Source: Mesaphorura yosii (taxonomy: Eukaryota > Arthropoda > Collembola > Poduromorpha > Tullbergiidae). Taken from it: DNA of 64,000 bases. The notes beneath the pieces are model-generated. The model was given only the letters and a program-made list of their open reading frames with translations, searched no databases and had not been told where the DNA came from. Within the stretch, counting starts at the first letter, position 1, and each line of letters begins with the position of its first letter. The position numbers and the translations under genes are program-made. Positions 1 to 64,000 of the stretch are shown here, in pieces. Where the stretch lies: contig WIXG01000156.1 in the NCBI GenBank assembly GCA_009869945.1, positions 62,001 through 126,000 on the forward strand, given 5' to 3'.

Positions 1-2230
1 CAGTCAATACTTTTTTTTATTATTATTATATTTTATTATGATTACAGTTTTTGTCTGCCTTGCTCTACTACTTTTGGTTCTACGTCTACGCGTACACACC
101 GAGAGCAGCAGCAAACAGCAGACGCCTTGTCTTCTCCTATCAAACTTTTATGCACAATTTTTCGCCCATGGATTGAGAATGGTTTGGTTGGCTGGTGGTG
201 GTGGTCGCGGTGGCCGTGCCGTTCTGCATACAGCTAGTCACACTTTTTCGCACAGTCTCAATTCTACATACTTCTCACTCGCACACGGTTTCGCTTCTGC
301 TGCCATAAAACCCTACCTTTATGTCTAGATATAAAATATCAATTCAGGCGTACGGCAGAGAAAGCATGGGAAAATCGCCTTAGACGTCTGGTTACAGTGT
401 TTTGAGTCGACGGTGCAGTAGTCGAGTGTTGAGCGCAGAGAAAGGAACAAGTTTGTCCGTCACGAATCTCGACGCCAGGCAGGGTGAAGGCTTTCTTGCA
501 TCAGAGTCTGGAGACCGCATGTATACGGGACACTGCAAACACGGTCGCGTCCTCTGCTATTTTTGGACCTGGAGGAGCACTATACAGTGCAGCTTGAGTT
601 GACTCTCGCCTTCCCTGGCTGCTCAGAGCATTCCGATTACTTTAGTGAGCCACGTCAGTGATTGTTGTTCAATTACAAAACTCTTAACCTAATCAACGAA
701 AAAACAGAACCACATCCCCCTTCTCGTGTCGCGGTGCATTAGCAAAGAAAGTGAAAGTAAAATAATAACAGCAAAAGTGAGAAGTTTGAGAGAAAGCAGC
801 TGAGTGAAAGTGCAGAAATAAAAGAAACTACATTCATGCAGTCGTCGTCTTATTTTTAGTTTCTGCTCTTCGTCTGGCCTTTTTTGCCGCGGTCCACACT
901 CGATTCCTGCTCGTATGCGTGCTGGCTGGGCCCGTCTGTCTCTCTCTTAAACAATCCCATCGTCATCGTCTCTGTGCTGGTCATCCTCCTCTCGTCGTGA
1001 TCCCGTACGCGAGATTTCTCAGGCAGTGTGCTGCAACTCGTTGTGTGCCATGTAAAGTAACTTTCGAATTTCAACTTTCTCTCTGTTTTCTCCATGCATA
1101 TTGAAACTTGCTAATAAGCCAAGCTCGCTCGCCCAGATTCCAGAAACAAGAATTCAGGATTCTTTCCTGATCGAATGGAATTGCTGGCATGCATATTGCA
1201 GAAAGGAAAGTGAAAATATAACCAAAAAATAGAGAAGAGAAAAGAAAATACCGTCAATGAAGAAACTATTGATTTTTGCGAGTGAGGAACCTTAAAAACC
1301 TACAACACAACTATGTTGTTCTCACTCCAGCAGTAGAACGAGCACTCGCACGACTCTCACTGCTCGCTGCTGTTCCTCCTGTTTCTCCAAAAAAGGACTT
1401 CTACTACACATAAAACTAAATATAAATTTAAAGAATAGAACATTTTATTTGGACAACGACCGTTCACTTGCCAGCGTGAATCACAAACTGAGAACACATT
1501 GTGCACATAAACTCAGTTTAAATTATAATTGCAGTCATAAAATTGTGTCCAGAGTGCACATTCCTTCCCAGCGTGAATGTTCCAGTTGCTTTGTTGTTGC
1601 CTGTCAATCGTCATTATTGTAAATACGACACCTGTACAGTGAATGTGACCGTGCTCTTCGCGTCCCGACAACTATGCAGCCAGCAGTGCACTGATTCATC
1701 ATGTCAGACTCACATAAACCCCGACGATTGTCAGACAGTCTGGAGCACTGGGCATGCAGCTGATGGTGGACAGAGATCACTGCAATGGACTTGGAAGTCC
1801 CAATCGAGTGCAAATGTGAAGTGGAAAATTGAAGAAATTCGCGCGTGGATTCTTTTGGTGTATGTGACTGTGCTCGTTCCCATTCCTTTACCTGTGATGC
1901 GATCGCATGTCGACGAAAGCTTTAAAGACGGACTGGCTAAAGAAAAACGAAACGAAATCAGCAATAATCATTAACCTATTACGCGACGCTTCATTTATTG
2001 CGAAATAAGTATATTTTCCGGCACTAAATGCTTGCACAAATTTGTACTCAGGCTGAGTTATTCAAGTCAAGCCACACGGAACGAGGACAGCTGTCAATAT
2101 TCAGAATGAAACGAGCCGTGGAACATTAACGACACGGAAACTTTACTAAACCCCAATACGTAATACTTAAGTTAGGTGAAAGTTCCGACCTTGGATTCGT
2201 TGTGTCACTGATTCAATAAGATCCGCAACA
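1..2230. other. upstream non-coding DNA of Syx1A
   Basis: No supported gene. Short open frames occur on both strands but lack family resemblance, consistent splice sites or strong start contexts. The stretch is rich in A/T runs and purine-rich patches (about 1200-1260) and ends directly at the Syx1A start codon. It probably includes promoter and 5' UTR sequence, but I see no unambiguous TATA box or initiator. Confidence 0.5.
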
Positions 2231-5200
2231 ATGACGAAGGATAGGTTGGCGGCCCTCAAAGCGGTAAGTATCACGTTCAGCATTTCATGCTGGCCTCACT
2301 GTCCTAGATTCGTTCCTTTCGTATTGAGCGCACCCACAATTCCAGTTCCAATTACCTACCATTATGTGTGTGCCTCCGATGCGATGATGCAATTCTGTTT
2401 TTGTTTATGTATGTCACATTTGTAATTCGTTTTCATTTACTCGTCGCTCGTACGTGTCGTACTTATTTTCATTCCCATAACTCGTACGAATGTTCATCGT
2501 AACATTTAGTTCACTCTCGTTTTATTGCTGCCGTAATTTCCATATCACAGGATTAATTACCCATTCCCGCTATGCTTAATTAACTCGACTGCTACGCATT
2601 ACGCAAGCAACCGTACGCAGGTACGCATCCATCCGTGCATCTCGTTTTAAGTTGAGGCGGCGACTTTAAAAACCCGAAGCGTTTCTTTGCTTGTGCTGTA
2701 ATATGCAAAGGATAAAGGAAAAGGCCACGCTGTCCAGAAAGGCTGTCAGACGTGACTTTTCAAACGAAGACCGAGATTCGAAATCCAAGTTACGATAACT
2801 TCACACATTCACTATCATCGTTTTTCCACAATCTCCACTCCGTTGATCGAATAATTCTACAAGCTGTGTTTTGTTATTGTGATAGTTGCAATTGTTATAC
2901 TTCCTTTGCACGACCAGTACGAGTAATATTTGCATAAGTCAGTCAGACCGGTCGTAAACTCTCATTGAATGTGTCACAGTGCAAAGTTTCGACTCAATGC
3001 AACCAGGAAAACAAATAAAATATGTCCCTCATGATTCATTTCGCATTATTTTAATGCGCTCGTTTTATTGCAGTAACTTAGTCACTGTGAGTGAGTGAAT
3101 GTAAAAGGAATTTTATGCACCATTTTAACGGTTTTACGACTCAGAGTGAGTCATTAAACCGGCAGGACTGAGTCTTCTTAATTAATCGGCTGCATTTAAA
3201 TGGTTATGGCTCACTGCGCGGTCCTGGAGGAATTACACGGTTTAATGAACACGTTTGATTTTGCGCGTGTGGATTGCTTCCAGTTGAGCAACAGAATTGT
3301 ACAGGACGCGACGTTGTATGTCATATCGAGACTCGCGAAATTAATTGCACCCCAAGACATTAAAATATTATAGTTTGCATTCTTATCTCCCTTTTGTGTG
3401 TGTTCATAAACGCTTAAATTAGTCATCATATGAGCTCCAGACGCGTGCGACACATAACTTCTTTATTGGTTTATTCGAATTCAGATCCCATAAGGCGTCC
3501 TAAACTTAAAATTGCACAGTTATGAGTTTGTTTGGGCATTTGGTTCTTCCGAGCGTCTCGAATGTGGTGCTTAAGTTCAACTTAGAGCTCACATCAACAA
3601 AGCATTTCAGCATTACACAGCATAGTCTGACATTTGAAATAGCATGGCGTAATGGAGTTGGGCATAGCGCTGGAGTGCTGTAAAATATCCATCGATTCGG
3701 CTTTTATTGATTAGCAAAGGCCTCCTCTCTTTTACTTTCTTCGCTCCGACTTGTACTATTTCTTGCGATAGTTTGGCATGACCGGCACAAAGCAGCCAAG
3801 CGAAGTATTTATGTATATGAACTCACTGTATATTATTCGTGACCGCAAACCTATGACAATTAACAATCCTCCAAAATTTCCGGTGACATTCCAAATATGA
3901 CACGGTTCCTGAATTAAAAATTCAGGCTGAGGCGTGCCAAAGAATTTCAGAATTTAATTTGCTTTATTAGGTCTCTGGCTTTTGTCAAAGAACAGTGGGA
4001 CCACAATTACCACGGCGAAAACTAAGCAGTGACCGTTTTTGTTTGTTTTTGCAAGGCAGGCCGCACAATGCAGCGCACAAAGTCGACACAGTGCTAAAGC
4101 ATTGTGCTTCAAATGATCGTCGATTGAGTTAATATTTTAATCCTGTCAATTAGTCCTCCGTGTGTTCACACAGTGCAATGGTATTTGAAAACCATAGCGG
4201 AAGTCTGCTCTTTACCCTTGCTGTCATTTCTAGGCAGCTTACTACACAGTTGCTTGTGATTGCTGCAGCCGTTATAACTTAATCCTTCTGGAAATGTAAA
4301 GGTCATGACACTAGAATAGAGCTCCGCTTGAGCAATGCAGGTAGTCACTCAATAGTCTATAAATGAATACGTAATCGGTAGCTAAATGTCATAAACATGT
4401 TATTATAGCATTGAATTGGTGAGCAAGGCTACGTTTAATTGAAGGTTTACCGTTGAGAAAGTTTACACAAGTTGTTAGCACAGCTGTAATTTTACTGGAG
4501 CAAGCACGGTGCTCTCCTGCGTATGGTGTTTAACGAGAAACTCGAATGAAAGTGAAAATTGTAAATTGGGAAGTGACGAGTTCATTACAAGTCGACTCGC
4601 ACTTTTGCCTCGTCCATTGTTCTGCAAGCAGTCGGATGACCGAGACGCCCACATTCATCCAAGCAAGCAAGGCGTACATTAGGTGAGAATCCTCAATGAA
4701 TTGTGGGCACAGTTCATGTCATGTCGACAGATCCAACAAACCTTTGCGGCGGTGTTGACATGAGGCATGACTCAAGAGTAATAATGCAGGCAAAGCATAC
4801 GACCACGCGCAGACGTGATTCATGGAAGTCGCGATAACCACGCTAAATGTGTGCTTCGGGAATATTTTCCAAGAAATGTTTGGATTTGCATTCTTGGAAC
4901 CTCGAGTTCAGCTCTTCACGCCTTCGGCGTGCGTATTTACATATCCACGAGTTTACATCACAATTATTAAGCGTACTCGAAATGTCTCATGCATGAGTGG
5001 GAGACAGAGACCACAAACTCATTAGGCTGAGGTTAAGTCAGTTGCACGAATTTTGTCTGACCACAAAATTACGCAGCTTATCGTCATCTTCTAAATTCTT
5101 TCTGCATTTCGTTTCTTCCATTTACCCCAATTGGCAACTAGACGCTGGCAACAAATAAACTTGAGAGTAGCCGGGCACTTTGCCATATTGATCAAATGTT

Positions 5201-8200
5201 GTCCTGTGTGAGTACTGGGTAACATGCAACCTGAGTTATGGCTTTTGGCATTTGACTTGTCTGTGCCAGCACCATTGCGTCCCATTCAGTGCGCCAAATG
5301 TTCCTATTGCTATCGTGGTGTCAAGAATTTGACTGTCCCGAGCATGTTTGGTTACTCAGTTTTGAATTGCATGTGAAATATCAGCTCGTCGCCGTGCAGA
5401 CAGGCTCACGAGGTATATCGCATTAACACTCGGATTCCTGTGCTCGCGGTGGTGGCATATTTCATTTAATTTCTTTGTACAGCTGTGAGTTTCGAATTCC
5501 ATCATGTCATTTGTCATCTTATCTTGTAACTTCCACTTTCCCTCGATGCAGCTGGGAGGTTTTGCAAGTGGGGCTTCCCACAAAATCGAGCAGTTATATC
5601 GCTAATCCCATTTTCATCGTCGTTCTCGTCATAATCATGGCAATATCCGATGTCAGTGGCAAATGGCGAAACTGGTGTTGGAGTGTTGCACAGAGAAGCG
5701 ACTCTCTTTACTGCCCTCACATGGACATAAGAGCAGCCTTCATGTAGAAGCAATATCGTTTAATGGTACTGACACTCCTTACATGGCGCGACCTTAGGAC
5801 CATCAAATTCATATTTTTATTGCATATCAAATGGGCAAAGCGTAAAATTTGTGTTGGGAATGAATTTTTCAAAAACACGAATTTACACGATGGCACAACA
5901 CTCCAACACGCGCAAATAATAATGTGCAATGAATTTGCATATGAATAGCTATCATTTTGTTACCATCATCTGTAAATCGTAAGACGGAAGAAGGTCTGAA
6001 GATTGTATAATGAGATATCCTGCATAATAGGATTCAAAAAAAGTTAGGATGACAATCAAATGATTGCTTGGTCTTTTGCTTCTGTCAATGGCGACACGAC
6101 GCAAAAGCTTCGATCTATCAATAGCTTAGATTTCATCTTTGCATAGTTCAGATTAAATGCAATTCCATTTCGCTGTCATGACCTACAGAGCAGAGCAACG
6201 TTCGGGTCACAGCTTTCCCTTTCTACTCACATCAGCATTCATCCATGGATTTCTCCCGTTCTATTCTGAAGTGGCCTAAAATTAGACACAAAAAAGTGTG
6301 GGTGCTGACAAGCTGAGCGGGAAAAAATGCTAAAGGGGAAGTTCAAAAATATGTGCCAATTACAATAGGCTAGAAATAAGTTGTTCCGCTTGAGAAATTG
6401 CGAAAAAAATTGAGAGAGTAGGAAGATGCATTTTGACACTTGATGTTTTTATATCGTCCCATCGCATCATTCATGAAACATCAAAGCATTGATTACAACA
6501 GGCAAGCAATCAAGAGTTGAGCACTTTAGCATCAAGTGCTCCGAACAACATAACAGCAGGTAGGCAGGAGAAAACCAATTGAAATTATTTTTACTCGCTG
6601 AGGACGATTCTCGAGTCGTCGACTCGGTGTACATTTTCAGTTTGACCGCTCCTCCTGCTCGCTTTTATTTCTCTATTCTGCGTACCATTGATTAAGTTTA
6701 GAACTTGACATCTAATTTATTATGCAGACATATCCTATTTATGTACGCGTTCACTTAATATATGCCTACATAGAATATATTAAGAAAAACGAGAGATGTG
6801 ACATGAAAAGCGTAACATCAAAGCGGCGGTGCAGCATTGGGCGAGTTGAGGAGAAAGAAGCACTATGTTGTGCGACTCTGGACGGTAGGAGACTTGAAGA
6901 ATAGAGCGAGGTTAAGGAAGAAGCGACAGTGGTGGTGGTACCAAAGATGGGCGGTGAAAGTGGATAACTACTGTTTAGTTACACAACCCTGCAGGAGCAG
7001 CGAAAATAACACGAGGCTGTAAAACTATGCTATGGCATGGCATCGCAGAAAGAAAAGCGAAAGGCAAGAGAAAATGAATTTAAAGCAACGTCATGTCCCA
7101 CTCTTTCACTGCGTATGTCTGGGTGAACCTGAACGTAGACTGTAGACGTCTTCAGATATGAGCAAAATATTATGGCACACCGTAGAATTCATCTAGAGTG
7201 GTGCATTGCGCTTGTGCCATACGTGCGCTAAACGCGTCCTGTTCCTACAGTAAAGCGTGTACGTGAGATATGAATTCCAAAACTCTTCGCCAGCACCAGC
7301 ATGCAGACGACAACCGAGAGAAAGTTTCAGAACTCGGCTGCTTGGAGGAATCAGAAAGGAAACACAGACGCCGAATGAAACTAAGAAAACATTTCGTGGA
7401 CGAGATTTTGTCGTGTTATCCGGGAAGGCTGGGTCTGGGCCCACGTGACTTGATATATCTCAATTCCATTCCACGGTATTGTTTTTGCATTGTTAGGAAC
7501 ATGTTTTTCGCATCGAACAGGAGCGGAGCAAGTTGAGGAGGTTACACTGCAGTGTGAGAGACATTGAGAATTCAAACTCAGGAAGAACCTTTGACGTCAT
7601 AATTAATTATGAGCTAACAGTCATGCCTTTTATTTTGTGCGTACGCTGAATTTATTTTAATTGGTCCATGTAATAAATTATGTTTGAAGAGGTTTCGTTC
7701 AATCCAAGCACAGTGCTTGCCTGTGACAAGGTCTATGATTTTACAAACTACACTATACGCTAGTCCACATAATGAATTAATAATCTGATGCATCAACAAT
7801 TCAGGCCAATTCCATACAGGTCACGAGGGCCACTCGTGTCCTTAGATTTAGCGTACCTTCCTGCGGCATTGTTCAATCGAATGTGAAACAGCCCACATAT
7901 GGTACGGCGGGAGAAGACACTTCTCGGCTCAAGTTACAATCTACATAACTAGTCGCAAATTCTGATGCTTCTCGACTACCCGCTTTGACATTTCCACAAA
8001 CTCCGTTCACTTCTGTGGGCCAGCCGGCCAAGCCAGCAGGGCAACAAATAGGAAATGGCAAATGGCAACGTACGTACGAGCATTAATATATTCATTGCAC
8101 TTCCTCAATACCCCTCTGCTTGACATGAAACCCATAATTGGCTTAATGGCTTCGAGGACTGGAAATTTACCTGAAATTATGCCTACGTACAATACAGTGC

Positions 8201-11200
8201 ATATGATGCAATGGAGAGTTGAAGCCTCCGCCTCATGCGCCCGTGACTTTCGATTAGTTTGAAAATACTGAAACAGATAATACGGAACTAAATGCGCGTT
8301 TAAAGGCGGGTTCACCATGCCAAATGCTGCCAATCCTTCCATTCCATCCGTGTGTAGGAGTAAGATTAATGGATCTATTTTGGCATGACATAAAAAGTTT
8401 TCATCAAGCCTATAATTTATGACCGCATTAGAATCGCAATGTTGTCGCCATAAGATATGCCAAATACGAGCAGATAACAAAATTCCGGATATGAACATTA
8501 TTAAATGCTCACAAGGGGAAATTATGGAGCTGTAAAGTAGACTACTCGGTCTGCTCAAATTAACTCCAGGCCCAAACGTCTCCATTTCTGATCATAAACT
8601 TGATGAGCTGTTTGTCTCTTGTCGGTCTTCTCCTACTGAACTTCTCATTCCGAATCTTAATTAATTTCGCTCGTTTAATTACAACATAAATTAATAACGA
8701 GATACATCACCACAACGACGAAACCCTTGATGAAGCATGGAAACTCAAGGTGGAGAATACGAAACGGCCTTGGCAATATATTTTGGGATCTTAATATTGC
8801 TGCACCTTTTTTTATAGAGATGTAGCACCAAAAATATGTGGGTATCAACGAATACAGGTCATGGCACCTTTTTTATAGATTACGCTAAAATTCAGCAGCT
8901 CGTACTTTTACTACCGGTGCAGCATTTGAATAAAACAGAAGCACGAATTACACGTCATCCACTTAAAATACAAATTTTTGCACTTTTCATCAAAGATGTA
9001 AATGTGGAGGTTTAAGGCGGCCCGGGACTACAACTAGGCGCCCGCCAGGCGCCGCGAAAAGTAGGTTGGGGTCAATTTCATTCAGAGTAGCTGTATTTCG
9101 CTTAAAATTTTGTGATATTCCCTTTAAATGTCATGATGATTGTAACGATAAGGATTTAGATCATCCCCTAATGTGTGCCCCAGGAGCCGCTAAGCGTAGG
9201 ATGAGGTCACGAAAATTTTTCTAAGTTCCAAGAAATAAAATTATATTTGCATAAAACGTGTCAAAATATGGTCTCATGTCTATCTGGGACTTAGGAGGTC
9301 AAAGGTCGCACTGTCTGAGACAAATTTTCATGTCCAAAAATTGTCGACCTCGAATCAACCATATCTTATAAAACTTGAAGAAATAAAAAGTGCAAGAATT
9401 TTATTTTTAAGTGGGTGACTTGCTATTCATATATCTGTTTTAATGAAGTGCTGCGTGCGTTTTAAAGGTGGGCTTGACAAAAGTGGAATAAAAAAGTGCC
9501 CGAATTTGCATTTTCAAAATTCTATATTTTTAGTGTTACATCTGTATAAAAAGTGCGACCTAAAAGACATCCCATATATTTTGACCGTTCAGTTGCCCAT
9601 TTTGTACTCTGGCACTAATTTCCGTCTATTTCGAAGAAAGCATTTTGCTTTTCCAACAGACCAATGTTCTTTGTTATGTGAAGTACGAGCCGAAGCGAAA
9701 AGTAATGTGGAACTTTTCGTCTATAATTCGCAGGAAACCTTGGCAAAACTTTTGATTTTAATTCTACCTCGATATTTTATTTGACCATACTTTTATTCCT
9801 TTTAGACGCAATTCCCATTTTGGGAGGTAGCATTCGATCTTGAATAAAGGGTATTGAGTTGAGGCTGAAGCCAAAAGCTGGAGACTGACAGGCACTTCTT
9901 GATGCTTTTATCTTGTCCGGATTCTTTGAAATGCAATGACGTAATTATGGCTGCTTTTATCAACTGCCTGCTTCTACTACGGTGTAATAAACCTTGTCTA
10001 CTTACGAGGAGCATTCCATTTAGCGGTTAGGAGCCGACACAACATAACCCGCATGAATAATGTACGATTGTGACACATGGAATTGTGGTATGGTAATTGG
10101 ATATAGTTGAGTGATGTAAACGTGCCCACATTAAAACGCCGTAAATTTGTCCAAATGTGGTGGAACTAGAATCCGAACTCGTTCGTATGCTCGCAGCTGT
10201 GCTCATTAGGTTGATTTTTGATTGTGATTTGCAGGCCCAGAGCGACGACGATGACAACGGACCTGACGACGTGGCTGTCACGGTGGAGAGCCGTGACGGC
10301 TTCATGGACGAGTTCTTTGCGGAGGTAACTTATGACACATGACATAATATCAAGACCGTCTCGTCGAGCGCTCGATGAAAATGCTGAGACGACACTTTCA
10401 GTGCGGGACTGAACATTTTTCATTTTTTTGCAAGGTGGAAGAGATACGGGAGATGATAGACAAGATACAGAACAATGTGGAGGAGGTGAAGAAAAAACAC
10501 AGTGCCATTCTGTCCGCTCCAACTTCAGATGAAAGTAAGTTAACGCAAACTAAGTGCGTTTTGTCACACAAACTATTGACATTTCAACACGATTCCAGTG
10601 ATGATTCCGTGAAACACTTATTTATTAAGTCGGTCGACTCCATTCCGTATAGAAATTCTGCGTTTTTGTAGCAGATTGTATTAGATGAAAACTAAGTGAC
10701 TATTGCCATTTCGTGTGACAATTAGTAATCTCAAAGAATACAATTAAAGAAGTAGAGAGCATGTCACAGACAGGACGACACGGAGGAATCGTAGTACCTT
10801 GCTAAAGTGGTTTTTCACTTAATGAAACCACATCGCCTGTAGTGCGGGAGAAACTACTCACGGCAGTGATGCCACTAGACCCAAATGCATGGTAAAGAAG
10901 AAACCCATCCGGAGGCCAGCTTTCACTTTGCCAGCTTTGGAAACACGCCGACATGCTGTGGTAGCAAACACGGATAATAGATTCCTAAATCCTGACACTA
11001 AAATCCTTTCTGTTTTCATTCATCTTGTCAACTAAACCATCTTACATGTCATCTTCATCTTTTGTATCTCCCTTCCAGAAATGAAGCAGGAACTGGAAGA
11101 CCTCATGGCAGGAATAAAAAAGACAGCGAATCAAGTTCGATCGAAGCTGAAAGGTAATTTGTCCCTCCCATTGTAATGAACACGTAATCCCACTAACGAT

Positions 11201-14200
11201 GACCAGTTGATTGACTTGTCTTCCTTTCTTGTGCAGTCATTGAGCAAAATATTGAGCAAGAAGAGCACACGAATAAATCATCCGCTGATCTCAGAATACG
11301 GAAAACACAGCATTCCACGCTGTCGCGGAAGTTTGTGGAGGTCATGACGGAGTACAATCGAACTCAGACGGACTACAGAGAGAGATGTAAAGGCCGAATA
11401 CAAAGGCAGCTGGAAATCAGTAAGTGCCCACACTGTTACTAATTAATGACTCATGCCTCATCAACCAAACGCGAGTCGACGACTGAATCTTGTAACTGTT
11501 TTTTCAGCTGGGAGAACGACAACCGACGAGGAATTGGAGGAAATGATCGAACAAGGAAATCCTGCCGTTTTTACTCAAGGGGTATGAACCCACGAAGAAA
11601 ATCTCTCTGAGGCTTCTCATAAAACTCATTCAAGCACGACTCCGTGTGTATTATGTTTAGATTATTATGGAAACGCAACAAGCAAGACAAACCTTAGCCG
11701 ACATCGAAGCCCGACATTCTGATATCATTAAACTAGAAAACTCAATCCGTGAGCTGCATGACATGTTCATGGACATGGCGATGCTGGTAGAAAGTCAGGT
11801 ACCCAGTCACCGTTCAAATCATCATGAAATCGCTTTATGATGTCCGCTGTGTAATGCGACCTTGCTAAACCTGGTTAAATTGCTAATTTATTCCTGGCCT
11901 GTGCTTTCAGGGTGAAATGATTGACCGAATTGAGTACCACGTCGAGCACGCGGTGGACTACGTTCAGACTGCCACTCAGGACACGAAGAAGGCTCTCAAG
12001 TATCAAAGCAAAGCTCGACGGGTAGGTTGATAAGTATACATTTCTTGTTCTCTAAACTGCAACTCTTGACATCTCATCATTGTACTTAACCCAATTGTGT
12101 GGGCTTAAATATCAAATTACATTACACTCCATCCACACTTGGCTGCTGGCTCAGCCAGACATTGGGCACGGCCGGGCTACTCGCAACTTTTCCTTTCCCA
12201 CAAATAATTAAAATCCTTTTCTCTCTGAGCAATTCGCTCTACTTTACTTTATTGTGACATTTGTCTGTCTGCTTCAACTTTACTGCTCCACTTTCGAACA
12301 TTAAAGAATTTTAATTTGGGGTTTGGACTCTTTATTAGGCGCTTTATTTGCTACCATTTCAAAGTTGTCGTGTCAACTTGCTTGCAAAGATGTTTGTTTT
12401 TCTCTCATTCTATTTGCATACCCTTTCACTGGCAAACTGCTAAACTCTTTTAACAGCCGTTTCCCTCAGTTTGCTTCTGCTGCTTGTTGCTTTGAGAGCA
12501 TTAAAATTCAACACTTCTCATTTGACGACAGAAGCGCATTGCTTTTGGCTGTCAATGCGAAATCTGAAACTCAACACGAAACTCGAATTTATTTCCATGT
12601 AAGTTTGTTCAAACGTTCCAAGAATCCGGCCATAGCCGTTGGCTTTGTATGCTTCATTATCGATCATCTCTAACCCGCTCACGGATCACGATGGAAGCAG
12701 GTGCCACCATGATAGAATCAATCCCACGCAGGATTTGACACGATGGCGTCTTTTCCCACAAACTTTGCAGGGCAGTTTTAAAGCCTTTCCCAGGAGAAAG
12801 GATAAAGATGAAATTTCAATTTATGCAGAATTTACTGCGTCTTAAAATCATAATACCTCCTTTAACGACTGAAACATAATTACACCGTGAAATAAACTAG
12901 GATTTCAGCCTCCGCTGTTGCTCGGTGACAACATGCGCTCGTTTCCCGACCCACTCTCACCAAGCGAGAGTCAATAAGTCTCGGTGATAGTTTGTCGTGC
13001 ATTTTTGTGTGTAAGCGTTTTTATGCTCGCAATTCGCAGAATCATGGCTCGTAATATTTTAATGTGCTTCATACGAGATGCTAATATTCCTGTTTATTAT
13101 TTTGTCCGACGCATCACGCCATTTCGAGATGCACTACGAAAGTACAAGTGGAAAATGCCACGGACCAATTGCAAGGCCAGCCGTTTTCCAAAAACTTTGC
13201 TGTCTGAAATATTATTTTCTTGAAAAATAACGGATTTAGCTAGGATTCATCTCCGCAGTGGCCTCGGCTCTATTCACGGCCGCCATTCATATGACCATAA
13301 CCATTTTTAAATTAGAGTGTCACCGAATGCTACCAATGCCTCGGCTATGCATCTGCGTTTTGTCCTGCCAATTTCTATTATCATGGCTAGACTGATCAAC
13401 TGATTTTTTCTGCATTATTTTCATTATAAATCGGTTTAGCAATATGATTTGCCGCAGTAATTCCTTTTTTATTCCTGGATAATGTTTACTTTTTTATCTC
13501 GCTTGCACTTAGTCAGCAGCCAGATTTACACAACAAAGCTCATATTGTCGAATAAGGCCTGCGTTGAATGATCAAGATCATTGTCTTATTGAAGATTTCA
13601 TAGCAAGGCGCAAATACAGACAGTGGAATAATGGGTTCATGCTGTCAAGGGACGTCAAGTATAATTAGGTGTCACAAAAATGTAGTTAGGCCAACTGGAA
13701 AAGTCGTGACACACCTCGACGCACAATTGCACTGGTCTTACTTGACTTGAGTGGTTTCAAGACGTCGACGTCTTTAAATACAACGTGAGTATTTGCTAAT
13801 TATTAGGTTTGTGGCACAACTATTTAATTTGAAGCATGCGGGCCTGCAATTACTTCAAACCAGACAAATTGCAACAGGCATCACAGGCTGACATGATAAT
13901 CAATACTGTCTAGGCGTTTCTTAAATTAACCTTAAAGCAACTGCGGATTCACCTTCAACTGTGTTTGTGAGAAAATTCGCCAAAGTATTTTAGACATTTC
14001 ACCTGTTCGTACGCGGAGCCAATTTAGGCGTAAGAATGGATTTATTAAATGCTTGTAGGCGCACGCGTTCGCGTCAGACTGTGAGTAAGGTGGAAGCGGC
14101 GTCGGCGCGTGTTATAATATCAGAGTTGGGAGAGCTGAAATGGAAAGCCGTTCCTTTTGTTGTTAAATTCATCCGTGTAATACAGTATTCCAAATTGTCT

Positions 14201-17200
14201 TTCTTGCTGCTTTTCCGCTTTCTCACTGCGTGGTTGTTTCTTTGTAAATCTCCTTCCACTTCAAAATCGATGGGTTTATCCCGCATTATGTACTCTGGGT
14301 CGCCGTGCCCATTTCGTGAGAACAACGGGTCTTACATGTTAGTCCATGCCATGTAAAAGGAATTATAAACTACAGCTAGGGGCGCGGGCTTACTTTCATC
14401 CACCTAGGCCGTGAATATTGTGCATTTTGCGTTCCATACAGTGGTGGTGTACTGAGCTGAACTTTGTACACCACCACACGCCTGAGCCTGAGATCCAGCA
14501 GCATTATAATCAGTACTCCCCTCGGGGAATTTGTATTTCCACTTCCAACTGCGGTGCACCATTTCACTTGACTCGTCGCTCCTTTTGTTACGCTCCGTTT
14601 TCATGACACCGCCGCCACGCTGTTACGGCGCGAACCTGTAGTTTGAGTGGGACGTCGAGCAGCGGAAAGAAACCCACCGACAAGACCTTTGCATTTTTCC
14701 ATTTCTTTTCTGTCTACCTCCATTCCATTCTTTGCATATTACTGACACGTTTCCTGGAAAGTGGCTCGGTGTATTTTGGGTGTGTTTGTTGATATACGTG
14801 TGTCTCCTTGGCTTTGCTGGATGTGTCTCACAACGCACATGATTAGGCGTTACTACACGCTGGCACGAAAGTGTCATTATTGGGCTCAGTCATGTAATAT
14901 TATTGTAAATGGCGACGGCGGTAAACTGGTAGAATTCTGCTAATGTTGTGGTAGTACGTGGGTTCGCCTTGGCAAACCTCGTTCAAGGCTACCATGGCAG
15001 TCTCTCGTGGCAAACTCCACGAGAACTTGCACTATCATTTTTCTTCCTTTCTTGGGCTTTTGGGGTCCAGAAAGTGGATACAGCCATAGACATAGATGTA
15101 CACAGCAGCAGAAGAGAAAGAGAACAGCAGACTGTGCAGTTCCATCGGTCCACGTAGTTGGTACCACCGACTGCATCAGCCCAATACGAGCGCATTCACA
15201 AACGGAACCCAAAATAAAGTAAACGGAGAGAGCGAAAGAATTCAGGAATCGACTTGACGAGTAATTTCCAAACTGTTCTCCATTCTTCTCCACTCGGAGC
15301 TCACTGTTCTCTGGGCTGTGCTCTAAATGTCAGTAGTGCTGCTGCTGTTTTCTCTGCGAAGGAGAAAGATCGACAAATAGTAGATACATAATCTCTCATT
15401 GTACAGGCTTCTTGTTCTCTTTCTCCTGTGTCCGTGTCTGTATCTTCTTTCTGAGCCACATTCAGCTGCTGACTGATTTCACACAAAAAAGACCTTAATT
15501 CCTTCCCGACGACTACTTTCTCGATTCTTCTCTACCTTTCCCAAATGTTTATCCAGATGTAACCTAATGCACTGTTTATTGTCTGACGTTTCCAGTCTGA
15601 ACAAAACAAATGTATACATATATCCAATAATAATGTAATAAAATACAGTAGTAAAAAAGAAATACTAATAAGCTAAGCACTTGGAGCTTAAACACAAAAA
15701 TTCTCTCTTCTTAAGACTTTTTTTCATTTTTCTGTTCTACCTAGCAGTCGGCCTGTCAAAAGTATTGTTTACTCTGCATGCATCCAATTCAAGTCATTTT
15801 CATTGAATGCATTCGCTTTGAAGACACACGCGTCCGTGTTCATTGAAATACCGCTTGTCTTGTCCGTCCATCACACCTAATATGCGAAATTACCCATTCA
15901 TTCTAATATTAACAAAGCTTGCTTTTTGCATGGTGTCCAATTCTGCCTATTTGCTTGCTTTAACTGACTTTTATGCATACTTTTCCATGCCCTCATTTCT
16001 TTTTGTTTTACTTTTGTACATTTTGTAGAAAAAAATGTTCATCGTAGTCTGCTTCGTGTTTGTTGTATCGATTGTGGTAATTGCTCTCACCGTCAGCCTC
16101 ACTTCCGGAAAACCCAAAAAGGAGTAAATTTCACACGGCTCAGAGTTTGTGAGCGAATGCGTGCAGCCGTAGAGCCGAGTTGTGCGAGGATGGATGAAGT
16201 TTGAGACCGCCAGTCATACTCACAACTAGTTGCGTGGGCCGTGCGATTAATGCTCTTCCTGGTTTATGGCACGGGATTTAATACTTCCAGCTATTGATTT
16301 CGTATTCCCGCATCGACGCTGCCAGTGATAATGTTATTATTAGCGTTATATGGCGAATTTTTTACAGACTTAGAAGCAATGAAAGCTTTTTCAGTTTTCA
16401 GTTTTCACTTACTTTGTAGCATATCTAATTTCTATGTCTTTCTTTTGTTCTATTCTCTAGTTTAGTTTTTTGTACCATACCTACAATTAGTGTATCTGTC
16501 ATTTTGTTTTTTGTCTATTTTTATTTTGCCTGACTGATTGTTTTTTATACTATATGCATGATCTCAACTAATAAATACTGGCCTCATTTATTTTATTTTT
16601 ATGCCCGCACTAAATTCCTTCAACTTTCACGCTGTTTTCTTTAACCAGGTTAATCAGACGCGATTTTTTTAATACTACAAACTTCTAGATATGGGTGTAT
16701 GAAATACTGAAATAGATAATCTACACTAAATGTAGAAACATGTTGATGAAACGGGAAGCGCGACAATTCTTTCACCTCTTTGTTTGCATTAAAATGTGAG
16801 CTGGTAACTTTAACTCACGAAAAAATGATGGATGATCTGATCTGATGGATGCGCTGGTTGTTCGCTGTCATAGTCGAGCCGTTCACAAATTTGCGCAATA
16901 ACGAATATGCATCCTAGAAGTGTGGATGCTGATACTTCCAGTTGGTATCTTACATTATCCTATCCGAGAAAAGCATTCGCACAAGGCTGCCAATCAAATT
17001 GCACGGGTAGAGGATTATATTCTTATGCGCTAAGTGGGCTGTCAGATGTTGAGAACCGACTTCGTTCCGACACTTAATAAAAATCCCTCTTGTAATTGCA
17101 GTAATAATAAACGAAACGATCAGCCAAAGAGAAAGTAGTTCACGCATTCTGCATGTGCTGCCTTGAACTTCTTTCACCAACATAAATTCCCGCTCCACGG

Positions 17201-19484
17201 CGTAAACAGTGTGAAAATGTTATTAGCTCATCCTTCTCTTTGCTCTCTTAATCAGAAAATCAGAACATTTTTTCTAGCGAAAGTTAAATAAAAGCCTTGC
17301 AGTGTAAAGATGCTGTACAATTCTAAGTCTAGCTTTCAACCGAGCAACACGTTCACTCACTGCCTCTCTCGTGGCTCTTGTTACCGAAAGCTTTTACGCA
17401 AAAACAATATAAGTTGCAGCATGCCCAACCACAAGGCAAAGCGTCGTCGTCAAACTGACGCCAAAGATCCACCTAGTGACTCTGACTCAGTGCCAAGTCA
17501 ACCCACTCAGTCAAACGTGGATATCGCCAAGCTGATCGAAAAAGGGTTTCAAGCAAGTCAAACTTGAAATCACCAAAGAAATTGCAACGCTTGGCTCATC
17601 AATACAAGAATTGTCTACATAAGTTCGATCCATTGAAACCAGACTTTAAAAAACTGAACGTGAGGTCAAAGGTTCCACAGAACACAGAAAAGATGAGAAT
17701 AAAGAAATTGAGCTGTTGGGCATTCAAGTTTAAAAAATTAACCTAATCATTGTTGGTTTACAAGAAGCTGCAAATGAGACTAAGACTAATCTGAGAGAGG
17801 AACTCCGAAAGCTGTTCAAATGACCATGCAAATATTAATGAGCTTGGATGGCTTTTACCAAACGAACTCTATATTTTGAAAATTTTATGTCTTACTATTA
17901 AGTGCCAAAATGCAAAGCAGTCCAGTTCTTTAATGAATACTTTGCTTCCAAGAATGTCGTGCATAATTATCTTACTTCTTTTTCTGAGGATTTTTCAATA
18001 AATTTGGGTACTCTAAGTTCCATTTTAATGTTATTATGCTTTGGAATTCGTTACCTAATGACATTGAGAAGTGTAATTCCTATTTTATTTTAAGAATAAA
18101 GTTAAGACGTATTTACTTAATAAGCGGGCAGCTAATGCCAATCATTGATAATACTAATTACCAATTTTCATTCTGATGTTAACTTTTTCATTTTGCTTGT
18201 CAAGCAGTGTAAGACCACGTGAGTGGGGTCTGCTTGACTCTGTAAGTGTACTCGACATGTTGCTCCTTACAAATTGCATGAATAAACAATATAATACAAT
18301 ATAGTTCCCTTTTTTATATTACTTCGCCTTCGCTGTTGCTCTCAACAGACAGAAGGATGAGATTTTTAATGCCATATATTTTTCTTAAGCGAAAACCCTG
18401 TTCTACTCTACTATTGCAAGTGCACAACGTCGTCTCCTGTACTACGGCCGTGCGATCTGGTCTTGAATGACAGCAGCTTTATTCGTCTTCGGTTTAAGTC
18501 ACAACTCAGAGAAAGGAAAGAAAGCGTTCAATGATATAAGGCCTGACACCTTTCGAAATAAAAAGACGAGCCGTGCGGCTCGCTGAAATACCTGCTTTAC
18601 TTTTCGCATCGACTGAGGTTTTACGATTAAACGCTGTAGCTGCCAAGCCGAAATCCAGACGCACACATAAATTTCAGATAAATTTTTCTATTCCATTATC
18701 CTGCACATCTTCACTTTTGAAATAAAACCCGAGCAGTCGTAGTCGGGTACTTAAACCTTGTACATCAAGCTATGGAATTTGCTTTTCTGCCAACCCATCA
18801 CCTCGATTGTTGGATTTTTATGTTGAGAGTTGTAAAATTTCGAGTTCCATTTTCCTTCGTCTGGAATGCTTCATACACACCTTCACTTCCATTTTTCGGC
18901 TTGACGCCTTTCCAGTTTTATGAAACCTTGGGCTGCGTACCTTGATATCTTAAGAGGCTTCTTTTAATCTGCCGTAATAGACTCTGCGCTACTTAAACAG
19001 AAGTGAACTAAACCGAGCATGTATTGAGTAGTTTCGTTTATTACTCTATTTTTGCCACTGAAAACCTTTCTTGTCAAAATGACCCGGTTCGTTGTTAAGA
19101 CTTCATGCGTCATTATTCATGACTTTTATTTTTCCTCAATAAAAGTTAATTCTTCCCTCTCCGACATCGCTAGTTTCCTAGCTCTAGTTATGATGTTGCT
19201 TTGCGAACGAAAATAAAATGTCAGGACATAAATTGCTCCATAAATGGCCGAAAGTGCTGCCTGCTGGAATGTCTTTCCCTGCAATCAAAAAGCCAGAGCC
19301 AAGCCAGCCACAGGTTCATTGCCGATGTCTTGAGTTGTACGCGACTATTTATATAGCAGATTGTCATTAATCTAATGAATATATATTTTTAATTTTGCAG
19401 AAGAAAATCATGATTATGATATGTCTTCTCATCCTTGCAATCATTCTGGTCTCTGTTATTTTGTCATCGGTGGGGTTGGGATAA
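2231..19484 (+). CDS. Syx1A: Syntaxin 1A, plasma-membrane Qa-SNARE, with two alternative 3' exons
   Basis: Target-membrane SNARE that pairs with SNAP-25 and synaptobrevin to drive vesicle fusion at synapses. Shared exons: 2231-2263, 10235-10324, 10435-10534, 11079-11153, 11237-11419, 11508-11581, 11661-11798 and 11911-12021. All have GT-AG borders and join in frame to 268 residues. Translation starts [11 protein letters not shown], as in insect Syx1A. The acidic linker, the Habc bundle (about residues 30-150; [26 protein letters not shown]), and the SNARE helix (about 190-255; [30 protein letters not shown]) follow in order. The ionic-layer Gln is residue 231, the last codon of exon 7. The body then joins exon 16029-16127 (300 aa in all) or exon 19401-19484 (295 aa), close to the usual 290-300. 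The start context is AACAATG. Intron 1 is 8 kb, while the core introns are 74-544 bp. Identification is by strong recalled similarity to the Drosophila protein. Confidence 0.97.
2264..10234. other. Syx1A intron 1 (8 kb)
   Basis: No exon is supported in this interval. The largest open frame (8007-8585, minus, 192 codons) has no recognisable domain and no splice or start support. The main structure is the long inverted repeat at about 8740-9610. A size of 8 kb between the tiny first coding exon and exon 2 is the kind of place where neuronal enhancers are often found, but that is inference. Confidence 0.7.
8740..9610. repeat. long imperfect inverted repeat, foldback/MITE-like
   Basis: The left arm (about 8740-9005) and the reverse complement of the right arm (about 9361-9610) share segment after segment in the same order. 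Examples are GCAGCATTTGAATAAAAC at 8919 against GCAGCACTTCATTAAAAC, the segment CACTTAAAATA with its TTTTTGCACTTTT neighbour, and ATAGAGATGTAGCACCA against ATACAGATGTAACACTA. The arms are clearly diverged, with small indels. The central 355 bp has a GC-rich patch (9018-9053) and a diverged direct repeat: GAAAAGTAGGTTGGGGTCA near 9056 and AAGCGTAGGATGAGGTCA near 9192. There is no open frame of transposase type. This fits a non-autonomous foldback element or an old inverted duplication. Target-site duplications were not resolved. Confidence 0.75.
12022..16028. other. Syx1A interval between exon 8 and alternative exon 9a
   Basis: Four kilobases without a supported exon. It follows the exon 8 donor (CGACGG|GTAGGT) and ends at the acceptor TTTTGTAG of exon 9a. 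It contains a perfect 12-bp inverted repeat at 14441-14477. No open frame here resembles a known family. Confidence 0.65.
14441..14477. repeat. perfect 12-bp hairpin in the Syx1A transcript
   Basis: GTGGTGGTGTAC at 14441-14452 is followed after 13 bases by its exact reverse complement GTACACCACCAC at 14466-14477. It would form a 12-bp stem with a 13-nt loop in the pre-mRNA, about 1.55 kb before alternative exon 9a. It could act on splice choice or be incidental. Confidence 0.7.
16029..16127 (+). CDS. Syx1A: Syx1A alternative terminal exon 9a (membrane anchor with basic tail)
   Basis: The exon follows a pyrimidine-rich acceptor ending TTTTGTAG and reads [20 protein letters not shown] followed by [12 protein letters not shown] and a TAA stop (32 residues). 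It joins exon 8 in phase 0 and begins with the KK that normally ends the SNARE juxtamembrane segment. One strong hydrophobic span follows, and then a six-residue charged tail that would lie outside the cell or in the vesicle lumen. A polyadenylation signal AATAAA at 16570-16575 lies 443 bp past the stop, so this can be a true transcript end. It replaces exon 9b rather than adding to it, because each carries its own stop. Confidence 0.9.
   Translation, partial: KKMFIVVCFVFVVSIVVIALTVSLTSGKPKKE
17421..18300 (+). mobile_element. degraded, internally deleted non-LTR retrotransposon
   Basis: The 5' part encodes an ORF1-like protein: a basic start ([20 protein letters not shown]), then after a frameshift near 17560 a helical, coiled-coil-like stretch, then [18 protein letters not shown]. 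That last motif resembles the start of the RNA-binding fold of LINE ORF1 proteins. Almost all of the reverse transcriptase is missing. The far C-terminal motif returns at about 18019-18140 as [20 protein letters not shown], with another frameshift. A 9-bp inverted repeat (GTCAAGCAG at 18199-18207, CTGCTTGAC at 18230-18238) and an AATAAACAATATAATACAAT tail end at about 18300. At least three reading-frame lesions make it non-autonomous. It lies in sense orientation between Syx1A exons 9a and 9b. The family is of LINE type, clade not resolved. Confidence 0.78.
18199..18238 (+). repeat. 3'-end hairpin of the non-LTR element
   Basis: GTCAAGCAG (18199-18207) pairs exactly with CTGCTTGAC (18230-18238), and further internal pairing (AGACC with GGTCT) is possible across a bulge. 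It lies about 60 bp before the AT-rich tail, the place where some LINE reverse transcriptases recognise their RNA. Confidence 0.65.
19401..19484 (+). CDS. Syx1A: Syx1A alternative terminal exon 9b (canonical membrane anchor)
   Basis: After the acceptor TTTTGCAG this exon reads [20 protein letters not shown] followed by LSSVGLG and a TAA stop (27 residues). KKIM plus a short hydrophobic anchor that ends almost at the stop is the classic syntaxin-1 end, matching the recalled fly (KKIMILICL) and vertebrate (KKIMIIIC) forms. It joins exon 8 in phase 0. Splicing to it skips exon 9a and the retrotransposon. Identity of the exon is firm; relative use of 9a and 9b cannot be read from the sequence. 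Confidence 0.93.
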   Translation, partial: KKIMIMICLLILAIILVSVILSSVGLG

Positions 19485-21503
19485 AAATGTGATTAGAGAC
19501 AATCAGCAATCAGTTCACACGAAGAAGAAGATTGGGCGTGCGTTCAAGCGACGACTGTTCGATGAAATTTGTTGTGTTTTCTTTTCTATTGTATTTGCGA
19601 TTTGTGATAGACATGCTAAGCAAAGTAACAATTGCACGGCAAGATTTCTCCTCGGAAGAGTCCATCGGAAGAAATAAGTTACAAATTCATTTCAAGATAT
19701 GGAAATTTTCGTCGACACAGACCCATTCTCCTTTGTAAGTTTAGAGACAGCATCTCTCCTTCATAATTCTCAATTGGCGGAATTCTTTAATACGGAACCT
19801 GGAACGAACTACTTAATTAAGATTGAATCCGAAAAAACCTCATGTTAAATCTAGTCCAACTCTCAACTTTGCTTTTAGAGCAGCACTACGAGCGCCGAGA
19901 AATGGTTGAGCATATTGAAAGTGAGGGAGACAGAAAACTAAATTCAGTTCTACCGAAACCTTTCTTTAGATTTTTAAAAACATGAGTTCTGGTGCAGCGA
20001 GACGCACTGGGGAATGATCGAAGCCAACCATTGCCATCTTCTGATTCGTTCAAAAACTCAGAGAAAGCAGTCTTTCTCTTGTCCACCAAATCCTGCCAAA
20101 ACGAACACAAAACAAACTTCAACTTGACTTTCAGAGAAATTAAACAGTGTTTCCTGACAAGGTGTAGGGATTAGAATTCAGTGGCACGAGCTTTGCGGTC
20201 AACATTTGCAGTCTGCCTGAAGTCGTGATTCCTGTTGAGGTACAAGTACCAGTGCACGGGACAAAGAGGAACTCAGAAAAGGGTAATTGTAGTCAGATAA
20301 ACCTTTCCTAGTAGCACTCAGCACAATTAGCTTTTGCGTGCAAATTTGTATAAGGCAATAATATACCATTGGCATTGGAAAATTGTGAGATGCAAAAATT
20401 CTTGTGAATTGTGAACGTGAAATGCGGAGCCGAAATCCGGCTCAGAATGTCTCTTCCCCTCACTTTCTCATCTCAGCCTTTCTAGGCTTCGCTTCTTGTG
20501 ATAAATGCCATCAAAGGCAGGATCTTCATAGCGCAAAGCTTTATTGCATGGACCCTCCCAAATTTAGGAGTCTCACAACGATTTCCTACTATTTCAATAC
20601 GTCACAAAAATACGTAACTCGATTTCCACATTGAATATGCAACTAAATGTACTTACGATTTGAGAAACTACTTACTACTAAAGCTAAACTACGAAGTACT
20701 TATGCTGTGAGAAGATTTCTTTCCTATTCTTCGTATGAGGTTTGATTACCTAAGTCATTATAACATGAGATTTTAGTTTCTCAGTTTCGAAGAATCCGAA
20801 CTATGATTGTGGAGAATTGAAGCAGATTAAAAAGACGGATGCCGAACCACAAATAATCTTGTTCTGTACTAAGGTAGTGCTAGAACTTAGCATCGTTGCT
20901 GTTTAAGATGGTGATTCATAAGATTAAGGTGAAAATAACGGGGTCGCTCGAAGTTGGCTACAACTACACTGCCTGTTTTAGTGTATTAGAAATGAAAGAA
21001 TTATATCAAACCATAGCAAAACAGAGCACATTAAAATTATGAACTATTGTACTAGTGTATTACCATAAACTACTTATTATGCGACAGCAAGAAACGAATA
21101 TTAGAAGTATTATTACGGTACGATACTTTTACTTGTTGCGAGTTGATACGTATTTATTTTCTAGTTGAATCTAACAAGTTACGTAGCGTAGAACTTGTTG
21201 GCTAGGTTCAAGTCGGGTCAAGAATGCCGTGCGTACTTGTGTCAGCATGAATTCTGAGTGCACATTTTAGTTTCTAGTTGTGGCCGTGGCTTCTATTCAA
21301 GAGTCATTGTCAGCCACTACCTTCTGTAACTGATAACTGTTCATGTAACTGCCGAAAATTACAAATCTATACTACTTTGACTTTTTCATACTACCATGTA
21401 ATGATTGGCAGTCTGGCCAATACAAGCATTGTCGATACATTATGTGAATAGTTTCAAGTTGTTTTAATAGCTTTCACTGTGCTTCGGTTCGATGTCATTT
21501 CAG

Positions 21504-21554
21504 ACCGGGATCGATCTTGCTTTGGGAGTAGCCTCCTCTTCTCAGTCATTGTAA
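21504..21554 (+). other. candidate third Syx1A terminal exon (soluble end), tentative
   Basis: After a possible acceptor (GATGTCATTTCAG) the sequence reads in the phase required by exon 8 as TGIDLALGVASSSQSL, then TAA. There is also a consensus donor GTAAGT at 21551, so the 47-bp segment could instead be a UTR exon. It has no hydrophobic anchor. Only the splice-site pattern and phase support it, and a chance match is likely. Confidence 0.2.
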
Positions 21555-23489
21555 GTCACGCGCTTGACAAGATTTCAAAATGCAATACAAAATTCAAGTA
21601 CCGAATTTGTGAACTTCTAATTTTGATGAGTTCCTCAAAGTTGCTCTTCTGCTGAAATAAACGTAGGCGCACAAGGATTGCGGTAGCTATGCTATGGAGT
21701 AGGAACTAATTGCATTGCAGTCAGTAAACTTGCCTTAAATTCATCAACTAATAAATAATCTAGATTTGTAGTTTGTAGCTAATAAGATGACTACGATACG
21801 ATACGAGTTATTACGATTGTTGTGTTTCAAATGTGTTGTCTTACAGATTGAATAGTTTTATGTCATCGTTGTCGTATCTGTGTCATGTAGTATCAAAGCT
21901 GTACTATATGGAAATAGAATTGTTAATATTGATCTAGATATTTTGTATCTCTGCTGTCGTGATTATTGAATGAACTACAACTCACTAACAAGCAATTTAG
22001 AATTTTTCATTACTATTTACCGCGTTGAAAAAATGATATTTTAACTTGAACTCTCTTTTGTGAATCTATGACCCAACTATTGTGTGTATTACTTCCACCG
22101 TTGATATTAGTCATTCCCTTTTCTCTCTTTAAACCACCTTCAGCTCCTTTACTTAGCCACAGAGAACTCGAACCCTAGCCATACCCCAGCCATATTGCAA
22201 ATTTAGAGTACTTAATTCTATATTCTTGCTATTTCATGTACGCGTTCGTTAGTCAACTTAAGAAGCAACTAATATCAAATGAAAAAATATTGTGTTCATT
22301 CCACGGTGTTGCAAGGTGAAGACGGAACCGAAAAGTCATTCCCATTGCCGATTCTCGAATAATTCCAATCCCTGGTGTGTGTTTAATGTTTGAGCCCTGC
22401 TTGTTGAAGCTTTGCCCTGCTAATTAATGTTGTTCGCTCCCCGACGTGACTACTCTCAATCTCAATTTGGCTTTTGTGGGGAGCCCTCGTGAACTAAAAT
22501 GCCATATGTCTTTTATGAAACTACTATGATCAAATTTGCAATAGTCAAGGAATTGTAGCGGGTCTTTTACCTTAGCTTGTAGCGTAACGAGATGATCTTT
22601 GCTTGAAACGAAAAAGACCTTATGAATAAATGATTGTATCTGTGTTTTGAAAATAACTGCAGCAATGTGCAAATTCCGCCGGCTTGTATTGTGAGTAGCG
22701 ATTCTCAACTAGCAGATGTTTGCGAAATGCAAAATGTAACTCAGGCTTCGGCGTCCGAACTGAACCAGCATACTACCTGCTTTCAACGTAGCGAACCCTT
22801 GCGAATTACAAATTGGAAACGGCCATTTCTGTAGTTTACAAGTAACAAATGTGAGTTTGCAATTTCAAAGCTATTTATTTACTAATTCAACACTGGCGTG
22901 TCTCGCTAAAGTCTTCTACAAAGAATGCTGTTCACACACACTAGTCTTCTGGAGCGTTACACAACTGATTAATTCTAAGTCCAACTTTATGAACTCCTTG
23001 TGTTAAGCGAGTGTGGCAATAATTGCGCTTCAATTTTTAAAGATGACCGTTATCAAGTACTAATGCGACAGCAGCATGCAACAGAAGGCAAGTGTCTGGT
23101 GTAGAGAGAATTACAAACGATAGTAATAATTTGCTATTCAAGTGTGCTACGCTACGATGGATTTAGATTAACGCTGCTTTTGTTAAGCTTCTCGGATATT
23201 TTGAGGCGGGGCGGAGGAACACTGCGAGTTACTTCATTAGCACAATCAGTTGACTTATGGCTATGGTTAAGTCTCACTTGTTCGTACGTACTTGAATTAT
23301 TTCTGTTTTAGAACTGTTGACGGCGTTATTGTTTTTACTATTACAAAGTAAACTTACTACTAACTCTAGCTGAAGTTGAATTCCATAAAATTATAACAAT
23401 AATGAAAAATGATTTAATAAAAACTAATTAATAATAAATAAAACATTATTAATGACAGACTTGCCGGGCTCGCTCATTGAATCATGTTA

Positions 23490-23495
23490 TTTATT
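23490..23495 (-). terminator. polyadenylation signal after the tubulin pseudogene
   Basis: AATAAA on the minus strand, about 70 bp past the stop of the last tubulin exon. It suggests that the locus once had, or still has, a normal transcript end. Confidence 0.5.
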
Positions 23496-23566
23496 GCATC
23501 AGAAATTTTATATCATCATAATTTTGTAATTTTTATATGCTTTGAGTGCGTAAGATTTCAGCGAGA

Positions 23567-26500
23567 TCATTTGGGCAACGGGAATCCATCAGCGTCCTCT
23601 GCCCTTGTTTGCGGGTAAATTCGACGGAGCAAATTTTGGTTTGGATGCAACTGTATGGTAGACTTCCTTCTTGGGCTGGCCAGTTTCAGTTTGTCGCTTC
23701 GTCCATTAGTAATTAATTCATAGTCGTCGTACAATGCCATCAAATCCTCACCAGCATCCTTAAATTCCATTTCCTCCATTCCTGTGGCAGATGGAAAGAA
23801 GTTAATCTCCTCGTTGCAAGTCATATATAAACTAAAGATTAAGTGCTTCAGGGCGCAGTATCAATATCTCCTCAAAGAATTCTTAGTCTTCTGCAAGCGT
23901 ACTTGTAACTACGTCTGACAACTGCACAGCTTACTATTTTTGCTCACTGTGGAGGACAAGCTATATGGTACTTGACACTACTATCTCCCATAAGGTCATT
24001 CACGCTCCAGAATAGCGAATTAGATTCGATAGCCTTCCGGGCTCTTACTTTAATTGGATCGCTGGTTAGTTTCCTGCTGCTTCCTCGAAAAACTCGTGAA
24101 TAGAAATCGCGATGAGCCCGGCTATTGGGGGCATTTGGTCATATATTGCCGTAAGTTGAGCCAAAAGAATATAAGAAAGGATGGAGGTAAAGTTACACTT
24201 GTATTCAGAAACCTCATACGCCTTCCACATGTAATTGAGTTCATATGTTCATGCTTTACTTTCTTCTTCCCATCGTATCAATATCTCCATTAACACATTT
24301 ATATCACATTTGTTTGAAAGAAACGTTCAAGCATCCCATACACACACCAAATTTGGCACATGTACATTATGATTAAAGTTAAGAGGAAAAGATGTATCAT
24401 TTTGTAATTTCTTGACATTTCCATTCGGTACTGGCAATACAAACGCAAATGCTTCCTGCCTTATCATGTGACGATCACCATCATTTATCTTGCAGTCGAG
24501 AAAACATTTTGTTAAGAAAAGAAAGTTGGCTCATTAAAAGTAAACTCAGCGAATTTACTTGTCTCATCAGTCTCATACTCAATCCCCTTAAATTATGGTA
24601 ATACTGCGACAGAATGTCGACGGTTGGCGAATGTTTCTTACCTTCTCCGACGTACTAATGAACAAAACAGGCTTCTTGTACATGACATTAAATTTTCTCA
24701 CAAGTCGTCTCCAAGGCGGTCGGATTGCAGTTGTGTTCATCATCCCAACCACGGCACGCGGAGTCTCAGCTAAATCGCCTCCCGGAATCCAGGCCGGAGG
24801 ACGAGCGCAGTGTCCAACCTGAAAGAATACACCTTTGCATTAGGAACATAAACGCGGAACGCCGGTTGTTGGCAAAGAGCGCGTCTTACATATTTAATAT
24901 TTCTAGAGCGCGTAACGGAGCGCCTGGGACTGAAATTATGCAATAAGACGCCGGTCCTGCTACAATATTCACAAAATCGGTTTGTCCATAATGTACTCGA
25001 GTTTTGCACACTTGCAATGCGAAGGGAGTATTTTTATGTTGCAGTGGTAATATGAAGGGACATTTACAATCATGTAAAAATGAAATGGAGAAAGTTGAGG
25101 TGTATCTTGTTTTTTCCATGGTAGCGATTATGTTCAGGAAAGTTTTTCCGTTGTGCAGGACTGTTTGACAATTTTCCTTGAATTTAAACATGCATTCTGT
25201 GGGTTGTGAACGACGGTAGAACCAAACACGAAAGGGGGACGCTGGTACGTACAGGCACCGTTCAGCTCGACGCGCTGGAGTGTTCATGAGAGAATTAAGG
25301 TTGACTCAGTTGACTGATGAGATGTCACGTTTTTCGCCTGTGGCCCCATTGCCCACAGCCTCGTTGGGACAAAATGAGAATCTCAAGCAAATTCTGCCCA
25401 CTTTCCGACGAAAAAAGGCTATCGATACTAATATATATGAGCCGTCGCCATTTCATCTTCAAAGAGATCACGGAAAAGGAACCGTCACAACAAAAGAAAT
25501 TCTCTCCCAGAGTCTCAATCAATGTGGCCGATGGAAACACGATATTGAACTCAAAATATCGATATCTGTGAAAAATAAATCCGATGGGCTTTTGTGCAAG
25601 GTGACAAAATTGAATTTCTTTGAAATTCTTCATGGGTTTTCATCTTTGTAATCTTTTCACTTTAACCGCCATTGTAAGCGCCAAGTAGGATGAAAAAGAC
25701 TCTGAAAATGAAAAGATGATTGTCCGAATTCCAGGAAGGAGAAATGAAGACAGCATGCAACCTCGTTAATGAATTCGGTGTTCTCAATTAAATAATAAAT
25801 TCATCATTCTTCTTTTCAGTACTGTGGGTACCTGACATTTTCTCCAAATTTTGCCAAATATCTTTGGATTTACAGGATGCAGGCAGAAAGATGGATGAAG
25901 CCAGGATGAGATGAATGGTAACTTGACCGGATCAAAACGTGCAGAAAGAGCCAAAGTGCAATCCTCATTTATCAGTTGAGACACAGTCTGGGCCGGGCGT
26001 TTCACTGGCCGAATGAATAGGAAACTGCTCAACCTTACCTTGTAAGCACTCGGGGCCCAATCAACAAAAGGAAGCCTGCCTCTTCGTGTGCAAGAGCCTG
26101 ACTTAAGTCCAGAAAGAATGAAATTAACGTCGTTTGGCATGACGTCCCCACGAAACAACAACGAAACTGCTACACACGCTACAGCTACACGCTACGGCGA
26201 AACTGTATGTATTTTCCTTGTGTTGTATAGCAAGTTACCATTTGATTTTGCGACTCAAACATCCCTCTGATTGCCTCCCAATCTTTTATGGTACGTCTGT
26301 TGAGTCAAGCTTATTAGTCAACCCTGGCATAAGAGAGCACTTGAATAAGTGCTCGCTGGACACTTCCCCAGCTTTAACTTACGTGTTCAGCAGAAACAAT
26401 CAGGCACATGACATAAGTGGGAAATGGATTCTTGGGAAAGGAACCAAATTCGTCTAAAATTCCCGAATACTAACGCTGGATCTTAAAATGAGTTCACAAC

Positions 26501-27534
26501 TTGAATTGGGAACAATAAGATGAGATCCACGGCTGAATACTGAATGAAAAGCTACCTTCTGCGTAGCGAACAGAAGCTGTCATTCCACTGAAAAGTTGTG
26601 CAATAAGGCGGTTCAGATTGTGATATGTTGGTCGATAATTTGCCAAATGTGTTCCGCAAATTCTGTACAAAGCCTCGTTATCGTAAATGAAAGTAACATC
26701 AGTGTTGTCCATCGTTGAATGTGTGGTCAAAACACTGTTAAAGGGTTCAACAACTGCTGTGCTAATCTGTAACCCAAAGAAATTGTCTGGGTAGTCCCGA
26801 ATACCAAAATAAGTCAAAAACTTTAGTTCGAATTCAACGAAATTGAAATATTGCATACATTCGGAGATGGGAAGACGTCAAGAGAGATTCTGGTCTTGCC
26901 GAAATTCGCGCTGAGCTTTTCCAAAAGATAGCAACAAATCCTGAACCGGTGCCACCACCAATACTACGACAGGAAGAACCCCTAAAAAATGTTTTCAATG
27001 AATCGAACCCGAAGAATAATTTTCACTTCATCGGGTCACAAAATCCATTATCTGTGACGAGTGATTATCATTACCTGAAGAGAGTCACACTTTTCGGACT
27101 GCTTCCGAAGTCTGTCGATAATGACTCCAATGTATTCTCGTCCAGTTGTGTAACATCCCTGGCAACATTGTTCGCTGCATCTTTTTTTCCTGAGATCATC
27201 ATCTCTGGACTGAACAAGTAGCGATAAGCGCTAGTTCGAACTTCATCTGTGTGGCAAATCTTTAGCTCAAGAACACATGAACGAAACTCACCTACAACTG
27301 TAGGTTCCGAGTCGAACAAAATGGCTTTTGGGACATAGTGGCCGTGGATTTGCTCAGAGAAGAACGTGTTAGAGGAATCTTGGTCAGGTCCAACATTCAC
27401 ACAAGCCATTTGTCCACTGGGGTAAATTCCATGTTCAAGGCAAAATAGTTCCAACAGGCATGTCCAAGTTGCACTCCAGCCTGACCAATATGCAGGAGGA
27501 TACACTCCGAGTGAGGCTGGGAAGTTTTCGACAT
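23567..27534 (-). pseudogene. alpha-tubulin pseudogene, introns retained
   Basis: Likely exons, read from high to low coordinates: 27292-27534, 27075-27246, 26859-26981, about 26530-26766, about 26280-26453, 26039 to about 26160, 24642-24818 and 23567-23781. Recognisable alpha-tubulin pieces include [48 protein letters not shown] (the GTP-binding loop), [67 protein letters not shown] and GMEEMEFKDAGEDL. The frame is broken after CW in exon 1, after AR in exon 2, twice in exon 3, near the end of exon 4, in exon 5 and in exon 7. In exon 7 the expected VHW reads VH-stop (TAG at 24655-24657). The C-terminus is a basic 40-residue extension instead of the acidic EEY-type tail. Introns at conserved borders rule out a processed copy. 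A fast-evolving but functional gene with assembly errors is the alternative; the nonsense codon and number of lesions argue against it. Confidence 0.85.
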
Positions 27535-27848
27535 CAATAATTTCTTAACTAGGAGATCACGTACTATTTTTGCAGCCTATGTTTTCCTCTCTCCATGTTT
27601 GTGAACTTACCATGTCACGCTGACAGATGAAGGGTTGATGAAGGGTTTAGAAACGGCGAATTCGAGTCAATGCTAATAATGTAATTACAATGTACTTTAC
27701 TGCAGCTAAAATTTTGAGGACATCAACTGTTTTGTAGTCTACTGAAAATGTGTGCGGTTCAACCTTACCCGTGTCTCTTCGATCTGTACACAAATGAATT
27801 TGTATTATTCAAAAAATACCTCCATGCTACACCAGTCATGATTCAACA

Positions 27849-28007
27849 ATGAAATTGGCCGACCGCAGCAACAAGAGCACGTGGTGCTTTCGCCTCCATG
27901 ACAGTTATTACCGCTACAAAGAACTTCTGGTTTCCTGGATTTACTACATTCATCAACTTCAACAGTTTAAAGTCGTTGCCAGAATGATCCCCGAATTGAA
28001 AATTTGA
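27849..28007 (+). CDS. small ORF, unknown product, tentative
   Basis: A 52-codon frame beginning MKLADRSNKSTWCFRLHDSY and ending in PELKI-stop. It is rich in aromatic residues (W, Y, F) and looks more protein-like than its surroundings, but I recognise no family and see no signal peptide. The start context is AACAATG. It could be one exon of the candidate plus-strand gene downstream or a relic of an old gene. It begins 315 bp from the start codon of the alpha-tubulin pseudogene, in divergent orientation. Confidence 0.25.
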   Translation: MKLADRSNKSTWCFRLHDSYYRYKELLVSWIYYIHQLQQFKVVARMIPELKI

Positions 28008-28053
28008 TTTCAACATTAGAGCATCTTCCAGTTAAATAATGGTATCATCATCA

Positions 28054-28077
28054 CCCCTCCCTTCCCCTCCCTCCCCC
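28054..28077 (-). other. G-quadruplex motif
   Basis: On the minus strand, five G-tracts (5, 3, 4, 3 and 4 bases) are separated by loops of one or two A residues. It sits about 520 bp upstream of the tubulin pseudogene start, on the tubulin coding strand. Short loops and long G-runs are the pattern of very stable quadruplexes. Confidence 0.85.
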
Positions 28078-28199
28078 TGGATGATCCCTTTGCATCCTCT
28101 CTAGAGCATTCTTATTTCCTATCAAATGTCCAGAAAATTCGAACCGGCACTGAGAAGAAGAAGGAGCGTGGTCAAATCCGTTTCTACCCGATATGAGGG

Positions 28200-29031
28200 T
28201 TGCCGCTGACCATCAAGACCTTGGAACCACATATTGAGATCACGGAACTATCAAAAATTGTGTTGCCGAAAAGCATGGACCGAGCATTCGCCGAAACGAA
28301 AGTGACAACGTTCACGTTTGGTCGCGTTAGTGAAATATTCCAAAGTCGAAAAGCAGTAGATATAAAGATCCCACACAAGACGCTCCTAATTTATCACCGT
28401 AAGAACTTCGACACCGGCATTCCTCAATACGTTGTTAACCTCTATAGTCTGAAGTCGAGATGTAAGTATGGTTTTATTGTTTAGCTTGTTATTATTTCAT
28501 TCTTCAAAGCTATTGCCAATCTCCTCAAGTTTCGGCATATAACTTATGACTGAATTTATTAAAGGGATCGTGTATCATGTCAAAATTCTACGGATAAATA
28601 TGGAAGGGGAGGATAGGTTCTCGATTCTTTTGAAGAAAGACCGGTCATCAACTGCTGCTGGATTTATCATAGCGTGTGATCTACGATCTGTGATCATTGA
28701 TATCTTAGGTCAAGCTGGAGGAATGATGAAATTAAGGCCAAAGCTCTTTCTGTTACAGGTATTTCTTTCGGTCATATTTATTGGAATAGTACAGAACTGA
28801 ATAAATTTACAACATAAAACGATACAATTTAGTTAACTGTTAGAATCACACGAGTGTACTTGTTTTAAAAATGCATTAGTTCCTTCCAATCCCGAACACT
28901 GTTGTTACGAGTTTATTGAAACTATTTACCAGGAAATTGGATGAAGCGGCTGGTTTTGAGAATACGGCTGGTGATGACGACATAGAGGCGAGAAGACCAG
29001 ATCCGAAAGGGTGTGTTCTTTTCTGTATCAG
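28200..29031 (+). CDS. candidate spliced gene or gene relic, unknown product
   Basis: Three open segments can be chained. About 28200-28461 ends NFDTGIPQYVVNLYSLKSR with a donor at GT AAGTATGG. About 28557-28758 includes LRINMEGEDRFSILLKKD, TAAGFIIACDLRSVIIDILG and LRPKLFLLQ with a donor GTATTT. The third, about 28933-29015, reads KLDEAAGFENTAGDDDIEA after an acceptor TTTACCAG. The amino acid make-up looks coding, but no family is recognised, no convincing start is seen, and the first acceptor is unclear. It may be a remnant or the 3' part of a gene whose 5' exons I cannot find. Confidence 0.3.
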
Positions 29032-30478
29032 AAGTGAGATATTGGGTGGTCAAATTTAATAGTTTCTGTGGAAAGTTCTTGAAATATCAATATATTAAAC
29101 AATATCTATACTTTCATCAATTGCCACTAGCTGTACGCTATTTTATTCACATTTTTTACAGAATTTAACCCAAAACTAAAGTTTAACCTCGATTACGATA
29201 ATCTGGAACTCATAGTGCAAGAATGCTCGCATGTTTTCAATCATGTTTTCATGCATCTGAAGCACAGTGCACAGACACCCGCCTGACGTGGAAGACTTAA
29301 TTCTAAATGCTAGTTTACTATATACAAGGCTGTGAGCTTTTAACCTGCACGGTATGAGTCCCGGTCTTAAAGTCTTAAAATTTTACGAATTGTATTCTTT
29401 TGTTAAGATACCTAACTAGTTATTGTTAAATTCTTTAAAATAATAGCAAAGAGCCAAGGCTTGCGTACACTATTCCCAAAATAGTAAATATTGTAAATAG
29501 AATGGTCAGGTCAATTACTACGAGAGCTAAGATATCCAGAAAAATTGAGATTCTACATTGTATAACAGAACGAATAAATTAAACTGAACAAAAAAGTATT
29601 GACAGTGTCTAAGTAGCTGGAAAATGAATTGGAGAAGAATCAAACGCGAATGAAGGCGAATAGTCCAAAGTCTGAAATAAAAACGAGAAGGCATCAAACT
29701 AACTAGAAGAGAAAGGAGAGAAATTGAAAATGACAAAAGTCAAAGATGGCTGGAACGATTCCGTTCCGGTGCGCATTTCATTCCAATTGCGAATTAGACC
29801 GGTAAAATACTACATTCAACAACTCAAAACTTTTTCATATTTAATATCACGCTCTGTGGTCTGTCAAAGAGTTTTACTTCTACGACTAATGCTAGCAAGC
29901 CTCATAAATTAATACTAGAGAGGAATATTCCAGTGTGCATTCAAAAATATAAAAACTTTCTTCATAAAATACTCTCTTTGTCTTTTGAGCGCAAGTGAAA
30001 TACGAAAAGTTTCTAAATCTGCGTGAATTAGGACACTTTACTTACGTATACAGTATTGAGGCAGGCATTTCGTTATCAAGAGCATGAATATGATCTCATA
30101 GTCAAACTAATCAGTTCTATAAGTTCTTACGAGTACGACTGTTAAAATATACAACTTCATCATACTCTACACGTACACGCCCAATACAATAGGATTCGAG
30201 ACTGTAGGATAAGGGAAATGAAGAAGATGGATGAATGAAAGTGGTCTGTAGATAATTTAAAACTTTGTGAAGTAGAAGAAGAAGAAGGATGATAGAAACT
30301 AGACTGAAAGTAGAGAAAGTCGCCACCACCGCTCCCAGTTCGAATTCTCAGTCTCTTTTTCTTTACCCGGCTCTGGTCCTAAACAAATCATATCAGCATA
30401 AATGAATTGTAGCAATTTAAGATGTGAAATATAAAGGGGAAAAGGAAAGGCAGGAGAATGAATACGAAACAAGATTAT

Positions 30479-30484
30479 TTTATT
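30479..30484 (-). terminator. polyadenylation signal of the carboxypeptidase gene
   Basis: AATAAA on the minus strand, about 70 bp past the stop codon of the last carboxypeptidase exon. Confidence 0.6.
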
Positions 30485-30551
30485 GGCAACTAAACGCTGG
30501 GCCAACGTTTGGTTGCCGTTTATGTATATAATGTACAAAGAGTACAAATTG

Positions 30552-33500
30552 TTAGCCCAAATATCTACTAAAGTAGCTGAAGGGGTTGTAATAATTACTG
30601 TTACTGTTTCGATTGTTATTCTGGTTGTAAAAACTCACAGCCGCACGATGAAGAGTTACGTTCAATTGGGTCGGTCGTTCTTCGGTCACCAAGAACTCAA
30701 CTTCTTTGGGCTCAAAATTGTCGGCATACACCTGTTCATGCAAATGTTTCGCAATTAACAAGAATTAATAAAAGGGAAGATAATTTGGTCCATGTCAAAT
30801 ACTCACCTCAAGGTAATGCTTTCCTGGAAGCAGAATTCTCCAGAACTCTCCATGTCTCGTAGTGCGGAATCCTACCTCCTTTTCTTTGATTTTCAATGAG
30901 GCACCTTCAATGGGGTTGCCCAAGTCGTCAAAAATAAAGCCACGTACTCCGCGATGTACCTCTCCCAAGAACTTCACGAGAGACTGAATTAACAAAGAAA
31001 GGCAAGAGTTTATTCGTCGTTCCGAGTCCATCCATTCTTTATGACTGTTTTGCTTACAGGACGATTCTCTTCCCAGTACTTTGGCAAGTCTTTTGCAGGT
31101 GGGTATTTGCAACAGGAAATTTCCAGCGTGATTTCCATGCAGCCATGCCACACGTAATTGTAGTCTTGCATTCCACCTGAGGAGAGAGTAAATGTCTCAT
31201 ACACTATTTTGTAAAGGCCACTTGAATCATTTGCCATTCTATTTACGTACCAATTAGTGGATACCACTTCGCCCCGTTTGTGATGCCATTCTTGAATCCG
31301 CTTTGCCCCTTGCAGGGTCTGCCCTCGTACATTCTCTTATTATTTGACGAATAAACAAGTGCCAAGTGTTTAAACACATCCTCATCAGGCGTAAGTGAGG
31401 CAGTCGATGAAAAACTTTGGAATACTGAAAACAAGGAAGAGTAAATAGAAATAGCAAATTAATGACGTTCGGCGCAATCGTGGTAAAACAAATACTAAAT
31501 TAGCCAAATCGAAAGTTGACGCCAAAGTGTCTGACGTAATCGTCAAAATTAGAAAGCAAATAATTGGCAATTTAATTACCCAATTGACAAGTCGGAGATG
31601 AGCGACAATATTCTGAGCCATTACGAAACAGGTGAGAGGAGCAAAGTGGCAGAGAGATAGCAAGCGTGGAGTTTGAAGAAGCATCACCACAAAGACAAAG
31701 AGTTAGACAGGTTAATTAAAAATTAGCCAGGGCAATATCAGTATGAGGTATTTCAAGCAATTTCCAGCCCAAAGTGGCAGTGCTCAAAAATGTGATCTTA
31801 CTTGAGTTTGGAGTGTTATCGAAAGGATAGGAGGCAACAAGAGCACCGCCGTGGAAGTTTCCAGACAGGACAAATTGTATCTTGGAAATCCAGTCCTTGA
31901 TTAGTTCAGTTTCGGCTTGGGATCGTGCGTTGTTTTGTTTAAAGTAGTCTGGGAAATTCCTGTTCAAATCGTATCCCTGAGCATTGTACCTGCAGTGCAA
32001 TAAGATTACATATTTATGGAAGCTGAGTCGTGTGCTTTCACGCGACAGCTTGCAGGGTCCGACGTCTAGTCGTTCCGCTCCGACATGATTCGCAACGAAA
32101 TGTTAAATTAATAATATGCTTACCGGCCTTGTCCACCCTCACAAGTTCCTTCTTTAGAAACTTCAAATCCGTCTGGGTTCATGGAAGGCATGATGTGGAT
32201 TCGTGTGTTTTCTAGGAGCCACCGCACGTAGTCATTATGTGGATACTCGGTCACAAAGTACTGCAGAAATGAGAAAAGATTCAAAAGGTCTGCGATGTGA
32301 ATGTAATAAATCACAATGCTGCCCGGTCTTTCCTTCCGAATGCAAACAACGACGAAAAATAAATGCGACACGCGGCGTACGGGAGCTGACAGGGAAAGGT
32401 ACGCTATTTATATATTTTGGGCGTTTCAAGACAGCGGTGTTTTTGTGACAGAGCGACGACAACGAGATTCCTAGTGAGAGTACTAGCAGCGTGCTTTCTT
32501 CGATCTTCGTACCTAGCGTGCTTTCACAGCGAAAATCCATCCATTACACAACTTGTCACATAATCTCGTTATTTCCATTTTGAACCCGTTTCTGCTCTGG
32601 TGTGGTGTGGACTCACAAAGTCGCAAACGATTTCGATGGCACGCATACGCACCTCTCTCATTGAAAGCTAGAGTTTAAAATAACGAAGTATGCATCAATG
32701 GCATCCAAGGGGAAATTGGGGAGTCAGAGACAGAGGACTTTCCCATGCTCATTTACGTAATCTTGACAATTTGAAATCGACGAATCCATTACGCGTTCGA
32801 AAATTTTCGTTTCCGAAAAAATCTAAAAGCTAGCAAGAAGGCTCGAATACGAATTCTGGCAGCAGCAGTGGTTTTCTATAACACATAAGCTCTACATTTT
32901 AATAGAGCCATTGCCATCTTCTAGTAGGATTCTTTTGCTAACAGGGCGATATAATCTGGTAGCTGGTTGCACATATTCCCTTGCAATTCTCGCTGAGCAT
33001 ATTATAATAAATGCTGACTCTGATTCTTCCTTCCCGGGCAGTAAATGAGCCTGCTGCGAGTCGCTATTATACCCTCTCCTACGAAACTGTCAAAATCCTA
33101 TCAATCTCCTGAGACTCAGTGGCCTTCCGGCTTCAGAAGGGAATTTTTGTAACTGGGAAGAACATCAATCAAACTTTCGTCTTCTTTCTTTCACTATAAT
33201 TTCCTAAAATGATTTTCCTCCTTTCAGCGAAGCTCAGAGAAAGCCGTCTCCATTCCGGTAGATAACTTCATTAAAAAGTGAACAACGGCAGGGCACAGCA
33301 TACTCACTTTTCAGCATCCAGTTCCTGCGCCATGGGAGTACGGGAACAGAATATAGTGAACCCCATCCGTCAAGTTTACGCGCATAATTTATGACTACAT
33401 GTCAATATTGCAAAACTTTCACACTCAGTTTGCTGACAAAGGTTAATGACGCAATTAATTTGGTTCTGGATCGGAAATGTTTCGCACCGGGCCGGAATTC

Positions 33501-36500
33501 AAACGGCGGTTGGTTACTGAACAAACCTGAATGAGGTGCAACATCAGTTCTCTTCCCACGGCTTCGTTTCCGTGCATGTTGGCCACGTACTTCACGTTTG
33601 GAACTCCCAGCACATGTTTGTACGGAGAAGTTGACACTACCATAACCCAAAGATCCCGACCTGCAAAGCACAATACAAATGCAAAGTTACAGTTGTAGAC
33701 TGAGTTTTAGGTCTTCTAATGATAATAATTCTGCATTTATTACCAAGAAAGCAGACTCATAAATTGACATGACTATATCCCTTGTCAGGGGAATTGCATA
33801 TTCATAATCGCGTCGACATAATGATATTAAAAGTGAAAGAACACAAACAAAAGTTAAAATCAGAAAGCAAGTGAGCAAAAATTAAAATTTACATTTATAC
33901 CAAACTTAGTAAGTGAGCTTTCAACTCTGTTACAAACTTAGCATAACAAGTACTAGAGCGAATATGTTCAGGTAAATTGTATAAATTATATAAATTGTTC
34001 CATAATTGAATTGACCGGTAGTGAAAAGTTGCGCGCACGTAACTAGTGTTATTACCACAGTTCATGAAAAGAGTTTTTGGCCGCCTAGTATCATACCTGT
34101 GCATATCGCTCCAATACTTGTAATATTCGCAAAATAAATCGATTCTTGTAATATTTAAAAGCTTCAAAGTTAAGTATAGAGTTCTGTATTCACAGAGGCA
34201 TTTTGGATAAAGCCAATACAAATCCTTACATATTAGTGCTGAGGTGCGATCATAATTAGATTTCCTCAAAATTAATCGTGCCAGACCCTTTCAACAGGCT
34301 ACAAATATTTACCAAATGTACATCCTCAGACCACAACCAAGCATGAAATTATCCATAGTAAAATGCTTGCCCTATTTCTAACAATGTATCTTTGTCAAAG
34401 TAACATGGTATATAGAACGAATACGTAGGAAACAAGCTTTCATTATTTTGTTTATATGGCTCTCCCAATTTAGCTTTGCATCAAATGTAACCCCAAGAAT
34501 TTTCAATTCGTCTTCAGATACAATGAGACTGTCGCCAATTTTGATTGTGATAGATCCCAGTTCTCTTGACAATGAGGGCGGTGCAAATACTATCATTTTA
34601 GTTTTATTGTCGCGTAAATGCATTTTGTGCAGCTGGGACCATTTAACAACTTCCTGTGCGTCGTGATTGATTGTTCTAACAGCACTGTTGTATCGGCCGA
34701 TTTGGAGTAAAATAGCAACGTGAAGTCATCAGGAAAAATGTTTGGGATAGAGTAACATCAGCCGACTTATTAATGAAAAGTATAAACAACTATGGATCAT
34801 TTATTGTACCCGGTGGGACTCCAACCTACGAGTTACCCAGTGTACTTGTCTTGTTAGGAAGGGTGACAAATTACTTTCTTCCACGAAAGAAGTCCGAAAA
34901 CGTGTTCAATTTAATTTCTTGCATTAGTAATTCCCTGTCCACACTGGGAGGCGCACTTGCAAAGTCAAACGATATGAGGACACAGACACCACCTTTATCA
35001 ATACTTTTGTAAATTGAATCAGTTATTGCTAAGATCGCATGTTCTGTGGAATGACTTTTCGGAAACAAAACTCCTGCGATGTAAGAATCTTTTGCTCCAA
35101 TTCGAACCGCGGACTCGTTCGCAGTTGTTCCAAATCGTGTTGTCATGTTCCGAGAATATTATCATTAGTAATTCAGATAAGAGTTCATATGCCTGATCAT
35201 CTCTCTCAGGGATGCCGAATATGACAATATTCCCCTTCCGAACAACCCATTCGTTTGCTCCACAACGTGATCTTTGACGACCGTGAAGATGGATTCATGA
35301 ATTGAATTAGTTTTCTCTTCAAATCTATCCACCTTGTCTTTCAATTGTCCAACGCTGCTCTCGCAACCTTCAACCCTATCGGTAACTTGCTCTTGCGAAG
35401 TCTTGAGATTGCGGATGTCTTCCTTAATCTCAGGAATTGCCTGTTTCTTTCTTCTCGAAGTCATTTCAACTTTGATGGAACTTATAACATCCAAAATCTT
35501 ATCAATTTTTGCAGCTGTCTTTTGCGTGAAGTAATCTTGCCCTTATGATAATGCATTGGTTGATTTCCTCGGTGATCTCGTAATTATCGGGGCCATAGCT
35601 TAAGTTCTCTGTCTGATGCAGTAAACGAAAGCTTGCTAGCAGTTTGACGTTCGGCGAGATTTATGAGGCTATGTTGCTTTCCGCAACACATATACTATTA
35701 GTGAGTGAACTTAGCTTTGGCTATTGCCGAATCCGCCGACGAAAGCCCCGAGGAAGTTTGGCCTGACTCTACTTTGCCCTCCGATTCTGCGACATCAAGT
35801 TTATCAACTCCCGAACCCCGGCTACATCACACCGATTTCACTTACGCACTAGATTCACTGAGAACTGACGAATATATCGGTATACAATTCCAATATATTA
35901 TCACGTTCCGAACCGTTAAAATAATTACAAGTTGCTGAGCAAATCTGTGTGTTTGTATTCTCAGTCGTATGTTACGCACATCTCATTTCCCGAGATTTGG
36001 GAAGCACTGTCTGGGGATCGTTGCGGAATTTTATAAGGCGAGATTTATTCCGCAGCTCGTTTTGTTGTCGCATTTATTTGGCAATATATCAAGCACGCAC
36101 AGGGAGCCCCGCACAATTCCTATCTCATCTTTTGTCATTTATCCTACTTAGAGAACGAATCTCAAAGAGAGAAATTCTCAGTCACAGGCAAGGACGAGCA
36201 TTTCGGTATTTTTCCGTTTTGCGAGACATTTAATATTCACTTCACAATTCACTTGAGTCGCGGTCGTCGGCTGTCCAAGAAACTCACAGAAACGAAAGGC
36301 AACTAGCGAGTGTGGAGGAATTTCTCCAAAATATGATGTATTTTTATTCCGAACAAGAAATGAACAAGACGCCTACGAGGCACTCGAACTCATATACGGC
36401 CAGGAGCAACTCAATTCTACAGTACAGTCTGCAAATCAAAATGGATTCTGGGAATAACGTTTTGCTCACTACGTCTTCGTACGTATTATTGTTATTAATA

Positions 36501-39500
36501 TTACAATTTCCAACCCTGGAAAAAACAGGAAATAAAATGAAATTCTTTCGGGAATCATACCAAATAACGAATAGGTCGTCCTATCCAGCCTCCGCGCACT
36601 CATCATCATGATGATGAAGCAGTCATCATGCTGCTTAAATCGCCGCATTCGAGAAAGCACGGCGGCATTTTGCAATAGCTTAATGTGAAGAGAATTCAGA
36701 AAGTCCAAGGGATAGTCAAAGTGCAAAATTACTTTTCTGCTTGGTTGGCTTTCTTGTATTAAGTCTTGTGTCATACGATCCGATATATTTTATGGGAAAA
36801 TCTACAGATAACGGAGCAGATGCGGCGGGAACTGAAATGTGAATCTGATATAATGTCGGCAGATAACTCGAGGTACTGACACATAAACTTGGAACGAATA
36901 TTAATGTCTGTTGTCATAAATAAAGTAATTGTGCGAGCCGCACAAACGATGCCATACATATATGATAAATGGACGCCTTGTGGCAAACGCCACAACACGT
37001 CCATGAAGGTGTTCGACTGAGCAGCAGTTTGTCTCGAGAACGCCTGCTTGTGCTCCAGTCTTCATCTCATTTTGCATGCACATGCTGGAGGAGGTTGAAT
37101 TGATTTAACTCTCACTAATGCATTTCTGGCCTGGATGCCCAACCTCGAACGGAAAGGTCTCGTCACGCGATGCCGACTCGCATTTCCATTGTATTGCAAC
37201 TTGCAAGTGTCCAGTCTAGAATATTGGCAATCAATAAATTTTTTGGGAAATCGGCTCGTGATGCACGTGTGAATTTCTAAAACTAGAGCGGAAACTGCCC
37301 ATGGTATCTACGAAGAAAGGAAATATCTTTGTTTGGTTCAAAATTTATTATTGCTTTGTCTGCTCTAATTCAATTCGCGTGATGTGATGTGAACACGCAC
37401 TTGACACTTACGGCTAAAGATTCAACATGCATTTTGTCCAGGCATGTAATTGACGACAGAGGGCCAGGAGTTTGAAGAACAGATGAGTATAAAGATGCCC
37501 AATGAAAATAAATAAATTTATGCCAACATTTTGCTAAACTACAATCCGGCCTAGCTCGTATGGACTAATTGAATTATTCAATTTTACTTTAAAGCCAAAT
37601 TGAAATATATCAGGCATCAATGCAACATTGTGCGAGGAATCCCAAATTCGTTCGCAAACTTCATACCAGAGACAACAAGAGGAGAATCAGAACACCATGA
37701 AAATCTCGAGCACGCTTCCATGACATTAGGACGACAGGCCTAACCGCGTCTCCTAGATAGCGTCAAACGTGAACCGCGCCATGCATGAACTGCGTTATGG
37801 CATAACCGCGTCACTCATGAACCGCGTCTCCCAAAACAGGTGGAAAGATAGCAACAGGGAGAATATGCATGCATGAACAGCATCATCATCCACTATGCTA
37901 ATGTTCAACGTTTTAAATTACATTAACAAAGCGCACAATGCGTTAACTTCTTATCTCTTTCTCCATGACTTTAAATGAACAAGTAAGAAAGAGACTCGAG
38001 CAGAAGGGACCTTTTTGTATCGTACCGATTATCTTTGCAACTAAGAACATTTTTCATCTAATACCAGTCGAATGGCACCATTCACCATTTTGGATTACAA
38101 AAAATTTGAAAAAAATTATGACCTGAGTCGCACCCGAATGCCAACCATGAGTTAAATGGGCCGACGCAAATGTGAGGGCAATCTCATTCATTCGGCCTCC
38201 AGATCATTCTACATTCATCATTCTTCATATTCTTGCGTTCGTTCTTTGTTTACATTTGTTTTGCCACAATAATCCCTTTATTTTTGTACTTTGTCCTGGG
38301 TTTCATGATGATAATAAACAGCACATCGGCGTCGTATAAATACGAGTGACATTTCTGAAACGTACACATTCGAATCTCGAACTTCTCGTTAATTGTCGTG
38401 CTGCCCGATTTTGTCCTTGTCTTAACTTCATCTTCGTAATTAATTGACATGGTCAAGAAATTGTCAAATCCTAGCGCTGTTTTAGTTATTGCCCATCAGT
38501 AATGTGCGACACAAGGAGGTAAGTAGCACGTCAAATTCATATCAAGTTTCCAATTTATAGCACGCAACTAATGTGCGAAGTTGCACTTTATTGTTTCATA
38601 GAATGCAGTTCGTTAAAAATCAAAAGGGTGGTGACTACTTACTTCATGAAGGATTCACGTACCGAAGACGGAAGCAGCGTGATGACAAAACCTACTGGGT
38701 CTGCTCCAAATACGACACGGAGCATTGCAAGGCTGCTTGCTAACAGACAATGGCGCAGCCACCGTAACGACAATAATCATAATCATACTGTCAACCCGTC
38801 AGAACCGGAAGTGCTCACTCAACGTCCATTATTGAAGTCACGAGTTTTGAACTCTCAAGAGTTGCCATGCCAATTTATCGCCCAGGTCGTGACTAACGCT
38901 TCTCGAAGTGTGGCTGCATCCCTGCCATCACCATCCCTTCTTACTCGCACCGTTAACAATACGAAGGAAAACGTTAATGTCGCATCCGCTAATCCGATCT
39001 CACTCAGCGAGATGCAATTTCCAATCAAGTATATTGTCACCACTCCGGGAGAGCCATTCTGGTCAAGCCGATAGAATTCTTTTCGGCAATATTAAATCTT
39101 GAAAACTTAGCAAATTCTGATTTGTGGCATGGTGATGGTACCTTCAAAAGTGCTTCCCCGACCTATTCCACCAATTATACCCAATTCACTGCGTAAAAGA
39201 TAACAGTACGTTTCTCTGTGTGCTTGCGCTGCTACCGGATAAACGCTAAGAAACTTACCTGCACCTGCTAGAAAATGTTAAGACGCTACCCGAAGAACAA
39301 CTGCAATTGAATCCGAAAGACATAATGTCTGACTACGAAATCGGGTTCATCAAAGCATGCAAAGCCAAATTTCCCAACGCAAAGCACGAAGGGTATTATT
39401 TTCATTTTAGTCAATGTCTTTGGCGAAGAATCCAGCAGCATCCTGATACTGCTAAAAGATACCTAGATGATGACGAGTTTGCATTAAATCTTTGTCAACT

Positions 39501-42500
39501 TCCTGCCCTGCCTTCTTGTCGAATGAAGATGTGGTTGCATCATTTGAAATTGTCATGCAAACCATCTTCTTCTGTGAAAACAATCAGCTCCTGACGCCAT
39601 TCGTGGATGACTTTGAAGAAGTTTGGGTCGGCCGACGACGTGACCCGTTCTCGAGCATGATATATGGAACACGTTCGAGTCAACAGTGAATAAAAGCAAA
39701 ATAAAATTAATTTAGTCAAAACAAGCCGTTCACATTCTAATATGCTAATTACTCTCTATTTTATGTTTCAGGCAAGGCGCGGACTAACAACAGCATTGAA
39801 GGTTGGAATCGGCGGTTCTCCGCATTGCTCGATACTCATCACCCCTGCCTGTGGAAATTCATTGACGTCCTGAATCAAGAACAGAACCACACAACATTTC
39901 GATTCCATCAGTCAGCGGCAGGCTCTCTACCACCGGCGAAACGTCTCAAATACGGTGAACTAGAGAAACGAGTAATTAACATAGTTGAATAGTTCGGGGT
40001 CTTCACAACACCCGATTACTTGATTGATCATCTTTCGTTTCATGTGTAATTTTTAGCATTAGCATTACTATTCGTGTTTTATATTCTGTTGACTTTGTTG
40101 TGAAATAAATTGATCGTCCTTCGCAATGCAAATCACGCGAGAGGCTGTTACGAATTATTTGATTGTCTTGTTGCTATCTTTCCACTTGTTTTGGGCGACG
40201 CGGTTTCGTTTGTCCCGGTAATGACCTGCTACGCTCAAGCACATGTTGACAGAATCACAGCAAAATACTGCAGTACAGTCCCATAAAATACATAACACAG
40301 CAGCGACGAGAGAAATGCTTGACGGTGCACGGTATTTGCCATTTGCCATATGTCAACTCAAGCAATCAAATCGGTTGAAATACTTAAACTCCTTGCATAG
40401 GCTTCGCCATCGCTACAGGGTACTGAAAAGTTTGAAGCCAGACCTATTCTGGCACAGTGCATTCAGATAATTGAAAGCGTAGTGGACCGTGAGATTTGAC
40501 AGTATCGACAGTTTTTTTCTGTTTTTTTTGTGTTCGTAGTCAACGTGGCAAGCGATTTAAATGATCCAATGCATTATACGATCGTGGCGAGCTTGTGCTG
40601 ACTGTGCATTGTGTTTCACTGTAGCGTAGTAGCATGTGAGAACAAAAAACCATTGTTGTTTCAGGACAGCGACGCGCATCCCGTTATACTTTTAAGTGCT
40701 ATCGTGAAGCAGAACGAAGATATACGTCGAAACCTTGCCTGTGGCAAAATTCGGGGCTTGGGAGGAACGAGTAGCATGCTACGTACTCATTTCAAACTCT
40801 TTGACTGGGTAAATAACCCATGCAAAAATGCAAGTGCTCATTCTGCCAAATTGATGATTTCAATGACGATTGCAGGTTCAATCCAAAATCAAAGGCAATT
40901 ATCAAAAAGATGCATGTTAATTATAAAATCAGATCACTGCCGATACGGATGAATACATGCATCTATTTTGAATGCGCCATGCGAATAGAAACAAAATTTA
41001 ACCTAAATTTAATGTTGCGTGATCGGGGACAGCTGAGATGAAATACGAAACGAAACATAATTTCAATAGAAATGTAGGATGTGGTTACCTTGAACGCTCT
41101 TTCCAATAGAGTACAACGCTGTCAGTTCGGGATACCTTGCGTTCGTCCTTCTGAGCCACTCTGTCATCTCCTCGTACCCATGATACTCGAAAGTCAGAGG
41201 AGCTGGACCAGGCTGAGTTTGACGAAGCGCTTTGGCAGGCTCTGCCGATTGTGGATAAGGCAAACCTGAGAATAACATAAAAAAGTATAAAAATTATTTG
41301 CTTCTTGCGAATGAGAAATGAACATGTTGTGATGGGATAGGAGTAGACAATAAATATGAAAGGTCAGAGCAGCAGAGCATGAAATGGCAGCGCAGCTTGC
41401 TAATTAAGTGGACACGCTAGTTCCAGAGAAGACATGCCCGAATAGCATCAATTTCTTTCCCGAGAGTGAAACTATGGACAGAATTCAATTATCGAATGCC
41501 TGTGATACGGTTCCAGTTTCAGTCAATAATAGAAACTGGAAGTAGGAAACAATTCCCGTCCCGGTATATAGCAGACTAAAATTGAATTATGGAAGCACGA
41601 GTGCTGGAAAACTTCATGACTGAAGGTGGACAGACTAATTGCCGACAGCTGAATGGTTGGCAAGATACGTGCAAAACTTATCTTGTTCCATGGTCTGTTC
41701 TGTAATTACCCTGTCCAACAGAGAAACGTCAAAAGATGCTGGGAGCGGGAACTGGCAGCCGGAGAGCGGGAGCGTTAGTTTTTGACATAGTGGGCATGTT
41801 GACGTTGAAAACTTAAAACTTCTTTGAAAAGACAAATAATCTCACATCTCTCGAAAGTCGCAGCGCAGCGCGCCGAATTGCATGTATCCAAGTCGTTACA
41901 AACGAGAGCCGTCAGAAGTGCGAGTGCGGTGCATAAGTGAGCAGTATAAAATTTGCAAAAGAACTTTTCTTTTCAAAAACAAAAACTTTGCTGTTCTTTT
42001 TATTTGACAAATTTCACATCAGGAGCTACAGAGGCCGAGTGCGACTTGGAGGAGCAGCTGAGGCGGTCGAAGTCAGAGGCAAGTGCTTATTGCTACGAAG
42101 ACATTACAGCTGCAAACAATGGTACAAATAAATAAACATTTTCGTGGCGTTTCTATTATTATTTATTTCCAGAGAGAAGTGAACCGTTGCAATGCCTGTA
42201 CTTTCACCAGAGCAGCAAGTGCAATTTTGGTTTACTAGTTTCTCATCCTGTACAACTTCCAATGCTTAGTCTCCTCCAGCAGCAACAGAACATTTCACTC
42301 AAAGTGCTGTGCTTCTTCTAAAATCGAAACTTTCACCTAAAGTGTGAGACGGAGATGGAGAAACAGAACATACAATGAGATTTCTCGTATATAACAATAA
42401 AGGCTTAGTTTATGCGTATGCAAGCGCCGTCAGAGAAAGGAGCCGCGTGAGCTTTGAGCCTGACAGATAGACAAGTTAGGAGGGAACTAATCATGTAAAA

Positions 42501-42844
42501 TGGAATGAAGTGAAGAGGCTTTTGAGAGACCCAGCAGCAACCAAACCAGTTAAGGTCATGATTATGAGTCATGGTCATTTTAGTGGATGGGAGCGGGAAC
42601 GGGGATTGTGCATCTGCAGAATTGCCCAATAGCTGACCGACCCATGAAAGATGGAGCTGGAAATATGTGGGGAAAAGTTAAAACAGCATTTACCCTCAAA
42701 CTGTTGAGGCTGGCCTCCGAATGGTCCGATGTTTCTTAGCCCCTGTGGGCGAATTTCGGCTCCCCGAATGTACTGGATCGCGGTCAAGTAAATGTAGAGG
42801 AATGCGACAATCAGCATGCTAATGTACCACGTTGCTGGCTTCAT
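30552..42844 (-). CDS. M14B metallocarboxypeptidase (CPN/CPM/CPE-like)
   Basis: Zinc carboxypeptidase of the N/E subfamily, which trims basic C-terminal residues from peptides. Exons, high to low: 42694-42844, 41089-41265, 33527-33660, 32124-32260, 31802-31989, 31251-31424, 31058-31176, 30807-30983 and 30552-30731. They join in frame to 478 aa. The N-terminus [20 protein letters not shown] is a signal peptide or signal anchor. The zinc site is His139 and Glu142 (HGNEAVGRE) plus His246 ([16 protein letters not shown]). Arg210 lies in DLNRNFPD, and the catalytic Glu339 in [10 protein letters not shown], so the enzyme looks active. A transthyretin-like beta domain follows from about residue 373 ([20 protein letters not shown]) to about 445. 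The end is Asn-rich ([11 protein letters not shown]) without the hydrophobic GPI signal of vertebrate CPM. The start follows an acceptor (CTCACTTGCAG|G ATG), so at least one 5' UTR exon lies upstream. Intron 2 is 7.4 kb and carries two transposon remnants. Confidence 0.93.
33895..35560 (-). mobile_element. non-LTR (LINE-like) retrotransposon remnant, ORF1 and reverse transcriptase
   Basis: Read from high to low coordinates. A coiled-coil ORF1 piece lies at 35165-35494 ([40 protein letters not shown]), then [12 protein letters not shown], like LINE ORF1 RNA-binding folds. After a jump that removes the endonuclease and the early reverse transcriptase, RT motifs follow: [20 protein letters not shown] and [20 protein letters not shown] (34871-35146), [10 protein letters not shown] then an in-frame stop, a degraded YADD box read as FPDDFTLLF, and [20 protein letters not shown] (34378-34623). 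The C-terminal [20 protein letters not shown] and [13 protein letters not shown] (33895-34269) ends the frame. Frameshifts and a stop make it dead. It is in the same orientation as the host gene. Clade not resolved (CR1/Jockey/I-like). Confidence 0.88.
37741..37856. repeat. 5' terminal inverted repeat of the MULE, with outer degenerate repeats
   Basis: The segment 37819-37856 is the reverse complement of 40169-40206 at 35 of 38 positions. Outside it, 37741-37830 carries about five degenerate copies of an (A)ACCGCGTC unit, at 37742, 37772, 37788, 37804 and 37820. The right end does not show these. The true outer end and the target-site duplication are not resolved. Confidence 0.85.
38441..39990 (+). 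pseudogene. FLYWCH zinc finger plus MULE transposase, broken
   Basis: A MULE-type DNA transposase with an N-terminal FLYWCH finger. The finger reads from 38601 as [20 protein letters not shown], then [18 protein letters not shown], then after frameshifts [14 protein letters not shown]. The transposase starts at about 39090 with [20 protein letters not shown], whose D is the expected first catalytic Asp. After further stops, [20 protein letters not shown] and [12 protein letters not shown] (39328-39445) carry the second Asp. A C-terminal segment at 39778-39990 contains [20 protein letters not shown], holding the expected catalytic Glu, and ends in NIVE-stop. Several frameshifts and in-frame stops occur between the pieces, so no intact protein is made. 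It is flanked by terminal inverted repeats and nested antisense to the carboxypeptidase. Confidence 0.9.
40169..40206. repeat. 3' terminal inverted repeat of the MULE
   Basis: Starts TGTTGCTATCTTTCCACTTG and continues TTTTGGGCGACGCGG. Its reverse complement matches 37819-37856 with three mismatches in 38. It lies about 180 bp past the transposase stop codon. Confidence 0.9.
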
Positions 42845-45800
42845 CCTGCAAGTGAGAAAAATGAGGTTTAGCATGTGTCCACATGTGTGTGTGTGTGGTA
42901 GAATTATGTCGGCCATCGGCACTAAAAAGTAAACCCAGAAAATGGTAGACGTTTGTAAAATATGCAAAAGTGGTGCGAGCGCGAGTGAACGAGAATTTCC
43001 GTCTACGTTCCTGTACAAGTGCAGGTTCATGGCGAGGAAAATGGGATTATACTGACCTCAAAGACACAGCGCAAAGCACGCGTTTCACAGCTGCGGCTGA
43101 GCTGTCGTATTTCTTACCTGACTTAACGCTCTGTAATATAAAGATGACCCAATTTTTCCCGGCAGAGTAAGAGCAATAAATTAGTAAAATATAACTTGAC
43201 TTTATAAAGAAGGGCCCTTTCCAGCCGTTCGTATCAAGAATTCCATAAACTCAGGTCGTACAGCGGTTACGGTTACTCTTTCTTTCGAAACTTCTGGCAA
43301 GACGCGCTGCTCAGTTCTGAATGAGCTTGCATTGATGAGACTGAACCACAAGTCGTCAAATGTGACGTTGCAAGCGAAAACGCAAAATTCAGGACACAGA
43401 CTAATAAATCGAAGTTATCACCTGAAAGAGAAACACAAGAATAAGAATGCAGCGCTCAAACTTGTTCAACTTTTTCAGTCTCAACTAAACTATAAACTGT
43501 ACGCAGCAGACTGTGTAGGAACTGAACAGTGGATTTTGCATTGTTGACTTCTCTTACAGGCCTTTTTCGCGAATAGCATGCAAATGCAGGTAGAAGTTGT
43601 ATCAAGTACAAGTTTAATGTTAAAAGACGGTGAATCTCTCCTTCTGTGGCTGCGTGCCATTGATTCAAGTTAACGGAGAAGTGAGTCTTCTTGCATCGTT
43701 GCATAGGCTCAGATGGGAAGTTGAAAAGAAGGAAGATGCGACAGATGATCGCTGTGCAGATTCGCATTGCGCTGCAGCAGCACGCGTCCTTATAAGCAGC
43801 TCATCTGACGTGCATTTCTTATTGCTTTTATTCGCAACTTGCTTCAGGTCATGCCACGAAACATCTTCACACAAAACAATCTTACAGTTAATTGTACAAG
43901 AGTGCGCATCACAGACACAAACACCCGTAGCAGTAAATAAAAGCAGGCATGGCATTTCTTATTTCTTTGTGGTTAACCCTTTGCCCTCTGCAGCTTGTGG
44001 CAGGTGCAATAAAGAGAATTTATTTCTCTTGCAAAGAAGCGCCTTGAAGAATTTGATGAAGAGCTGAGGTGAGTCCAGGTTTCAAGCTTAGCGAGATGCC
44101 TCAACTCCTAAATCCTTATTGAATTATTTACCAAGTAATATCAACCCGTTGACCGCAGTGAAGAACAACAAGCCGATTCCTTCAACTGCCTTCAATCCCT
44201 CCAACTCCTGTCAACAATCCACAATATTGTGTTCGTTTGTCGCATCCAATTTTCCGGCAGCGGCTAAACAACAACAACGTGAAATCAATCCGTTAGGCAG
44301 ACAGTGACCGAACGAAACTAAATGATCCATTACAGCGCATTGTCCTTTGCTCGAATGCTCTGGATTAGATTTCATGTCTCCAACATATGGCACGGTGGCA
44401 CTTTGGGGGCATTAGCATCAAGGATAATGGACGAGTCTGGGACAGTCGCTACGGTCATTTCAGATCGGAGATACTCAGAGTCAGAGATTTATTTCTTAAC
44501 AATAGCCTAGCCGAGGCTGAAACGAACGAGTCACGGAAGTCCTGTTATCCAGTAGACTCCCGCAATCGTAAAAGCCATTAGCCATTATTGCTGCATACGC
44601 GAACGCTTTCAGAAGGGCAGCCATAAATATAAAAATATAAGTCATAAAATGGTTCTTGGCCTCTTGCCCAATTATCATTTGTACTCGAGACTACAAAGTA
44701 GTCTCATGCTCAAGCTCTCAGAAGCTCAGTTATGATAACATGTTTTGTCCATATTTCTTGCACGTAAATACAAATAGCAGGATGTATCCATGCTCGTTTC
44801 TGACTACTGGAATTTCTCCTCTTGCGAATAAATATTTAAGAATAAAATGATGGCTGAGATTTACCGAAGCACTGACAAGGCACAAAATTCACACTTTTCC
44901 AGTAACCAACACAAGCATTCGAGACAGTGAAGACTGAGAAGAAAAATACGAACGAATTCAGAAATGCGAAAAGATTGCAATTGTGAAGAAGCCTCTGCCT
45001 CAATTTCTTCTATCGCCCATCTGAAGTGGAAAAATTCGCTTTTTGACACTCGACAGAAAATAAAATATGAGGAACGAGAGAAGTTAACCTGGAATGCGTG
45101 TGTGGATCTGCAACAAACGTTGTTCTAAGTGTGTGTGCTGGTGCTAGCGTTGAAAACAATATAGAAGCAAGTGTAATATGTTTTGTAGGAAGCTTCCCCA
45201 GTCACACGCAGCCAGCCGAAGTTCCATCTCTGTCTCCTAGTTACACAGACAACATTATTATTAATAGTTTTCCAATCCTGGGATGTGCTTCGTGTGTGAT
45301 GGATGTGGTGAGGTCATGTGTGCAATCTGGGAGCTCAAATCAATGACAACGTCACGCGAGCACATCCTTCTGCAGAAGGGCGTCAAATGAAAATACGTTT
45401 TATGGAATGTACCACGTTGTTCCGAGAAACACAATCAAAAGTCGCTTTTCTTGTGCTTTGTTTGAGAGACCCTGAAACTTCCTTCATAGCCTCCGGAAAA
45501 TGTTTCTAATCCGTAGATGGATTAAAGTCTCAGAGACGTGCAAGTGGGAGCTATTCGACCGGGTGATTGTCAGGAGTCAAATCACGGACTATGCTTATAT
45601 TTCCTCAAATCTCATTCATGATTTAATATTTTTCAATCACACTAATGCTTGCGGTGGTATCATGTGTGGAACGCTACCTCAGAAATGATTGCTCCAATGC
45701 ACTAAACGGAATTTACCACAAGAATCCAAAAATAGCGTTTGGTTTGCATAACAAATATATTTACATCATAGAAGAGCAAAAATGACGCTGAGTCACCGCT

Positions 45801-48800
45801 TGCTAGAGAAAGTTGGTATAATAGGCAACAAAAAATGCAATTTAAAAGTTTCACACTCTAGCTTAACGAAGATAAAGTTGACATTTTCAAAAGCGATGAT
45901 ACATTTAAATTACTGCGATCGGAGCGAAATAGTGGCTATGACAATGGTAACTTTCAAACTTGAAGCACAATTCTAATTAATGTAATTAACTAGAGGGTAG
46001 AGACATGCCTGTGCTGCTCACTTCTGGCATACAACAGTGCTTGACGAAAAATTCACGCCTCGAAGTCTCATTCAGGGCAAACATATTCAGCCTTGGCTCG
46101 AATTGGATAATCATCGCTCTCGTTTCTGCAATGGTACGCATTGAATTACAAAACATAATCACAGCCACAGAACGGGCGCTCGTATTTGCAAAATTGAATT
46201 GGCACATTGTGCAGATTATTGAAAGAGTTTAATCTAATATGACACTTGAGGTTGACAAAAAAAAGACCAAAGAGAAACACATAGAACAGTAAAGCGGAAG
46301 TTCAACTTTTGATGTGACTAATAAGTCGCCTTCAAAAACAAAATCAATTCTATTCTGCGCACACGAAAATTCATTCAGAACACGCCGAGAGAGAAATTGG
46401 ACCGGCGCACTGAATTTTAATTTTAAATTCGATTTGACGCAGATTCACAGTTTGGCTGCGATCTGCGAGTTTCGTGAGTGGCTCTCTGAATCTGAACTGT
46501 CTGAAGCAGCAGTCCAAATTCCAAATCTGTGAGTTGCTACTATCCAGTACAGCAGCTTGAATGAGACCGGAAACAGGAGCTTTTTCTATTAACCTCAGCA
46601 TCAATATTTATGAGCTACCTAGAAAGTGCCTGCACAATGTGCTTGCGCTTTGAGCCTTTTTCAGCGAGCATTGAACCGTTTCGTATTCGCAATTCATCGC
46701 ACATCGAGAGATTGTTTTAGATATCGTTGCGAAATGTGGTCATCTGATATGCACAACACACGCGTCATGGCCTGGCACATGAATTTTCCTGATGTCAGTG
46801 CACGCTTGTAATTTCTAGCGAAAAAGCGAACGTCTCAAGACATACCTTCTGCTCTTCTTTAATTTATGGCTAAAAGCGTGGTTTCATAATTTACCTGACG
46901 GGTTAATAATAAATGGCATGCGTCTCGAGACGGGAAATGAAATGCGGTTTGAAGTCATCACCATTTGGGCTGAAAGCGTCATTATCTTATTTCATATGAC
47001 GAGTCGTCGGGGATCAGACAAAAGATTGGGTGCTTCCCTTTCAGACCTGACGCATTTCGTTAATGCTTGCATTTTATTCAGATGAATACAATTCCACCGT
47101 CGCGTCGTTGCGAGCAGGCAGCCCGCACAGTCTGCCAGGAACTTGATCACCGACTTCTGCAGCAACGAGTTCTTTTGTTCTCTGCTACCGTACTCTGTCC
47201 TACGCGACAATCCTGAAGAAGAGCTTCCATTCATTCCAGAGAGAAAGAGACTGCTGGCTGCAAGTGTGTGTAGGAAATGAATAGACTAAGTTGTGCACTT
47301 TTCAAATTACAGAAGACAAGCAAGAGCTCAGAATCACACATCAACGTCAGTTCCAGGCTTATAAACAATAATTTTGAGAGAGAGCAGGAACGATAAAAAG
47401 GTCAACTTCTCTCCGAGTGAGGCTGGTTCAGCCACTGCACTGCCACAGCGCATGAAGTCGTGGATCAAGTTAATCTTACAACAGAAGCAGACATATTCTA
47501 TGTCTCACATCAGATTGTTCGCTCGATGTACACGATGGGCTTCACCGTCCTGCCATTTGTCTGTCGCGGCGAAGTGCATATCTCGGAAGACTCGGACGCT
47601 TGATTCCCGAGCATATTATTGACGTCATGTCCTAGTAGAAAATACCTCTGTTTGCAAAAGTAAATGGCATCTTGAGCGATTCAACTACAATTGTGCCGAC
47701 AAACTGCTGACGTTGCAAAAGTAGATTGGAAAAGGAGACGAAATTCTTCACAGAATTGTGTTTTTTTTTGCCTTAACAAGATGACAAGAACATGGATACT
47801 GTTCTGGAAACTCGAAAGGAGAATAGCAAAAGGACAGGCCCCGCTTTGTCTCTTGCTCAAGCGATTTTGTCTCCCGTGCCACATTTTGCATTTTTATACT
47901 TTCTATTGCGGCTAAATTTGCCTCTTAATATCGATCCTAATTTTACCAAAATGTCCCCATTTCCGAGTGTCAATTGCCAGAACCTCGAAATGCAAGAGAC
48001 ATTTTGGGCGGCGAGTTATAAATTATTGTCAACCAAACCGTTAACAATATTACATTAAAAGTCTGAGTTTGGCAGTTTCTTCCTTGTTTTGGGCAACATT
48101 ACTTTCCTCTCTCCCGTCTCTCCTTGCACTGCCGCGTACCAACCCCGCTACGCTTTTGGAAATAATCTGTTTCCTGCCATTGCCAGCGACAGAGTTTGGG
48201 GTTTGGCCTCGCTTTCACTCTGCTTCACTTTCTTCTCATTTTGAGTCAAGTACTGCACGTCAAATTGGGTAATAAATTACAACCTTCCCTAATTCAACTC
48301 CCTGCTTATCTTCTAAAGCTAATGCTCTAGTCTGCTTCCCTTCTTGAAGTATTTCAGGTTGAAATAAAAGCATGCAAAACAGGCCGGGAAGGTCAGGTCA
48401 TGAGTGCTGGAAACGCTCAGCCTTGAGTTTTGTGGTGGCTTACTCGCGCAAAATTCGTCCAAAAAATTTGGTCTTAATGCACGTTATTCCCAATGCACGA
48501 ATGTTGAAACAGATTTGGTGAATAATTTATTTCTTATGACAAACATAATGCCATATTAAAATACAAAGAGCTCCAAGAAAACGAGCTGGTGACCTTTCAA
48601 AAGTGGGGAGGGCGAGACGCGCTACGAAACTTAGGAAACTTATACGCATAAAGTCAGTCTGCGCAGAACAGTCCAGACAAGTAGGCACGCTGCCCAATGG
48701 AATTTCGTCTAATGACCGAAATGAGCAGCCGAGTTTGTCAAGTTATTTTCAAGTGGACTCTCGAGATTCTCTGATCGTGTTATTATTGGCACCATCACAA

Positions 48801-51800
48801 CGTAAGCGCAAGCAAGCAATTGAATGGACCATAATAATCTCATGAAAAGTGACGAAAAGAATGTCAGGCACTTACCGAGATCCAGATGATGCCCTTCTTC
48901 TTCTAACGATTGCCAACGACGAAGCAGCGGACGAAGACATTTTTAAAATTTTCAAATAATTGGAAGCAGTGAGCAGCCGGTGTCTTGAAATGCGAGAAGA
49001 CTTCCCGTTCTTTGTTGACCACGAAATGTGCCACTTGCTTCACAGCGCGGATAATAACACCAAAAGTTTGGCTGCTAAACTCCAGCGACTAAATCCAAGT
49101 GGGGATTCGTGTTCGGCTTTTTTCTCCAGCACGCAGGCACTCTTTTAATGTTGTTGTTAACTTTTTTCGCTCAAATTCTGATTTTCAACATCTAAATCTT
49201 TTCAGACCACAGACTGCAGGGCCCGTAGGTTAGCGACTTCATAGTTTGTTAAAGTTTTTCATTTTTCACCCATACAACTCGAGCCAAGAAATGTGTTCCT
49301 CGCAATTTTTGTGCTGAATCGCTCGTGGAATTTTGGTTCTGTGTGAAAGATTCCTCCGACTAAAGTTTTCCTTTGTATACTCGTTTTATTTTCTGAATGT
49401 TTTAAGCACAGCGGATGCGAGCACATCAATTTATTCTTGATTCTGAGACTCCAGCTGAAGCTCCTCTGCCGACTTGGAATTCTTTTATGTATGCATATAC
49501 TTCATGGTATGCTTGACTTGTTCACTCGACTTTCTTTCACTTGTATTTTGCCAAATCGTTAGTCGAAATTCTTGAATCTCTATAGATGAAGAAAGGAGAA
49601 AAAGTTCTTAGTGCCGCAGCTCCAGCTTACAGTTACAGCAACAACATCTTCCGCAACTGGTCCTACGACTGACTGACTGGCTACAAAGTCTTTCCTGGCT
49701 CAAAGAAGAGTTGGAAAAAACTTAAAGTGAAACCAACTGGAAGGATCAGAAAACTCGCACTGAATGTAAAACTCTGCGCACTACAGCATGTTCGATCCTC
49801 GCATTCCATATATTCATTAGCCTCTCCGGCTAGTGGGAATACTTTCTTTGAACCATTATAAATGTAAATGTTACAGAATGGCATGAAAAGTTTAAAGTGG
49901 GCATTTGTGAGTGAATTAATTAGGAACGAAGAAGGCGGGCTGGAATGACCGAATTTTGAATACACCATTCTTCCTTCTTTTCTCGCACGAACTCTTTGCT
50001 CGGCAGTTTTTGATGGGCAGGAAAGATTTTTCATAATTTGATTTACATTTTCTTTCGCCATGCCAAAATTAAAGCATCTTATAAATTAATTAGAGTGTCT
50101 GCACTAAAATACCACTTGAGATTATTTTTGCCTTAATTATGCCTCAAAGGAAATTAATGGTGAGGTTTTATGATTTCCTCCAGCACGAACTTGCAAACAG
50201 AAAATCTTAAATTATGGCTCAATAAAAATTTAAAAGACCGGCACTTACCCTTAACTCGTGCTAGCTTGACAAAATGAAGACGCAGGGTTTCAACTTTGGA
50301 AACTTTTGAGGAATTGGACAATATGTCGCTTTGTGTGCTATCGACGCTTGAATCGCTCGTTTGTCAACCTGCGAACATGAAAGGGAAAATGGCATATTAA
50401 GTTGTTCTTAATGAATAAATCAATAACCAGAGAGTTTCCCTCTGTCATAGTAAAAATAATTCAAAAATAATGAATCCTCTTGCTTGAGGTGGCAATATCA
50501 TTTGACGGGTTCATGCTGGGGAATTTCGGGCAGTGGTAATGAATGCTATCGGAAACCTTCGTCGGCGTTTACAATGTCCTTCTAAAACTGGAGATATTTT
50601 ATCCAAGAAAGACAACGAATTACTGATTCAAGTTAATCTGGATCGAATTCTGTGAAAAACTTTACAACTGAGGTGGTAGCCATTTATCCTGCGGCTCTTT
50701 TCGTTTGACGTCAAGCATTCTAATTAATAAATTGATTCAAGTCCAAGACAAAGACTTTTCTTACCTCAACTCAATACAAAACTTGTGCTTATCCAGCAGT
50801 CCTCGCCCGACAGTTCGAAGAAGTAATTAACTGCGATCCGCTTCGGCCGAACCAATTCGATGGAAAAGTACAAGCCGTCTAGTCCCGGAGCATTGAAAAA
50901 CAAGACAAAGATCTTACTTCTGAGAAACTGAACGTAAATCAGCACGGATCAGTTCGTTGTTGCTGAGTCTGCTTTGTGGTCGGGCGAAACCAGATAAGAT
51001 GTCGACCTCCAAGTCCAGAACTTGTACACGCTCCGTAATTTTATGCAAACTGCAAGTTTTACTTTTAAATCTTGTTCTAGTTGACCTTCCCCAACGACAA
51101 AGAATGGGAGTGAGTGAATCGCAAAGTTGTTGAGAATTACCTCCGCTTACAAGGCCCACTAACGCGCACTGTCAGTCATGATACCACTAATTACATAATG
51201 CAGGCAAGTTCATACTTTAAATATTGAATACACGGCTGGAGGAGAACAACGACAAGAAGCGTCTGTATCTATTGCAGATGGGGCGCAGCAGCAACAAAAC
51301 ACTGTCATGTGTACTCCGTGGAAGTCCACGTGAAAGTGAGGAGGAAGCTTGACGGTATGCGAGCTCAGAAGGGAATCCCAACTTTGTCTGGCTTCAACTC
51401 AGAGAGTCGAAACGAGAGTATGGACCGGTCCACCAGACACCGATGCAAGTTGCATCATTCCAGCAAAGGCCAACAAGAGCAAGAGCACCAATGATTCCAT
51501 TGTTACAATTCATTTAACATTTACCGAAAAATCAAGACAGTATCTTCGTAATCTCTCTTCATGTAACGATCTCACAATGAAAATGTAATTGCTCATAATT
51601 TTTAATTGCTAATTACAGAGTCCTAATGGAAAGTCTGTCACAGCATGGGACTCTGCTGACAGCGGGTCTTTTGCACGTACTACTTTTGTCTTCGACTTTT
51701 TGGGTGAGCACAAACTTGCAGATTGCAGCATTCAGTGGCTTTCCAATCCAACACGAACATACAATTGCTAGTCATGTCTGTAATAATGGTTACAACAATT

Positions 51801-52524
51801 TTCTATGGACATAGAAAATAAAAGTATGCACTCATTTAATTTACTTACATTTTTGTGTCATTCCCTGATTACGGCTAGATGGCTTCTAACATCAATGACC
51901 CAATTTGGATCACAATGATTTGAGAAAGACTGCCATGCTTTTAACTTGAAAGAATTATGAATTTGACTGAGAATGTAAGCAGTGGCACAAACTACACAAA
52001 AATGTTTCTGACGAGATTGAGTATTTCTTTATAACCTGACATGTGTTCTCTTCAGTCTTCTCCCAATAAAAAGTAATGAAGCTGAAGTCCAAGTTAGTGC
52101 CAAATGTATTTCCGTTATTTGATGGATGCAGCTTTGTGTGCTGCCAGAGATACCCCAGAAATGAACAATTTAAGGTCTTGTAAACACTGAATACGCAAGG
52201 TTTTTGGAAGCAACCGAACAATATGGGTATTTGATTGCCATAAATTCTGAAATGAATTCCACCAGTAAACTGATTATTTGGGACTGAATGTTGATTTCAT
52301 ACAATTTTCAATAAGTAATGTGTCTTCAGACTTGTTTTCGCTTTGCAGGGATCGAATTAATGCCTGCATTTGTTCCCAATACGTCAAGCGTGGGCCATTC
52401 AACAGTCACATCAAATTTAGCACCCATTTTATAAAAGTATTCCAACCGGGGTATGGATGTTTCATTCTGTTTTTTAGTCGTGAAAGTCAGTTTCTAGCCA
52501 GACTGCACTAGTCACTTGGAAACA
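42845..52524. other. about 10 kb without a supported gene
   Basis: It must contain the 5' UTR exon(s) and promoter of the carboxypeptidase, since an acceptor directly precedes that start codon. Open frames here, the longest about 150 codons, lack family resemblance. Two places look slightly exon-like on the minus strand: about 50270-50370, with an acceptor TTCGCAG and a donor GTAAGTG, and 50914-51159, an open frame. Neither is recognisable. A short GT repeat is at about 42886-42897. Confidence 0.5.
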
Positions 52525-54020
52525 ATGTTACGCATCTGTAGCCTTATTTTTATAGCATTGGCTCTTAACGCTTATTTCGTCCTTTCACTCTCCAACAGGG
52601 ACGATGAGATAGCCGAAAATCAAGTGCCGGTTGACGAGGACGATCACACCAAAAGTGATTCGTCGGAGAACGTCACGCAGATTTTACGGGCCACCGTGTC
52701 AACTAATCCGAACGACATTGACTTCTACCTCTACTACGATAAAAAGTAAAAACGAAACACCTGGAACAATCCTTAAACTTGTAATATGGTTCAATTCTGT
52801 CTAGCAATCCAGACTTTGCGGACAGACTTTTTTTGGGAGACACGAGAAGCGTCAAAACAGCTCACTTTGTGATTGGCAAACCCGTGATATTCGTGACACA
52901 TGGATTTATGTCTAGTTATGATATGCCGGATACTTTGGTGCCTCTTGTCAAAAACGGTGAGAAATGCTCTCCAGGCAAGGTACAAAGTCATAGCTAAAAG
53001 TATAATCTGCAATTCAATCGTTCTGTGCAGCATATCTGCAAATGGACTTTGTGAACATAATTGCGACGGACTGGCGTAGGCTCTCAACAGCTGAAGGCTC
53101 TCTTGCGATATTCACATACTTCACCGTGATGGAAAACGGTGTGCCAATTGTGGGAGAACGAATCTGTAAAATGATCAAATTCTTAATAAAGACTAAAATC
53201 ATTACTGGCCCACAGGATGTAAACATCCAATGTCAACTACTTTGTAACAAAATCCAAACAATTACTAGTTATTGCAATTTCAGGTGCACTTGGTCGGGCA
53301 CAGCTTGGGAGCGCACGCTAGTGGAGTTGCGGGGAATTGTGTCAAGCAAAAGACAGGGAAGCTTGTCAACAGAATTACCGGCTTGGACCCAGCTGGGCCG
53401 TTATATAAATTTGTGAAAGACGACTGCAGGTTGGATGCGTCTGATGGCGCGTTTGTGGACGTGCTTCATACCGACATTGGAATGCTCGGGAGCGATATGA
53501 AACTTGGGACAGTCGACTTCTACGCCAACGGAGGCACAGGACCTGCTCAACCGAATTGCTTAAATTTTACCTTATCGACTCTCGGATCATTATTCAGCGA
53601 AGGTAGGATGGCAAACGCAACTATATTTCTTTGGCTTTTTAATGTAACTCATACCCGGGTTCATTTATCATAGCGGTGACCGGCGTGTGCGCTCACTCGC
53701 GTGCCTACCAGTATTTTGCGAGGTCAATTCTCCGTACGCCGCGTGAATTGTATGGCTGCAGATGCGTTGCTACGATGCCATTGGTCCTTCCGAGCACATG
53801 CTATAGTCCCACCAATATTTGCAATGAAAAAACGCTTTACGGTGAATATGTCCCCAGGACGTAAGTGTCGAATATTCCTTTGGATAAATTTGTTGGAAGT
53901 GATAAAGCGCTACCAACATATTGCAGGGCACAAGGCACCTTCTACATAAACGTGGAGAATGACCTCCCGGGTGTTGGAGTGGATCCTCTGGAGGGGGTCT
54001 CTGCTTCTGTATCCGGCTAA
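52525..54020 (+). CDS. secreted lipase of the pancreatic lipase family
   Basis: An alpha/beta-hydrolase that cleaves acylglycerols or phospholipids. Exons 52525-52745, 52805-52956, 53031-53218, 53284-53602, 53674-53860 and 53927-54020 join in frame to 386 aa, with introns of only 58-75 bp. The ATG at 52525 begins a signal peptide, MLRICSLIFIALALNAYFVL, followed by an acidic linker. Then come FYLYYDKNNPDF, VIFVTHGFMSSYDMPDTLVP (oxyanion strand) and IIATDWRRLS. The nucleophile is Ser194 in VHLVGHSLGAHASG, the acid Asp222 in GLDPAGPLYK, and the base His301 in CAHSRAYQYFARSI. All three are present, so the enzyme is probably active. The protein ends in a short beta strand (GTFYINVENDLPG), without a PLAT domain, like insect and collembolan neutral lipases. 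Substrate cannot be told. Poly(A) signal at 54141-54146. Confidence 0.95.
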
Positions 54021-54082
54021 GCTGAAATTGAAGTAATCTGTGAAACGACGTCCATTATTAATCAGTCAATTGCTAATCCCAG

Positions 54083-54088
54083 TTTATT
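54083..54088 (-). terminator. candidate polyadenylation signal of the receptor gene
   Basis: AATAAA on the minus strand, about 155 bp past the receptor stop at 54243. It lies inside the likely lipase 3' UTR, so the two transcripts would overlap in antisense. Confidence 0.45.
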
Positions 54089-54140
54089 AACATTAGCTCT
54101 GTAACTAACATGTTGATCTTGACTTGGGCTTCCAGCAGTA

Positions 54141-54146
54141 AATAAA
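54141..54146 (+). terminator. polyadenylation signal of the lipase gene
   Basis: AATAAA, 121 bp past the lipase stop codon, within the 222-bp gap to the convergent receptor gene. The receptor gene has its own candidate on the minus strand at 54083-54088, so the two 3' UTRs may overlap. Confidence 0.65.
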
Positions 54147-54242
54147 GTAAAGTGTGAATGTCTAAATCTATCGTTTAGTAATATTCTTGATTTCTTTCGT
54201 TCGTTCGTCGACATCTTGCAGAACAATCATGAAACTCTAGAC

Positions 54243-56188
54243 CTAAACAAAGAACAACCCCCACGTCAACAAACCAAAACACACCGAACCAAGGCAAAAC
54301 GATATCAAAGTCGCGTTGATTGGAATTCTAACTATATGGACATTCATGCGAAGTGTTGCGACAAATAACAGAAAAGAGTCCAAGTCCGCCTGTGAAACTG
54401 ATTGGTAGCCGAATGGTCTCATTCTCGCAAAATGTCCCAAGCCACGTAGTTTCTTGCAAGCTGTTGACAGTTGAGCCGCCTATAAAAATTGAATTTTTGC
54501 ATTTTTTAAATTGCACTCAAAGGCTTGATTATTTATAATCGCAATAGACAGTGGGCCAGTACCTTAAACAACGGGAACCAAACCAGCAGTAACCACAAAA
54601 CCCCACTGAAGGCTGTGGTGGCCAAGTCGTGGTACTCCAGAGTGAATCCTTTGTCCAAGATTAGGGCAGCGGACGAAATGGAGTAAATGGCGTCGAGTAG
54701 TATTAGTGGCCCCAAAGCAGGTCCTAGGTGAGTATTCAGATAAGACACCAGCTTGTCAATCTCACCTATTTCCTGCAAGGAAGCGAAATCTAATGCTCGA
54801 TATCCTAATAGCAAGTTTCAGTTAACTTGAGCAATCATATTTTACCTTCATGCATTCTCCCAACGTGAAGGAGTGATGCTGGATACGAGACTCAATGAGA
54901 GTTAAGTAAGTAGTCAGCAATGAACAGTGAATGCAATAGCTCGTGATGACTGCGACTTGGATTGTGTCTTGCCAAAAGTTCGACATAGTCATGAAGGAGA
55001 GGAGTCCATACTTCCAGATGCGACTTAAAGGAACGTTGAAAAGAAATTCCAAAAGAAAGAGTTTAAAATCATGGAGGACTTACTCTATACTCTTCCAATA
55101 AAGAAAACGTATGTCGTGGAAGGCAATTTGAATAATCTGATTGGCCAGTGACAGAAAGACCCATCCAATGCTGATTGCAACCAGCACTTGCAGGCCTCTG
55201 ACTAACCTCTTTTGAGAGAAATGCGTCAGATGCGTTTGAGCAGCATGGATAAAAACCTTTTTTTTTAGCGAAAAACTGAAATGAGTCCATTAATTGTGTC
55301 ATACTTTGAATATGAAAGCTTGCCCTCTCTAGTAGATTCGGCAATTGCTCATCTTGATTCAGCCGGTACAAGTAAACCACGTAGAGATAGGAACCAAAAT
55401 GAAGGAGATCCGGGAACAGATGAACGTACACTGAATTTCCCTTGCAAGTGTTGCCAAAAATCAAGGTTTCTGTGTCGGCAGCGTCGTAACCGTTAGTTGA
55501 GTTGGATTTCTGATGATTGGTCAAGTTCGGGAACCCGTCCTTGTATGCGAACCCTCGGTCGCGCCTGAAAACATAAGATTAGGACGGATTTCTAAAATAT
55601 CGAATGTAAAAAACTGATAGAATTCTTTTGGCGAACCTGAAGCAGGTGAGAAACTGTAAAACGTAGCCTGACACCAACAACATTGTGACCAACACAACAT
55701 AAATTTTGTTGACGATGATGCTGCACGTACACAAATCAGCCGAGTCATTACACAAGTGCTTGAGTCCAATTATGCCAAGTAATTTTAAGTATGGTTGCAG
55801 AATTCGTTGTTTGCAATATCTCAGAACGCCAGTTATGCTTGATGATTCGTTTGCCTCCAGTTCCCGAATCGTCGTCTGCAAAGAGCCTCTGTCAGTCAAC
55901 TTCTGATAATTGTCAACGACGGTTACTGTCACAGCTTACCTCAGCACTAAAGCTCATGTCTTGCGTATTGACAGAATTTTGACTCTGACCATTGCGAACA
56001 CCCTGAATTGGTTGACGTTCCGAAACAACTGCATGGTCCACTCTTGGCTTATCAATCGGAGCGCTTCCAGTAGGAGGAATTGGCAATGCTGCGATTCCAG
56101 CAGTCGTGTCAGGATTACTAACCGGTAAATTACGTCGTTCACTTCCAGCTAGTACAGCAGTGTCAGCATCAACCTGATTCCTGTCCAT
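54243..56188 (-). CDS. gustatory-receptor-like seven-transmembrane chemoreceptor, frame broken
   Basis: Arthropod gustatory receptors are ligand-gated channels in sensory neurons. Likely exons, high to low: 55940-56188 (tentative), 55637-55888, 55084-55564, 54846-55023, 54563-54772 and 54243-54479. Typical features are the first helix region (YLKLLGIIGLKHL) and KIYVVLVTMLLVSGYVLQFL. Later come GLQVLVAISIGWVFLSLANQ, ITSYCIHCSLLTTYLTLIES, TAFSGVLWLLLVWFPLF and a last helix, ATLISFCLGSVCFGLLTWGL, ending FFV-stop. The exon order and the short final helix at the very C-terminus fit the Gr family, though it is divergent and lacks a textbook TYhxxxxxQF motif. Two faults: a run of nine A (minus strand, 55258-55266) shifts the frame inside exon 3, and the exon 1 and 2 borders chosen do not keep frame. 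So it is either a recent pseudogene or carries an assembly error. Confidence 0.72.
55258..55266 (-). other. nine-base A homopolymer at the receptor frame break
   Basis: On the minus strand the reading frame passes from FFAKKK into a frame continuing FIHAAQTHLTHFSQKRLVRG exactly at this run. Exon 3 is 481 bp, one base more than its two border phases allow. A homopolymer error in the read or a real slip would both explain it. Confidence 0.8.
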
Positions 56189-59100
56189 CCCAAAAACAGA
56201 AACTTAAATCCAGTCCGCATAAAACCGGAGTGGAGGAAGCAGGTGGCACATGGAAGTTGAATTACAAGTTACGCCTAAGTCTGTGGCATTGAAGAAATTA
56301 CTGCAATCAATCTGCATATCTATTGCTGTTAAGAAACTCCTGTGTAGTCTGCGAACTCGTGATAATGGCATGATTGGTTGAAGGTCTTGAGCTTTGTGAA
56401 TTACGTATGTCATTTTTCGGGTCTATAAACCTTATTGCGTGGAATTGATAACGGACCAGCCAATTCGTTTCCGGATTTGCATACTAAAGTTGTCATTACT
56501 TTTGAAGCTATTACAAAGCCCCAGAGGAAAGGTACCTCGAACTCAAGAGAAATTAACTGTCTGTTTCCTATTATTTGCATATTTTAATTACAGTTGTGAG
56601 ATTTCAATTCTGGCTGTCGAATTTCTCTTTAAAAATTGTTTTTAGATTTAATAGCCATCCTTGTGACAGATGAGATATGATAACGCTGATAACTGACCGG
56701 AATAAGTTGTCCATTTTCGTGAATTAAGCCAGCAGCATTTATAAGTAGCATAGAAGAAGCTGGTATTGACAAATTTGAAAGTCTGGCCAAACCAGTTAAC
56801 AAAAATTAAAATTGTCTTCGGTCACATTACAATTTCGCCGTACAATTGTACATCCGTAAGTGATGTAGAGATTCACTTCAAACAAGCTGGGAGTCTTCAC
56901 AGTTTAACAGCATTAGTAATAAACAAGTGTGCAAAGTAAATGCACTGTAGTCAAACAGATCGCAACAAGCTGATGCTGTCATTCATATCACGCCAATTAG
57001 AAAAATGGACACATTTTTAGAAGTGCTGTTGAACATGGCACACATGGCACGAATCACAAGAACATAAGAGCTCAGTTTCGAAGGTGTTTGGGGGATAAAA
57101 GAAGTACCATCGCATCCAGTCAGGCAGAACAATTCTGGGTTGCACTGAGTGAGAGTTGCAGGTTCATAATCTCCATACTCTTCCGATTATTAATTCTTTC
57201 CATTCCCACTGGATATTGCCATATTCGTGACACGTCAGACTCGCATCCAATGTAATTGATACATCGTGCTTATTTTTTGCCTGCCGTTTCTAATTTGTGT
57301 GGGTGACATTTTTACAGCGCGTGCTTATTTAGCGACATGAGACGTAATGACATAACTGCAATGAGCTCAAGTTGACGCTTCTCCAATTTCAATATTTTTG
57401 GGCATTACTCAAATGGCGGTGGGAATGAAGGACAAGGGCAAATGATGAGTCTCATAGCCATTTGACATTGGAACTTGAGTCTTGACAGTGCGCTAAATAT
57501 AATGTCACTCACAAGTGCCTTGATTATGACAACTCTCCGTGCTAGACGAACTACCGCACGGATGCCAAACAGTAAAACACAATTCACGGCCAAACACAAG
57601 CCTACTTACAACTGATTACGTGGTGCTGCTACTCTTGAATTCCTTCTGTACAATTTGGCATTGATTAAGTTTGGTGCTCTGCGCTCATTGCGAACACATT
57701 TGTTTCTTTCAGTTAGAGGAAACGTCGTCAATAATAGTCCTTCCTTGGTGTGCCTTCCTCCAATTTACAACACCCACGGGCACCCCAAATTAATAAACTA
57801 GCTCAACGTCCAAAATGAATATTTGAAACTATGTTCTCCAGTTTCTTAGTTTTTGTTGCATCCTGTCGTAATTCTATAGTTATACAATGTGCCTATCCAA
57901 ATTGACGAGCTAACTCGTTGTATTCAATCGACGAGCAATTGAAGCAGATGTCCATAAAGATCGTTTAAAAGCCTTGTTTGATTTGTTGACACAGTTGTTC
58001 AACGATTCTTTAACGATATTCCTTATTGCTCATACAATACCGTAGTATCCATTATAAATTCGCTTTGTGATGGCTTTACGACCGTGACTGTAATAAGCAT
58101 CTTCGCATCTTATCTGCGCGTATTCACGACACTGGCAACTACCGTAGACAGCTACAGCATCGCATCGCAGATGTCAGTTGCTTTTAACAAAGACGACATC
58201 GGCGACATATGTAAAAATAGTAAAATTATATCACCATGAAATTGACCGAAACAAAATGAGCTAAGCACATTACACCACTCTAATTGTATCGCAACTACTT
58301 GCGTGAAGAACTCTGACGAAAGTAGACAGTAGGACGGTGATGGACATATTTATCAGGCAGAACTAGATTTTACAGCGTTTAAGCAGCTCATATCGGAATT
58401 AAGTGTGTTTGTAGTCCAATGCCACCGACGCGTGCTAACGTTACCGGTAAAATTAGCTCCGACGGAGGACTAGAATTAACGAGAATGAGATATAAAGTGA
58501 AGCCAGGCACGTCAAAATATTGTTAAGCGACTGACGAAATTATCAGTCAGGGTCCAAATTCAAGCCAAGGGGCCATGACACATAAGACGAAGTTAACGAC
58601 TTGAGTCGGATTAGCCCTTATAACCGGCATGATTTAGAATTAACAGCCGCAACGGCTGGGATAAATTGTCATTGGTCACTGACATCGTAATTCTGCCAAC
58701 ATGATTCTGCATTTTCAGTCACTGAGACAATGCAAGCAAGCATTGCTTCTCATTCTTGTTTTATGACTTACAGTTTCCCTATACAATTATCCTAATAACA
58801 ATGCGAAAACGTACAAATGTGAGTAACGGAGCGTTACTGTAATTGCATTGTTTGCAGGATGCAGCCGTTGTCCTTCTCGGTAACCACCAGAATTGTCCCT
58901 TGTAACAAATTGAGATTTAATGCGTGTTGCAAATCTTCCTTGCTCGTTACAAAGGCTACAGAAGTAAAGTTTCGTTCTCGATTGTTTCGGCTTTTGTTGT
59001 TTTCTGTTGATGTCACCGAGAGGAGATCCGCACATTCGTTCCAAATGCAAATCTTCAGGTGAAGTGATCTGCCATTCTTTGTAATCTCTGATGTTTGCAC

Positions 59101-62100
59101 AACGCATTAGCGCGGAAGGGATTCACGCTGTCTGTGTCTTCTCTTCGTCTGTAGTATCTTTATTTATGAGCCCAACTCCTAAGCTGCTTTAGCACCATTC
59201 TATATTAGGTTCTTTACAACTTACATATTCGCATTGCCCGAACAAGATTCAGACGTCACATTTGCTGAATGCTTATTACTGACGACCCAGGTACAAATTA
59301 ATTAATTTATCTGCAACAACGGCAACGGGATCCGGCATTTCACCGCACTGCAGTTCTTAAGAGGGGCATGGGTTTGACTTGAGTCACGGCAATTCAATGG
59401 CACGAACTGTTCCATTGATTTGGCGCTTCTTAGTAATTTTTGGGTTAGCTTACCCCGCCAGCCGTTGCATTGTCTTCGTCCTGCATTGAGTGACGTTGAC
59501 ACTTGAGGTGTTAATTACTTTAATGCAATGTATGAACTTCTGTGTGGCTCAAATGCAATCTTATACTGATCAGTAGCTTAGAGCCTGGAGCATATGTCAT
59601 TCTAATTCAATTTGGTATTGGTATTGGCACAATTAGACGGCGATTTCTTCGGCTGAACTTAAATGACAGCCTTCTTTGTTAGGTTTGCGGTGCCATGATT
59701 TAATACTCGGTCAGGAGACTAATGCCTGAAAATTGAGTACAACAATGACCACGGCTGATGCAAAACCGCAACGACGCAACGTCATGCCGATGCGGTGCAG
59801 GCAGCTCGATGAACTTTTCTTCAATTTATTATGTGTGCATAAAATAATGGCATTATGCATTCGCGTTTCCACGCATCACTCCTTTTCTTGTTACTATTCT
59901 TCCTGAAAGATCGTAAAACCACAGTCTTCCTCTTAATATTACCATAAATGCCGAATGAGGGGAAAAGAACAGATTCGCCATGTGAGGAATGGGCGTTGAC
60001 TTGTGGGCCATAAACTTCACGGCACAATCATAATAATGAATGTATTTAATTTTATAATGCGAAGAAATGACTTTATACGACTTTTTTCTAAATTCTTCTG
60101 CGTCCATTTAATGTTTTCCTCGCCACCAGACGTCGAACAATGCGAGTGCGCTGTTCGTTTATGGTATTGAATTAATAAAAAGAGTCATAATTTCAGAGCA
60201 GATCACTCACACACGTACTCACGTATACAACCGCGCAACGGTTTGTCGTACAAATTAACAAGTTGCAAATTGCAGCTCTTGTGAGACTCAACCTTGCGAA
60301 TCGTACTTAACCCTTCGTGCACGTTAATTATATGCCTGCATTCATGCGTAGCCGTCGCCGTCCATCCCCTTTTCCATCTCTCCATTACACAAATAACGAT
60401 GACAACAACTTAACCTGAGCCATCCGTTTTTATCCCGTTTGCCCGTCCACCCACATGTTTATTTTGTAGTCCATCTTCTCTCTACCCGAACGGATCTCGA
60501 GTACAATTTATGTGCTTTTAGTTGGACGCGCGTTTTTGTTGCCATTTTTCTCTTCTGTGCCATCGTCGTCTATCCTCCTGTTGCTGTTGTTGTTGCCGTG
60601 GGTTACGTGAGAACCTTGTGCATGACAGGCAACGAAAAGCAAAGATGCTTTGATTTTTTGCGTAAATTCACATTCGTATTCGCATTATCATCACCCGTCA
60701 GCTCGAATTGGCAGTGGCTTGTACGATGGACGCCACCGACAACCGACCAAGATTCTTGGTTTGACTTTGGCGTTTAGCGCGACCAAGTCATAAAAATATT
60801 TATTTTCGTGTAAATGCATGAGCAGACAATGCCACAGACACGCTTATTTGTTTGATTCAGGCGTCTCTCGGCACTCTGCTCTCCAAGTCAAAAGACAGTA
60901 TTTTCTTAATTTGGGAGTGTATTTCGCGAATGGTGAATAATGGCACAATACCCGCAATGCAATTATTTGGTTGCACAACGAGGAGCAGACGGCATATTGT
61001 AATGCAAATTCTCGCAACGTTATAAAAAGACTCAAACATAATTTGGTAAATTCTTGTGGGAATTCGCGCAAGAATCCGAGCTCATTTGTGTAGACTACGG
61101 GCTGCTTATCGAATAGGATGTTCCAATGATTGCATCACTGCAGAGAATCTTTTATTTGCGTGTGATACGAATATGAATCATTCGACGATCGATTTACTTT
61201 GAATTATTCGCATTCAAGTTATCACTGCACAAATACAGTTCGCATTCAAAATATCAGCAAAGGCGACGATAGCAATACCAACAATGCAATTTTTGAATGG
61301 ACTCTGTCTCGGTTGCCAATAACATTGGCTGTGAACACGAATGTTGAGCTTGAGCAGGTAAACGTTGGTATTCCTTAATGCATTCATCGTGCGCTAAAAG
61401 GATTCGATGCAATTCGCGATGAGCTTAAAGCAAACATTGAAAAGAGTTTACATGCTTTTTACACATTACACAGTAGCGTCCTTATTATTATCATCTGCTC
61501 AATTTGTACTTACAAAAGGTAAACGAAGAACGCAATTGAGTGTCGTGACAGCTTGTGTGCATAGAGCTGATTTTACTCCTATTATTTACAAAATATCGAA
61601 ACAACGTGCAACTGAAGGCAAAAGCCGCGCAAGCAATGGCAATGGCAACGAGAAGTGGAGTTTGGTATTCAGCTGTGGTAGAGTCAGACATATCACTTCA
61701 AATCTCTCTTGCGTCTGGCCTAGCAGCGCAGCGGCTTGGCACTCACGTCCAAGCTTACTCTTCATTCATACAGATGATCATGAACAAGAAAGATCATCCG
61801 CGCAGAGCAGCCAGAGCAGCAGAAGGGCAGAAAGATCTCCCATGTGAGTGCAGATTGTAATAACACTTTTTTGCTCACTGCCTTTTTAAAGGCAAAGCAA
61901 GAGGTGTGAGTCATCACTACGACAGCGACGGCAAACTTATTAGTCTAATTACACTTTCGTCGCAATTCGCCTTTGGCCTTCCTCTTCACTTTTGGAACAC
62001 ATTCAGACCAGAACTGGGCTCGGAACAGGATACATCTCCACGGAACTCATTTTGATACGTAATTGCAACTGTGCGTCTGCTCCTCGTGCGAACTGAACCG

Positions 62101-62435
62101 GTGCAGTGTGAGCAACAAGTTGATAAAAATTGTTTATTGCTGCGTCTCATCAAGTGCAAGTGCATTTACTGTTTATGTAGCAGAGTGTAGTATATACAGC
62201 AAAAGTCATAAACTCATAAATGTGTCGAATCCGCGGCGTAGATTTCAGAGTGTCTTCATTGTAGTGGTTGCATCAAATTCGCAATCACGCTAAGAACTGA
62301 CTCGGAGAGACGGGAACGGGAAATTATCACGCAACCTATTTTGGAGCTTTAAATGCAGTAAGGATGACGGGTTGAAGTAGAAAAGTAATTAATTAGAGTG
62401 ATGCGCGAGAAAAGTAAACCCCTTCGTGCCACCAC

Positions 62436-62450
62436 AACCGCTGCGCGCGG
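62436..62450. repeat. GC-rich 15-mer, copy 1
   Basis: AACCGCTGCGCGCGG, identical to 63100-63114, in an otherwise AT-rich stretch. It is similar in style to CG-rich transcription factor sites, but no factor can be named with confidence. Confidence 0.5.
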
Positions 62451-63099
62451 GATGGTATCATTTCAGCGGACGGCGTCGCCTCTGGAAAGTTAGATTGACA
62501 TCCAACAAAATATTTTCTCTCACCGCAGTTACTGTGATTCCGTGTACGTTAAAGTACATTAAATCTCACAGACTCACATCGTGGTAGCGTTCGGCTTATA
62601 GCGGGTGTACATGCTGAAACCAAGCGAGTACAGCTTCCATGCACAAATTTATTCGACACATGACATGACCTGGACTTTTATTTACATAATTTAGAAATCT
62701 CTCGCCACACTTCTCCTTTCACTTTCTTCCTGCTTGATCCTTTACGCGTTGTTTGTTTTTATTCCCGAAAAATTGGACCGTTGCCTTTGACTTTTTAGCA
62801 AAGTAAAGTCTCGTACGTTTTGTGGCAAACTTGAGAGCTTTTCCTCAGCTCTTAAACTTATTCAAAAACCCAAAGCTTAATTCGATGAAGGCTGTGGTGC
62901 ACGTAAGCGTTTGAAACAACTCCAGTCACAGCTGGTGACGGTTTCTCTGCATCTCTTCGACAAGAATTTTATCTAAATTGAAAATTAAAGTGGAGACGCT
63001 GGTAAAGAGAAAACAAAATTTACCTTATTACTTGTACAAAGTAAGTACGTCGGTTCTCATATTTTAAAAAAGAATCGCTGAAGTTTAGAGCTTTGCAAA

Positions 63100-63114
63100 A
63101 ACCGCTGCGCGCGG
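63100..63114. repeat. GC-rich 15-mer, copy 2
   Basis: Exact second copy of the word at 62436-62450, in the same orientation and 664 bp away. Flanks differ, so this is not simply a local duplication that I can see. Confidence 0.5.
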
Positions 63115-64000
63115 CAATGAATTAATGCATCCTCGTAACTTAAAGCTTTAAATGTTGAGTTGCAGAGTTAAATTGTTTCCGTATGTAAGGAATTCGGGTC
63201 TGATTTCTTTGGTACGACGAGAGCTGCGTTGAATTAATTTCGTGTTTCATACTACAATTAGAAAATTGTACACCTTTCTTCCTGTCGGCTTTGGTGTTAT
63301 GGTGCAACAGTTGTGCATAAAATTAACCATGTGCAGTGTGCTGTATTTCGCTATGAACAGGGTGCCTGTGCCAGAGTTGTGCCCGAGAATTAACATTTTC
63401 TTGCCCTGGTTGTGGCTGTGGCTTCGGCTTGTCTGAATTGACCTCGCATGAACTATGCTTATTCTGCAACACACCGCTGAAGAATGGCAAGCTTCTTCGC
63501 TGACTGTAATACAGTATCACAGCGTTGATAGCGCAGCCAAGTTGACGTTGATCATCATCTCAAGATGAAAAATGATTATTACTTGCTTTGAATTTGGCAC
63601 ATGGTGACTATCCTTTTGCATTTTTGTTATTTTATAAAGGAATCATTCCATGTTAGCGAATGCCCGCTGCGCCGTGCCGATTGCAGATAAAGCACTGAGA
63701 AGTTCAGTGCAATTCTGTTTCTTTTTCTGGACCTGAATGGGCAAAATGGATATAAAGTGCCACGACCGAATTTATGTGTGGAAATTCTTTGAAACTTAGA
63801 CCTAAACTATGCGTAAATGTAAAGCGTTGAAGTGTGCACAAATTGAGCCTAATTCATTGTTTTTGAAACTTGAGATGATGTCCCGTGTTGTGGCTGTGGT
63901 TACGCCCAAGCTTGTCACTAATCAACCCTGCTAAATAATTATGCACTCGACCGCGTCAGGCACTCGTTTGTACAGAGGTCACTCCATTTTGACCTTTCAC

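Follow-up and report, generated by a model that had tools for sequence, protein, structure and literature searches.

Can one syntaxin gene supply a single SNARE body with either of two membrane anchors? This question arises from an earlier note on this DNA, which proposed that the last common exon of a syntaxin-1 gene can be joined to two different terminal exons, each encoding an anchor of its own. The window analyzed here, that is, the whole stretch of 64,000 bases, corresponds to bases 62001-126000 of a 172 kb contig (C156) in a genome of 93 Mb distributed over 1127 contigs.

The syntaxin-1 gene

The gene body common to both predicted proteins was delineated through GT-AG borders, a single open frame on joining, Pfam domains, and alignment with syntaxin-1A. 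It comprises the following features:

2231..12021, + strand: common body of syntaxin-1, exons 1-8
2231-2263, 10235-10324, 10435-10534, 11079-11153, + strand: exons 1-4
11237-11419, 11508-11581, 11661-11798, 11911-12021, + strand: exons 5-8
11911..12021, + strand: exon 8, which encodes the latter half of the SNARE motif and has a phase 0 donor

When joined, exons 1-8 form one open protein of 300 amino acids with the proximal terminal exon (9a) or 295 amino acids with the distal one (9b). In the joined protein, the Pfam Syntaxin family (PF00804, the N-terminal Habc domain) scores 146.8 bits against a cut-off of 26.7, and SNARE (PF05739) scores 71.6 and 74.3 bits against a cut-off of 26.8. Syntaxin-1A of solved structures aligns with residues 3-272, and Gln 231, located in LVESQGEMID, is the same residue in syntaxin-1A according to this alignment; it is presumably the SNARE zero-layer glutamine. 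A Habc domain, a SNARE motif with its glutamine, and a single C-terminal transmembrane span, the features by which a syntaxin-1 (Qa-SNARE) was recognized, were all found. Exon 8 ends at 12021 with ...KARR, its last codon complete, and is followed by GTAGGT. Retention of intron 8 would extend the frame through 12022-12030 to KARRVG and then a stop, yielding a syntaxin without a membrane anchor.

Two predicted terminal exons

Downstream of exon 8, the predicted terminal exons are as follows:

16029..16127, + strand: alternative terminal exon 9a, coding sequence and stop (32 residues, stop 16125-16127), with a divergent anchor and a charged tail
19401..19484, + strand: alternative terminal exon 9b with stop (27 residues, stop 19482-19484), with a conventional syntaxin-1 anchor

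The acceptor of 9a reads TTTTGTAG directly before 16029, and that of 9b reads TTTTGCAG directly before 19401. Each frame is open from KK to its own stop, and both fit the exon 8 donor in phase 0. The locus therefore shows the arrangement that marks an unc-64-type gene, namely one SNARE exon followed by two terminal exons of the same phase, each with an anchor and a stop.

The rarity of such exons was assessed by collecting frames of 20-45 codons behind an AG that is not preceded by G and that has at least 10 pyrimidines in the 16-base upstream stretch. A frame counted as hydrophobic when it contained an 18-residue span with a mean hydropathy of at least 2.5. With this filter, which was chosen when the finding was already known, the whole window yielded 325 short frames (172 on the + strand and 153 on the - strand), among which 5/172 and 0/153, respectively, were hydrophobic; one of these five is 9b reread from an AG 3 bases later. 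Hydrophobic frames that also start with two basic residues numbered two on the + strand and none on the - strand, and these two are 9a and 9b. Order-2 Markov shuffles of 12022-19484 (n=400) gave a mean of 0.07 hydrophobic candidates, and two leading basic residues were obtained in 0/400. Acceptors, frames, and shuffles together confirm, at the level of the sequence, the earlier claim that the exon 8 donor fits, in phase 0, two hydrophobic terminal exons that start with KK and carry their own stops. Exon 9a and the sequence 3' of it are present as a single copy in the genome. Another gene was considered as the source of 9a and rejected, as the genome search found no second copy.

Comparison of the anchors and paralogues

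The anchors were compared with a syntaxin-1A chain (PDB 2m8r/3hd7/3ipd), which we take to be the rat protein. Over the first 20 residues, aligned without gaps, 9b is identical to its anchor at 13/20 positions and 9a at 6/20; joined to exon 8, 9b scores 86.0 bits and 9a 76.2 bits against the same chain. Given these identities and scores, 9b is regarded as the conventional anchor and 9a as the divergent one. The mean hydropathy of the best 19 residues is 3.27 for 9a and 3.48 for 9b. In composition, these residues are 63% V/I/T and 5% L in 9a, vs 47% V/I/T and 26% L in 9b, and 9a alone of the two ends in a charged tail (SGKPKKE). The statement that the anchors share little sequence holds, with 5/24 identities after KK (permutation p 0.15). 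Because this is no more than permutation yields, an origin of the pair by duplication is neither supported nor excluded; direct repeats of at least 20 bases were not found in 12022-20600.

A search of the genome for the SNARE family returned 11 matches, 7 of them above the cut-off, including the syntaxin-1 gene described here. In a syntaxin paralogue on contig C81, the anchor is likewise preceded by an intron matching in place and phase (...SSARK, about 76 bases, then KKIIIIIVVLIILLVLGLVLWLSFR), which argues that an intron before the anchor is common to the syntaxin-1 gene and this paralogue. A 9 kb scan, reaching about 7.9 kb past the C81 anchor, listed no second KK-type anchor there. In the paralogues on C52 and C299, the SNARE motif and the anchor lie within one open frame. 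Compared with these three paralogues, a second anchor was found in the syntaxin-1 gene only.

Putative 3' ends

16128..16602, + strand: putative 3' UTR of 9a, with a T-rich tract (16383-16602) and AATAAA (16570)

A poly(A) signal belonging to 9a itself had also been proposed. AATAAA does occur at 16570, about 440 bases past the 9a stop. By itself, this hexamer is weak: the + strand of the window holds 79 copies of AATAAA, 6 of which pass a filter for downstream T that the one at 16570 fails. Its surroundings are exceptional: bases 16383-16602 are the T-richest 220 bases of the window on both strands (53%, compared with 49% for the next on the - strand and 45% for the next on the +), and runs of at least four T are most numerous in a stretch that starts at 16377-16387 (12, vs a maximum of 7 on the - strand). 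Neither the T-richness nor the T-run value of the 9a 3' region was reached in shuffled windows (0/60). The tract covers the 9a hexamer, yet it lies mostly upstream of it. Downstream of 9b, ATTAAA is found at 20139, and AATAAA is absent until 21656. A coupling of splice choice to polyadenylation through the 3' end of 9a is plausible, based as it is on a common hexamer within an exceptionally T-rich context.

Precedents in other animals

As described in the available text of PMC4946901, unc-64 of Caenorhabditis elegans likewise combines one syntaxin-1 body with two last exons for the C-terminal anchor (8a and 8b, giving UNC-64A and UNC-64B), and binding of UNC-75/CELF in the last intron favors the neuronal exon 8a over 8b. 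The original work on unc-64 is given here as cited in the accessible parts of PMC4946901 and PMC4290612, and the former describes two studies at odds over which isoform rescues locomotion. Several differences are apparent: the worm anchors are near-identical in their first halves, whereas 9a and 9b differ throughout after KK; in the worm it is the proximal exon that is neuronal, opposite to the order suggested below for 9a and 9b; and the worm has a CELF site in its last intron, whereas no UG-type site lies between 9a and 9b. The same portion of PMC4946901 describes a like choice between anchors in mouse Syntaxin 2, in which the level of a splice variant drops without CELF2. This is a syntaxin-2 gene rather than a syntaxin-1 gene, likened here by description and not by sequence.

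The fitting frames, phase, and stops, the improbability of the pair by chance, the single-copy locus, the T-rich 3' end of 9a, the C81 intron, and the precedents of unc-64 and Stx2 make it likely that one syntaxin-1 gene with two alternative terminal exons provides one SNARE body with two tail anchors. The interpretation in the earlier note is supported in part: two alternative anchors, each separately terminated, are the best reading of the locus, matching unc-64 8a/8b, for which the choice has been demonstrated by experiment, and mouse Stx2. With these precedents the idea is not new; the gene is a genuine instance of an established design rather than something new in kind. Among the literature matches listed, none concerns an arthropod two-anchor syntaxin; most subscription papers and the sequence databases lay outside this search, and absence from print is not claimed. 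The Syx1A paper on Diaphorina citri (PMC12470858), in its accessible text, describes one transmembrane region, and its main text contains no word beginning with "splic". In its available part, PMC11976915 names syntaxin only as a marker.

Alternative explanations for exon 9a

Exon 9a could be a relict, or an anchor seldom used: a former alternative exon that has stayed open but is scarcely spliced, leaving one syntaxin in practice. The divergence of its anchor from 2m8r (6/20, vs 13/20 for 9b) and the single transmembrane region described in the accessible text for D. citri Syx1A agree with this explanation. However, 9a retains 32 open codons with its hydrophobic span intact, its acceptor is good, and its T-rich 3' end is exceptional; we consider a relict unlikely. 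A spurious 9a, arising as an open frame by chance or as an assembly artefact, is scarcely credible, given that 0/400 shuffles yield such a candidate and that exon 8, 9a, and 9b lie on one 172 kb contig, each found once.

A further explanation holds that the 9a anchor, being basic on both flanks (KK before the span and SGKPKKE after it), redirects the protein to another membrane, for example mitochondrial or endomembrane, rather than tuning its behavior in the plasma membrane. In its accessible text, PMC2712456 offers a parallel in SLMAP, whose C-terminal tail anchors are also alternatively spliced, the two forms (TA1 and TA2) targeting different membranes. SLMAP, however, is not a SNARE, and TA1 and TA2 differ in hydrophobicity, whereas 9a and 9b do so only slightly. 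According to the same portion of PMC2712456, mitochondrial targeting of SLMAP came from low hydrophobicity and not from flanking charge, and the hydropathy of 9a is near that of 9b (3.27 vs 3.48). Redirection to another membrane is accordingly regarded as very improbable.

Proposed control of exon choice

If the gene makes two alternatively anchored syntaxins, the proximal exon 9a would be used where splicing to 9a and cleavage near 16590 win. Neuronal RNA-binding proteins of the ELAV/Hu or CELF type might suppress the 9a acceptor or its 3' end, so that the transcript reads on to 9b. Both isoforms would reside in the plasma membrane with different transmembrane packing (9a being rich in V, I, and F, and 9b richer in L), which, together with the different extracellular tail (9a ends in SGKPKKE), could cause their clustering and sorting to differ. 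The neuronal use of 9b and its controller are put forward tentatively, at somewhat below an even chance. CELF-like matches were found in the genome on C391 and C9, and an ELAV-like match on C204.

The UG-type and A-rich CELF motifs were taken from the accessible part of PMC4946901. No UG-type site (T[GA]TTGTG, [GT]TGTTGTG, or TGTGTGTG) occurs in 16129-19400, between 9a and 9b. T[GA]TTGTG (14 on the strand) is found within intron 8 at 12250, 14416, and 14944, and again past 9b at 19570. The second, A-rich motif (27 on the strand) is found upstream of 9a at 15484, on the 9a acceptor at 16028, between 9a and 9b at 16819, and past 9b at 19831. An exact TTGTTGTGT at 19569, past 9b, is one of three in the window on both strands and may well be due to chance. 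By counts, none of the CELF motif occurrences around 9a and 9b goes beyond chance. CELF control by analogy with unc-64 was rejected owing to the absence of UG-type sites between 9a and 9b, and the switch is not classed as CELF-controlled.

In Drosophila, as described in the available part of PMC8055025, ELAV proteins act through U-rich sequence downstream of cleavage to block proximal poly(A) sites, so that neurons favor the distal last exons. Their targets (nrg, ewg, and others), in which either last exon has a 3' end of its own, resemble the present gene in the arrangement of a proximal and a distal last exon. However, the U-rich sites described in the accessible portions of PMC8055025 and PMC11551757 lie downstream of cleavage, at the proximal site in these targets, whereas the 9a tract lies mostly upstream of its hexamer. 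The ELAV core motif T5N2T3, taken from the same portion of PMC11551757, occurs once in 16129-16750, at 16518. Its 8 sites on the + strand of the window show no clustering, with never two within 250 bases and a shuffle mean of 8.08. A U-tract binder is attractive because of the T-rich tract of 9a, but the position of this tract and the lone T5N2T3 detract from it.

Significance and ancestry

The present locus would extend the two-anchor syntaxin design, demonstrated in C. elegans and mouse, to a further animal, taken in the earlier note to be an arthropod, and its anchors are less alike than those of the worm. The 9a/9b pair would offer a natural comparison for the contribution of the anchor itself to fusion, and it makes an ancient vs a repeated origin of the exon pair testable with related genomes. 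The pair might be ancestral to bilaterian syntaxin-1/2 genes and have been retained in the present gene as well as in nematode unc-64 and vertebrate Stx2, while the RNA-binding protein in control changed from lineage to lineage (CELF in the worm and the mouse, and perhaps a U-tract binder in this genome). We regard this as doubtful, and it is weakened by the near-identity of the first halves of both worm anchors.

Other features of the window

Intron 8 contains an imperfect inverted repeat (15094-15126 and 15413-15445) with 33-base arms that are 73% complementary, located about 580 bases before 9a. Between 9a and 9b, the stretch at 17400-18300 resembles, by eye, what is left of a mobile element. 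Enlargement of the stretch between these exons by a mobile element was considered and rejected, since only the last 117 of the 901 bases searched recur (on C214, at 86%). No known RNA family reached its gathering score in the whole window, and the sole tandem array reported in it lies at 37770-37828 (period 16, 3.7 copies).

A Pfam scan of frames in the window covered 20/33 of those listed. At 26497-27505 on the - strand, two frames match the tubulin domain, one with 33.7 bits (cut-off 33) and the other, below the cut-off, with 24.4 bits; they are probably exons of one tubulin gene. Additionally, a frame at 53272-53670 on the + strand matches Lipase with 106.7 bits against a cut-off of 27.
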